Assembly (NCBI GenBank): GCA_947566705.1
Contig: CANOLA010000016.1
Span: forward strand, 1-46,091
Source: an uncultured Lachnospiraceae bacterium
GTDB taxonomy: Bacteria; Bacillota; Clostridia; Lachnospirales; Lachnospiraceae
Reading direction: 5' to 3'
DNA: 46,091 bases
The notes beneath the pieces were generated by a model. The model made no database searches. It worked only from the letters and a program-made list of their open reading frames with translations, and had not been told where the DNA came from. The translations under genes were made by a program, and so were the position numbers. Of the stretch, positions 1 to 46,091 are shown in pieces (the first letter of the stretch is position 1; every line of letters begins with the position of its first letter).

Positions 1-50
1 TTTTACAACAAATATAAATTACTTTCAAGCATAATTATTTATGTCGTTTA

Positions 51-311
51 CTATATAATCCTGTGTATTTTTTCTTCTTTCCCCAGTCTGCTGACCAGTA
101 CCGCCGAAATAATTCCTGCAACAACTGTTACTAAAATCAGAAATGTACCCATACCAAATTTATGAAAAACCCTCATCGGATCCCTTAAAATTTCATCTGG
201 CCCAAAAATTGCATCAAGCTCATCCTGCTTAAAATATGCAAGACACATAAGCAAAACTGAAAACAAAAAATTACCGGCTGCCACCAGCCACAACTTTAAT
301 TTCTTCATCAT
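51..311 (-). CDS. Small membrane protein, function unknown
   Basis: An 86-residue protein of no family I recognise. Two hydrophobic stretches are visible, at about residues 7-27 and 52-73. They flank a polar loop containing acidic residues and a DPMRVFHKF segment. The C-terminus is short and charged. It therefore probably sits in the membrane with two passes. A GAAGGG ribosome-binding site lies about 8 bases upstream of the ATG. It is downstream of, and on the same strand as, the DUF3990 cassette, but a hairpin at 333-366 separates them, so it is probably its own transcription unit. Confidence 0.6.
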   Translation of the reverse strand: MMKKLKLWLVAAGNFLFSVLLMCLAYFKQDELDAIFGPDEILRDPMRVFHKFGMGTFLILVTVVAGIISAVLVSRLGKEEKIHRII

Positions 312-332
312 TATAAATTCCCTTCTTTATCA

Positions 333-366
333 GAAAACAGCAGCACTAAAAATGCTGCTGTTTTCT
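333..366 (-). terminator. Hairpin terminator downstream of the DUF3990 cassette
   Basis: A 13-bp perfect stem (GAAAACAGCAGCA / TGCTGCTGTTTTC) encloses a 7-base AT-rich loop. The stem ends in TTTTC on the minus strand. It lies just past the last small ORF of the cassette. Confidence 0.5.
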
Positions 367-392
367 CCCCATGCAAAAACGCAGATAATCCG

Positions 393-521
393 CTATTCGC
401 TTACCATCTTATGTGTTGATTCATCCCATTTATAGACTTTATTTGTACTTTCCTTTCCAAGAATCCCATTTTTTTGCAGAGGCAGATTTTGTTTCACAAG
501 AAATGCAGACAGCAAATACAT
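393..521 (-). CDS. Possible 42-residue ORF coupled to the DUF3990 cassette, or a gene remnant
   Basis: The stop of the upstream 75-residue gene overlaps an ATG (TAATG), which opens a 42-codon frame ending at TAG 393-395. The C-terminal half (LGKESTNKVYKWDESTHK) reads like real protein. AAAGGA lies only two or three bases before the ATG, so translation would depend on coupling. It could be a fourth cassette member or the 3' remnant of a larger gene. I do not recognise the family. Confidence 0.25.
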   Translation of the reverse strand: MYLLSAFLVKQNLPLQKNGILGKESTNKVYKWDESTHKMVSE

Positions 522-748
522 TATCCTTTAAACAACTCCGGTTCGGTTTCTTTAAGAATGTCTGCAAGCACCTTGTAGTCTAAATACTGGATTCCCTCTC
601 TCCCCTCCTCAATCTTTTTAGAAAGCCTGCTTCTGTAATATATTTCCATCGACTCCTCATAAGAAACACCTTCCGTTTCCGCCAAATATGTCATAATTCT
701 TTCTTCAAGATTCTCCTGGTAAATGCTTTCCAATTTATTTCCATCCAT
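521..748 (-). CDS. Small acidic protein, third gene of the DUF3791/DUF3990 cassette
   Basis: A 75-residue soluble, acidic, probably helical protein. It starts 2 bases after the DUF3990 stop, so it is almost certainly co-translated with it. The middle holds a characteristic segment, YRSRLSKKIEEG followed by GIQYLDYKVLADIL. From memory, similar small proteins accompany DUF3990 genes in gut Clostridia. No enzymatic motif is visible. If the DUF3990 protein is a toxin, this is one of two candidate antitoxins; that role is inferred from position only. Confidence 0.6.
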   Translation of the reverse strand: MDGNKLESIYQENLEERIMTYLAETEGVSYEESMEIYYRSRLSKKIEEGREGIQYLDYKVLADILKETEPELFKG

Positions 749-750
749 CG

Positions 751-1230
751 CTATACCTCGTAAAACGATTTTATTCTCAACAACTGGTCTATGGCTCTTT
801 GCGTGATAAACGCAATTTGATCATATGTCTTATATACTTTAATTTCATTAATAGCTCGTTCTTTATCCCAAATTCCGGAATGATACATATCAACTACCCT
901 AAACACCTTATCATTTGCCACTTTTCCAAATATAACATCGTATTTTTCATAAATCCGATTACCATCTCTGCAATCACAAACAAAATCAATCCATTCATCT
1001 AAATCGTCAGTAAATATTTTGACCATAAACTCCTGCATATCTTCCTGCATCTCATATATACTGACAATGCCCGTGTTCTTCGCATATATATCTGCCTTAC
1101 GTTTCGCCCATCTTTCAGCCTGTTCCCTGACAGTAGTAACATAAAATCCCCTGCCAAAATCAAGTGGTCTGTAAGAATGAAGTATATCCGGTTTTCCCAC
1201 ACTTCGTATCGAACCATGATAAACTATCAT
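751..1230 (-). CDS. DUF3990 protein, ADP-ribosyltransferase-like candidate toxin
   Basis: A 159-residue soluble protein recognised as DUF3990. The N-terminus has YHGS, followed by DFGRGFYVTT and a helix with QAERWA. The C-terminal part has DQIAFIT followed by an alpha segment. This His / Tyr / late Gln order resembles the H-Y-[EDQ] core of diphtheria-toxin-type ADP-ribosyltransferases, which would make it a NAD-dependent modifying enzyme. That is inference from motif order, not a demonstrated activity. Its ATG overlaps the DUF3791 stop by 4 bases (ATGA), and another small gene follows at 2 bases. Such dense coupling with tiny partners is typical of toxin-antitoxin modules. Confidence 0.7.
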   Translation of the reverse strand: MIVYHGSIRSVGKPDILHSYRPLDFGRGFYVTTVREQAERWAKRKADIYAKNTGIVSIYEMQEDMQEFMVKIFTDDLDEWIDFVCDCRDGNRIYEKYDVIFGKVANDKVFRVVDMYHSGIWDKERAINEIKVYKTYDQIAFITQRAIDQLLRIKSFYEV

Positions 1231-1442
1231 ATGACAATTCCCCTCACTTTCAGATAGTCCTGTATATCACCAACTATATATGCTGTACTTTGAGTGTGTA
1301 AAATATCATAGTTCGGAACCAGAAAACTTTCAATACAGTCCCTGCTTTGAAGAATATCATACACTTCTGACGGCTTCTTATCCCATGTACTGGCACATGC
1401 ATGAATCATATATACGACAAACGAAAAAGAATCTTTATTCAT
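1227..1442 (-). CDS. DUF3791 small protein, first gene of the cassette
   Basis: A 71-residue protein matching the DUF3791 pattern: an N-terminal helix, a VYDIL element, a NYDILHTQ segment and a final VGDIQDYLKVRG. GGATAGGAAGTGATGAC upstream supplies the ribosome-binding site. It is followed directly by the DUF3990 gene with ATGA overlap. DUF3791 genes are recurrent companions of DUF3990, so an antitoxin or folding-partner role is plausible. Nothing in the sequence demonstrates DNA binding. Confidence 0.65.
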   Translation of the reverse strand: MNKDSFSFVVYMIHACASTWDKKPSEVYDILQSRDCIESFLVPNYDILHTQSTAYIVGDIQDYLKVRGIVI

Positions 1443-1492
1443 GTCATCACTTCCTATCCAAAATACTTTTGCATTAACGAATCCACCAACAA

Positions 1493-1609
1493 TTATGTTT
1501 CTTCAAGTAATCTCTGTACTTTAACCTTACGATTTTCAAATTGTTCAACGTTATTATTTTACCACACACGCTCAAACAATTCCATTATTCTTTTGCCTAA
1601 CATCTCCAT
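1493..1609 (-). pseudogene. Possible short gene remnant interrupted by TAA
   Basis: An ATG at 1607-1609, overlapping the 3' end of the AraC gene, opens a 38-codon frame ending at 1493-1495. It is broken once by TAA at 1559-1561. The residues on either side (LGKRIMELFERVW, then NNNVEQFENRKVKVQRLLEE) look like one continuous amphipathic protein. This suggests a single nonsense change in a small gene or gene fragment. The family is unknown and the evidence is compositional only. Confidence 0.2.
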
Positions 1610-2331
1610 TTCTTCTCCCTATACCTCTTCGGAGTTATCCCCGTAAATTTCCGGAACGCATACGTAAAAGCACTCTGTGAGGAATATCCAAGTGATGCAG
1701 AAATTTCTGAACAGCCCAAATCACTATACCTTAGCAGGTTCTGTGCCGTATCCATTTTAGCAGCAGTAACATAAGCTTTAACCGTCTGCCCGGTTTCTTT
1801 CTTAAATAGTTTTTGCAGATATGATTCATTTAAGCCTGTCAGCTCTGCCAGTCCCCTGGCGGACAGGTCCGCATTTAAATCTTCATAAATATGGTCTATA
1901 CATTTCCTGATATGAATTGACATAATATTATCTTTTTTAATTTCGCAGATTCGTTTTGCATAATCCGTGCACATATCTTCCAATAAAACCTGTAAATCAG
2001 CACATGAAGCAGCCCTGTCTGATTTCCGGCTGTAAATATCCGCGATCATATACGCTTCATCATGTCCTAATCCGCTGTCCATACATGCCTCTGCAAGAAG
2101 GGTTGCAACAATGGCAAAATGATACTTCCTGTTTTTTAACTGGTTTTCAGATAACACCCTCATTTCTGCCGGAAGATTTACCTCCCCCGACGAAATAAGA
2201 AGCATCAGCTTTTCCGTATCCCCGTTTGTAACCGCTTCAAATACAGCATCCTCCAAATAGTATGGTTGCCTTTCAAAACCGTATATCTTTTGTTGATACA
2301 GCTGTCTGTTCAGTTCCCTTCTTATCTTCAT
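1597..2331 (-). CDS. AraC-family transcriptional regulator
   Basis: A 244-residue protein. The last ~100 residues form a classic AraC double helix-turn-helix: LSARGLAELTGLNESYLQKLFKKETG, then a second motif, EISASLGYSSQSAFTYAFRKFTG, ending ITPKRYRE. The N-terminal ~130 residues are helical and resemble a variable sensor domain rather than a cupin. It is divergent from the MATE exporter gene at 2475, with about 140 bases between them that hold 21-bp-spaced direct repeats. It therefore probably activates or controls that exporter and itself. Confidence 0.85.
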   Translation of the reverse strand: MKIRRELNRQLYQQKIYGFERQPYYLEDAVFEAVTNGDTEKLMLLISSGEVNLPAEMRVLSENQLKNRKYHFAIVATLLAEACMDSGLGHDEAYMIADIYSRKSDRAASCADLQVLLEDMCTDYAKRICEIKKDNIMSIHIRKCIDHIYEDLNADLSARGLAELTGLNESYLQKLFKKETGQTVKAYVTAAKMDTAQNLLRYSDLGCSEISASLGYSSQSAFTYAFRKFTGITPKRYREKKWRC

Positions 2332-2391
2332 GGATTTATCCTTTACTTTTTATCATCAATGTCCCTGCTATCCCAGAATATTATACCATCT

Positions 2392-2424
2392 TTTCGATAT
2401 AAAAATCATGGTTTTTGATATAAA
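2392..2424. promoter_or_regulatory. Candidate AraC operator: direct repeat with 21-bp spacing
   Basis: Two 12-mers, TTTCGATATAAA (2392-2403) and TTTTGATATAAA (2413-2424), differ at one base and are 21 bases apart start to start. That puts them on the same helix face, as AraC-type regulators commonly require. They lie between the divergent AraC and MATE genes. Confidence 0.4.
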
Positions 2425-2474
2425 CCAGATAAAACCAGTGATACAATCGTATAAATTTTATGAAAGGCGAATCT

Positions 2475-3803
2475 ATGAATAATACAGACTTTACCAGGGG
2501 TTCCATAACAAAATCACTCTTATGTTTTTTCTTCCCAATGCTGCTTGCAAATATCTTACAGCAAATCTATTCGTTTGCAGACATGGTGATTATCGGAAAG
2601 GGACTGGGGGATCATTCCGTTGCCGCAGTTGGTAATTTCACAACCCTTTCTTTTTTTATCACAGGGTTTATTATGGGGATAACAAACGGTTTTTCCGTTA
2701 ATATATCCCATGCATACGGAAAAAAAGATTTTATTACACTAAGAAGACTTGTTGCTTCATCCATAAAACTGTCAGCCATTTCTGCTGCATTATTTACACT
2801 GGCTGGTATCCTGCTTTTGCATCCGGTTCTTTTGCTTATAAAAACAGACCGGGTAATTATGGGTGACTGCCTGTCTTACGGATACATTATTTTCGGCGGT
2901 CTTGTTATTACCGTTTCATACAATTTAATTTCGTCCATTTTAAGGGCAGTTGGCGACAGCAGAACACCTTTACTGGCAATTGGCGTTTCATCCGTCATAA
3001 ACATAACTCTGGACTTATTATTCATTTTCCTGTTCGGTTCCGGGGTTTTTGGACCTGCATATGCAACAGTTTTTTCACAGTTAATTTCTGTTGTTATCTG
3101 CTATTGCAGGCTTCGTAAAATGAAAGAACTCAGACTTAAGAAATGTGATTTCCATTCTGACTGGAAGTCGGGAATAGAGCTGTTAAAAAACGGGGTGCCT
3201 ATGGCGCTTATGAATTCCATTACTTCTGTCGGCTGTATATTTGTACAGGGCTGTATAAACGATTACAGCGTGGTCTATACCTCTGCCTATTCCGTATGCA
3301 GTAAATATTTAAATTTCTTTATGCTGCCGGGAATCACGGCCGGTTTTGCAGTATCAGCATTTTCCGGCCAGAATTATGGTGCAAAAAAATTTGAACGGAT
3401 TCGCGGCGGCATAAAGACAGCCGTTTTCATCGCATTGTTTTCTGCCCTGACACTTGGAATCATCCTGTATTTCTTTTCCACCCAGCTGGCAGGATTAATG
3501 CTTACCGGGCAGGAGGCGCTCGCCTGTGCTTCTGCTTTTCTGAAATTTCTGGCACTGTTTATCGTTCTTCTGAATTTATTGTTTGTTTTCAGAAGCTGTA
3601 TCCAGGGACTGGGAAAACCTGCCATTCCCATGTGTTCCGGAATCGTGGAAATGCTTATCCGTATCCCTGTTATTTTTTTCGGCTTACCCGTATTTGGTTT
3701 TACTGCAACGGTTTATGCAGAAGGAATGGCATGGACCGGCGCACTGGCGCTTAACATTATTTCATACATATACTTTCTGAAACAGACGGAACACGGAGCG
3801 TAA
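2475..3803 (+). CDS. MATE-family multidrug/metabolite exporter
   Basis: An inner-membrane antiporter of the MATE family, about 442 residues and twelve hydrophobic segments, the usual length. The N-terminus has the family pattern FFPMLLANILQQIYSFADMVIIG, and VAAVGN follows. The second half repeats the fold (NGVPMALMNSI, later SAFSGQNYGA). I chose the second ATG at 2475 because AAAGGCGA sits 4 bases before it, whereas the ATG at 2460 has no ribosome-binding site. It probably exports a cationic or amphipathic compound using an ion gradient; the substrate is unknown. It is divergent from an AraC regulator and convergent with the next two-component regulator, 8 bases away. Confidence 0.9.
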   Translation: MNNTDFTRGSITKSLLCFFFPMLLANILQQIYSFADMVIIGKGLGDHSVAAVGNFTTLSFFITGFIMGITNGFSVNISHAYGKKDFITLRRLVASSIKLSAISAALFTLAGILLLHPVLLLIKTDRVIMGDCLSYGYIIFGGLVITVSYNLISSILRAVGDSRTPLLAIGVSSVINITLDLLFIFLFGSGVFGPAYATVFSQLISVVICYCRLRKMKELRLKKCDFHSDWKSGIELLKNGVPMALMNSITSVGCIFVQGCINDYSVVYTSAYSVCSKYLNFFMLPGITAGFAVSAFSGQNYGAKKFERIRGGIKTAVFIALFSALTLGIILYFFSTQLAGLMLTGQEALACASAFLKFLALFIVLLNLLFVFRSCIQGLGKPAIPMCSGIVEMLIRIPVIFFGLPVFGFTATVYAEGMAWTGALALNIISYIYFLKQTEHGA

Positions 3804-3811
3804 CAGAAAGG

Positions 3812-4501
3812 TTACAGCTTAAACCTGTAACCAACCCCCCAGATGGTTTCTATATACTGCGGCTTATTGGTATTCATCTCAATTTTCTCCCGGATCTTTT
3901 TAATATGCACCGTAACTGTCGCAATATCCCCGATGGATTCCATATCCCAGATTTCCCTAAACAGCTCGTCTTTTGTAAACACATGGTTCGGGTTTTCCGC
4001 AAGAAATGTTAAAAGGTCAAATTCCTTTGTAGTAAACTGTTTTTCCTCACCATTAATCCAGACACGGCGGGCCGTTTTGTCAATACGGATTCCCCGGATT
4101 TCTATAATGTCATTTTCCGGCGAATTGCTTCCAATCAAGCGCTCATACCGTGCAAGATGCGCTTTCACCCGCGCCACCAGCTCGCTTGGGGAAAAAGGCT
4201 TGGTAACATAATCATCTGCACCCAGCCCCAGACCACGGATTTTATCAATATCATCCTTCTTTGCAGACACCATTAAAATCGGGGTATTTTTTTTCTCCCG
4301 AATCTGGTGGCAGATTTCAAAACCGTCCACCTCCGGCAGCATCAGGTCTAAAATAAAAAGGTCGAATTCTTCATTTAACGCACGTTCCAGACCGCTTCTT
4401 CCGTCGTTTTCAATCTCAACTTCAAATCCGCTCAGTTCCAGATAATCCTTTTCCAGGTCCGCAATTGCAACCTCATCCTCTACAATCAATATTCTACTCA
4501 T
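3812..4501 (-). CDS. OmpR/PhoB-type response regulator
   Basis: About 229 residues from MSRILIVEDE. The receiver domain has acidic pocket EDE, a phospho-acceptor Asp in FILDLMLP, a Thr/Ser in MVSAKK and a Lys in VTKPF. The C-terminal winged helix is of OmpR type and ends WGVGYRF. I use the start at 4501, not an upstream in-frame ATG, because AGGAGGTG lies just before it within the kinase gene. It overlaps the kinase 3' end by 8 bases, so the two are coupled. The partner kinase lies directly upstream, and the target genes are not evident here. Confidence 0.93.
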   Translation of the reverse strand: MSRILIVEDEVAIADLEKDYLELSGFEVEIENDGRSGLERALNEEFDLFILDLMLPEVDGFEICHQIREKKNTPILMVSAKKDDIDKIRGLGLGADDYVTKPFSPSELVARVKAHLARYERLIGSNSPENDIIEIRGIRIDKTARRVWINGEEKQFTTKEFDLLTFLAENPNHVFTKDELFREIWDMESIGDIATVTVHIKKIREKIEMNTNKPQYIETIWGVGYRFKL

Positions 4502-5984
4502 TTGATGGCACCTCCTGATATTTTCGGATAACAAAGTACATGGTCGTACCGGAATCCTCCTTGCTGGTTGTCCAGATTTTTCCGCCATGGTCCTCTATAA
4601 TTTTTTTAACAATGGATAAACCGATACCGCTTCCGCCCGTGGCTGAATTGCGGGACGCATCCGCCCGGTAAAACCGGTCAAAAATATACGGCAGGTCTTT
4701 CTGTGCAATACCCTGTCCATTATCCTCTATTTCAACCTGAATGAAATCTCCCACATCCTTAATCCGGATGTTAATGAATTTCTCGCTTTTGTTCATGTAC
4801 TTAATGGAGTTTCCAATAATATTGTTTACAACACGCCGCATCTGCTCTGGATCTGCAATAATGACCGTATCTGCCAGGGCATAATTATAATAAGACAATG
4901 CAATGCCTTTCGCTTCCAGATCCAGTCCGATTTCCTCCACACAGTCCTTAAAATATTCCGCAACATTAATCTTGGCAAAATTGTAGGGAATGCGGTTGGC
5001 ATCAATCTTGGAATAAAGGGTAAGCTCATTGATCAGCATATCCATTTCATTTGTTTTATTGTAAATCGTACGCACATATTTATCTATTTTTTCAGGTGTA
5101 TTTGCCACACCGTCAATAATTCCTTCTGCATATCCCTTTGCAGCAGTAATCGGGGTTTTTAAGTCGTGGGCAATATTGCTGATTAACGCTTTGTTTTCCA
5201 TTTCATTTCTGAGCTTTTCCTCTGCATTGTCTTTCAGACGCTGGCGCATCTGCTCAAATGTTGTACAGAGCAGTCCGATTTCATCCTCTCCGCCGCCGTC
5301 AACCGAAAAATCAAGATTGCCGTCCCTGACATTTTCCGCTGCCACCTGCAGCTTTCTTATCGGGGTAATCAGACTCCGGTAAGTCCAGAATATCATCATA
5401 AATGCAGTAAGCAGGAGAATCAGGACGATTGCCACCACTGTGCCAATCACAAACCGCCGCATCTCCGGAACCGTCCCCTCCATGGAGGTGATAATAAAAG
5501 CCGTGGAATCCTCCCCGTTTACATTCTGGAAATCCGCCTGTTTTACTAAAATCCCGTATTTATCCTCAATATAACTTCCTGTACCGGAATCCGGTTCCGT
5601 ACTTCCATATTCCGCCAGGGATTTTAAAATATTTTTATTGCCGTGGCTCCCGTTAAACGAAATATTTTTTCCGTTACGGACAACCAGATAGGAATATTTC
5701 TGGGACAGACTTTCATTTAATTCTTTTAAAAATTCCTGATCGTCCAGCTTTTCCGGTGTAAACTTCGCCGCCATTTTTATCTTTTCAAAATCCGAAGTCG
5801 TATAGCGGTTCAGCATCTGCACCGAATTGATAATGCTGTATGCACTTGCATTTTTAATCCCGTCATTCTGTTCTATGGCATGCATCTGAAAATTACAGAA
5901 TGCCGTAATTGCAACTCCGGCAAGCAGTGTCGGAACAAAAATAATAATACAGAATGATATCATCAGTTTTGTTTTGATTTTCAT
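4494..5984 (-). CDS. Sensor histidine kinase
   Basis: A 496-residue membrane kinase. TM1 is at about residues 8-30, followed by an extracytoplasmic region of about 150 residues, then TM2 (about 178-200) and a HAMP linker. The HisKA motif NIAHDLKTPIT has its phospho-acceptor near His273. The HATPase_c domain has an N box (NNIIGNSIKYM), G1 (DNGQGI), an F box and G2 (GGSGIGLSIV). It is first in a two-gene operon with the response regulator. A 111-base gap with a hairpin separates it from metK upstream. The stimulus is unknown. Confidence 0.93.
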   Translation of the reverse strand: MKIKTKLMISFCIIIFVPTLLAGVAITAFCNFQMHAIEQNDGIKNASAYSIINSVQMLNRYTTSDFEKIKMAAKFTPEKLDDQEFLKELNESLSQKYSYLVVRNGKNISFNGSHGNKNILKSLAEYGSTEPDSGTGSYIEDKYGILVKQADFQNVNGEDSTAFIITSMEGTVPEMRRFVIGTVVAIVLILLLTAFMMIFWTYRSLITPIRKLQVAAENVRDGNLDFSVDGGGEDEIGLLCTTFEQMRQRLKDNAEEKLRNEMENKALISNIAHDLKTPITAAKGYAEGIIDGVANTPEKIDKYVRTIYNKTNEMDMLINELTLYSKIDANRIPYNFAKINVAEYFKDCVEEIGLDLEAKGIALSYYNYALADTVIIADPEQMRRVVNNIIGNSIKYMNKSEKFINIRIKDVGDFIQVEIEDNGQGIAQKDLPYIFDRFYRADASRNSATGGSGIGLSIVKKIIEDHGGKIWTTSKEDSGTTMYFVIRKYQEVPSNE

Positions 5985-6015
5985 GTTAAACGTCCTTTTA
6001 TCCTTACAGAATACG

Positions 6016-6047
6016 ATAAGGCACGGGAGAAAACTCCTGTGCCTTAT
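6016..6047 (-). terminator. Hairpin between metK and the kinase operon
   Basis: A 14-bp stem with one mismatch, ATAAGGCACGGGAG / CTCCTGTGCCTTAT, has an AAAA loop. It lies 49 bases past the metK stop. The trailing U-run on the minus strand is weak. Confidence 0.5.
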
Positions 6048-6095
6048 TATAACATTCTTTTATGATAAATTATGTAAACTTTCTATTAAATGTAT

Positions 6096-7280
6096 TTACT
6101 GCAGGTACTTCTTCAAATCCTCCGCTTTGTCCACAGCCTCCCACGGAAGGTTTAAGTCAGTCCGTCCGAAATGCCCGTATGCTGCGGTTTGACGGTAAAT
6201 CGGCCGGCGCAGGTCAAGCATGCGGATAATGCCTGCCGGACGCAGGTCAAAATTCTCCCGGACAATCGTTACCAGTTTTTCATCGGAAACCTTACCGGTT
6301 CCAAAAGTATCCACCATAACCGATGTCGGCTGCGCAACACCGATTGCATAGGACAGCTGGATTTCACAGCGTTCAGCCAGTCCTGCCGCTACAATATTTT
6401 TAGCCACATAACGTGCCGCATATGCTGCGGACCTGTCCACCTTGGTGCAGTCCTTGCCGGAAAAAGCGCCGCCGCCATGACGTGCATATCCGCCGTATGT
6501 ATCAACAATAATCTTCCGTCCGGTCAGTCCTGCATCACCGTGCGGTCCGCCAATAACAAAACGTCCGGTCGGATTAATGAAAAATTTAGTGTTTTCGTCT
6601 ATCATTTCCTTTGGAAGAACCGGATCAAATACCTTTGCCTTAATATCTGCGTGAATCTGTTCCTGGGTCACATCCTCATCATGCTGGGTGGAAAGCACCA
6701 CTGCCTCAAGTCTTTTCGGACAGCCGTTTTCATCATACTCAACAGATACCTGGGTCTTTCCGTCCGGCCGCAGGTAGGTAAGCGTCCCGTCCTTACGGAC
6801 CTTTGTCAGCTGTAAGGCAAGCTTATGCGCAAGCGCAATCGGGTACGGCATCAGCTCTTCTGTTTCGTTCGTTGCATAACCGAACATCATTCCCTGGTCC
6901 CCGGCTCCCGTATCCAGTTCATCTGTCAGGGAACCTTCCCTTGCTTCAAGTGCTTTGTCCACGCCCATGGCAATATCCGCCGACTGCTGGTCGAGGGCGA
7001 CCATGACTGCGCAGGTATTTCCGTCAAATCCCGTCTTTGCATCATCATAGCCGATTTCACAGACCGTTTTTCTTACAATTGACGGAATATCAAGCTTCGC
7101 ACTGGTAGTAATCTCTCCCGTAACCAGTACAAATCCTGTACAGCTCGCTGTCTCACATGCCACACGGCTCATCGGGTCCTGCTCCATGCAGGCGTCTAAT
7201 ATTGCGTCCGAAACTGCATCACACACTTTGTCCGGATGTCCCTCTGTGACTGATTCAGAAGTAAACAATCGTTTTTCCAT
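6096..7280 (-). CDS. metK: S-adenosylmethionine synthase
   Basis: A cytosolic enzyme making S-adenosylmethionine from methionine and ATP. The 394-residue length is standard. Visible signatures are [13 protein letters not shown] near the N-terminus, [12 protein letters not shown], and GGGAFSGKD with the P-loop-like element. The C-terminus (AAYGHFGR) is typical. It is monocistronic. Upstream on the minus strand lie a SAM-I aptamer and an intrinsic terminator, so its own product represses it at the level of transcription elongation. Confidence 0.98.
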
Positions 7281-7314
7281 TTTTTTCTCCTTTTTGTATT
7301 ATTTTCATGTTTCT

Positions 7315-7344
7315 AATAAAAAAGACCGCTTATAAAATAAGCGG
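7315..7344 (-). terminator. Intrinsic terminator of the metK riboswitch
   Basis: The stem CCGCTTA / TAAGCGG is at 7326-7344. On the minus strand it is followed by TCTTTTTT. It sits between the SAM aptamer and the metK start, as expected for an off-type expression platform. Confidence 0.85.
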
Positions 7345-7369
7345 ACTGAAATATAAAGAAAATCAAATC

Positions 7370-7470
7370 CTCTTATTGATCGACTTTGCGCTCAGGTTAG
7401 CACCTACCACTGACGTGGGGTTGCTGTGACTTCACAGATCCTATGTATCTCCATCACTCTGAATAAGAGA
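7370..7470 (-). promoter_or_regulatory. SAM-I (S box) riboswitch aptamer
   Basis: On the minus strand the RNA begins with a closing stem (CTCTTATT / AATAAGAG). It then shows the S-box landmarks in order: CAGAGTGATGGAG, TGTGAAGTCACAGCAACC, GGTGCTAACC and GAGCGCAAAG. These are the conserved core segments of SAM-I, and the gene controlled is metK. Ligand binding should favour the downstream terminator. Confidence 0.93.
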
Positions 7471-7475
7471 AAGAC

Positions 7476-7504
7476 TCAATATGAAATTTTAAATTCGGAT
7501 TCAA
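7476..7504 (-). promoter_or_regulatory. Sigma-A promoter of the metK leader
   Basis: TTGAAT and TATTGA are separated by 17 bases, placed so that transcription starts just before the SAM aptamer. Confidence 0.6.
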
Positions 7505-7555
7505 CCTCTTTACATACGTTACCTTACTCCTGTTTCTTACATATGTCAAGCCTTA

Positions 7556-7584
7556 TTGACTTTTTGGCAAAAAATATTTATACT
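7556..7584 (+). promoter_or_regulatory. Strong sigma-A promoter of the HD-GYP gene
   Basis: TTGACT (7556-7561) and TATACT (7579-7584) are separated by exactly 17 bases, about 30 bases before the chosen start codon. The 5' leader is therefore short and has no riboswitch. Confidence 0.75.
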
Positions 7585-7615
7585 AGTGGATAGAGATTAC
7601 ACTTGGAGGACGAAA

Positions 7616-8845
7616 ATGCGTAAGCTTGAACTTAAAGAACTTGAGATAGGAATGATTACTGCAGAACCGGTCATGACTCCTCTTGGCCAGGAGACGGCTC
7701 CCGCAGGCGCAGAAATCACTGAGCAGCTGCTTGACCAGATGAAGCTTTACCGTGTGGAATATGTCACTGTGGAAAGCGAAGACCAGGATTCCGTATCAGA
7801 GGACTCCCCGGCGCAGATGGCAGAGGCGGCCGTCCAGACGAAACCTCAGCAGGATGCAAAACCACAGCCTGAGGAAAAATCCCAGTCTCAGGAAGAACCT
7901 CAGGTACAAGAAGAACCAAAACCGGCACCTGCACTGAAAACAACCCATGCACAAAAAAGCAAAACCCACTCCCAGAAGGTGGCCGCTTCCTCTGAATTCC
8001 GAACATTCCAGATACAGTATGTGCAGGCAACGGACCAGATGAAACGTGCATTTACTGCCGCCGTTGAAAATAACCAGGAAATCGACACGAAACTTCTGCT
8101 TGGAAGTGTGGCGGATCTGTTCCGTTCCCGAAATACAATTTCAGAGCTGTTTGATATGATATACAATATGCGTACCGTGGCAGACTCCGTGTACGCACAC
8201 TGCCTGAACGTTGCGCTGATTTCACGTATGATCGGGCGTTGGCTCAAATACGAACAGCATGATCTGGACGTTCTGACACTTGCAGGTCTTCTGCATGACA
8301 TTGGCAAGCTGATGATTCCGGAAGAAATTCTTAATAAATCCGATTCACTGACTGATGAAGAGTTTGCACAGATTAAACAACATCCGAAATTAGGCTATGA
8401 GCTTCTTAAACTGCAGCCAAATATGGACTCAAGGATTAAAAAAGCCGCGCTTATGCATCACGAACGCTCTGACGGAAGCGGCTATCCGTCCCGTCTGACC
8501 GATGACTTTATCGACAGCTACGCAATGATTGTCGGTATTGCAGATGTTTACGATGCCATGACTGCTGCAAGGGCATACCGTTCCCCGCTTTGTCCGTTTG
8601 AGGTCATTGCAAATTTTGAGCAGGACGGTCTGCAGAAATACCATACAAAATATATTCTGAAGTTTTTAAAGGAGATTGCAGCTACATACCAGAGTAACCG
8701 CGTAATCCTCAGTGACGGACGAAGCTGTAACATCGTACTCATTAACCAGAACTCTCTTTCCCGTCCGCTTGTCCAGTTTGATGACAATTCATGCCTGGAT
8801 TTAGCCACGGCGAGCAAGGATTTGTATATTAAATCAGTTCTTTAA
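7616..8845 (+). CDS. HD-GYP domain protein, predicted c-di-GMP phosphodiesterase
   Basis: A 409-residue soluble protein. Residues ~1-55 form a small N-terminal domain (LKELEIGMIT...) common before HD-GYP. Residues ~56-125 are a Gln/Glu/Pro-rich low-complexity linker. The HD-GYP domain follows, with HDIGK at about residue 227, and MHHERSDGSGYP at about 280 supplies the HHE and GYP signatures. Proteins with intact motifs usually hydrolyse c-di-GMP. The start at 7616 is preceded by GGAGG; an in-frame ATG at 7556 lies inside the promoter and is rejected. The gene is monocistronic. It sits beside two c-di-GMP-I riboswitch loci at 13 kb and 22 kb, so it may tune their ligand. Confidence 0.9.
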   Translation: MRKLELKELEIGMITAEPVMTPLGQETAPAGAEITEQLLDQMKLYRVEYVTVESEDQDSVSEDSPAQMAEAAVQTKPQQDAKPQPEEKSQSQEEPQVQEEPKPAPALKTTHAQKSKTHSQKVAASSEFRTFQIQYVQATDQMKRAFTAAVENNQEIDTKLLLGSVADLFRSRNTISELFDMIYNMRTVADSVYAHCLNVALISRMIGRWLKYEQHDLDVLTLAGLLHDIGKLMIPEEILNKSDSLTDEEFAQIKQHPKLGYELLKLQPNMDSRIKKAALMHHERSDGSGYPSRLTDDFIDSYAMIVGIADVYDAMTAARAYRSPLCPFEVIANFEQDGLQKYHTKYILKFLKEIAATYQSNRVILSDGRSCNIVLINQNSLSRPLVQFDDNSCLDLATASKDLYIKSVL

Positions 8846-8861
8846 ACAATACGGATACAGT

Positions 8862-8908
8862 AAAAAACAGATGGATATTCCCTTTTGAGGGTATCCATCT
8901 GTTTTTTT
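8862..8908. terminator. Bidirectional terminator
   Basis: A near-perfect stem (AAACAGATGGATA / TATCCATCTGTTT, extended by CCC/GGG) has a short TTTTGA loop. It is flanked by A6 on one side and T7 on the other. It ends the HD-GYP transcript and faces the convergent operon ending at 9004. Confidence 0.85.
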
Positions 8909-9003
8909 GTGGAGTCTGCTTCTGTCTGCCTCTGTGTATACAACCATAAATCTGTCATTTAAGTCTGAGCACTGGAAAATATGGCTTGACATTAGTTTTC
9001 TTT

Positions 9004-9597
9004 TCACCAGATATTCTCTGAATCCGATCCGATGACAGTCACTTCTTCCAGCTCCGGCCAGCACTCATACCAGTCGATTCCTTCTTTCTCTGCCCGGCGC
9101 TGTGTATAGGCATCAATTTCAAGATGTCTGATTCCCTCTATCCCCATATAATATAAAAATGGAGATTCAGGAAATAAATAGTCCAGCTCATCCAGCGATC
9201 CAATACGCAGTGACCAGAGGCCGTCATAGCCAGCTTCCTCCAGCGTGTTATTGTGATGATTAGACAGACTGCATACACTTATCTCACGACATCGTGATAG
9301 TTTTGCATATATATTAACGCGTATATCTTTCTGTTCATCCCCCAGTGCGCCGTTGAATGCTTTTACAAATTCCGGTATGGTCTTTGCATCCTTTTTTTTC
9401 AGCTCATATGTATACTGAACCTCAGCAAGGATTTCCTTGTTCCCCTGATATACCAGTTCTTTCTTACCGACCTCATCATATATCGCACGGGTTATCCTGT
9501 CATTCGGTTTCCATCCCCCAGCCCCACGGAATATTTCTTCTATTAAAATAACGGCAACAATACCGATGGTACAAGCTATTTTTTTCAATGCTTTCAT
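9004..9597 (-). CDS. Exported or membrane-anchored protein of unknown family, second gene of riboswitch locus A
   Basis: A 197-residue protein with an N-terminal hydrophobic segment at about residues 6-22, probably a signal anchor or signal peptide. The mature part has short leucine-spaced segments (LWSLRIGSLDELDYLF, IRHLEIDAY, LEEVTVIGS) loosely like leucine-rich repeats. I cannot assign it to a family. It begins 5 bases after the stop of the large secreted peptidase-like protein, so it shares the c-di-GMP-controlled transcript. A partner, inhibitor or anchoring role is possible, based only on position. Confidence 0.65.
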   Translation of the reverse strand: MKALKKIACTIGIVAVILIEEIFRGAGGWKPNDRITRAIYDEVGKKELVYQGNKEILAEVQYTYELKKKDAKTIPEFVKAFNGALGDEQKDIRVNIYAKLSRCREISVCSLSNHHNNTLEEAGYDGLWSLRIGSLDELDYLFPESPFLYYMGIEGIRHLEIDAYTQRRAEKEGIDWYECWPELEEVTVIGSDSENIW

Positions 9598-9602
9598 GGT
9601 TC

Positions 9603-12600
9603 TTACTCCCCAATTTCCAGAATATTTGAAAAATAGCTCAGTTTCTCAGCATATTCATCATAGTTAATATAATAAATTTTCCCCCAGCTTACAACTTCAA
9701 GAATATAACTATAACTTAGTCCGTCATATTTTAGATATTTGGTATAACCAATAATCGTCATATAATGAGAATTTGTTCTGCCATCTTCAGATTTATCAGT
9801 AATATCAGCCAAAACCTTAGCATTTTCTTTTTCTTTATACAGACCAATCTTATGAGTAAATGAATAATATGAGAAAACTACTGGTAAATCCCTCGAAATC
9901 ATTTTCTCAATTTTTTTTGCGGTCTGTGTTTTTTCATCATCCTTTCCTCCGCAAGACGGTGCCCAGGTCACTCCTAAATAAGGATGATTGTTTGACGATA
10001 AATATTTCTCCATTTCCTGTTCCATACGATAAGGAGTAACACCAAACAAACGGTGAATCGGGTCATCCCCTAACCGATAGCGGTCTATGTTAAATTCCGC
10101 ATAGCGCATATAATCGTTCTTTTTAATTAACCCTGTGTCATGATTATAGTCTATGCTGTTTGAAGGCGCCGAATATCCATCATGCTGCTGTGTCAGATAC
10201 AATTCAAGGTCTGTCATTGCAATGACGCCGCATCCCAATTCTTTCATCCGGTATGCCGGAGACGACATGTCATCCTTATCTCCTTCCGGCTTACTGTCAG
10301 ACCACCAGCCCTGATTTCCTCCGAACACATCATCCGCATTATGTATATCTTCAAATTTCAAATACCTAATCCCAGGATATCTGTTGGATAATTCTTTGGT
10401 AACACCAGTTCTAAACCACGGATCTTCATCCTCCTTATCCCCAATACCATCCCCATCCGTATCCTTAACAGTAGGATTACTGTGCATCATAAAATACTTC
10501 ACCGACTGAACCACATCCATCCCGATGTACCGGTCATCAACATTGTAAATAATACCGGTTTCCTCAAAATCAGTCAGCCCGTCACCGTCCGTATCCTTTA
10601 ACGCCGGGTCCGTATATATTACCTGTCCGTTCGGCAGTTTTATCCCGGCAGTTTCATAAATATCATATAAGCCGTCCCCGTCATTATCTGTCGGATCTAT
10701 TCTGTCTACTGTTTCATTCTGAATCATTCCAAACATTTTGGAAATCTCATCCGCAGAGTTTACATAGTAATACTGGCCGTTTGTCTGGTCCGCCATTTTC
10801 TGCAGTTTTTCATGCTCCGGAACGCTCTGGACATTTACTGCATAAATCTGTATTCCATAATCAATGCATACGTCAATTGTAGGCTGGTAATAATTCACAT
10901 CACCATCGCATATCAGCACAATAATCCTCTTCTTATCCGTCCTCCTGTACTCAAAAACATTCAGTGCCTTAAGCAGCCCATCATTAACATTCGTCCCCCC
11001 GCTGACATGTAATGAATTTATCTTTCTTTTTAATGCTGCTTTATTGTTAGTAAACCCTGCTAATATACTCGCATATGAAGAAAACGAAATAAGTGCAGCT
11101 GCGTCCCCGTCTTCCTGCATGGCGTCAACAAAATTACATAAGGATGTCTTGGCATTCTCCAGGCACATACCCCTCATACTTCCGGAAACATCCACAACAA
11201 AAGCTATGTCAAAGGAATTCGCAGTTTCATCCCCTTCGCTGCTTGTCCGGTAATCAATATTTTCTCTCCATGCCTCATACCATGTATTTTTATCAACCAG
11301 CATATAAGTTGAAAAATGAGTTGTTTCATACGAAACTGTATGATTCTTTGTATCAACAACACTTTCCCTGTCCAGAATCTGATACCATCCGTTGGCTTCA
11401 TCATACCATAAAACAGCCAGGTCTTCTTCTTTTGTATCACCCAGGGCTTTTTCATCATATGTAAATTTGATGGTGGCAGTATCAAACGACACTTTGCTTC
11501 TTATCTCCACCGGTACGCCGACCAGTCCCACAACGTCCCTTGACAGACTGTCCATTTCATAGACATTGATAATACCAACATTTTTATTGATGTTACCGCT
11601 GGTATTCATTGAAACATCAACCTTAATGATTCCACGCCCTTCATTATCCGAAAATGAATTTTCCACCGTCTGGTTTAATTTTTCATCCGGATCCAGTATA
11701 CCATTGCCATCCGTATCCTGAAGGAGCGGACTAAACCCCAGAAAAACATCATCGTAATCATCCAGACCGTCCCCATCCGTATCTGCAGCCAGCGGATCTG
11801 ATTTATATCGGGATATCTCATCAAAGTCAGTTAAGTTGTCCCCGTCCGTGTCTTCACATGCAGGGTCCGTTCCAGCGTCGATTTCCCGCTTATTGGTAAG
11901 TCCGTCCCCGTCCAAATCTTCATCCGCATCACTGGTTCCGTTATCATCCGTGTCAGTTAGTAAGGGATCTGTCATTGTCATATATAATTCCTGGTAATCC
12001 GTTAATCCGTCCCCGTCCGTGTCTGCTTTCTGGTAATCCAGTCCCAGTTTTGTTTCAACGCCGTCAGGCAGTCCATCCCCGTCTGTATCCAGTTCAAAAG
12101 AATCCCCCATGTATTCCTGACGGCTTTTCAGCTCATAGTTTTTGGGCACATCGCTTTTACTGCCATCCTTTCCTTTAAATCCAACAGAAACGCTGTTATT
12201 TTTTGGAATGTTGGCGTTATACCCCGCATTCTTTATTACATAATGGTTATTCTCATGGGACTCAATTGTTCCATTCCATATTTCTGTTATCTCTCTGTCA
12301 AAATCAAATTCCAGTACCCAGTCCTCCAGCGTGCTGTCTGTATTATTTTTAATTGATATATCAGCAGTAAAACCGTCTCCCCAGTCACTGGATACGGCAT
12401 AATCAATGTCATACGCATCCTCTTTCACATCGTTTAATTGTCCAATTAACTGGTATCCCTCCGGAAACCCCTTAAAATCCTCCTGCCCGCTGATGCCAAA
12501 CTCCACGCTCTTACCAGCTTCAATATCCTGGTTCCATCCGGCATTCTTTATCACATAATAATTTTCTGTATGGGCGCTGACTGCCGCATTCCAGATATTT

Positions 12601-12950
12601 GAAACCTCGCTGCTGTAATCCATTCCAAGGCTCCAGTTCTCAATTATATCATCTCCGGTATTTTCAATTTTTACAGTGGCATTATATCCGCCCTTCCAGC
12701 GTTCTGTTAAAGTAAAAGTCACATTAAAATTTTTCCCCTCATAAACGTCTTCTGCCGTAACGCCGTCATTATCCGACTCTGTTTTTTCATTTTCTGATAC
12801 ATCATCTCCTGCAATCATGGAAGTTTCCGTTTCCGCCGGAACCGTCTGGGCATATATCCCAATATCCATACCACCTGTTCCGACTGCAGCTGCCAGTAAC
12901 AACGCCAGCATCCGCTTTGTCATCTTTCCTGCTTTTTTTGCTCCCACCAT
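9603..12950 (-). CDS. Large secreted protein: two CBM2-like domains, type-3 repeats, vWA, papain/C39-like domain
   Basis: 1115 residues. Signal peptide at ~1-35. Two CBM2-like domains at ~70-170 and ~178-275 (GYNATVKIEN, NIWNA, YYVIKNAGWN, VEFGISG). Calcium-binding thrombospondin type-3 repeats (DTDGDGLTD) at ~285-430 and again ~750-860. A beta module at ~440-560. A vWA domain at ~580-745 with intact MIDAS (DVSGS, a Thr in GGTN, CDGD). The C-terminal ~230 residues look papain/C39-like: ELGCGVIAM supplies the Cys, NSHYMTIIGY the His, and VVSWGKIYYI resembles papain NSWG but has Val for the catalytic Asn. No sortase motif is seen. It follows a c-di-GMP-I riboswitch. An internal ATG at 12923 matches the paralog's start and is an alternative. 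Confidence 0.85.
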   Translation of the reverse strand: MVGAKKAGKMTKRMLALLLAAAVGTGGMDIGIYAQTVPAETETSMIAGDDVSENEKTESDNDGVTAEDVYEGKNFNVTFTLTERWKGGYNATVKIENTGDDIIENWSLGMDYSSEVSNIWNAAVSAHTENYYVIKNAGWNQDIEAGKSVEFGISGQEDFKGFPEGYQLIGQLNDVKEDAYDIDYAVSSDWGDGFTADISIKNNTDSTLEDWVLEFDFDREITEIWNGTIESHENNHYVIKNAGYNANIPKNNSVSVGFKGKDGSKSDVPKNYELKSRQEYMGDSFELDTDGDGLPDGVETKLGLDYQKADTDGDGLTDYQELYMTMTDPLLTDTDDNGTSDADEDLDGDGLTNKREIDAGTDPACEDTDGDNLTDFDEISRYKSDPLAADTDGDGLDDYDDVFLGFSPLLQDTDGNGILDPDEKLNQTVENSFSDNEGRGIIKVDVSMNTSGNINKNVGIINVYEMDSLSRDVVGLVGVPVEIRSKVSFDTATIKFTYDEKALGDTKEEDLAVLWYDEANGWYQILDRESVVDTKNHTVSYETTHFSTYMLVDKNTWYEAWRENIDYRTSSEGDETANSFDIAFVVDVSGSMRGMCLENAKTSLCNFVDAMQEDGDAAALISFSSYASILAGFTNNKAALKRKINSLHVSGGTNVNDGLLKALNVFEYRRTDKKRIIVLICDGDVNYYQPTIDVCIDYGIQIYAVNVQSVPEHEKLQKMADQTNGQYYYVNSADEISKMFGMIQNETVDRIDPTDNDGDGLYDIYETAGIKLPNGQVIYTDPALKDTDGDGLTDFEETGIIYNVDDRYIGMDVVQSVKYFMMHSNPTVKDTDGDGIGDKEDEDPWFRTGVTKELSNRYPGIRYLKFEDIHNADDVFGGNQGWWSDSKPEGDKDDMSSPAYRMKELGCGVIAMTDLELYLTQQHDGYSAPSNSIDYNHDTGLIKKNDYMRYAEFNIDRYRLGDDPIHRLFGVTPYRMEQEMEKYLSSNNHPYLGVTWAPSCGGKDDEKTQTAKKIEKMISRDLPVVFSYYSFTHKIGLYKEKENAKVLADITDKSEDGRTNSHYMTIIGYTKYLKYDGLSYSYILEVVSWGKIYYINYDEYAEKLSYFSNILEIGE

Positions 12951-12984
12951 AAATTATTTCTCCGTTCTTTTACTGGCATAAACG

Positions 12985-13023
12985 CAAAAAAGCCGCAATG
13001 AATCATTCCTGTTCACTGCGGCT
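12985..13023 (-). terminator. Terminator of c-di-GMP riboswitch A
   Basis: A 12-bp stem with one wobble (AGCCGCAGTGAA / TTCATTGCGGCT as transcribed) is followed by TTTTTT on the minus strand. Its ascending arm starts at the 3' end of the aptamer, so aptamer folding and termination probably compete. Confidence 0.85.
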
Positions 13024-13110
13024 GAACCGTCTTAAAACGCATACTGTACCCAAAAACTGCATTCCGTAGACTTCAGGCTTTGCGTCCCCAGATTTCCCTG
13101 GGTTTGCCTT
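13019..13110 (-). promoter_or_regulatory. c-di-GMP-I (GEMM-I) riboswitch, copy A
   Basis: Transcribed leftward, the RNA contains GGCAAACCC, a hairpin CCCAGG-GAAA-TCTGGG with the GNRA-type GAAA loop, then GGACGCAAAGCC. A second long stem-loop beginning CTGAAGTCTACGG and closing GGATGGTTCAG follows. These are the diagnostic GEMM-I elements. The base before CAAACC is G, the position (G20 of Vc2, numbering from memory) that selects c-di-GMP rather than cGAMP. It controls the secreted protein at 9603-12950. Confidence 0.92.
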
Positions 13111-13122
13111 TATGATATTTTT

Positions 13123-13151
13123 AGTTTACCATAAATATGAATCAAAGGCAA
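13123..13151 (-). promoter_or_regulatory. Promoter of riboswitch locus A
   Basis: TTGCCT and TAAACT are separated by 17 bases, just upstream of the aptamer. The same arrangement and similar hexamers occur at locus B. Confidence 0.55.
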
Positions 13152-13206
13152 GCTGCTGACTGAAAGAATATCATTTTTCTTCAATTTTCCTTTTTCACAG
13201 CTCCAA

Positions 13207-13944
13207 TCAATACACCGGTTTTTCCATCACGACAAAGAGGTATTTATCTATTTTCTGCGTTGTCCAGAAATAACTTGCACTAAAAAAGTCCAAAAGCTTT
13301 TCTTTGTCCGCCTTTAAATATAGCACCGTAAATATAGGATAATCATAAGGATAACGGTAATATACCCGCTTAAACAAACCTATCCCATCATCGACATCAA
13401 ATCCGACCGGATAATAAGGCTCCAGTTTTTCCAGTATCTCCCTGCTTTCTTCATCCGTAAACGCATCCACCAGCTCTTCAATGTCCGGAAGCTTTTCCCC
13501 GTCCTGATAATCTGAAATATCCTCCACCGCATTGATAAAATACTCTGACATCTCATTCAGCTTCTCTTTATGCCCATTGCAGAATGCTGTCAGTTCATTT
13601 ATTATCTTTTCCTCCTCTTTTTTTTCAGCTGACGGAAAATTTTCCCAATTGGCGGCAACATATAGCATGAATTCCGCCCAGGGTCTCCCATAAGAACCAT
13701 CAAAAGGTTTTTCAAAAGGTCCCGGCATAATATACATCCCCATTTTCCCACTGGAAGAAAATGGTATGAAATTCTCCCCTGTTTCCCCACCGGAAGGATA
13801 TTCCGCTGTTCTGGCGTCAGCAGAAGCCAGCATATTATACGCCCCTGTCTTTTCAATGACAGAAGCTATCCTGCTGCCTGTGCAAAGCAGTAAGCCAAGA
13901 CAGAGGACTGCTGCTGCCATCATCACTTTTTTTGTTTTAATCAT
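13207..13944 (-). CDS. Small exported protein, paralog family member 1
   Basis: About 245 residues from the ATG at 13944, which is preceded by GGAGAAGG; an in-frame start 30 bases earlier is weaker. There is an N-terminal signal peptide (MIKTKKVMMAAAVLCLGLLL). The conserved core is shared with the proteins at 16582 and 17474: ELTAFC..HKEKLNEMSEY, then AVEDISDYQDGEKLPDIEEL, FTDEES.EILEKL.PYYP, and a C-terminal part ending KIDKYLFVVME. The family is unknown to me and has no catalytic motif. It lies upstream of riboswitch locus A, outside its transcript, so its expression may be independent. Confidence 0.7.
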   Translation of the reverse strand: MIKTKKVMMAAAVLCLGLLLCTGSRIASVIEKTGAYNMLASADARTAEYPSGGETGENFIPFSSSGKMGMYIMPGPFEKPFDGSYGRPWAEFMLYVAANWENFPSAEKKEEEKIINELTAFCNGHKEKLNEMSEYFINAVEDISDYQDGEKLPDIEELVDAFTDEESREILEKLEPYYPVGFDVDDGIGLFKRVYYRYPYDYPIFTVLYLKADKEKLLDFFSASYFWTTQKIDKYLFVVMEKPVY

Positions 13945-14096
13945 TATCACCTTCTCCTCACGTGTGCTCCACATTGAGCAAAATAATCTCTTGTCATTCA
14001 GATTTGTTAAATCTTTTATGCAAAAGGATTACTATAATTTTGATTATAGAAGCAGAAAGAGGCAAATTCAACAACGGTTTTAGCTAAATACGGTTT

Positions 14097-15149
14097 TCAC
14101 TTATATCTCAACTTGTCAGCGTGCATAAGCATTGCCTGTTCTAAAGTTTTACAAAAATCTTCGTATTCACCAAAGGATGCTTGGGAACCAAGCCAATATT
14201 TGAACGTTTTTTCGCTTTCTTCTACCGTCATCCAATATTGAACCGGAAAAATGGAATTATTTTCCTTTCTGGGAGAAGTCATATTTATATATGAGATTCC
14301 TGTATAAGAAAAACATTTTTCTCCAATCCACATAGCATTTTTGTTAATTCGGATGATTTCCGGACAATGCATCAGTTTTCTTGACAGATGCTGCAATTGA
14401 ATGAGCACTGCCCCAAACAAAACACAAAGCAGAAATAATATGTTTATTATTAAGGAAATTTCCATGCCGACATGTACCAAAACAGCAATAAAAGCAAACA
14501 CCAAAAGTATAAGCCCGATTCCACTGATTCTCAGAATCATTTTTCGTTCATCATGCCTGATCTGCGCCGATGATATAACTATATCATTAAACGGAGTATC
14601 CTCCTTCAAAGGATTCAAAGCTTCTACTTTTTCTTCGATAGGCATATTATTGCTGCGTTGCTCTCTGATGTATTGCATTACTTGTTCTAATTTTCTATCC
14701 GAAAAACCAAAAAGCCGATATGCTTTTGTTCCATTTGGATTTCTAAAATATAAATATACTTTTGTAGAAACAATTACTATGTACCAAATTGTATGCATTT
14801 TCTTCTTGATGTCGGCTCCTTCAAAATCATCAATAGAAAGCTGTACTTTTTGTCCAATTTTTTTAATCACAACGCTGTCTTTTGTCACCAAAACGGTTAC
14901 TCTGCGAAATACAACCATAATTCCTGCAATTACAATTCCTGTCAATATCGCAATGGGCCATTTGGTTACCCTATAAAGCAAACTCCAGCCAATGGATCCA
15001 ATTAATCCAAATAATCTAAATATTTTAAATAATCCAAAAAAATATAAAAAATTCAAAAAGTAAAGAAGACATCCTATTAAGATTCCCCATACAAAAATAA
15101 ACTTGATTTGTATTTTTATACTACCCTTTACCGGTTTATTCTCTGTCAT
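14097..15149 (-). CDS. Multi-pass membrane protein of unknown function, coupled to the broken ATPase
   Basis: 350 residues with two hydrophobic hairpins, at about residues 13-40 and 48-80, then a soluble PH-like stretch (VTVLVTKDSVVIKKIGQKVQLS). A further pair of membrane segments is at about 207-250, followed by another soluble beta-rich stretch. The pattern of paired TM segments followed by beta domains resembles membrane proteins with bacterial PH-like domains, but I cannot name a family. Its ATG overlaps the stop of the upstream ATPase by 4 bases (ATGA), so it depended on that gene for translation. Confidence 0.65.
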   Translation of the reverse strand: MTENKPVKGSIKIQIKFIFVWGILIGCLLYFLNFLYFFGLFKIFRLFGLIGSIGWSLLYRVTKWPIAILTGIVIAGIMVVFRRVTVLVTKDSVVIKKIGQKVQLSIDDFEGADIKKKMHTIWYIVIVSTKVYLYFRNPNGTKAYRLFGFSDRKLEQVMQYIREQRSNNMPIEEKVEALNPLKEDTPFNDIVISSAQIRHDERKMILRISGIGLILLVFAFIAVLVHVGMEISLIINILFLLCVLFGAVLIQLQHLSRKLMHCPEIIRINKNAMWIGEKCFSYTGISYINMTSPRKENNSIFPVQYWMTVEESEKTFKYWLGSQASFGEYEDFCKTLEQAMLMHADKLRYK

Positions 15150-16402
15150 CTATAATCCTTTCCATCTGATTTCGTCAGATACCTTTTCAACAGAAAACAG
15201 CAAAAATACGGAAAAGTATATATTCCGTCACTAAACCCGATATTCCCCACACAAAATTTAATTCCGTATCTGATATCCTCATATTTATCACTTGCAATCA
15301 GCGTTCGCAGTGATTTGGCACGTCCATTGGTCGCCCTGGCCTCCACCGGAATCAGATTTTCGGCTGTACGAACAAAAAAATCTTCTTCCAATGTTGAATC
15401 GTTTCTTTTATAGTAATAAAGAGCATATCCGCTTTTTGACAATGCCTCAGCGACAATATTTTCATAAAGCGCCCCCTTGTATACATCCAGATTCCGGTTT
15501 GCCCGTAAATCTTCCTGCGCTTCTTCGTCCAACATTGCAACAAGCAGTCCGGTATCTTTCATATATATTTTGTATTTTGTATCATCATAATTACCCTTAA
15601 GCGGAAGTTCAGGAAAATCCAGACAGTAACAAAGACTGATTACCCCGGCATCTGCCAGCCATTCCACACAGCCACGGTAATCTTTGAACCTCGCTCCATG
15701 CGCAACTTTGGAAATCTGGAATTTTTTGTTATCCTTTGCAAGCTGCACAGGAATCTGGTTAAATATATTTAATATCCTTGTCTGGTCTACTCCTTTGGCA
15801 TACTTACGAATATCTTCCTTGTAATCGTTTAGCAGCTGTCTTTGCATTTCCAGCGTTCCCTCAAATGTACCACGGATAATATACTCACGCACTACAGCAG
15901 GCATACCTCCCAGAATACAGTAATCAAGGAACAGTTCATGTCCTGTTTTCATCATTATATCTGAAAGCGGCCGCAGTTCCTTCATGCACAAAAGCAGTTC
16001 TTCCGCAAAATCATCTTCATAACCCTTTGCCCATAAAAATTCCTCAAAATCCAGCGAATGCATTTCATAATCCGATTTAAAACCCACACTATTACTTTCA
16101 ATCCGCCTATAAGAAATTCCAAGGAGTGAGCCGCTGCAGATAACATCAAACCTCCCATCAATCTGAAAGAATTTCAACGAAGTGGCAATCTCCGGAAATT
16201 CCTGAAGTTCATCAAAAAAAATCATAGTTTTATTTTCTATGAATTTTTTGGATGGATCAATTCTTGAAATATTTTTTACAATGCCATTTGCACTATATCC
16301 ATCCTCTGTTATTTTTCTGTATTTAGGCTCTTCAACAAAATTAATATAAATCACACTCTCATAATTCTCTTCCCCAAAACGTTTAATAGATTATGTTTTC
16401 CC
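15146..16402 (-). pseudogene. Broken AAA/DUF4143 ATPase (N-terminus lost, nonsense codon after the P-loop)
   Basis: A 402-codon frame from GTG 16354 encodes most of an archaeal-type AAA ATPase with a DUF4143 C-terminus: Walker B MIFFDELQEFPE, then CSGSLLGIS, and the C-terminal nuclease-like part with VEARATNG. In the same frame upstream the sequence reads GKT-stop-SIKRFGEENYES, where intact relatives have GKTYSIKRFG. A TAA at 16391-16393 therefore replaces a Tyr codon right after the Walker A GKT. The ~40 residues normally before the P-loop are absent; unrelated sequence is there instead. No active ATPase can be made from the GTG frame because it lacks the P-loop. It may be a decayed gene or a sequencing error plus a deletion. 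Confidence 0.75.
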
Positions 16403-16581
16403 AACAAAATCCGAGGGAATAAATTGGGATTCATCTCAAAATCTGAGGAAATCCTTCCTTTGAACATCAGCCTGGCATTTTCCATCAGAACATCTCCATG
16501 GAATATACTGCAGCTCGCTTCTCCCCTCCTGCTGTTTTTCCGGGCAGACCAACTGAAAGATTATCCCATTTTTTAATTCCA

Positions 16582-17331
16582 TTATACATATGGCAGACTT
16601 TCCATTACTGCAAAGAGGTGTTCGTCTATTTCCTGCGTTATCCAGTAACGCCTTCCGCTAAAAAAGTCCAAAAATTTTTCTTTATCTCCTTTTAAATAAA
16701 ACACCTTATAGTCAGGATATGTATATTCCTCATCATAATCATAAGGATAATAGTAAGATACACCCTTAAACGAACCAAATCCCTCTTCGGCATCAAATCC
16801 GACAAGATAATAGGGCTTCAGTTTTTCCAGTATCTCTCTGCTCTTTTCATCTGTAAACATACCCGCAAGCTCTTCAGCATCCAAAAGCGGTTCCCCGTCC
16901 TGATAATCAGAAATGTTCTCTGCCGCATTAATCAGGTACTCTGATATCTCATTCAGCTTCTCTTTATGCTCTTTGCAGAATGCCGTCAGTTCATTCAGTC
17001 TTTTTTCACTCTCCTCATACGGAAGAGCAAGCACACCATTCTCTTCCTCAGGTGCCGGGAAAGCTTCCCAGTCGATGACAGCATCCATCGCAAGATCCGC
17101 CCAGGATCTCCCATAGGGACCTTCAAAAGATTCTTCAAAAGTTCCCGGGATAACATACATCCCTGTCCTTTCATTGGAAGAAAATGGTATAAGTTTTTCC
17201 TCTGCCCTATCGTCAACAGGCGCCAGTATATTATATGCCTTTGTTTGAATGGAAGAAGCCATCCTGCTGCCTGCCACAAGCAGTAAACCCAGACACAGGA
17301 CTGCGGCTGTCATCATCACTTTTTTCTTCAA
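16582..17331 (-). CDS. Small exported protein, paralog family member 2
   Basis: About 249 residues. I place the start at TTG 17331, preceded by AGAGGTGAAGAA, because from there it aligns with both paralogs (KKKVMMTAAVLCLGLLL signal peptide). A GTG at 17382 would add a charged 17-residue extension. The core matches the proteins at 13207 and 17474: ELTAFC.EHKEKLNEISEY, AENISDYQDGEPL, FTDEKSREILEKLKPYY, and a C-terminal EIDEHLFAVME. It is third after the riboswitch-B metallopeptidase and the lipoprotein, and probably on that transcript. Function unknown. Confidence 0.7.
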   Translation of the reverse strand: MKKKVMMTAAVLCLGLLLVAGSRMASSIQTKAYNILAPVDDRAEEKLIPFSSNERTGMYVIPGTFEESFEGPYGRSWADLAMDAVIDWEAFPAPEEENGVLALPYEESEKRLNELTAFCKEHKEKLNEISEYLINAAENISDYQDGEPLLDAEELAGMFTDEKSREILEKLKPYYLVGFDAEEGFGSFKGVSYYYPYDYDEEYTYPDYKVFYLKGDKEKFLDFFSGRRYWITQEIDEHLFAVMESLPYV

Positions 17332-17473
17332 TTCTTCACCTCTTATATTTCCCTTGTAATCCGATTCAGTATTTTCTATCACCCCATCTCCATGGCTGTG
17401 AAATGACAGCGTTTACAGCATGATTTTCCTTCTCTGCTTATATATTTGGACAGACATCCTCTTTGGTATTTAA

Positions 17474-18037
17474 TTATTCAATTGGAGTATATTCCCATAT
17501 AACAAAGAGATGTTTATCTATTTCCCTCACTTCAATCCAGTTAGTACTCATGTCATCCATAAAAGCCTCAAGTTCTTCTCCATCTGCCCCTATATATGCA
17601 ACCATATATAACTCAACCGGAGTCTGTTCATAAGGGTAATATACCTGCTTAAATTTATACCCATAATTACTTTCGGAAGGATAATAAGGCAGCAGCTTTT
17701 TCAATATCTCACTGCCCTCTTCATCTGTAAACATACTGGACAGTTCACCAATATCAGGAAGTTTTTCATCTTCTTTATAATCAGAGACATCCTCTACTGC
17801 GTTGATATAATATTCTGACATCTCATTCAGTTTCTCTTTGTGCTCATTACAAAACTCCGTAAGCTCATTCAGAATTTCTTCCCGCGCCTCTCTTGGAAAA
17901 GGTGACACTTTCTCCACCATATCCTCCTCAGAAGAGCTGGTCATGATGTCCTTCTCTTCCTTCTCTTCCATCCCGCAGCCCATCCCAAGCAATAAACTTA
18001 TGCAAATAATTCCAGCTGCCATCATCACTTTTTTCAC
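17474..18037 (-). CDS. Lipoprotein, paralog family member 3
   Basis: 187 residues starting at GTG 18037. Signal peptide with lipobox LGMGC; lipidation is predicted at about Cys21, followed by a charged linker. The core again reads ELTEFCNEHKEKLNEMSEYYINAVEDVSDY, with FTDEEGSEILKKLLPYYP and a C-terminal EIDKHLFVIWEY. Unlike the two soluble-looking paralogs, it is lipid-anchored. Its start overlaps the stop of the large metallopeptidase-like gene by 4 bases (GTGA), so the two are coupled and riboswitch-controlled. Function unknown; a surface partner of the large protein is plausible. Confidence 0.75.
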   Translation of the reverse strand: MKKVMMAAGIICISLLLGMGCGMEEKEEKDIMTSSSEEDMVEKVSPFPREAREEILNELTEFCNEHKEKLNEMSEYYINAVEDVSDYKEDEKLPDIGELSSMFTDEEGSEILKKLLPYYPSESNYGYKFKQVYYPYEQTPVELYMVAYIGADGEELEAFMDDMSTNWIEVREIDKHLFVIWEYTPIE

Positions 18038-21000
18038 TCTTTTACCTCCACCATTTTACAAGTTTTGGTATTCCATTTGTAATTCTTTTTTCTTTCTTTA
18101 TTATATGTAGGATTACTTTTTATTGCCTTTGAATTCTTTTGAAGATACCCATAAGGCACATAATACTGCAAATGATTTTCTTTGAAAGCATAAAGAATCA
18201 TCTCGATATCATTCGAGACTGCAGAACCGTTTTGTTTCATAATTCCCTTTACGTCTGGCATTCCATAACCACCTTTCTCATATGCTAATTCTTCATTTGG
18301 ATTTGGTTCATATCCATGGTTACAAGATGCCTCATAATACATATCCTTTAACCCCATAACATGTCCAAATTCATGTGCAATAACCCCTTCATAATACACG
18401 AATGGACGTAATTTCTGCCTATAAGTTACACACTTTCCACTTTTCTTGTTTTTATGCTTTTTATTAGTACAAATACTAGTGTACATAGTAACCTCACGAT
18501 TACAGTCTGATTTCCAGTTAACCCCGTCCATATGAGACCTTCCACACACTCCACTCTTCAAATGCACTTTAATATATCTCCCATATTTCTTCTTATCCTC
18601 TGTAACCTTTACGGAAAAGTTCACTTTCATACCTTTGTAAAAGTCATATTTAGAGCCTTTATAAACTCCACTCCAGCGGGATGTAATTCCATCTATCGCC
18701 AAATCCTTAAGAGTACAGTTTTTCCCTTGTCTTTTTATAATGTTTTCATTTTCTTCTTGTTGCTTCAATGTAAGATTTTCCGTTTTTAACACATCGCCAG
18801 CCTTTTCCTGAGCGTCATCATCAAAACGAACTATCAGATTCATCACCACATTATTTCCATTTACACGTAAATAAGAAGGAGAACTCATCTCATTATAAAA
18901 GTTTAAAGCAAGTTCAGGAAACATCTTTTCTACCGTATCCACCCGCAGCGGAGCCGGTCTGCCAAGAAGTGTCCCATGTCCTTCCCATGGATCCCCATCT
19001 TCATCCAGCATACCATCCTCGTTCCCTGGATACTCATCAACATCCAGTATACCGTCCCCATCCCCGTCTTCACTTGTAGGGTCGGAAATTACAGGCAAAA
19101 CATAAATTTCACCCAGCATCTGCTCCAGCGTAACTCCATCCTTATTTCTCAGGTTCCGGTATCTATTGCTCCATCCGGCATACCACCATGCTTCCTTATA
19201 ATACGTTTCAAGATACCCGGAAAAGGTCGGAAGAACCACCGTACCGTCCTCTTTTACAGTCACCCGCTCCTGGTTTACCTCCTCCCAGTCCGTCAGTCCA
19301 TCCCCGTCCGTATCTGTAGGTCCGTCACACACAAGCTCACTTTTAAGCACAATCGTACTCAGCCCCAGACCGGTAATCATGTGATAAGCCGTGTTCGGCA
19401 CATCCGGTACAAACCCGTAAATATAATCCAGTACCCCATCTGTAAAATTATGATAATTATTTAACAGTTTTCCTTTTGTCTGGTTAGCCAGCATATCATT
19501 CCATGAGCCACTCTGAGTTCTTGGATGTACAACCAGACAATGTATATCTGCTTCTGCCATATCCCCAATCAGAGAAAAACTGTTTGTATTTACATATGAA
19601 TTGCCCAAAAATACCGCTGTTTTAAAGGCGTCATCCCGCATCCCAAGACCGGTTAATGCGTTTACCTGCTTATCAATTAAATCCGCTCTCGGTCTTGTGT
19701 TTGCAAGCGTATTTATCATGGTATTTATCTGGGTAAGGTTACCTGCATATTTGCTGCCATAAGAGGTACGGACCACCTCCCCGTTCTGGTCAATGATGTA
19801 GAATCTCACGCTTTTGCTCTTATATTCCACAGTCCTGCATATTTGTGCAATATTTTTTGTAATTGACTGGAATTCTTTCGTTGTCAGCCCTTCCACATTA
19901 TTGTTAATACAAAAAGCAATATCCACCCTCTCCCGATCAGGCGTCTTTTCTGCTTCATCAGACCTCTCCATGGAAAATGCCTGAATTTCATCAGCTGCCA
20001 GGTCACTTTCCGGAAGCTCACCGCCCTCTGTCGCGGTTCTCTTCCCGTCACTTTCGTTCTGAAGTCCCATAGGAACCGGCATGGAGCCCTTCACCTCATT
20101 TTTTTCAGAAAGATTATCCACCTCAAATCCGATCTCACACAGCCATAACTCCATATCAAGGATGCAGTATGTCCCGATTTCATCGACGGTTGCCTGAATA
20201 CTGTGATGTTCTTCATCCACTGTCGTATTTACCGGACAGAGAAAATTCTCATCCTCGTCAAATTTAAATACCTGATACCGTTTGATTCCTTTCAGCTCTT
20301 CTGAACTGTACTCGTCATAAATATACTTTTCATTAATTTCAAAATTCAGGGTAATGCTTTCAATCCCCTCCGGGGACGTATCATTCAGCAGAAGAATCTC
20401 CGGTATGCAGCCCAGCATATATTCCTGCTGAACCGCATTTGCATACGCACTTTCGCGCACCAGCATCTCAGAGACTGCACCGCCGCTTCCTTTCACGGAA
20501 AAGCTCATCTGGTACTGTTCATTTTTATCATTGACCTGTTCCAGAACAGGATTGTCCTTGTCAAACGCATACTCATACCGGTACTCTGCATCCGGATATC
20601 CGAAAGTTTCCGGATTCAGCGGATCTAAGCCAATCTGGATTTCATATCCGTCCAAAAGTGTATCCCCGTCTGTATCTGCTTTTGCCGGGTCTGTCCCGTA
20701 TATTTCGACCTCCTCTCCATCCGTCAGCAGGTCAGAATCCGTATCCGCCATATAACAGTCTGTTCCCAGCTCCTGCTCCTTTAAGGTATTCAGCCCGTCC
20801 TCGTCAAAATCCCATTCGCCGTCTGCAATCCCCGACTCCGGGTCTGTATATTTCGTAGTGGGATCCGTTGAAGAATAAAATACCTCATAGCCATCCTTCA
20901 GGCCGTCCCCGTCGGTATCCGCATTATTTGCATCCGTTCCGTATTCTTCTTCATAATCGTCAGGAATCCCGTCCCCGTCAGTATCCTTCATCGAATCCCA

Positions 21001-21894
21001 GTCCTCACTGTCAGGATACTGATACTCTTCCTCACTCTCTGCTCCACTGTTTTCTTCACTATCCTCTGCCTCCACAGTATATTCATGCACAGAATACGCA
21101 TACGGTTCGTCATTTTCCGTACCGCCGCACCCGTTAAAGCCAAAGGAAACCGTTTTACCTGCCTTTATCACACTGTTGTGCCCTGCATTTTTCACCACGT
21201 AATGGTTTTTTTCACAGGATTCTATGTCTGCATTCCAGATTTGTGTGATCTCCCTGTCATAATCAAACTCCAGCACCCAGTCCTCAATTGCAGTATCACT
21301 GTTGTTTGTGATGGAAACTGCCGCGGAAAATCCGCTCTCCCAGTCATTTGACACCTCATAGCTGACGGAATAGTTCCCTTCATTTACAAGAACCGGCTTT
21401 CCAGGCAGCTTATATTCCTTCGGAAAGCCCGGGAAGTTTTCCTGTCCGCTGAAACCAAACTCCACACTCCTGCCAGCTGCAATATCCTCATTCCATCCGG
21501 CATTCTTTATCACATAATAATCTTCTTTGTGACTGCTGACTTCTGCGTTCCAGATATTGGAAATTTCGCCGCTGTAATCCATTCCAAGACACCAGTTTTC
21601 AATGCTGGCATCTGCGGTATTTTCAATTTTTACACTGGCATTGTATCCGCCCTCCCAGTGTCCCGTAAGGGTAAAAACCACCCTGAAATCTTTTCCCTCA
21701 TAAATATCTTCCATCGTAACGCCGTCCCAGCCGTCCGGCTCCGTTTTTTCACCGGCTGACACCTCCTTTCCGGCGGTCTCTGCAGCCATGGAAGTCTCCG
21801 TTCCCTCCGGAACCGTCCCGGCATATACCCTTGTATTCATACTTCCCATTCCGACTGCCGCTGCCAGTACCAGTGCCAGTATCCGCTTTGTCAT
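18034..21894 (-). CDS. Large secreted protein: two CBM2-like domains, type-3 repeats, degenerate vWA, metzincin-like peptidase
   Basis: 1286 residues. Signal peptide at ~1-25. Two CBM2-like domains at ~65-165 and ~175-275, nearly the same as those of the 9603 protein. Type-3 calcium repeats (DTDGDGIPDDYE, DTDGDGLKDG) at ~305-435. A beta module at ~445-620. A vWA-fold region (RVDIAFCINNNVEG) at ~660-840 where the MIDAS DxSxS is lost, another type-3 repeat, and a C-terminal domain. That domain has VIAHEFGHVMGLKDMYY, the HExxHxxGxxD zinc motif of metzincins (third ligand Asp rather than His). It is predicted to be an extracellular zinc endopeptidase. It lies behind c-di-GMP-I riboswitch B and heads an operon with a lipoprotein and a small exported protein. 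Confidence 0.87.
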   Translation of the reverse strand: MTKRILALVLAAAVGMGSMNTRVYAGTVPEGTETSMAAETAGKEVSAGEKTEPDGWDGVTMEDIYEGKDFRVVFTLTGHWEGGYNASVKIENTADASIENWCLGMDYSGEISNIWNAEVSSHKEDYYVIKNAGWNEDIAAGRSVEFGFSGQENFPGFPKEYKLPGKPVLVNEGNYSVSYEVSNDWESGFSAAVSITNNSDTAIEDWVLEFDYDREITQIWNADIESCEKNHYVVKNAGHNSVIKAGKTVSFGFNGCGGTENDEPYAYSVHEYTVEAEDSEENSGAESEEEYQYPDSEDWDSMKDTDGDGIPDDYEEEYGTDANNADTDGDGLKDGYEVFYSSTDPTTKYTDPESGIADGEWDFDEDGLNTLKEQELGTDCYMADTDSDLLTDGEEVEIYGTDPAKADTDGDTLLDGYEIQIGLDPLNPETFGYPDAEYRYEYAFDKDNPVLEQVNDKNEQYQMSFSVKGSGGAVSEMLVRESAYANAVQQEYMLGCIPEILLLNDTSPEGIESITLNFEINEKYIYDEYSSEELKGIKRYQVFKFDEDENFLCPVNTTVDEEHHSIQATVDEIGTYCILDMELWLCEIGFEVDNLSEKNEVKGSMPVPMGLQNESDGKRTATEGGELPESDLAADEIQAFSMERSDEAEKTPDRERVDIAFCINNNVEGLTTKEFQSITKNIAQICRTVEYKSKSVRFYIIDQNGEVVRTSYGSKYAGNLTQINTMINTLANTRPRADLIDKQVNALTGLGMRDDAFKTAVFLGNSYVNTNSFSLIGDMAEADIHCLVVHPRTQSGSWNDMLANQTKGKLLNNYHNFTDGVLDYIYGFVPDVPNTAYHMITGLGLSTIVLKSELVCDGPTDTDGDGLTDWEEVNQERVTVKEDGTVVLPTFSGYLETYYKEAWWYAGWSNRYRNLRNKDGVTLEQMLGEIYVLPVISDPTSEDGDGDGILDVDEYPGNEDGMLDEDGDPWEGHGTLLGRPAPLRVDTVEKMFPELALNFYNEMSSPSYLRVNGNNVVMNLIVRFDDDAQEKAGDVLKTENLTLKQQEENENIIKRQGKNCTLKDLAIDGITSRWSGVYKGSKYDFYKGMKVNFSVKVTEDKKKYGRYIKVHLKSGVCGRSHMDGVNWKSDCNREVTMYTSICTNKKHKNKKSGKCVTYRQKLRPFVYYEGVIAHEFGHVMGLKDMYYEASCNHGYEPNPNEELAYEKGGYGMPDVKGIMKQNGSAVSNDIEMILYAFKENHLQYYVPYGYLQKNSKAIKSNPTYNKERKKNYKWNTKTCKMVEVKE

Positions 21895-21951
21895 TTTCCT
21901 TTTTTGTTTTCACCATTATCACTTTCTCCTTTCCATTGGTGGCATATACGC

Positions 21952-21989
21952 AAAAAAGCCGCAATGAACCATTGATATTCACTGCGGCT
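21952..21989 (-). terminator. Terminator of c-di-GMP riboswitch B
   Basis: Stem AGCCGCAGTGAA / TTCATTGCGGCT as transcribed, followed by TTTTTT. It is nearly identical to the terminator at 12985-13023, with a different loop. Confidence 0.85.
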
Positions 21990-22076
21990 GAACCATCCTA
22001 AAATGCATACCATACCCAAAAACTGCATTCCGTAGACTTCAGGCTTTGCGTCCCCAGGTTTCCCTGGGTTTGCCTT
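21985..22076 (-). promoter_or_regulatory. c-di-GMP-I (GEMM-I) riboswitch, copy B
   Basis: The same elements as copy A: GGCAAACCC, CCCAGG-GAAA-CCTGGG, GGACGCAAAGCC, CTGAAGTCTACGG and GGATGGTTCAG. The GAAA-capped stem pairs G-C where copy A has G-U, so pairing is preserved. The selectivity base before CAAACC is again G, favouring c-di-GMP. It controls the operon 21894-16582. Confidence 0.92.
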
Positions 22077-22087
22077 TTCATGGATTT

Positions 22088-22116
22088 ATTTTATCATAAT
22101 TCCAAATTAAAGACAA
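22088..22116 (-). promoter_or_regulatory. Promoter of riboswitch locus B
   Basis: TTGTCT and TAAAAT are separated by 17 bases. Alignable with locus A, so promoter, aptamer and terminator were duplicated as one unit. Confidence 0.55.
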
Positions 22117-22153
22117 GCAATTACTTTATTTATAAAATTATTTTATCCACAAC

Positions 22154-23446
22154 TTACGAAACCTTCAGCACAAATTTCTGTATCTCCTTCTCATCCGAAA
22201 CCTTTTCAATCTGTGCCCCAATCTGGCGCAGCTTCTCCTCAAATGATTCATAACCGCGCTCAATATAATAAATATCATCTATAATCGTGATACCGTCTGC
22301 CACCAGTCCTGCAATCACAAGCGCAGCGCCCGCCCTTAAATCCGGTGCATTTACCCGTGCTCCTGAATAGTTCTGCACGCCGCGTATTATCGCGATATTA
22401 CTTTCCACCTTGATATCCGCCCCCATACGTGTCAGCTCATCCACGTATTTAAAACGGTTCTCAAAAATACTTTCCGTCACCGTGCTTGTTCCCTCTGCAA
22501 TGCCGAGAATCACCGCCATCTGCGGCTGCATGTCTGTCGGGAATCCCGGATACGGCAGCGTCGTTACCTGGGTATGATGCAGGCTGCGGTCCGAAATCAC
22601 ACGAACTGCATCATCAAATTCCTCCACCCGGCATCCGACTTCCAGAAGCTTCGCCGTGGTGGCTTCCAGATGCTTTGGAATTACATCCCTCACCATCACA
22701 TCACCGCCTGCTGCGGCAACTGCAAACATAAATGTCCCGGCCTCAATCTGGTCCGGAATTACTGAATATTCTGTTTTATGGAGTTTCTCCACACCCACGA
22801 TACGGATTACGTCTGTACCGGCACCGCGGATATTTGCCCCCATGCTGTTTAAAAAGTTGGCAACATCAACCACATGCGGTTCTTTTGCTGCATTCTCTAT
22901 TACCGTTTTTCCATCCGCCATGGCGGCAGCCATCATAATATTAATCGTCGCTCCGACAGATACCTTGTCAAGATAAATATGAGTCCCCTTAAGGTTCTCT
23001 GCCTCTGCCACTACCAGACCGTGTTCAATTTCCACATTTGCGCCCATAGCACGAAAGCCCTTGATGTGCAGGTCAATCGGCCGGCTTCCGATATCACAGC
23101 CGCCCGGAAGTGCCACCTCAGCCTTTTTATATTTGCCCAGCAATGCTCCAATCAGATAATAGGAAGCCCGGATTCTCCTTATAAACTCATTATCCACGCT
23201 GACGTCGCGGATAAATGAACCATTGATTTTTACGGTATGTTCATCCACACGCTCTACCTGCGCCCCGATTTCCTCAATCGCCTGTAACAGGACATTGATA
23301 TCCCTGACATTTGGTAAATTGTCTATTGTGACAGTTTCATCCGTCATGATTGCTGCTGCCAGTATTGCAAGTGCTGCATTCTTTGCACCACCGATTTTCA
23401 CTTCACCACTCAGCGTATTTCCGCCTTTGATTACATACTGTTCCAT
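22154..23446 (-). CDS. murA: UDP-N-acetylglucosamine 1-carboxyvinyltransferase
   Basis: A cytosolic enzyme for the first committed peptidoglycan step, transferring enolpyruvyl from PEP to UDP-GlcNAc. About 430 residues from MEQYVIKGG, whose ATG at 23446 is preceded by GAGGTGG. The N-terminal GAKNAAL motif and the catalytic loop PGGCDIGSRP (Cys near residue 117; the residue targeted by fosfomycin) are present. The C-terminal half repeats the fold. It is separated from the PrsA-like gene upstream by 170 bases containing a shikimate-kinase relic. Confidence 0.96.
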   Translation of the reverse strand: MEQYVIKGGNTLSGEVKIGGAKNAALAILAAAIMTDETVTIDNLPNVRDINVLLQAIEEIGAQVERVDEHTVKINGSFIRDVSVDNEFIRRIRASYYLIGALLGKYKKAEVALPGGCDIGSRPIDLHIKGFRAMGANVEIEHGLVVAEAENLKGTHIYLDKVSVGATINIMMAAAMADGKTVIENAAKEPHVVDVANFLNSMGANIRGAGTDVIRIVGVEKLHKTEYSVIPDQIEAGTFMFAVAAAGGDVMVRDVIPKHLEATTAKLLEVGCRVEEFDDAVRVISDRSLHHTQVTTLPYPGFPTDMQPQMAVILGIAEGTSTVTESIFENRFKYVDELTRMGADIKVESNIAIIRGVQNYSGARVNAPDLRAGAALVIAGLVADGITIIDDIYYIERGYESFEEKLRQIGAQIEKVSDEKEIQKFVLKVS

Positions 23447-23550
23447 ATCCCACCTCAAAAATGAAATGCCCTACTATCTATACTATTCGTTACTTTTGTG
23501 ATTGCTATTCAAATTTTTTATTTTTATTTTAAAAACGGCAGACCGGCTGG

Positions 23551-23616
23551 TTAGGCCTTTGCATGGATAACGCCGACAGTGCTCTTACCCACCCCCGGCA
23601 TTCCATAAATGTACTG
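23551..23616 (-). pseudogene. Relic of a shikimate kinase N-terminus
   Basis: Immediately after the TAG of the foldase gene, and in its frame, the sequence reads YIYGMPGVGKSTVGVIHAKA, then TAA at 23551-23553. GMPGVGKSTVGV is the P-loop of clostridial shikimate kinases (AroK). Only about 20 codons remain and no start with a ribosome-binding site is visible, so this is a truncated gene fragment. Read-through of the TAG would append it to the foldase. Confidence 0.55.
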
Positions 23617-24660
23617 CTACTGCGTACTTTCCATATTTTCCGTGGCAGCATTCGGGTCTGTCTGTGTCAGGGAATTCTTAAATACAATTTTTGCAAGGGC
23701 TTTCTCCTCAACTTCCCATCCGTCCTTTTTCTGCCAGCCTTCAAGCACCTCCTGGTATTTTTCACTCTTTCGGGTATTGATAATGGTCTCGCGGTTCTGC
23801 TTTGTTGCCTCCTCGTCTGTTTCCGCGTCAAGTTTTACAAAATAAAGCGCACTTTCTGTCTCAATCAGTCCGGAAGTCTCCCCTTCCTTCAGTGCATCCA
23901 GTTCTTTTCTGACGGCCTCCTCCAGCTGGGTGTCATCCGCTGCATATGCGCCGGTTGTAACCTCCTGGTTATGGGCCTTTGCAACACCGCTCAGTGTCGC
24001 CCCGTCCTCCTTAAGCTCTGCTTCCATTTTCCGGGCATCTTCCTTAAGGCCTGCTTTTTCCTCATCCGTGTATTCTGTCTGGGTTCCGTTCTCATCCGTA
24101 CGGGAATCCGTGGCAATCTTAACCATACTGTACCCGCGTTTATTAGCCTCTTCATCGGAAACATTTGTATCCGCCTCCGCCTCAATGGCTTTTTTCATTT
24201 TGCTTCTTATGGTATAAAGCGTCAGAACCTCTTCCACAATTTCCTGGTCCGCCCCCATTTCCTCAAGGGTATCCCCGGAATTTGCCTCTATAAACTTTTT
24301 TGCGGCTTCCTCTACCGCTGTTTTATCCTCATCTGTAAACTCAATCTTATAATCGTCCATATGGGCTTTCAGTGTATACATTTCATGCAGCTGCTCCATG
24401 GCGGAATCCTTCACGCTGTCTTCAATCGTGGAATCCCCTCCAAGCGTCTGGCTCCAGATTTCCTCGTTGCCAAGATACATCCTGTACTGGTCCTCCAGCG
24501 CTGCCTGCTGGTAACGGCACATAAAATTTGCAACGCCAAGGGTTACTGTCTGGCCTTTCATGGATGCTGCCTTTGCATCTTTATTTATTCCGCATCCGGT
24601 AAATGCTGATGCGCAGAGCGCACCTGCAAGAATTACTGCTGCTATACGTTTCAACTTCAT
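23617..24660 (-). CDS. PrsA/SurA-like foldase lipoprotein
   Basis: About 347 residues. The N-terminal signal peptide ends in lipobox FTGCG, so it is lipid-anchored outside the membrane. The body is helical and charged, as in the SurA/PrsA N-terminal chaperone domain, with a weak parvulin-like region at about residues 195-300 (EEANKRGYSMVKI, ALKEGETSGLIETESALYFVKLD). It probably helps fold exported proteins, and the large secreted proteins nearby would be plausible clients. GGGAGGA lies right before two adjacent ATGs; I chose the second (24660). Downstream is the shikimate-kinase relic. Confidence 0.8.
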   Translation of the reverse strand: MKLKRIAAVILAGALCASAFTGCGINKDAKAASMKGQTVTLGVANFMCRYQQAALEDQYRMYLGNEEIWSQTLGGDSTIEDSVKDSAMEQLHEMYTLKAHMDDYKIEFTDEDKTAVEEAAKKFIEANSGDTLEEMGADQEIVEEVLTLYTIRSKMKKAIEAEADTNVSDEEANKRGYSMVKIATDSRTDENGTQTEYTDEEKAGLKEDARKMEAELKEDGATLSGVAKAHNQEVTTGAYAADDTQLEEAVRKELDALKEGETSGLIETESALYFVKLDAETDEEATKQNRETIINTRKSEKYQEVLEGWQKKDGWEVEEKALAKIVFKNSLTQTDPNAATENMESTQ

Positions 24661-24748
24661 CATTCCTCCCACCTGTCTGCCCTGTGTGCGAGCACTCGTT
24701 CCTATATTATAGTGCTTTTCCCCGCAAGTATCAAGAGTTTTTTAAAAT

Positions 24749-27700
24749 TTACTGTAACAGCACCTCCATCTGCTGCAGCAGCTGTTTTACCACATCCATA
24801 ATGTCCCGGTTCTTCTCTCTCGAATTTGCCTCAGGAAAATAGGTAAAATACGGGTTCTTTGCATCTGCAGTAAATTTCAGTGACGGCTCGCATGCCGCAA
24901 CCAGCTCCGGTATCCGCGACAGATCCACCCTGGCGCGCTCGTACATGGTAATTTTCAGCTCTTTTTCTTTTTGTACAACTTCCTTAATATATAGCCGGTG
25001 GGCCATCCCCTTGAGTTTTGCAACTTCAAGCAGGTTTTCCACTGATTTCGGCGGCTCCCCGAAACGGTCGATCAGTTCCGCAAGAATCTCCTCTGCCTCC
25101 TCATCTGTCTCCACGCCTGCAATCCGCTTATACATATCCAGCTTCTGCGATTCACTGGCAATATAGGACGGCGGAATAAAGGCATTAATCCTGATATCAA
25201 CAGTAGTATCAAACGACTCCTCCACTTTATCCCCCCGCGCTTCTTTTACCGCCTGGTTTAACATTTTGCAGTAAAGGTCATACCCGACCGCTTCCATGTG
25301 TCCGCTCTGTTCGGCTCCCAGAAGGTTTCCGGCCCCCCGGATTTCCAGATCCCGCATGGCAATCTTAAACCCGCTTCCCAGGTCTGAATACTCACGGATG
25401 GAGGCAAGGCGTTTCTCCGCCACTTCCTTGAGTATTTTATTTCTCCGGTACATTAAAAATGCATAGGCAGTACGGTTGGAACGCCCCACACGCCCGCGCA
25501 GCTGGTAAAGCTGGGAAAGCCCCATGTTATCCGCATCATGGATAATCATGGTATTGACGTTCGAAATATCAAGTCCTGTTTCAATAATTGTCGTGGATAC
25601 CAGTACATCAATCTCTCCGTTAATAAAACGGTACATGATATCCTCCAGCTGGTTTTCCCGCATCTGCCCGTGCGCAAACGCGACCTCCGCCTCCGGCACA
25701 AGCGCCTGGATTTTTAACGCAACCTCGTCAATATCCTTTACCCGGTTATACACATAATAAACCTGGCCGTCCCTTGCAAGCTCCCTGGTGACCGCCTCAC
25801 GCACCATTTCCTCATTGTATTCCATGACATAGGTCTGCACCGGCATACGGTCAAGCGGCGGCTCCTCCAGAACACTCATATCCCGGATTCCAATCAGGCT
25901 CATGTGCAGGGTGCGCGGAATCGGCGTTGCAGTCAGGGTCAGCACATCCACATTCGTCTTAAGCTGCTTGATTTTCTCTTTGTGCGCGACCCCGAAGCGC
26001 TGTTCCTCATCTATTACCAGAAGCCCAAGGTCATGAAACACCACATCCTTTGACAAAAGCCTGTGGGTCCCCACGACAATATCCACCTGCCCCTTTTTCA
26101 GGTCGGCTATGCTTTTCTTCTGTTCCGCAGCAGAACGGAACCGGCAGAGTAAATCCACCCGTACCGGGAAATCCTTCATCCGCTGCGCAAAAGTGTTGTA
26201 AATCTGCTGCGCAAGAATGGTTGTCGGCGCAAGATAAGCCACCTGTTTGTTTTCCTGGACAGCCTTAAATGCCGCACGAATGGCAATTTCCGTCTTTCCG
26301 TAGCCCACATCCCCGCAAATCAGGCGGTCCATGATTTTGGTGCTTTCCATGTCACGCTTGGCAGCTTCAATTGCCAGCTCCTGATCCTCTGTTTCCTCAA
26401 ACGGAAACAGCTCTTCAAACTCACGCTGCCAGACCGTGTCCGGTCCGTACACATAACCGTTTTTTTTCTCTCTCTCTGCATACAGCTTCACTAAATCCTG
26501 TGCTATCTCGCGCACAGCGCCGCGTACCCTGCCCTTGGTTTTTGACCACTCCTGCCCTCCGAGTTTGTTCAGCTTCGGTTTTCTGGCATCCTTTCCGGCA
26601 TACTTCTGAATCAGCTCCAGCTGCGTTGCCAGAATATAGAGGTTGGAACCTCCGGAATATTCAATCTTGATATAATCTTTCACCTTATGGTCAGTTTCAA
26701 TCTTTTCAATACCCCTGTAAATTCCAAGTCCGTGGTTTTCGTGCACCACGTAATCCCCGACCGTAAGTGCCGTAAAGCTCTGTATTTTCTCGCCTTCATA
26801 GGTACGGTGCCGCTTCTTTTTCTTTTTTTCCGCACCAAAAATATCCGTCTCGGTAATAACTGCAAACTGCAGAATGGGATACTCATATCCCTTGTGTACC
26901 TTGCCATAGCACACCATAATCTGCCCCGGCAGCAGCTCGTGGTCATAGTCCTCAGTATAAAAACAATTTAAATCCTCATTTAATATATCATCTGCAAGGC
27001 GTTTTGCCCTTGTTCTCGAACCGGAAAGAAGAATAATCCGGTATCCTTTCTTTTTATAATGTTTCAGGTCCTTAATCAGCAGCTCAAAGCTGTTATTATA
27101 GGCGTTTACACTCTGTACATGTACGGCAAACTGCCCATTTGAGGAAAGTCCGCAGGTTTTCACATCCAGCGCTGAAACGGCAATGCAGGAATATTTTTCG
27201 AGCTTCCCCATAATTTCCCGGAAACCGAACAGCTCCTTCATCTGTCCCGGCAGAATATATCCTTTTTCCAGACGCTGTTTCATGCTTTCCGAAAATTCCA
27301 GCTCAGTCTGCTTCCCCCGTTCCGTACTCCTGCTCAGTTCGTCAAAAAACAAAAAAGTTTCATCTGGATTAAAATAATCAAGAAGACTTGTGCGCGCTCC
27401 GCCGAAATAGGACAGGAATGCATCCATCCCTGCTGTCATGGACAGTTCCCCCCATTCCTCGGCAAGTTCCTGCGCCATGGACAGCGCCCTGTGTGCCTCC
27501 TCAGTTTTCATCTCTTTCCGAAGCTTCGCTGAAAAACCTTCCGCCTCTTTCAGAAAGGCTTCGATTCCGGCTTCTTTTTCCTCCTTTGACAGCACCAGTT
27601 CACATGCCGGATAGATTGTAAGAGACTCAAGGTTTTCAATGGATTTCTGGCTCTCCACGTCAAAGGAACGTATCATATCCACTTCATCGCCCCAGAGTTC

Positions 27701-28270
27701 AATACGGACCGGATTTTCATCCGTCAGCGGAAACACATCCAGAATTCCGCCCCTGAGTGCAAACTGCCCGATATTGTCCACCTGGTATTCCTTTTCGTAC
27801 CCCATCCGCACGAGCTGCGCCACAAGCTCCTCCAGATTCACAGTGTCTCCCGGCGCAAGACAGAGGATGCTGTCCCACATCTGTTTTGCCGGTGCCATCG
27901 TGTTCATAAAAGCGTCAAATGTCGTAATTAATGTCACGCTCTCCTGCTCATGGACTGCTTTAAGTGCTGAAAGCCGTTCTGCCGTCAGCAGGTTTCCCCT
28001 GACGTCTGACTGGTAGAACAGCACATCCTTCGGCGGGTAATAAACGGCTGTCCGGTCAAAAAAACGGTAATCCTCATAAAGCTCCTTTGCCTTCTGCTCA
28101 TGAAACGTGACAATAATCCGGTTCTTTCTCGCCCTTCCGAGCGCATGAATCATATGTGGTTTCTGCGCATCCGTACAGCCGGAAACTGTAACCAGTCCCG
28201 GTTTCTGTACCGCGCGTGTCATTTCCTCATATCCGCTTAACTCTTCCAGCGGCTCAATAAATGCTCTCAC
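24749..28270 (-). CDS. mfd: Transcription-repair coupling factor
   Basis: 1173 residues, the usual length. An ATP-driven translocase that removes stalled RNA polymerase at DNA lesions and recruits UvrA. The order is an N-terminal UvrB-like region, a CarD-like polymerase-interacting domain near residue 500-560 ([17 protein letters not shown]), and the RecG-like helicase. The helicase has Walker [10 protein letters not shown] near 653, DEEQ near 753, and later QLRGRVGRS. The C-terminal TRCF domain ends the protein. It starts at GTG 28270, overlapping the pth stop by 4 bases (GTGA), so the two are coupled. Confidence 0.97.
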
Positions 28271-28851
28271 CCTTGTCTCTCCTGCTTTTTTGCATTAAAA
28301 TCATTCATTGCCCTGTCCACGAACCCCTGCAGCATAAGGACAGCAGCATCCCCGGCGTCCCTTATGGCTTCCTCCGCCAGGGCACGGTCTTCCTCAGAAA
28401 ATCGTCCCAGCACATAATCCGCAAGGTCCCAGCCCTTCGGCTTTTCCCCTACGCCGATTTTGATGCGCATAAAATTCTGTGTTCCAGTGCAGGCAATAAT
28501 ACTCTTAATTCCATTATGCCCGCCTGCGCTCCCTTTTTTGCGCACGCGGATATTCCCCGGTGCCAGAGAAATATCGTCAAAAACCACCAGCATTTCCGAT
28601 TCCGCATCCAGCTTATAAAAATTAATAATCTCAGCCAGACTCTCCCCGCTTAAATTCATATAAGTCTGCGGCTTAGCGAGAAGTACTTTCGTGCCCTCAA
28701 TCACGCCCGTGCCGACCAGCGCTTTATGCTTCTTTTCCCTGATGGAAATTCCATAACGGTCCGCCAGTGCGTCCACAGCGTCAAATCCAATATTATGCCT
28801 TGTCTTTTCGTATCTTCTGTCCGGATTTCCCAGACCTGCAATCAAAAACAT
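28267..28851 (-). CDS. pth: Peptidyl-tRNA hydrolase
   Basis: A 194-residue cytosolic enzyme that frees peptides from peptidyl-tRNA. GLGNPDRRYEKTRHNIGF carries the conserved Asn and catalytic His, LAKPQTYMNLSGES and VVFDDISL follow, and GGHNGIKSI is the family signature. Its 3' end overlaps mfd, as is common in Firmicutes. A terminator at 28904 separates it from spoVG. Confidence 0.96.
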   Translation of the reverse strand: MFLIAGLGNPDRRYEKTRHNIGFDAVDALADRYGISIREKKHKALVGTGVIEGTKVLLAKPQTYMNLSGESLAEIINFYKLDAESEMLVVFDDISLAPGNIRVRKKGSAGGHNGIKSIIACTGTQNFMRIKIGVGEKPKGWDLADYVLGRFSEEDRALAEEAIRDAGDAAVLMLQGFVDRAMNDFNAKKQERQG

Positions 28852-28863
28852 ACCAGTTCCTTC

Positions 28864-28903
28864 CCTGAAAATAATGATTTACCTGAAAATAATGATTTAC
28901 CTG
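28864..28903. repeat. 18-bp tandem repeat before pth
   Basis: CCTGAAAATAATGATTTA occurs twice head to tail (28864-28881 and 28882-28899), and a third partial copy (CCTG) runs on from 28900. It lies between the spoVG terminator and the pth start, where a simple slippage repeat would change leader length only. Confidence 0.8.
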
Positions 28904-28931
28904 AAAAGAGGCTGTGGATTACTCCACAGCC
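28904..28931 (-). terminator. Terminator after spoVG
   Basis: A perfect 9-bp GC-rich stem, GGCTGTGGA / TCCACAGCC, has a 4-base loop. It is followed by TCTTTTC on the minus strand. Confidence 0.8.
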
Positions 28932-28956
28932 CCCACAACAACCTTATTTTAAAGGT

Positions 28957-29223
28957 TTATTCCTTCTCCTGCAAGACCTCTTCATATTTTTTTAGTATTA
29001 ACCCCTGAATATGCTCCCTTGTTCCGGAATTAATCGGGTGTGCGATGTCGCGGTATTCCCCGTCGCTCGCCCTGCGGCTCGGCATTGCAATAAACAGGCC
29101 CTTTTCCCCCTCAATGACCTTAATGTCATGAACCACAAACTCATCATCAATCGTGATGGACACCACCGCTTTCATTTTTCCCTCTTTGTCTATCCTGCGG
29201 ATTCTTACATCTGTAATCTGCAT
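28957..29223 (-). CDS. spoVG: SpoVG family regulator
   Basis: About 88 residues from [10 protein letters not shown]. The ATG at 29223 is preceded by AAAGGGGG; an earlier in-frame start is rejected. The family core is intact: [21 protein letters not shown], then [11 protein letters not shown] and [10 protein letters not shown]. SpoVG is a nucleic-acid-binding regulator of septation, sporulation and surface traits in Firmicutes. It is 48 bases downstream of glgD and may share its transcript. Confidence 0.95.
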
Positions 29224-29271
29224 AACCATCCCCCTTTTAGTCGTATGTAGGTATTCCACAATCTGTTCCTT

Positions 29272-30390
29272 CTAAAGAAGATATCTGTCGTTTTTTTCTG
29301 AAACGACCAGTATTTTGTTCTCACCGCTGTAATAGGTATTCGCCTTGAGTGTCCCATGGCTTTCTACGATACAGTTTTCCACATGGGTATTGTCACCAAT
29401 ATATACATCATTCAGAATAATGGAATTTTTGATGACACAGTTTTTCCCAACGAACACTTTTTTAAACAGCACTGAATTTTCCACCTGGCTGTTGATGATA
29501 CAGCCGCTTGATACCAGACTGCCGCTGACCTTTGAACCGGCATTGTATTTTGCCGGCGGCAGATCGTCCACCCTTGAATAAATCTTTGGCTCCTGCCGGA
29601 AAAAGTGGTCGCGCAGGTCTGACTTCAGAAAATCCATGTTGGTACGGTAATAATCATCCACACTTGCAATATTGCTCCAGTAGCTTTTCAGCTTGTAACC
29701 GCAAATTTTCTTGATATTCCGGTAGCGTATCAGTACATCGGTCACAAAATCAAACCTGTTTTCCTCCGCTGTCTTCTCCAGAATCTCAATCAGCTGTCTC
29801 CTGCGGATGACATATACGCCTGCCGAAATGGTATTGGACTGCGCCACAAGCGGCTTCTCCTCAAATTCCGTAATACGTGAATCCTCATTCATACGGATGA
29901 CCCCGAACCGGCTCACATCCGCGTCTGCCGGCATATCCTTGCAGGCTATGGTGATATCCGCCTTCTTTGCGATATGGAAATCCAGCAGGTCATTGTAGTC
30001 CATTTTATAAACACAGTCCCCGCTGGAGATGATCACATACGGCTCATGGCGTTTTTTCAGAAAATCAATGTTCTGGCACATCGCATCCGCAGTCCCGCGG
30101 AACCAGTCGCTGTTCTCCGCTGTCATAGTCGGAGTAAAAAGATACATTCCTCCCTGTTTACGTCCAAAATCCCACCATTTTGATGAACTTAAATGTTCAT
30201 TTAAGGAACGGGCATTGTACTGGGTCAGTACGGCAACCGTCTGTACATGCGAATTGCTCATATTGCTCAGCGCAAAGTCAATGCAGCGGAAGCTCCCGCC
30301 GATTGGCATCGCTGGAATTGCACGCTTTCTGGAAAGTCCCCCCATCCGGTTGTTGTTGCCGCCCGCCAAAATAATTCCTACTGCTTTCAT
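29272..30390 (-). CDS. glgD: GlgD subunit of glucose-1-phosphate adenylyltransferase
   Basis: A 372-residue homolog of GlgC. The nucleotidyltransferase N-terminus is altered ([25 protein letters not shown]), followed by a left-handed beta-helix C-terminus ([28 protein letters not shown]). GlgD pairs with GlgC in Firmicutes and is usually the regulatory or poorly catalytic subunit of ADP-glucose synthesis for glycogen. It overlaps glgC by 4 bases (ATGA). Confidence 0.95.
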
Positions 30391-31667
30391 TTTCTGTCAC
30401 CTGCCTTAATAATTGCTCCGCCGCCTGCCAGCAGTCCGTCCGGATAATCACCTGCCTCCCTGGATGTTTCTCCTGAGATGGCCGTATTCTTTCCTACTCT
30501 TACGTTTGACGGAATGGTTGAATTTTCCCCAATCGTAACAAGCCCAAAGGAATAAACATCCTCATTCAGTACGTTCGGCGCCTCATCTCCGAAGCCAAGG
30601 ACAACGCCGTCACCGATTTTACAGTTTTCTGCAATAATCGCCTTTTCAATCGTCACATTGTCACCAATATCCGTATCTTTCATAATAATTGAATCCCGGA
30701 TGATGGTACCCCTTCCGATATGCACATTCGGACCAATGACCGAATGAATAACGGCACCGTAAATCTCGGAAGCTTCTCCGATAATACAGCGTTCCACACT
30801 TGCCTCAGGGGCTATGTACTGCGGCTCTATGGTGTCACATTTCGTGTAAATCTTCCAGTATTCTTCATAGAGATTAAATTCCGGAATCAGATCCACAAGC
30901 TCCATGTTTGCCTCCCAGTAGGAACCGAGTGTCCCGACGTCCTTCCAGTAGCCATTGAATTCGTAGGCAAAAAGACGCTTTTCATTTTCAAAACAGTATG
31001 GAATAATGTGTTTTCCAAAGTCACATTTCTTCTGGTCCTTTAATTCAATCAGCGCATCCTTAAGCACGTTCCAGGAGAAAATATAGATTCCCATGGATGC
31101 AAGATTGCTCCGCGGTTTTTCCGGCTTCTCCTCAAAGTCCTGTATCTTTTTGTTCTCGTCCGCAATCACAATTCCAAAACGCCCTGCCTCCTCCATCGGC
31201 ACCGGCATGGTCGCAATGGTAACGTCCGCCTTGTTCTCCTTATGGAAATCCAGCATGACCTCATAATCCATTTTGTAAATGTGATCACCGGAAAGAATCA
31301 GTACGTATTCCGGATTATAGTTTTCCATATAACGCAGATTCTGGTAAATCGCGTTTGCCGTCCCTGTATACCACTCACTGTTGTTGCTCCGTTCATACGG
31401 CGGCAGAACCGTCACGCCTCCGTTATTACGGTCCAGGTCCCACGGAATACCGATTCCGATATGGGTATTCAGCCGCAGGGGCTGATACTGCGTCAGTACC
31501 CCGACGGTATCAATACCTGAATTAATGCAGTTACTGAGCGGGAAATCAATAATTCTGTACTTGCCGCCAAACGCCACTGCCGGCTTTGCGACATCCGATG
31601 TCAGAACTCCAAGTCTGCTGCCCTGACCGCCAGCTAAAAGCATAGCTATCATTTCTTTCTTAATCAC
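30387..31667 (-). CDS. glgC: Glucose-1-phosphate adenylyltransferase catalytic subunit
   Basis: 426 residues. It makes ADP-glucose from glucose-1-phosphate and ATP, the committed step of bacterial glycogen synthesis. Visible are [43 protein letters not shown] and [10 protein letters not shown], with a beta-helix C-terminus. The start is GTG 31667, preceded by GAGGAG. A promoter with an extended -10 lies at 31741-31769. No glycogen synthase or branching enzyme is in the window. Confidence 0.97.
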
Positions 31668-31740
31668 GTCATCACTCCTCGTCTGTCCTTAAAATTTGTA
31701 GTCAATATTATGTTACCGTCATTCTTTAATACTTTTCTTC

Positions 31741-31769
31741 ATTATAGCATAACTGCTGTACACCCACAA
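31741..31769 (-). promoter_or_regulatory. Promoter of glgC-glgD
   Basis: TTGTGG, 17 bases, then TATAAT preceded by TGC (extended -10), reading leftward toward glgC. Confidence 0.65.
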
Positions 31770-31853
31770 CACTTTTCACAATTTTCCGTATTTTTCTTTC
31801 CATTTTTTGTCACATTGCACAATACATTTTCGGGTGCGCAGGCGGCAGGCGCG

Positions 31854-31862
31854 TGGTATAAT
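31854..31862 (+). promoter_or_regulatory. Extended -10 promoter of murC
   Basis: TGGTATAAT (TGnTATAAT) lies 38 bases before the murC ATG. No good -35 is visible, as expected for an extended -10 promoter. Confidence 0.55.
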
Positions 31863-31900
31863 AAAATAAAAACAAAAATTCAGTCAGGTAGGTATGCTTC

Positions 31901-33280
31901 ATGTATAAATTAAATTTTAATCAGCCAATCCGCATTCATTTTATAGGAATTGGCGGTATCAGTATGAGCGGACTTGCGGAAATCCTTATGGAAAAAGGCT
32001 TTACGGTTTCCGGCTCCGATGCAAGGGAATCGGACATTACCCGCACGCTTGCTGCAAAGGGCGCATCCGTTTTTTACGGACAGAGTGCAGACCACATTGC
32101 GGACGGCACTGACCTCGTTGTTTACACTGCGGCAATTCATCCGGATAATCCGGAATTTACCGCGGCAGAGGCCAAAAACATTCCCATGCTTTCCCGTGCC
32201 GAACTGCTCGGACAGATCATGGACAATTATGAAAAGTCCATCGCAGTGGCAGGAACTCACGGCAAAACCACAACAACCTCAATGGTCAGCGAAATCCTGC
32301 TTGCAGGGAAAACGGACCCGACCATTACGGTTGGCGGCATCCTTCCTTCCATTGGCGGCAATCTGCGTGTCGGCAGTTCCCCGTTTTTTGTATCGGAAGC
32401 ATGCGAGTATACAAACAGCTTTTTAAATTTCCGACCAAAATACAGCATCATCTTAAATATCGAGGCCGAACACCTGGATTTCTTTAAGGACCTGGAAGAT
32501 ATCAGGCATTCCTTCCGCCTCTTCGCGGAAAACACCGCAGCGGACGGGGTACTCGTTATCAACAGTGAAATTCCGGATTCAGCCGGCATTACCGATAGGC
32601 TTGGCGCAAAGGTTGTTACATTCGGCTTTGATGAGAACGCCGATTATTATGCCGCAGATATCAGCTACGACGATAAGGCGTGTCCGTCCTTTATGCTTAT
32701 GGTTCACGGCAGGGAAGCTGCCCGCATCCGTCTTTCGGTTCCGGGACGCCACAACTTAAGCAACGCCCTTGCGGCAGCCGCCCTCTGCGCATCCATGGGC
32801 ATCGGCCTGGATGCCGTTACAGAAGGACTTCTTGCATTTGGCGGCGCAGACCGGCGTTTCCAGTATAAGGGACACATGGGTTCTGTGACTGTCATTGACG
32901 ATTACGCACACCATCCGACGGAAATCCGTGCAACCCTGACTGCTGCACAGAATTATCCGCACGGGCGGCTTGTACTCGTGTTTCAGCCGCACACCTATTC
33001 CCGTACAAAAGCATTCCTTCACGATTTTGCCGAGGTCCTGTCCCTTGCCGATGTAGTCGTTCTTACCGACATCTATGCAGCCAGGGAACAGAATACCTGC
33101 GGAATCAGCTCAAAGGATCTTCTCGCCCTTTTAAAAGAAAAAGGACAGGAGGCATATTATTTTCCATCTTTTGATGAGACAGAAAAATTTTTACGGGAGA
33201 CATGTGTCCACGATGATTTGTTGATAACCATGGGGGCCGGAAACGTTGTAGAAATCGCCGAGGCTCTCCTTGATACATAA
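31901..33280 (+). CDS. murC: UDP-N-acetylmuramate-L-alanine ligase
   Basis: 459 residues. A cytosolic Mur ligase that adds the first amino acid of the peptidoglycan stem. The N-terminus has the Rossmann loop GIGGISMSGLAEIL, and AGTHGKTTTTSM near residue 117 is the ATP-binding P-loop. EACEYTNSFL and DDYAHHPTEI are MurC signatures. CAGGTAGG precedes the ATG. It is followed by the DnaD-like gene, which has its own promoter. Confidence 0.97.
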   Translation: MYKLNFNQPIRIHFIGIGGISMSGLAEILMEKGFTVSGSDARESDITRTLAAKGASVFYGQSADHIADGTDLVVYTAAIHPDNPEFTAAEAKNIPMLSRAELLGQIMDNYEKSIAVAGTHGKTTTTSMVSEILLAGKTDPTITVGGILPSIGGNLRVGSSPFFVSEACEYTNSFLNFRPKYSIILNIEAEHLDFFKDLEDIRHSFRLFAENTAADGVLVINSEIPDSAGITDRLGAKVVTFGFDENADYYAADISYDDKACPSFMLMVHGREAARIRLSVPGRHNLSNALAAAALCASMGIGLDAVTEGLLAFGGADRRFQYKGHMGSVTVIDDYAHHPTEIRATLTAAQNYPHGRLVLVFQPHTYSRTKAFLHDFAEVLSLADVVVLTDIYAAREQNTCGISSKDLLALLKEKGQEAYYFPSFDETEKFLRETCVHDDLLITMGAGNVVEIAEALLDT

Positions 33281-33298
33281 TTATCCACATTATCCACC
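33281..33298. promoter_or_regulatory. Two tandem DnaA boxes
   Basis: TTATCCACA (33281-33289, perfect consensus) is followed directly by TTATCCACC (33290-33298, one mismatch) in the same orientation. They lie just after the murC stop and about 70 bases before the -35 region of the DnaD/DnaI promoter. Confidence 0.6.
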
Positions 33299-33364
33299 TT
33301 GTCCATTCGGTACCTAATGTTTATAAAACCCTTGATTTTGCTGGTTTTTTCAACTTTTTTCTGC

Positions 33365-33393
33365 TTCCATTTGGAATATGGTTGTGTTATAAT
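33365..33393 (+). promoter_or_regulatory. Promoter of the dnaD-like operon
   Basis: TATAAT at 33388-33393 is preceded by TGT (extended -10). TTCCAT lies 17 bases upstream as a weak -35. The start codon is 30 bases downstream. Confidence 0.55.
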
Positions 33394-33423
33394 CACATGT
33401 GCATAACAAGAGGGGTACTGCTT

Positions 33424-34479
33424 ATGGTAAACATTCAGCTACACAACGATTGTCCAACTACAGACACAATGATTCCAAATCAGTTCATCGACGACTTCAT
33501 GCCTGAGGCCAACGGTGAATTTGTAAAGGTATATTTATATTTATTACGGTGCATCCATTCTTATGCAGAGATTTGTACAATTTCTGCAATTGCCTCTAAA
33601 TTTAACCAGACAGAGATGGACGTCATGCGTGCGCTCCGCTACTGGCAGAAGGCAGGTCTTCTGGCACTGGACGAGGATAAGGATATGCAGATCTGCGGTC
33701 TGCATCTGCTGCCGTATCCGGCAAAGGCGCCTGTCATAACAAAAACAGCTCCAGAGCCGGAACCTGTAAAAGAAGAAAAACCGGTTTCCCGTACTTTGGA
33801 CAGACACAGATATACGGCGGATGAGATTATGGCTTTCCGCAGGGACGAGAGTGTTTCCGAACTGTTTTTTGTTGTGGAAACCTATATCAAACATCCGCTT
33901 TCCGAAAATGACATGAATACCGTGCTGTACTGGCACGAGGAACTTCATTTTTCAACGGAGCTTATCGTTTATCTGCTGGAATACTGCATCAGCAAAGGGC
34001 ATACCAGTATGCGCTATCTTGACAAGGTGGCCCTCGGCTGGCATGAAAAAAACATTACTTCCGTGGAGCAGGCAAAAGAGGACGCCGCCATTCACAGCCA
34101 GGCATATTACGGTGTCATGAAGGCATTCGGCATCACCGGAAGAAGCCTGGTGGAATCAGAAAAGAACTTTATCCGTAAATGGACGAAGGAATTTGCTTTT
34201 GACCTTCCAATGATTCAGGAAGCATGCAGCCGCACAATGACCGCCATCCACCAGCCGAGCTTTGAATATACGGATTCGATTCTTACGAACTGGCATAACA
34301 ACAGTGTACATACGGCTGCAGATGTGAAGAAGCTTGACGCTTCCTACAGTAAAAATAAAAAGATTACCGTCAACACGTCTTCCGCACCCCGGAAGAAAAA
34401 CAGTTTTAATAATTTCAGTTCCCGTGACTATGATTATGATAATCTCGAAGAGATGCTTCTGTCTTCATCAGCACGGTAG
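33424..34479 (+). CDS. DnaD-domain replication initiation protein
   Basis: About 351 residues from MVNIQLHND at 33424, preceded by AAGAGGGG. The N-terminal winged-helix region (NGEFVKVYLYLLRC, ASKFNQTEMDVMRALRYWQKAGLL) matches DnaD DDBH1. An acidic linker follows, then a DnaB_2/DDBH2 region (FVVETYIKHPLSENDMNTVL..., YLLEYC...SMRYLDKVALGWHE). DnaD-type proteins help load the replicative helicase at origins. It lies 20 bases before the helicase-loader gene, so the pair acts together. Tandem DnaA boxes lie upstream of the promoter. Confidence 0.9.
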   Translation: MVNIQLHNDCPTTDTMIPNQFIDDFMPEANGEFVKVYLYLLRCIHSYAEICTISAIASKFNQTEMDVMRALRYWQKAGLLALDEDKDMQICGLHLLPYPAKAPVITKTAPEPEPVKEEKPVSRTLDRHRYTADEIMAFRRDESVSELFFVVETYIKHPLSENDMNTVLYWHEELHFSTELIVYLLEYCISKGHTSMRYLDKVALGWHEKNITSVEQAKEDAAIHSQAYYGVMKAFGITGRSLVESEKNFIRKWTKEFAFDLPMIQEACSRTMTAIHQPSFEYTDSILTNWHNNSVHTAADVKKLDASYSKNKKITVNTSSAPRKKNSFNNFSSRDYDYDNLEEMLLSSSAR

Positions 34480-34499
34480 TTTCTGTAACGGAGGAAACC

Positions 34500-35498
34500 A
34501 TGCCACTTTCTAATTCACAGTATGATGAAATCATGCGTGATTACGACAAAAGGCAACTGCATAACCGCCACCTTCTGGATACAAGGAAGGATGAGGTCTT
34601 TCAAAAGATTCCGCGCATAAAGGAAATTGACGCCCTTGTGGCTTCCAGCGCGGTGGAAAAGGCGCGTCTGTACTTAAACGGGGACACCAGTGCCGTAACC
34701 TCTTTAAAAGAGAATCTGGACGCCCTGCGCAGCGAAAAAAAACAGCTGCTTTCAGAACACGGATACCCCCAGGACTATCTGGAACCCGTTTACACCTGCA
34801 GGGACTGCAGGGACAGCGGTTACCGCGACGGCAGGAAATGCCACTGCTTTACGCAGGCTGTGATTAATACGGTCTATGCGCAGTCCAACATACGCGCGAT
34901 TCTGGACCGTGAAAACTTTGATACATTTTCTTATGACTATTATTCAGACGAAGATATCAGCAGCACTACTGGTTTATCTTCTCTTACCACTGCACAGAAT
35001 GCTGTGCAGGAGTGCCGGAATTTTATTAAGGATTTTGATTCCAGACACGGAAATCTTCTGATTTACGGCAAGACCGGTGTCGGCAAAACCTTTTTATCCA
35101 ACTGTGTTGCCAGGGAACTCCTTGAAAAGGGACGTTCCGTCATATACTTTACAGCTTTCCAGTTATTTGATATATTAAGCAAGGGTGTTTTTGACAAAGA
35201 CGCAGATGCAATCGCTGCCCACCAGAATATTTTCGACTGTGACCTTCTGGTTATTGACGATTTAGGCACAGAGCTTTCCAATGCCTTTACGACATCGCAG
35301 CTTTTCCTTTGTGTCAACGAGCGGCTTCTGCGCCAGAAATCCACGATTATTTCCACCAACCTGAGTCTGAACCAGATTGTGGAGATTTATTCGGAACGCA
35401 CTTTTTCGCGGCTCTGTGACGCATATACCCTGATTCATCTGTTTTCCAGGGTGGACATCCGCATCCAAAAACGCAAAAAACCTGCAAAGCAGGTTTAA
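34500..35498 (+). CDS. DnaI/DnaC-type helicase loader ATPase
   Basis: 332 residues. The N-terminal region has a cysteine cluster (CRDCRDSGYRDGRKCHC) near residue 100, as in DnaI/DnaC loaders. Walker A IYGKTGVGKTFLSN is near residue 190, Walker B LLVIDDLG near 250, and an Arg-finger segment (YSERTFSRL) lies near the end. It loads replicative helicase. It is co-transcribed with the DnaD-like gene. GTAACGGAGGAAACC gives a strong ribosome-binding site. Confidence 0.92.
   Translation: MPLSNSQYDEIMRDYDKRQLHNRHLLDTRKDEVFQKIPRIKEIDALVASSAVEKARLYLNGDTSAVTSLKENLDALRSEKKQLLSEHGYPQDYLEPVYTCRDCRDSGYRDGRKCHCFTQAVINTVYAQSNIRAILDRENFDTFSYDYYSDEDISSTTGLSSLTTAQNAVQECRNFIKDFDSRHGNLLIYGKTGVGKTFLSNCVARELLEKGRSVIYFTAFQLFDILSKGVFDKDADAIAAHQNIFDCDLLVIDDLGTELSNAFTTSQLFLCVNERLLRQKSTIISTNLSLNQIVEIYSERTFSRLCDAYTLIHLFSRVDIRIQKRKKPAKQV
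35478..35496 (+). terminator. Hairpin at the end of the helicase-loader gene (weak)
   Basis: A perfect 8-bp stem, AAACCTGC / GCAGGTTT, has an AAA loop and overlaps the last codons. No U-run follows, so it is at most an attenuator before prs. Confidence 0.3.
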
Positions 35499-35540
35499 GT
35501 TATAAAAGCAACAAGATTTTACAAATGGAGGACTAAATTA

Positions 35541-36722
35541 ATGCCAAACGACGAAAGAATTCTTGAAACTATGCCCTGCGGGACACTCGGACTGATTCCG
35601 ACCGCCAGCTGCAAGGAGCTGGGGGAAAAAGTGAACGACTATCTTTCCGCCTGGCGGGAGCACCGTGAACACGAACACCAGGATGATATAGCTTTCAAGG
35701 ATTACCACAAGGACAGCTACATTATCGAGCCGTATACGCCCAGATTCGGTTCCGGTGAGGCGAAGTGCGTCATTAACCAGTCCGTCCGCGGCTATGACCT
35801 CTACATTATGGTAGATGTCACCAATTACAGTCTGACCTACTCCCTTTGCGGACAGACCAACCATATGTCGCCGGACGACCATTTTGCAGACTTGAAGCGA
35901 GTTATTGCCGCCGTCGGGGGGAAGGCAAGGCGGATTACGGTCATCCTGCCGTTTTTGTATGAAAGCCGGCAGCACAGAAGAAATGCCCGCGAATCACTCG
36001 ATTGTCCGCTGGCACTGCAGGAGCTTTTCCACATGGGAATTGACAACATCATTACCTTTGACGCACATGACCCGCGCGTAATGAATGCCATTCCGTTAAA
36101 TGGCTTTGAAAATGTCATGCCTTCATACCAGTTTATTAAAGGCATATTAAAGAATGTTAAAGATCTCACAATTGACGCAGACCATTTTATGATTATCAGT
36201 CCGGATGAAGGTGCCACCCAGCGTGCCATTTACCTTGCAAATGTACTGGAAGTCGATATGGGTATGTTCTATAAAAGGCGTGATTTCAGTAAAATCGTGG
36301 ACGGCAGAAACCCGATTGTGGCACATGAATTCCTGGGTTCCAATGTAGAGGGCAAAGACGTTCTGATTATTGACGATATGATTTCCTCTGGGGAAAGCAT
36401 GATTGAAACAGCAAAAGAACTGAAAAAACGCAAGGCAAACCGGATTTTCCTCGTTTCCACATTCGGGCTGTTTACAAACGGGCTGGCTGCCTTTGACAAG
36501 GCATACGAGGAGGGACTGATTTACCGCATCGTAACCACCAACCTCATTTACCAGACGCCGGAACTTTTGTCCCGCGAATACTACATAAGCTGTGATATGA
36601 GCAAATACATCGCCTATATCATTGACACCTTAAACCATGACTGCTCCATCAGCGACCTGTTAAACCCTTATGACCGGATTCAGCGGTATGTGAAGCGGTA
36701 TAATGAGAAGAAGAAAAAATAA
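35541..36722 (+). CDS. prs: Ribose-phosphate pyrophosphokinase (PRPP synthetase), long form
   Basis: 393 residues versus about 310-320 for typical bacterial enzymes. It makes PRPP from ribose-5-phosphate and ATP for nucleotide, His and Trp synthesis. Key motifs are ITFDAHDPR (metal and ATP region) and VLIIDDMISSGESM, the PRPP-binding loop. The extra length lies mostly in the first ~60 residues and an internal stretch; the catalytic part looks complete. I have seen such long forms in Lachnospiraceae. ATGGAGG precedes the ATG. It ends in the bidirectional terminator at 36739. Confidence 0.92.
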   Translation: MPNDERILETMPCGTLGLIPTASCKELGEKVNDYLSAWREHREHEHQDDIAFKDYHKDSYIIEPYTPRFGSGEAKCVINQSVRGYDLYIMVDVTNYSLTYSLCGQTNHMSPDDHFADLKRVIAAVGGKARRITVILPFLYESRQHRRNARESLDCPLALQELFHMGIDNIITFDAHDPRVMNAIPLNGFENVMPSYQFIKGILKNVKDLTIDADHFMIISPDEGATQRAIYLANVLEVDMGMFYKRRDFSKIVDGRNPIVAHEFLGSNVEGKDVLIIDDMISSGESMIETAKELKKRKANRIFLVSTFGLFTNGLAAFDKAYEEGLIYRIVTTNLIYQTPELLSREYYISCDMSKYIAYIIDTLNHDCSISDLLNPYDRIQRYVKRYNEKKKK

Positions 36723-36738
36723 GGAATATACTATAAAA

Positions 36739-36777
36739 TTAAAACGGGAAGACCTGCCAGTGGTCATCCCGTTTTAT
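36739..36777. terminator. Bidirectional terminator, left copy of a duplicated element
   Basis: A stem built on AAAACGGGA-GACC / GGTC-TCCCGTTTT with a short loop. It ends prs, and the stop codon of the convergent toxin gene lies in its tail. A nearly identical copy (differing only in loop bases) is at 38445-38482. Confidence 0.85.
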
Positions 36778-37103
36778 AAATCATATTTTTCCCGCCGTTT
36801 CGCTGCCTCTTTATAAACCTGGCCATCCGTTCTTGCTGAAATCACAATTATTTTCATCACTCCGTCCAACCACTCTGCTTTATAAACAACCCGTATACCC
36901 AGATTACGAAATTTGATTTTAAAAAGACTTGTGAGGTTATTTCCACCCATATTGCCAAGTGGTTTTCCATAACCGCCTTCTTGTGCTGACAATGGATTCT
37001 GACTAACTTTACGAATTCCCTTCATCACCTGGAGTTTCGTAGAATGATCCAGCTTTTTAAGATCCTGACGGGCATCTTCCAAAAATTCAATATTCCAGCT
37101 CAT
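36774..37103 (-). CDS. RelE/ParE-family toxin
   Basis: A 109-residue basic protein with the RelE fold pattern: IEFLEDARQDLKKLD at the start, GIRKVSQNPL, KPLGNMGGNNLTSLFKIKFRNLGIRVVYK, and a C-terminal strand IIVISARTDGQVYKEA. It is expected to cleave mRNA on ribosomes or target gyrase; the subtype cannot be settled by eye. The ATG overlaps the antitoxin stop by 4 bases (ATGA), the standard antitoxin-first order. Confidence 0.88.
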   Translation of the reverse strand: MSWNIEFLEDARQDLKKLDHSTKLQVMKGIRKVSQNPLSAQEGGYGKPLGNMGGNNLTSLFKIKFRNLGIRVVYKAEWLDGVMKIIVISARTDGQVYKEAAKRREKYDL

Positions 37104-37423
37104 TCTATTTCCACATCCTCTGCAGTGTCAAGCTCTTCTTCACTGATTCCAAGCTCTTCCATTACCTGCTCTATAGGAATACCGGCCTTATCCCCATGAT
37201 GTTCCAGTCTTCGGTTTGCTTCCAGTAACAGCATATAATCTTCTTCTATTTCCGTTAGTCTGGTATATTCCTCCGGCGACAGGATAATTGCAGAAGGCTG
37301 GTTATTTTTTAGCACAATCAGTTCCTTTTCTGTATGAAGACGGTCGAATATTCTGGACGCCTGCCCTTTATTAAACTGCGAAATCGGCACCAGACTTTGT
37401 AAAATACCGGTTGCATTCGCCAT
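37100..37423 (-). CDS. Phd/YefM-type antitoxin
   Basis: About 107 residues from MANATGILQ, preceded by AGAGGGGG; an earlier in-frame start is rejected. The N-terminal half has the Phd/YefM DNA-binding pattern (LVPISQFNKGQASRIFDRL, LIVLKNNQPSAIILSPEEY). The acidic C-terminal half should wrap the toxin. It probably represses the promoter at 37454-37482. Confidence 0.85.
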   Translation of the reverse strand: MANATGILQSLVPISQFNKGQASRIFDRLHTEKELIVLKNNQPSAIILSPEEYTRLTEIEEDYMLLLEANRRLEHHGDKAGIPIEQVMEELGISEEELDTAEDVEIE

Positions 37424-37453
37424 AATGCTTCCCCCTCTTTGCACTTTTTTCTT

Positions 37454-37482
37454 ATTATACACGCCAGTATTCAAATTATCAA
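37454..37482 (-). promoter_or_regulatory. Promoter of the toxin-antitoxin pair
   Basis: TTGATA, exactly 17 bases, then TATAAT, about 30 bases before the antitoxin start. Confidence 0.7.
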
Positions 37483-37597
37483 TCTGTTACCTTAAAATTT
37501 TAATATACATTTACATTCCAATTTCACACTTTCCCTAAATAAATCATATCACAATTATCCATTTTCCAGCTTGTTACTCTAAATGTTACCAGCTTGC

Positions 37598-37627
37598 TTG
37601 ACCACAACACTGTTTATACGTTATAAT
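37598..37627 (+). promoter_or_regulatory. Promoter of the secreted protein gene
   Basis: TTGACC, 18 bases, then TATAAT. The transcript would carry an AT-rich leader of about 93 bases. The rest of the 303-base gap (37424-37726) holds this promoter and the divergent TA promoter; I see no further gene in it. Confidence 0.6.
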
Positions 37628-37726
37628 ACAAAATATCTTTTTCGATAAACTAATGGATAGTTTTCGACAATTCTATTTTAACTTAAAACACTGAAAAGAT
37701 GTTTTGCAGCAAGAAAGGAGAAACAA

Positions 37727-38431
37727 ATGAAACTCATAAAAAAATTATTAGCAGGATTATTGACACTGGTATTATTGCTGACTCTCATACCATCTGAATT
37801 TACTGTACAGGCCGCAACATTAAAGAAAACCGAGGAACAATTGAAATCAGATATTGCTAAGTTCTCGGTTATGGTTACTGTAAATAATCAAAATCAGAGA
37901 TTTGCCATAAAAAAATCTGACATATCAAAATTTAATGTCAGGTCCACAAAATATAACAAGAAAAAAACACAGGCAACTGTAAAGTCATGTATTTATATTA
38001 ATAGGGATGTGGCAACCATAAAAGGGAATGTGACATCTGTATATAAGTATAAAGGTAAGAAGTGGAAATTAGCCTCTGTTACCTACACCAAAACCTCATT
38101 ATATAGTTTTGATCCCAGAGGCACATGGAATGGTACTTATACGGCAGGGCAAGGAGAAACAAAGATTACCATTGAAATCCCAGATGTGACAGCAGATGGA
38201 TTTTTTATAGACGGAAAAGTATATTTTTCTGCACTGCCTACAAATCCCACCGTTCCGAGTGGATCTTTTTCACTAATAGGCGGGTACGATTTAACGAGTG
38301 GAAAAATAAATTTTTCAGGTAATCAGTGGATTGAACAACCCGATGGTTATAGTATGATAAATTTTGATGCGTATATTGATTTGGTAAATAAACAGATTAC
38401 GGGAACAAATCAATTAGTTCTAAAAAAATAG
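37727..38431 (+). CDS. Secreted protein of unknown family
   Basis: 234 residues with a clear signal peptide (MKLIKKLLAGLLTLVLLLTLIPSEFTVQAA). The mature part is Lys- and Thr-rich with a beta pattern. A first segment is reminiscent of NTF2-like or SH3-like secreted domains (TVKSCIYINRD, YKYKGKKWKLASVTYTKTS). A second has repeated beta strands (GTWNGTYTAGQGETKITIEI). The AAAGGAG ribosome-binding site is strong. It is visibly more AT-rich than its neighbours and lies between duplicated terminators with the TA pair, so it may have been acquired. Function unknown. Confidence 0.7.
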   Translation: MKLIKKLLAGLLTLVLLLTLIPSEFTVQAATLKKTEEQLKSDIAKFSVMVTVNNQNQRFAIKKSDISKFNVRSTKYNKKKTQATVKSCIYINRDVATIKGNVTSVYKYKGKKWKLASVTYTKTSLYSFDPRGTWNGTYTAGQGETKITIEIPDVTADGFFIDGKVYFSALPTNPTVPSGSFSLIGGYDLTSGKINFSGNQWIEQPDGYSMINFDAYIDLVNKQITGTNQLVLKK

Positions 38432-38444
38432 GTATTGCCGCAAA

Positions 38445-38482
38445 CTTAAAACGGGAAGACCACCAGTGGTCATCCCGTTTTT
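38445..38482. terminator. Bidirectional terminator, right copy of the duplicated element
   Basis: It has the same arms as the element at 36739-36777, with loop bases changed and one base shorter. It separates the secreted-protein gene from the convergent kinase gene. Confidence 0.85.
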
Positions 38483-39765
38483 CATATTGGCAGCACCACG
38501 GTAAACGCCATCCCGTCCGTTTCGCACTCGGCAAAAATTTCCCCGTCCATTTTATGCATGATTTCCCGGCAGATATACAGCCCCAGTCCGTTTCCCTGCT
38601 GTCCTCTTGTATTTTCCCCGCGGAAAAAGCTGTCAAACAGATGGACAAATTCTTTTTCCGAAACGGGGGATCCGGTATTAAATACACGGACGAGCTGGCA
38701 GTAGTCCTCTTCGTAAAAAGAGATTTCTATTCTGCGCCCATCCCCGTATTTAAAGGCATTTTCAAAGATGTTTCCAAACACCTCCATAAGACGGTTGATA
38801 TCTCCCGAAAAAATCCTGTCCTGGTATTCTTCTATGGCAAGCTGGCATTTCCGGAGCAGGCATTTCTCCCCGTAGACAGTCTGTATCCACTGCACCAGTT
38901 CCCGGAAATAAAATTCTCCCTTTTTAACTTCAATATGAAGAATATCCTCGGTAGAGGCTTTCATGATTTCGCTGACAAACGTCTCAATCTGGGCTGTTTT
39001 ATCCTCAATCTGTTTATAAACCGCGGCCTGTTCCTCCCCTGTGGAATAAATACCGTCAGCCAGTGCCCTTGTGTACAATGTAATCATGTGAAGCGGTGTT
39101 TTTATATCATGGGAAAGGGACAGAAGGAGCAGCTTTTTTTCTTTCTGCAGCTGCAGTTCACGATTTCTGCTGACCTGCAGCTCATCCTTTAATGCATTCA
39201 TTCCCCAGACAAATTTGCCAAACAACTGGCTTTTTTCGGTTTTCATCTCTCCCTGCAGATTACCTTTTGACAGTTCATATGCCATGTCCTGCATCCGCTC
39301 AAAGGGACCGATAAGGTGATGCCTGAAATAATATAAAACGGCAAGTACAGACAGTTCCATCAGTAATAAAACAATCTCCACCAAAAACAGGACTCCTGCT
39401 GTATCATCCGCTTTTTTGTAATCAAACCGGAGATACCCTGATAATACTTCCTGCCCTTTGGACTCTCCGTAAAGAGGAAACACCATATACATCCTGCCGT
39501 TTGTCCCCTGGTAAAAATCTGAAATAGTATGCCGGTCTGTCTTAGAAACCGGCAGATATGAAACCGCCTCCACCTCCCGGTATTTACTTAAATCCAGATT
39601 TATTAAATCATCTTCTGTCTGGATATCCGCCAGAAGATGGTTGATTTCCACTTTATACAGCTGACTGTTTTCCCTCTTTTGTTTTCTGAGAAGTCCGCCT
39701 GCACCGACAGCAAGAACCAGATACAGGACAACGGACAGAAAAATCAGCCGATCATATTTCTTCAT
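38482..39765 (-). CDS. Sensor histidine kinase of the ABC transporter operon
   Basis: About 427 residues from MKKYDRLIF; the upstream in-frame start is rejected because the ATG at 39765 follows GTGGGG within the regulator gene. TM1 is at ~6-26, an extracytoplasmic part of about 110 residues follows, then TM2 (~140-162) and HAMP. HisKA is SLSHDIKTPLHM, and HATPase has NIFENAFKYG and GNGLGLYICREI. Its stop lies in the right-copy terminator. It overlaps the regulator gene by 14 bases. Confidence 0.92.
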   Translation of the reverse strand: MKKYDRLIFLSVVLYLVLAVGAGGLLRKQKRENSQLYKVEINHLLADIQTEDDLINLDLSKYREVEAVSYLPVSKTDRHTISDFYQGTNGRMYMVFPLYGESKGQEVLSGYLRFDYKKADDTAGVLFLVEIVLLLMELSVLAVLYYFRHHLIGPFERMQDMAYELSKGNLQGEMKTEKSQLFGKFVWGMNALKDELQVSRNRELQLQKEKKLLLLSLSHDIKTPLHMITLYTRALADGIYSTGEEQAAVYKQIEDKTAQIETFVSEIMKASTEDILHIEVKKGEFYFRELVQWIQTVYGEKCLLRKCQLAIEEYQDRIFSGDINRLMEVFGNIFENAFKYGDGRRIEISFYEEDYCQLVRVFNTGSPVSEKEFVHLFDSFFRGENTRGQQGNGLGLYICREIMHKMDGEIFAECETDGMAFTVVLPI

Positions 39766-40432
39766 AGCAGTACCCCACGCCCCATACAGTCTTAATATGC
39801 ACTGGTTTTTTCGGGTCATCCTCGATTTTATTGCGCAGCATTTTGATGTGTACGGTCAGCGTCTGGTTTTCACTGAAACTGTCCACGCCCCAGATCCGGT
39901 TAAACAGAAAGTTTTTATCCAGTGTTTTTCCCGGATTTTCTGCCAGCAGCAGAAGCAGTTCATATTCTTTTCCGTTAAGTTCGATCTGCTCTTTGTTTTT
40001 GTATACCCTGCGGGCTGACTTGTCAATTGTAAGGTTTCCGGAAATAAGGATATCCTTTTTTGCCGGATTTCCATGTGCACGCGCAAAAACAGAACCTATT
40101 TTTGCCATAAGCACATCCGGATCCACTGGTTTTTCGATATAATCATCGGCACCAAGCCTGAATCCGTTTAGCTGGTCTTCCTTTGATCCACGTGCACTGA
40201 TAATCAGGATTGGAATGCTGGCGGTTTTGCGCACATGGCTGCACACGGTAAAACCGTCAATTCCCGGAAGGGTAATATCTAAAAGCAGCATTTTTGCTGC
40301 CTCTTTTTCAAGGCAGGCAAGGGCCTCTTCTCCCGAAGATGCCCTTTTTACTGTATATCCTGCCTTTTCCATGTAAATTTGTAACAGTTCTGCTAATTCT
40401 TTCTCGTCCTCAACCATAAGTATGTCAAACAT
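39752..40432 (-). CDS. OmpR-type response regulator of the ABC transporter operon
   Basis: About 226 residues from MFDILMVEDE. The acidic pocket is EDE, the phospho-Asp lies in MLLLDITLPGIDGF, and IISARG and IEKPVD complete the receiver. The C-terminal winged helix ends VKTVWGVGYCYEE-like. It starts 2 bases after the ABC ATPase stop, so ATPase, regulator and kinase form one coupled operon. It probably controls the transporter genes. Confidence 0.92.
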   Translation of the reverse strand: MFDILMVEDEKELAELLQIYMEKAGYTVKRASSGEEALACLEKEAAKMLLLDITLPGIDGFTVCSHVRKTASIPILIISARGSKEDQLNGFRLGADDYIEKPVDPDVLMAKIGSVFARAHGNPAKKDILISGNLTIDKSARRVYKNKEQIELNGKEYELLLLLAENPGKTLDKNFLFNRIWGVDSFSENQTLTVHIKMLRNKIEDDPKKPVHIKTVWGVGYCYEEI

Positions 40433-40434
40433 AG

Positions 40435-41196
40435 TTACCACCCTAACTGCATCAGCCAGTCATTCAGCTTCTTTTCCCGTTCCCTCTTCTGGTTTTCCGT
40501 ATATTTCCCCAGCTGAAATTCATCACGTATGTTTCCGTCTTCAATATAAAATACCCGTTCGCAGCGGGAAGCCACATTGACATCATGCGTTACCATCATA
40601 ATGGTAGTGCCTTCCTCATTCAGTTTGTTCAGCTCTTTCATGACTTCCCTGGAGTTCTGTTTATTCAGTGCACCAGTCGGCTCGTCGGCAAAGATAATCT
40701 TCGGACTGTTAATCATACTTCTGGCAATGCAGGCACGCTGGAGCTGTCCCCCGGAAACCTCGCTGATATCGTTGTCCGCCACATCGCTGATTCCAAGCTT
40801 TGCCATCAGTACCTTTGCCCTCTCATTGATTTCGCTGCGTTTTTCTTTCCGGGAAGCCGACTGGTATGCCGGTAATACTATATTATCATATACCGACAGA
40901 TTTTTCAGCATATACATCTGCTGGAATACAAACCCCATCCGTTCCAGCCGGATATCGCTCATCTCATTTGCGGACAGTTTTGTCATTTCCTCCCCGAAAA
41001 ACCGGATTGTCCCTGCTGTTGCAGTGTCCATTCCGCTGACCGTGTACAAAAGGGTCGTTTTTCCGGAACCGGAAGGTCCCATAACTCCGACCATTTCTCC
41101 CTCCTCAATCTCCAGGCTGACATTACGCAGCACATTGTTCTGCCTCTTGTTTACAACATAGGTTTTGCATAAATCGGTTACTTTTAATGCGTTCAT
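40435..41196 (-). CDS. ABC transporter ATP-binding protein (MacB/LolD-like)
   Basis: About 253 residues. Walker A GPSGSGKTT, a Q-loop (VFQQMYML), signature SGGQLQRACIA, Walker B IIFADEPTGAL and an H-loop (MVTHD) are all intact. It belongs to the MacB/LolD/BceA-like branch that pairs with FtsX-type permeases. The start at 41196 has no ribosome-binding site of its own. It overlaps the stop of a small upstream ORF (ATGA), which suggests coupled translation. A 4-codon-longer start is possible. Confidence 0.93.
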   Translation of the reverse strand: MNALKVTDLCKTYVVNKRQNNVLRNVSLEIEEGEMVGVMGPSGSGKTTLLYTVSGMDTATAGTIRFFGEEMTKLSANEMSDIRLERMGFVFQQMYMLKNLSVYDNIVLPAYQSASRKEKRSEINERAKVLMAKLGISDVADNDISEVSGGQLQRACIARSMINSPKIIFADEPTGALNKQNSREVMKELNKLNEEGTTIMMVTHDVNVASRCERVFYIEDGNIRDEFQLGKYTENQKREREKKLNDWLMQLGW

Positions 41197-41312
41197 AATT
41201 TGTACCATGCCGCAGGCGTGGTGCTATTTGTGTCGCCGCTCTTTTGCGGCACAAATAAAGATTGAAAAATTGCCTGCAGACTTTTCCTTTCTTTAATATC
41301 ATTATTTTTCAA
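41193..41312 (-). CDS. Candidate 39-codon ORF that couples permease and ATPase
   Basis: A TTG start at 41312 with AAGGAG five bases upstream opens a 39-codon frame. It ends in TGA overlapping the ATG of the ABC ATPase. Its start codon sits inside the left arm of a 14-bp inverted repeat. It explains how the ATPase is translated without a ribosome-binding site. The peptide is mostly polar with a short LQAIFQSLFV patch and matches no family I know; it may be a translational relay rather than a functional protein. Confidence 0.4.
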   Translation of the reverse strand: MKNNDIKERKSLQAIFQSLFVPQKSGDTNSTTPAAWYKL

Positions 41313-41317
41313 TCTTT
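41257..41317. repeat. 14-bp perfect inverted repeat in the permease-ATPase gap
   Basis: AAAGATTGAAAAAT (41257-41270) and its exact complement (41304-41317) are separated by 33 bases. A second stem (ATTTGTG / CACAAAT with CCGC / GCGG, 41226-41256) adjoins it. In the transcript the first stem would bury the TTG start of the small ORF. Confidence 0.75.
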
Positions 41318-41346
41318 CTCCTTTTTGTCATATTTTCTGTAAAATA

Positions 41347-43719
41347 TTACTCCGCAATTTTCATGTCACTGGTATTTATTTTTCGCACGCTGTTTGTTGC
41401 AAAAACTGTGGCGGCAATAATCCCTGCAAGCAGTACCAGCGGATAAAGCAGGTATGCCTTAAGCGGATTCACACGTATCGTAAGTTCCGCCCCCATAATG
41501 GCAAATATCGGTCTTAGAATAAATGCATTGGACAGCATGGACAGCGGAACCGCAAATACCATGGATAAAATGACTACCCAGACCATCCGCATTACCAGCC
41601 ACTTCTGGATATAGCGGTTTTTGTACCCGATGCTTTTCAACATGGCAAGCTGCCCCTTTTCCCGTGCGATAAACAGCTTCATCATCAAAAGTACGATAAG
41701 CATAATCAGGACACACAGCATGCCTGTCATTGGGATCTGCATCCCTTTCATAACATCTTTTACCGAGCCAACGTTTATGTCAATAACTTCCTGCGCCGTA
41801 AGCCATTCATACTGCGGCAGTTCTTTTTTCAGTTTGTCTGCCAGCTCGCCCTGCGAAAGCTCTGTATCCATAACCACGTTTGTTTTCCAGTAGTTTGAAA
41901 CAATTTCTCCACCCATGTCGATGGTGGGATTTAATCTCGCACTCTCGCCAAGCTGCATATAGTCCGTATATGTGCCTGTAATGATAAAACTCTTCTTTTC
42001 CCCACTGATTTTTGCTGTCACACGGTCCCCAATCTGCAGTCCGTTTGCCTCCATAACCTTTTGGGAGAATGCAATTTCATTTTCCAGCTCCGGCGCTGTA
42101 CCCTCATTATACTGGAGGCTGTTTCCTTTATCTCCCACCGGATAAAAGGCCAGATGCTTAAACGTCTTTTCGTCATCCTCTGTAGCAAAACTGATAAAAA
42201 AGAATGCACCTACACTTAAGTCTGCCTCATATCCTTTTTCACGCAGTTCTCCTTCCACCCTGTGCATGGCGTCCTGCAGTGCCCTGGTGTCATGAATATT
42301 TTTGTCGTTTTCTGCTTCCAGCTTTTCCATGTATACTGCCGCGTCAGGGTTCATATTGAATTTCACAGCCATTTCATCACTTTCCATGGTCGTCAGGGTA
42401 TTAAGCGGCACGGTTATCAGTACAAAGCTGATGCAGAATGTCAGGAATAAAACAATATAGCGTCTTTTGTTACAGAGAATATCATTTAAACCAAGAAATG
42501 AAATGGTATTCATATGTTTTCTCTTATACAGACTAAGTCCCCTTCTTTTTCTGTATCGTTCACCGTTTTCACCATTTCTGATGGCATCAATTGCAGATAT
42601 CTTTTTCAGCTTCCCGGTAAAGAGAATACTGATTCCTGCAACAAAGAAAATCACGGCGAATGCACACAGCAGATTGACAGAGATTCCGCCCTCACCAAGC
42701 ACCATATTTTTACTGACGCTCTTGATCATGACGGCAGATGCCGGAATACTGATGAAAAATCCCAGTACTGCTCCTGCCGTTACAATTGCCAGGTACTTGA
42801 CAAAATAGATCTTCCGGATGGCAAATTCTCGTAACCCAATCGCTTTCATGACGCCGATTTCCCGGTAATTGTCCTCTATGGTAAAGGTCAGGGAAAATTT
42901 CAGTATCATCATGGATATCAGTATCAGGCAGATTCCGATTACAATTAACAGTGCCGCCACAACCATGTCAAATACATACAGTAACCTAAATGTTCCTTTC
43001 ATAAATGTGGACATTATGGTTTTTGGAGCTGCATTTTCCATCAATTCTTTTGTTTCGTCCACATCATCTGTGTTAATACTGTAAATATATATCCTTACAT
43101 TGCTGCTGCCTGCTGTCATTTTGTCATAGTCCGCTTTACAGAACAAAAATCGGTTCATACCTGACATATCGTTTCCAAACACGATATCCCTGCTCTGGCA
43201 TGCCACGGTATAGGAATAAGTTTTACCATTTATCTGAAACCGCAGCTCATCCCCGGTATGAATTCCGTTTGCATCCATCAGCGCATATGGCAGTGCTGTT
43301 TCACCTTCTTTTAATACCAGGTCATCTCCCTGTTCATCCAGCGGTTTTATATATTCAGCGCCTGTATATCCAATGTAAAGGTCATTTCCCTTTGACTGAA
43401 TGCCTTTCGTTTTTCCATCCATTACTGCTGTGATATCACCTGCTTTTATTTCACACAGCTCTTCGGTGCCATACTCTGTGATTCCCTCATAACCGTCCAG
43501 TGCCTTGTCCAGTGCTCCCTTTTCCTCATCAGTGGCAAGCACCATTGTCAGATCCGCGACATTGGCATATCCTATAAAATTATCTATGCCTTTCATCACC
43601 AGAGTTGTATTGCTGACGCTGCTCGCCAGAAATACGGTGGACAGCATGATGAAGAAAAACAGAATGATGTTGACTCCTTTTTGCTTAATTAAATCTTTTT
43701 TTAATATTTCCAGCCACAT
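41347..43719 (-). CDS. FtsX-type ABC transporter permease
   Basis: About 790 residues from MWLEILKKD, whose ATG is preceded by GAGGAAAGG; an ATG at 43758 lacks a site. TM1 is near the N-terminus, followed by an extracellular domain of about 190 residues. A three-TM FtsX block (about 245-380) and another TM near 420 come next. A second extracellular domain of about 230 residues and a final FtsX block follow. The KAIGLREFAIRKI and KSIGYKNRYIQKW loops are typical coupling helices. It resembles MacB/FtsX permeases for peptides or lipids; the substrate is unknown. It is first gene of the operon with small ORF, ATPase, regulator and kinase. Confidence 0.9.
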   Translation of the reverse strand: MWLEILKKDLIKQKGVNIILFFFIMLSTVFLASSVSNTTLVMKGIDNFIGYANVADLTMVLATDEEKGALDKALDGYEGITEYGTEELCEIKAGDITAVMDGKTKGIQSKGNDLYIGYTGAEYIKPLDEQGDDLVLKEGETALPYALMDANGIHTGDELRFQINGKTYSYTVACQSRDIVFGNDMSGMNRFLFCKADYDKMTAGSSNVRIYIYSINTDDVDETKELMENAAPKTIMSTFMKGTFRLLYVFDMVVAALLIVIGICLILISMMILKFSLTFTIEDNYREIGVMKAIGLREFAIRKIYFVKYLAIVTAGAVLGFFISIPASAVMIKSVSKNMVLGEGGISVNLLCAFAVIFFVAGISILFTGKLKKISAIDAIRNGENGERYRKRRGLSLYKRKHMNTISFLGLNDILCNKRRYIVLFLTFCISFVLITVPLNTLTTMESDEMAVKFNMNPDAAVYMEKLEAENDKNIHDTRALQDAMHRVEGELREKGYEADLSVGAFFFISFATEDDEKTFKHLAFYPVGDKGNSLQYNEGTAPELENEIAFSQKVMEANGLQIGDRVTAKISGEKKSFIITGTYTDYMQLGESARLNPTIDMGGEIVSNYWKTNVVMDTELSQGELADKLKKELPQYEWLTAQEVIDINVGSVKDVMKGMQIPMTGMLCVLIMLIVLLMMKLFIAREKGQLAMLKSIGYKNRYIQKWLVMRMVWVVILSMVFAVPLSMLSNAFILRPIFAIMGAELTIRVNPLKAYLLYPLVLLAGIIAATVFATNSVRKINTSDMKIAE

Positions 43720-43814
43720 ATCTTTTTTCCTTTCCTCTGCTTTGTTTTTTTGTTCCATACTTGCTTCGTTATGGGTATTATAAGGGAGGAATTATTAAAA
43801 AATCCTTAAAAAAT

Positions 43815-43847
43815 AAAAAATCCCTTCCATTTTCAGGAAGGGATTTT
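43815..43847 (-). terminator. Terminator after rplQ
   Basis: A perfect stem (AAAATCCCTTCC / GGAAGGGATTTT) with a 7-base loop is followed by a long T-rich run on the minus strand. Confidence 0.9.
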
Positions 43848-43864
43848 CACAATACATTTTTAAA

Positions 43865-44389
43865 TTATACTAACTCAAGCAGTACTTCCAGGGCTCCGTC
43901 ACCCTTACGCTGTCCAATCTTTACGATTCTTGTGTAACCGCCGTTACGTCCTACATATTTAGGCGCTATCTCGTCAAATAATTTTGCAACAAGATCAACT
44001 TCCTTAGTACCTTTTCTGGTTCCGTCAGAAGTCTTTACCGGATAAAGCACCTTAAGAATCTGCCTTCTTGCATGAAGACGGGAAGGACGGTCTTTTTTAA
44101 TCTTCTTCTCAACTTCGTCATATATGGTAACTCTCTTACCATCAATAACTTCCTTCACTCTTCTTCCATTGGCATCCTTACGCGGAACCTTTGCTGTAAC
44201 AGTAACCTCATCGAAATTATCCTTTTCACGGATTGCTGCTGCAACCAGACCATCTGCGATTTTTCTTACTTCCTTCGCCCTTGCCTCTGTTGTAACAATT
44301 CTTCCATGCTGAATCAGGGCTGTTACCTGGCTTCTCAGCAGTGCTTTTCTCTGGCTTGATGTTCTGCCTAATTTACGATATTTTCCCAT
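43865..44389 (-). CDS. rplQ: 50S ribosomal protein L17 (enlarged form)
   Basis: 174 residues from MGKYRKLGRTSSQRKALLRSQ; the ATG at 44389 follows GGAGG, and an earlier in-frame start is rejected. Most bacterial L17 proteins are about 115-130 residues. Here about 50 extra residues sit in the middle (VPRKDANGRRVKEVIDGKR...). The ends match the standard fold and finish GYTRIVKIGQRKGDGALEVLLEL. I believe this insert is usual in Lachnospiraceae. It is the last gene of the rpsD-rpoA-rplQ cluster. Confidence 0.95.
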   Translation of the reverse strand: MGKYRKLGRTSSQRKALLRSQVTALIQHGRIVTTEARAKEVRKIADGLVAAAIREKDNFDEVTVTAKVPRKDANGRRVKEVIDGKRVTIYDEVEKKIKKDRPSRLHARRQILKVLYPVKTSDGTRKGTKEVDLVAKLFDEIAPKYVGRNGGYTRIVKIGQRKGDGALEVLLELV

Positions 44390-44431
44390 TGTTTTTCCTC
44401 CTAACGGGCATCCATTCACGCTTCTTCGGAC

Positions 44432-44536
44432 TTACTGAATGAATCCAATATTTACATGTGATATTTCCACAGACGCTGCCACACTCATCGGGTTTACTGG
44501 CACCGCCAGATGAGGTACATCTTTGATGTATCTCAT
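44432..44536 (-). CDS. Candidate 34-codon ORF, or structured leader, between rpoA and rplQ
   Basis: An ATG three bases after the rpoA stop opens a 34-codon frame (MRYIKDVPHLAVPVNP... to GFIQ). GGGAGAAGATTAAGGA upstream could serve for initiation. The same bases also hold nested stems CTCATC / GATGAG and TGGC / GCCA at 44484-44514, so this may instead be a structured leader of rplQ. I know no such peptide. Confidence 0.25.
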   Translation of the reverse strand: MRYIKDVPHLAVPVNPMSVAASVEISHVNIGFIQ

Positions 44537-44539
44537 TCC

Positions 44540-45499
44540 TTAATCTTCTCCCTGGTTCAGCTGCAGACCTAATTCTTTCAGCTTGTTTAATACTTCTTCC
44601 AAAGATTTGCGGCCAAGGTTACGAACCTTCATCATATCCTCCGGTGTCCGGTTAATCAGTTCTGCAACCGTATTTATTCCAGCTCTCTTCAGGCAGTTGT
44701 AAGAACGTACGGAAAGCTCCAGTTCATCGATATTCATTTCAAGAACCTTCTCCTGTGCGTCGTACTCCTTCTCCACCATGACTTCAGCCTGCTGTGCCGC
44801 ATCTGATAAATCAATAAAGAGGTTCAGGTGCTCGCTCAGAACCTTTGCCGCAAGGCTCACTGCCTCGTCCGGCTCCAGGGTTCCGTTGGTATATACATCC
44901 AGTGTGAGCTTGTCATAATCCGTTACCTGACCTACACGCGTATTCTCAATTGTCACATTCACACGATCAACCGGTGTATAAATAGAATCAATGGCAATCA
45001 CACCAATCGGAATATCCTCAGTCTTATTCTTGTCAGCACTGGTATATCCCCTTCCCTTTGTGATTGTCAGCTCCATGTATAACTTACAGTCTGTTCCACC
45101 ATTTAAATGAGCAATTACCAGTTCCGGATTCATAATCTGAATATCCGAATCCACCTGGATATCTGCTGCTGTAACAACGCCTTCACCTTCGAATTCAATA
45201 TAAGCAACTTTTGGTTCATTTGTAGAACTGTTATTGCGGATAGCGAGGTTCTTGATGTTCATGATTATTTCCGTAACATCTTCCTTTACGCCAGGAATTG
45301 AGCTGAATTCATGAAGAACTCCCTCAATCTTTACCTGACTGACGGCTGCTCCCGGCAACGAGGAAAGCATGATTCTTCTAAGCGAATTGCCAAGTGTCGT
45401 ACCATACCCTCTTTCCAAAGGCTCTACAACAAATTTGCCATATGTCTTGTCTTCTGAAATTTCAGCGATCTCAATTTTCGGTTTTTCAAAATCGAACAC
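44540..45499 (-). CDS. rpoA: RNA polymerase alpha subunit
   Basis: 319 residues. The N-terminal dimerisation and assembly domain includes [27 protein letters not shown]. The C-terminal DNA-binding domain ([45 protein letters not shown]) is complete. It lies between rpsD and rplQ, the standard Firmicute order. Confidence 0.98.
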
Positions 45500-45551
45500 T
45501 ACAAAGTCCCTCCTTCTCGGGTATTGTCTGGCATTTATTTATATTACAGGA

Positions 45552-46091
45552 TTACTTGGAATATAACTCGACAATAAGCATCTCATTTACCGGAACATCA
45601 ATCTGCTCACGTTTCGGAAGCTCTTTTACAGTTCCCTGCAGCTTCTCCCGGTCAACGTCCAGCCACTCCGGAACGATTCTGCCACCGGCAACCTCAGTGA
45701 TGTCTTTCATCCTCTGGGAATTTTTTCTGCTTTCTTTGATTTCAATAACATCCCCTGCCTTAACAAGATAAGAAGGAATATTTACAATCCTGCCGTTTAC
45801 TGTAACAAACTTGTGTCCGACAATCTGTCTTGATTCCCTTCTTGTTCTTGCAAAACCAAGACGGAAGATAACGTTATCAAGTCTTGTTTCAAGGATTGTC
45901 ATAAGGTTCGGTCCTGTCAGACCTTTCATTCTGTCGGCTTTTTTATAGTAATTACGGAAAGGCTTCTCTAATACGCCGTAAATGAACTTTGCTTTCTGCT
46001 TCTCCCTTAACTGAAGTCCGTACTCAGACACCTTGCGGTTTGCCCTGGTAAGGTTTCTTTTGGACTTCTTGTCATATCCTAAATAACTTGG
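45552..46091 (-). CDS. rpsD: 30S ribosomal protein S4 (5' end outside the window)
   Basis: The reading frame runs open to the right edge, continuing past the internal GTG at 46031 with PSYLGYDKKSKRNLTRANRKV. 179 residues are visible, so only about 15-20 N-terminal residues are missing. VSEYGLQLREKQKAKFIYG and RLDNVIFRLGFARTRRESRQIVGHKFVTVNG mark S4 and its RNA-binding S4 domain. The N-terminal part visible is the form without the zinc-binding cysteines. Confidence 0.96.
   Translation of the reverse strand, partial: PSYLGYDKKSKRNLTRANRKVSEYGLQLREKQKAKFIYGVLEKPFRNYYKKADRMKGLTGPNLMTILETRLDNVIFRLGFARTRRESRQIVGHKFVTVNGRIVNIPSYLVKAGDVIEIKESRKNSQRMKDITEVAGGRIVPEWLDVDREKLQGTVKELPKREQIDVPVNEMLIVELYSK

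What the first reader, a model, noticed from the sequence alone, without database searches (positions are those of the whole stretch)
9004..22116. Twin c-di-GMP-controlled loci with one secreted chassis and exchanged C-terminal peptidase domains
Seen: two loci share promoter, GEMM-I aptamer and terminator. Each encodes a huge secreted protein with the same order of signal peptide, two CBM2-like domains, type-3 calcium repeats, beta module and vWA-fold. The C-termini differ: papain/C39-like in one and HExxHxxGxxD metallopeptidase in the other. Known: in C. difficile a c-di-GMP-I riboswitch controls an adhesin-cleaving metalloprotease. Inference: this is a diversifying surface adhesion/proteolysis system switched by c-di-GMP, with small exported partners. 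I know of no description of this combination.
Basis: partly seen in the sequence, partly recalled or inferred. Interest (0 to 1): 0.85.

Follow-up and report, generated by a model that had tools for sequence, protein, structure and literature searches.

The report
Fibre-binding polymorphic toxins with c-di-GMP riboswitches
A gut bacterium carries two secreted, cellulose-binding proteins with interchangeable toxin-like ends, each followed by a likely protective gene and preceded by an RNA switch for the bacterium's "settle down" signal, so it may arm itself against neighbours when it attaches to a surface.

Summary
Two c-di-GMP-I aptamers (57.0 and 56.3 bits) precede two secreted proteins sharing one chassis: signal peptide, two CBM2, TSP3 repeats, beta module, vWA-like fold. 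The C-termini differ: C39-like peptidase versus HEFGHVMGLKD metzincin-like.

The reading changes. Relatives show the chassis as the constant part of a polymorphic toxin-immunity family in Lachnospiraceae and beyond. Other C-termini include AHH and CDI-type nucleases, lipases, DUF3289, DUF4474 and RHS cores. The small partners behave as cognate immunity genes: among 49 loci, partners are homologous in 30 of 68 pairs with homologous C-termini and 0 of 1108 others. One AHH chassis is followed by Imm11, a named immunity family. N-terminally hydrophobic partners: 1 of 6 for nuclease/RHS payloads, 39 of 43 for the rest.

The riboswitch precedes 12 chassis-family genes in 9 genomes, over six payload classes, but most chassis genes examined lack it. 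Its terminator overlaps the aptamer, predicting an ON switch, unlike the PPEP-1 OFF switch. Toxicity, immunity and switching are untested, and both window payloads score below family cut-offs.

The parts
22088..22116 (-). Sigma-70-like promoter of locus 2 (TTGTCT, 17 nt, TAAAAT)
   Evidence: read directly; no experimental support
21980..22084 (-). c-di-GMP-I riboswitch aptamer of locus 2
   Evidence: RF01051, 57.0 bits
21957..21989 (-). Intrinsic terminator hairpin overlapping the aptamer 3' strand
   Evidence: -20.2 kcal/mol; 5' arm starts 5 nt before the C92-equivalent
18034..21894 (-). Toxin-like protein 2 (P0002, 1286 aa): signal peptide, CBM2 x2, TSP3, beta module, degenerate vWA, metzincin-like C-terminus
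21400..21693 (-). CBM2 domain 1 of protein 2; three Trp positions of the 1exg CBM2 are kept in the alignment
21082..21384 (-). CBM2 domain 2 of protein 2
18037..19032 (-). Metzincin-like payload (HEFGHVMGLKD, GIM)
   Evidence: below Pfam cut-off; homologues on the same chassis in three other genera and in L136
17474..18037 (-). P4, exported partner of protein 2, predicted immunity protein (overlaps the toxin gene by 4 nt)
16582..17382 (-). P5, paralogue of P4, predicted extra immunity gene
13207..13974 (-). P6, third paralogue, just upstream of the locus-1 promoter, predicted orphan immunity gene
13123..13151 (-). Sigma-70-like promoter of locus 1 (TTGCCT, 17 nt, TAAACT)
   Evidence: read directly
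13014..13118 (-). c-di-GMP-I riboswitch aptamer of locus 1
   Evidence: RF01051, 56.3 bits
12991..13023 (-). Intrinsic terminator hairpin overlapping the aptamer 3' strand
   Evidence: -20.3 kcal/mol
9603..12950 (-). Toxin-like protein 1 (P0001, 1115 aa): signal peptide, CBM2 x2, TSP3, beta module, vWA with DxSxS, TSP3, C39-like C-terminus
10734..11210 (-). vWA domain of protein 1
   Evidence: PF00092 1.8e-24
9606..10433 (-). C39-like cysteine-peptidase payload; one Cys and one His invariant in 10 aligned relatives
   Evidence: below Pfam cut-off
9004..9597 (-). P3, exported partner of protein 1, predicted immunity protein; relatives in L120-L123 carry lipobox-like motifs and lie in tandem arrays

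Best explanation
Each locus is a Sec-secreted polymorphic toxin operon. A constant cellulose-binding chassis (CBM2 x2, calcium-binding TSP3, vWA-like fold) presents a variable C-terminal toxin domain: here a C39-like peptidase and a metzincin-like peptidase, both expected to act on the envelope of competing bacteria. The next gene makes a membrane-tethered or exported immunity protein that shields the producer, and extra immunity copies (P5, P6) protect against related toxins. A c-di-GMP-I riboswitch with an overlapping terminator turns each operon on when c-di-GMP is high, in the attached state. Shown by sequence: chassis, payload exchange, payload-partner matching, riboswitch, overlap. Inferred: toxicity, immunity, target, ON direction, what the CBM2 domains bind.
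For: One chassis carries many payloads, including recognised toxin domains AHH (L149, L161) and CDI_toxin_EC869_like (L142 28.4, L237 27.0 bits, cut-off 27), and DUF6531 with 29 RHS repeats in C69. Partner-payload matching: 30 of 68 pairs with homologous C-termini, 0 of 1108 without, 0 of 10000 permutations, eight matched classes. Imm11 after one AHH payload, 34.6 vs 22.1 bits. Tandem partner paralogues at 12 of 39 loci. Partner N-terminal hydrophobicity differs with payload, 1 of 6 vs 39 of 43. P4-family partners recur with metzincin payloads in other genera. Riboswitch upstream of 12 chassis-family genes. Terminator overlap in 11 of these 12 leaders.
Against: Both window payloads miss Pfam cut-offs, and profile searches of the PDB found nothing significant. 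38 of 68 pairs with related C-termini have no detectably related partner, including window protein 2 against L136 at 42% identity. Only 1 of 15 partners scanned with Pfam matched a named immunity family; two matched DUF5104 and the rest nothing informative. Some chassis genes have no plausible partner (G357:C25). Most chassis genes examined, including four in this genome, have no riboswitch, and two of the twelve that have one (L127, G171) are interrupted genes. No toxicity, immunity or switching data exist. How a CBM-held protein would deliver nuclease payloads into a cell is unknown.
Confidence: 0.8

Rival explanations
1. One reading: a diversifying surface adhesion/proteolysis system in which c-di-GMP controls adhesins and adhesin-processing peptidases, as in C. 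difficile PPEP-1/CD2831.
For: CBM2, vWA and TSP3 are adhesin-like; peptidase-like C-termini; class I c-di-GMP riboswitches; PPEP-1 is under one (PMC6366702, PMC11477304).
Against: The same slot carries nucleases, lipases and RHS cores; partner-payload matching and Imm11 have no role in adhesin processing; leader geometry predicts the opposite sign.
Confidence: 0.1
2. Secreted fibre-bound digestive enzymes (peptidases, lipases) with partner inhibitors that protect the producer; nutritional, not antagonistic.
For: CBM2 with the three tryptophans kept; CBM2 is also joined to M4 and S8 peptidases in this genome.
Against: Nuclease payloads with mostly non-exported partners and Imm11 make no nutritional sense; tandem, payload-specific partners are typical of arms races.
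Confidence: 0.06
3. Toxins aimed at eukaryotic cells (protozoa or host) rather than bacteria, with the partner genes serving another purpose.
For: Many relatives come from rumen and gut assemblies (titles); peptidase and lipase toxins can act on eukaryotes (general knowledge).
Against: Dedicated, mostly exported and often duplicated partners matched to each payload imply that the producer is itself vulnerable.
Confidence: 0.04

Closest known systems
Polymorphic toxin systems (Zhang et al. 2012, PMC3482391; passages read)
   Same: Constant N-terminal region, exchangeable C-terminal toxins including a Tox-PLC39 class and several metallopeptidase classes, adjacent immunity genes, a Sec-dependent route, RHS versions
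   Different: vWA, TSP3, thrombospondin, cellulose, carbohydrate-binding and riboswitch do not occur in the held text (first 300,000 of 357,715 characters); chassis and c-di-GMP leader are additional
TANFOR polymorphic toxins of Bacteroidetes (Jana et al. 2020, PMC7073777; outline and section 6 read)
   Same: A new N-terminal domain defined as a toxin class by similar criteria: Sec signal, AHH and other toxin C-termini, known or putative immunity genes downstream
   Different: Other N-terminal domain, other phylum; no riboswitch in the section read
LXG/T7SS toxins of Firmicutes (PMC5555719; start of abstract in the listing only)
   Same: Polymorphic antibacterial toxins in Firmicutes; in one sister genome (G016) LXG and T7SS genes also follow c-di-GMP-I riboswitches
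   Different: No LXG/WXG domain here; Sec signal and CBM2 instead
C. difficile PPEP-1 (Zmp1)/CD2831 c-di-GMP module (PMC6366702, PMC11477304; passages read)
   Same: Secreted metallopeptidase gene behind a class I c-di-GMP riboswitch
   Different: Class I switches are OFF there; PPEP-1 cleaves the cell's own adhesins; as far as I recall it has no such chassis and no immunity gene
B. thuringiensis Bc2 class I riboswitch (passage in PMC6366702)
   Same: Class I riboswitch acting as a transcriptional ON switch before a surface adhesin gene
   Different: Controls a collagen adhesion protein, no toxin-immunity operon described there
Pectobacterium diguanylate cyclase and bacteriocins (PMC9144310; start of abstract in the listing only)
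   Same: Links c-di-GMP signalling to bacteriocin production
   Different: Gram-negative plant pathogen, export by the flagellar type III route; no riboswitch-led toxin operon mentioned in what I saw

Membership tests
Polymorphic toxin system | Constant N-terminal trafficking region with variable C-terminal domains | tested here: met
Polymorphic toxin system | C-termini include established toxin domains | tested here: met
   in relatives, not in the window copies: AHH above cut-off, CDI_toxin_EC869_like at 28.4 and 27.0 vs 27 bits; RHS/DUF6531
Polymorphic toxin system | Cognate immunity gene directly downstream | tested here: met
   35 of 39 loci with an ORF within 150 bp; matching 30/68 vs 0/1108; Imm11 in 1 of 15 partners scanned
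Polymorphic toxin system | Orphan toxin/immunity cassettes near the locus | tested here: inconclusive
   P6 apart from its operon; payload fragment beside an extra partner in G192:C62
Polymorphic toxin system | Toxicity neutralised by the partner | not testable with these tools
   needs experiment
c-di-GMP-I riboswitch (RF01051) | Covariance-model score above gathering | tested here: met
   57.0 and 56.3 vs 35 bits
Transcriptional ON riboswitch | Ligand-bound fold excludes the terminator | tested here: inconclusive
   5' arm overlaps the aptamer 3' strand; no ligand assay, no known ON/OFF leader was run through the same scan
Peptidase C39-like (PF13529) | Score above cut-off; catalytic Cys/His | tested here: inconclusive
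   20.0 vs 24 bits; C72 and H227 (numbering of A4's first row) invariant in 10 rows
Metzincin-type metallopeptidase | HExxHxxGxx(H/D) and Met-turn; family score | tested here: inconclusive
   motif present in protein 2 and L136; M6 19.7 vs 22 bits
PPEP-1-type peptidase | Family match | tested here: inconclusive
   no PPEP-type family among Pfam or NCBIfam hits; no search with PPEP-1 itself
LXG/WXG T7SS toxin | N-terminal LXG or WXG domain | tested here: not met
   no such hit in either window protein
CBM2 | Pfam CBM_2 above cut-off; surface tryptophans | tested here: met
   alignment of CBM2-1 of protein 2 to 1exg keeps three Trp; that these are the binding residues is recalled

The most novel reading that the evidence does not exclude
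A matrix- or fibre-tethered antibacterial weapon armed by attachment. When c-di-GMP rises on settling, ON riboswitches release a set of toxins that CBM2 domains hold on plant fibre or on the producer's own polysaccharide, so that the colonised surface itself is hostile to late arrivals. C-di-GMP riboswitches would then be an arming signal for antagonism in these Clostridia (CBM2 toxins here, LXG/T7SS loci in G016).
Probability: 0.25. Interest if true: 0.85.

Novelty: new variant of a known kind. Interest (0 to 1): 0.65.

Why it matters
It would add a class of Sec-secreted polymorphic toxins to gut Lachnospiraceae, abundant commensals, and name some fifty candidate toxin-immunity loci. It would also tie interbacterial antagonism to the attached lifestyle through a cis-acting RNA, which makes "does settling arm the cell?" testable with a reporter. 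The chassis occurs in named strains, among them Roseburia faecis M72 (L131).

Tried and rejected
PDB profile searches with both C-termini gave nothing significant. NCBIfam gave only partial, below-cut-off domain hits for the two large proteins. P3-P7 had no informative Pfam family; P8 is AAA_14/DUF4143. DUF4474-with-toxin and DUF5104 searches in the paper library returned nothing. A strict "riboswitch belongs to the chassis" idea was rejected: in the window and the 43 loci scanned with all Rfam models 7 chassis genes have one. A strict one-payload-one-partner rule was rejected (38 of 68 related pairs differ). A general "c-di-GMP-I controls toxins in the family" claim was not supported: phmmer of chassis, T7SS, LXG and RTX queries on 30 of the 54 riboswitch loci (about 1.5 kb downstream each) found two chassis genes and nothing else. 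In the genus, the LXG/T7SS association rests on one genome, G016. In one search the listing of first downstream ORFs mostly failed because of a poor motif pattern and says nothing.

Controls, dropped rows and weak points. From, 36 ORFs with partial chassis matches (fragments, CBM2-only proteins, pieces of interrupted genes) were left out, L128 and L131 were left out as duplicates of G036 and G027, and three CBM2-only ORFs after (42 to 39). Several relatives are interrupted genes (L125, L127, L129, L132, L134, L140), and the C72 copy has its first start codon inside CBM2-1. In one search, 55 loci became 49 (one near-duplicate, five without an ORF within 700 bp). Pairs share ancestry, so permutation counts overstate independence. 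One search, with another cut of the C-terminus, gave 19 of 38 and 0 of 557 for immediate partners; there L080 and L159 shared a more distant partner without a detected C-terminal link, a link that one search does find. The P4-P6 profile also gave one weak hit outside the metzincin class (L078, E 0.0015). In one search the threshold (15-residue mean 1.8) was chosen by me; of the 43 'other' payloads, 28 I had assigned to peptidase, lipase, DUF or C8-type classes and 15 are unknown; five loci without a downstream ORF, and L086 because its nearest called ORF lay 557 bp away, did not enter. The one nuclease partner above threshold (L142, 1.95) does not look like a signal peptide to me; four of the 43 fall below it (L134, L136, L158, L243). 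My terminator scan first missed L135 (hairpin longer than the limit); one search repeated it with a longer limit. One of the 26 genus riboswitches was left out because its downstream stretch is not readable. The C92 assignment and Vc2 numbering are recalled, not from a call. The lactococcin-972 likeness in L186 is recalled and had no Pfam support.


Full report
WHAT IS IN THE WINDOW. The window is a whole contig (G000:C16) of a 3.4 Mb, 160-contig assembly of about 84% completeness. The genus set contains a genome whose contig matches Roseburia faecis M72 in length and in the chassis match (G027:C70 and L131, both 143,514 bp), so this is a Lachnospiraceae. Two RF01051 aptamers (13014-13118 and 21980-22084, minus strand) score 56.3 and 57.0 bits against a gathering score of 35. 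They are the only two matches in the assembly. The leaders are 87% identical over 178 nt. Each has a promoter-like TTGxCT-17 nt-TAAAxT just upstream and a strong terminator-like hairpin just downstream. Each precedes a large gene: P0001 (9603-12950, 1115 aa) and P0002 (18034-21894, 1286 aa). Pfam gives CBM_2 twice and TSP3_bac in both. VWA appears in P0001 only; in P0002 the alignment places a degenerate vWA-like region without the DxSxS motif. The two proteins align over about 590 residues from the N-terminus (44% identity) and not beyond. P0001 ends in a domain with weak C39_2 similarity. P0002 ends in HEFGHVMGLKD with a following GIM, with weak M10, M6 and M43 similarity. All scores for these two ends are under the curated cut-offs.

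THE CHASSIS IS A FAMILY. In 62 genomes of the genus, full chassis relatives occur in this genome and in G036 and G027. This genome has further copies on contigs C72, C8, C4 and C69, plus CBM2 proteins of other build on C98, C26, C1, C154 and C14. A profile of eight chassis sequences (A1) found relatives in 26 of 397 family genomes at E <= 1e-30, this one included, and in 56 loci of the named genome collection. By their titles most of the latter are Lachnospiraceae and other Clostridia; one is a Paenibacillus, one a Prevotella MAG, one a planctomycete with CBM2 similarity only, and one (L128) is titled Muribaculaceae although its contig has the length of G036:C11 of this genus. I analysed 39 chassis proteins from the window, this genome, G036, G027 and the named loci (the ORFs left out are told under Tried and rejected) and 16 more from family genomes.

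THE C-TERMINI ARE TOXIN-TYPE AND EXCHANGED. Pfam families that reach their cut-off behind this chassis are: AHH nuclease (L149, L161), CDI_toxin_EC869_like nuclease (L142 at 28.4 and L237 at 27.0 bits, cut-off 27), DUF3289 (L126, L137, L235), Lipase_3 (L133, L155, L243) and DUF4474 (G036, G027, L236, L244). One own-genome copy (C69, 2848 aa) continues after vWA into DUF6531, SH3 and 29 RHS repeats. A 2918-aa relative, L159, I take for the same type from its length and sequence; Pfam on its last 400 residues gave nothing. In the first set of 39 C-termini BLAST gives 20 groups, 13 of them singletons. The C39-like group includes W_P1, C72, L120-L123, L135 and the distant L124, L125, L132, L144; one Cys and one His are invariant in the 10 aligned members. 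The metzincin-like group is W_P2 and L136, plus chassis proteins in G192, G160 and G399.

THE PARTNERS BEHAVE AS IMMUNITY GENES. (1) Position: 35 of 39 chassis genes have a same-strand ORF within 150 bp downstream. (2) Duplication: 12 of 39 loci have tandem paralogues of the partner, for example four lipobox-type proteins in L120 and four 247-254-aa copies in L124; in the window P4, P5 and P6 are paralogues. (3) Matching: over 49 loci, partners are homologous in 30 of 68 pairs with homologous C-termini and in 0 of 1108 pairs without; no permutation in 10000 reached 30. Eight matched classes emerge, including C39-like with the P3 family (six loci) and metzincin-like with the P4 family (W_P2, G192, G160, G399; profile evidence for G192 and G399). 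(4) A named immunity family: the gene after the AHH chassis of L149 is Imm11, 34.6 bits against a cut-off of 22.1; this is one of 15 partners scanned with Pfam, two others being DUF5104. (5) Location: an N-terminal hydrophobic stretch is present in 1 of 6 partners of nuclease/RHS payloads and in 39 of 43 partners of all other payloads, 15 of the 43 being unknown (Fisher p 0.0004). This is what one expects if immunity sits where the toxin acts. Counter-evidence: 38 of 68 related C-terminus pairs have no detectably related partner, among them W_P2/L136 at 42% identity and the distant C39-like L124 group; and G357:C25 has no plausible partner.

THE RIBOSWITCH. In the window and 43 loci scanned with all Rfam models there are 7 RF01051 matches, and all 7 lie upstream of a chassis gene (W_P1, W_P2, G036, L127, L135, L137, L138). 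In 25 family genomes chosen because they hold chassis matches, RF01051 has 54 matches in 16 genomes. Against the chassis positions, six of the 54 lie just upstream of a chassis-family ORF (G258 twice, one of them at the same coordinates as L137; G171; G176 twice; G273). That makes 12 genes in 9 genomes, the genomes being told apart by handle and contig length. One of these, G176:C80, is a CBM2-subtilase without vWA; two sit before interrupted genes (L127; G171). Payloads behind the switch include C39-like, metzincin-like, DUF4474, DUF3289, an EC869-like nuclease and subtilase, so the switch goes with the chassis side and not with one payload. It is still a minority feature: the other own-genome copies (C72, C8, C4, C69) and most relatives scanned lack it.

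DIRECTION OF THE SWITCH. In 11 of the 12 chassis leaders the terminator's 5' arm starts 3 to 6 nt upstream of the aptamer cytosine that I take to be C92 of Vc2 (recalled numbering). In G171 the best-scoring hairpin lies elsewhere and the overlapping one starts at -1. In the window copies the arm takes bases that the Rfam structure pairs in the aptamer's 3' closing strand. With everything up to that cytosine removed, the hairpin falls from about -20 to about -3.7 kcal/mol. Ligand-bound aptamer and full terminator should therefore exclude each other, which predicts read-through at high c-di-GMP. Within the genus, 14 of 22 other leaders share this geometry, 7 have a separate downstream terminator and 1 is unclear. 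C. difficile class I switches are OFF and B. thuringiensis Bc2 is ON (PMC6366702, passages), so both signs exist; I had no leader of known sign to test the scan on, and the inference needs an assay. The cell has c-di-GMP machinery: 19 GGDEF matches and an HD-GYP-like gene at 7556-8845 next to P3.

MECHANISM. Proposed: attachment raises c-di-GMP; the leaders read through; chassis protein and immunity are made from one operon; the protein is exported by Sec (signal-like N-terminus, read by eye); CBM2 domains hold it on a polysaccharide (three tryptophans of 1exg align in CBM2-1 of protein 2; their binding role is recalled); the C-terminal peptidase attacks envelope proteins of competitors; P3 or P4 protects the producer. 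Shown by sequence: the parts, their exchange, and partner matching. Inferred: every functional step.

COMPARISON AND NOVELTY. The criteria resemble those used for TANFOR toxins (PMC7073777, section 6) and for polymorphic toxins in general (PMC3482391, passages), where a Tox-PLC39 class and metallopeptidase toxins are listed. In the held part of that survey vWA, TSP3, thrombospondin, cellulose and riboswitch do not occur. Paper-library searches for the combination listed no paper on it; these are listings of open-licence papers only, and searches listed 15 of 22 and 15 of 37. One listed paper links a diguanylate cyclase to bacteriocins in Pectobacterium (PMC9144310, abstract start only). I therefore call it a new variant of a known kind: a polymorphic toxin class with a new chassis and, in part, c-di-GMP riboswitch control.

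Noticed in passing
window 7556-8845 (+): HD-GYP-type c-di-GMP phosphodiesterase-like gene (HD_5 4.4e-27; NosR-family response-regulator PDE model far below cut-off) convergent to P3, beside the riboswitch-controlled loci.
   Followed up: partly
window 7370-7469 (-): SAM riboswitch (66.6 bits) upstream of the ORF at 6096-7280.
   Followed up: no
window 14097-16354 (-): Between P5 and P6 lie an AAA_14/DUF4143 ATPase ORF (15146-16354, GTG start) and a membrane-protein-like ORF (14097-15149); they interrupt the immunity paralogue array.
   Followed up: no
L178, L180, L188 (G016): In a sister genome, c-di-GMP-I riboswitches with overlapping terminators precede LXG toxin, DUF4176, YwqH-like, WXG100, YukD and FtsK/EssC-like genes: possible c-di-GMP control of a T7SS and its toxins.
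   Followed up: partly
L183, L184 (G051, G036): c-di-GMP-I riboswitch followed, in L183, by tandem 246-aa paralogues and then an RTX-repeat protein of more than 1.1 kaa; in L184 a 1590-aa RTX protein follows. The order, small genes before the large one, differs from the CBM2 loci.
   Followed up: partly
L186 (G030): c-di-GMP-I riboswitch before a 93-aa secreted peptide, a 734-aa protein and an ABC ATPase, resembling a lactococcin-972 operon (recalled; the peptide had no Pfam hit).
   Followed up: no
L080 5600-14146 (own genome C69): 2848-aa protein fusing the CBM2/TSP3/vWA chassis to DUF6531, SH3 and 29 RHS repeats, followed by a small ORF without N-terminal hydrophobic stretch.
   Followed up: partly
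L086 10789-10885 (G036): This chassis riboswitch has A where the window copies have G, next to the conserved GC pair; such a change is recalled to mark cGAMP-binding variants in Geobacter.
   Followed up: no
L230 (G192:C62): Beside a full metzincin chassis gene lies an interrupted payload fragment with its own extra partner gene, like a leftover cassette.
   Followed up: partly
L081 6032-9817 (own genome C98): CBM2 pair fused to a thermolysin-type M4 peptidase with propeptide motif; a neighbouring ORF repeats 251 residues of its C-terminal part at 70% identity.
   Followed up: no
L234 (G176:C80): Riboswitch-led CBM2 protein with a subtilase (Peptidase_S8) and carboxypeptidase-regulatory domains instead of vWA and toxin end, followed by a short lipoprotein-like ORF.
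   Followed up: partly
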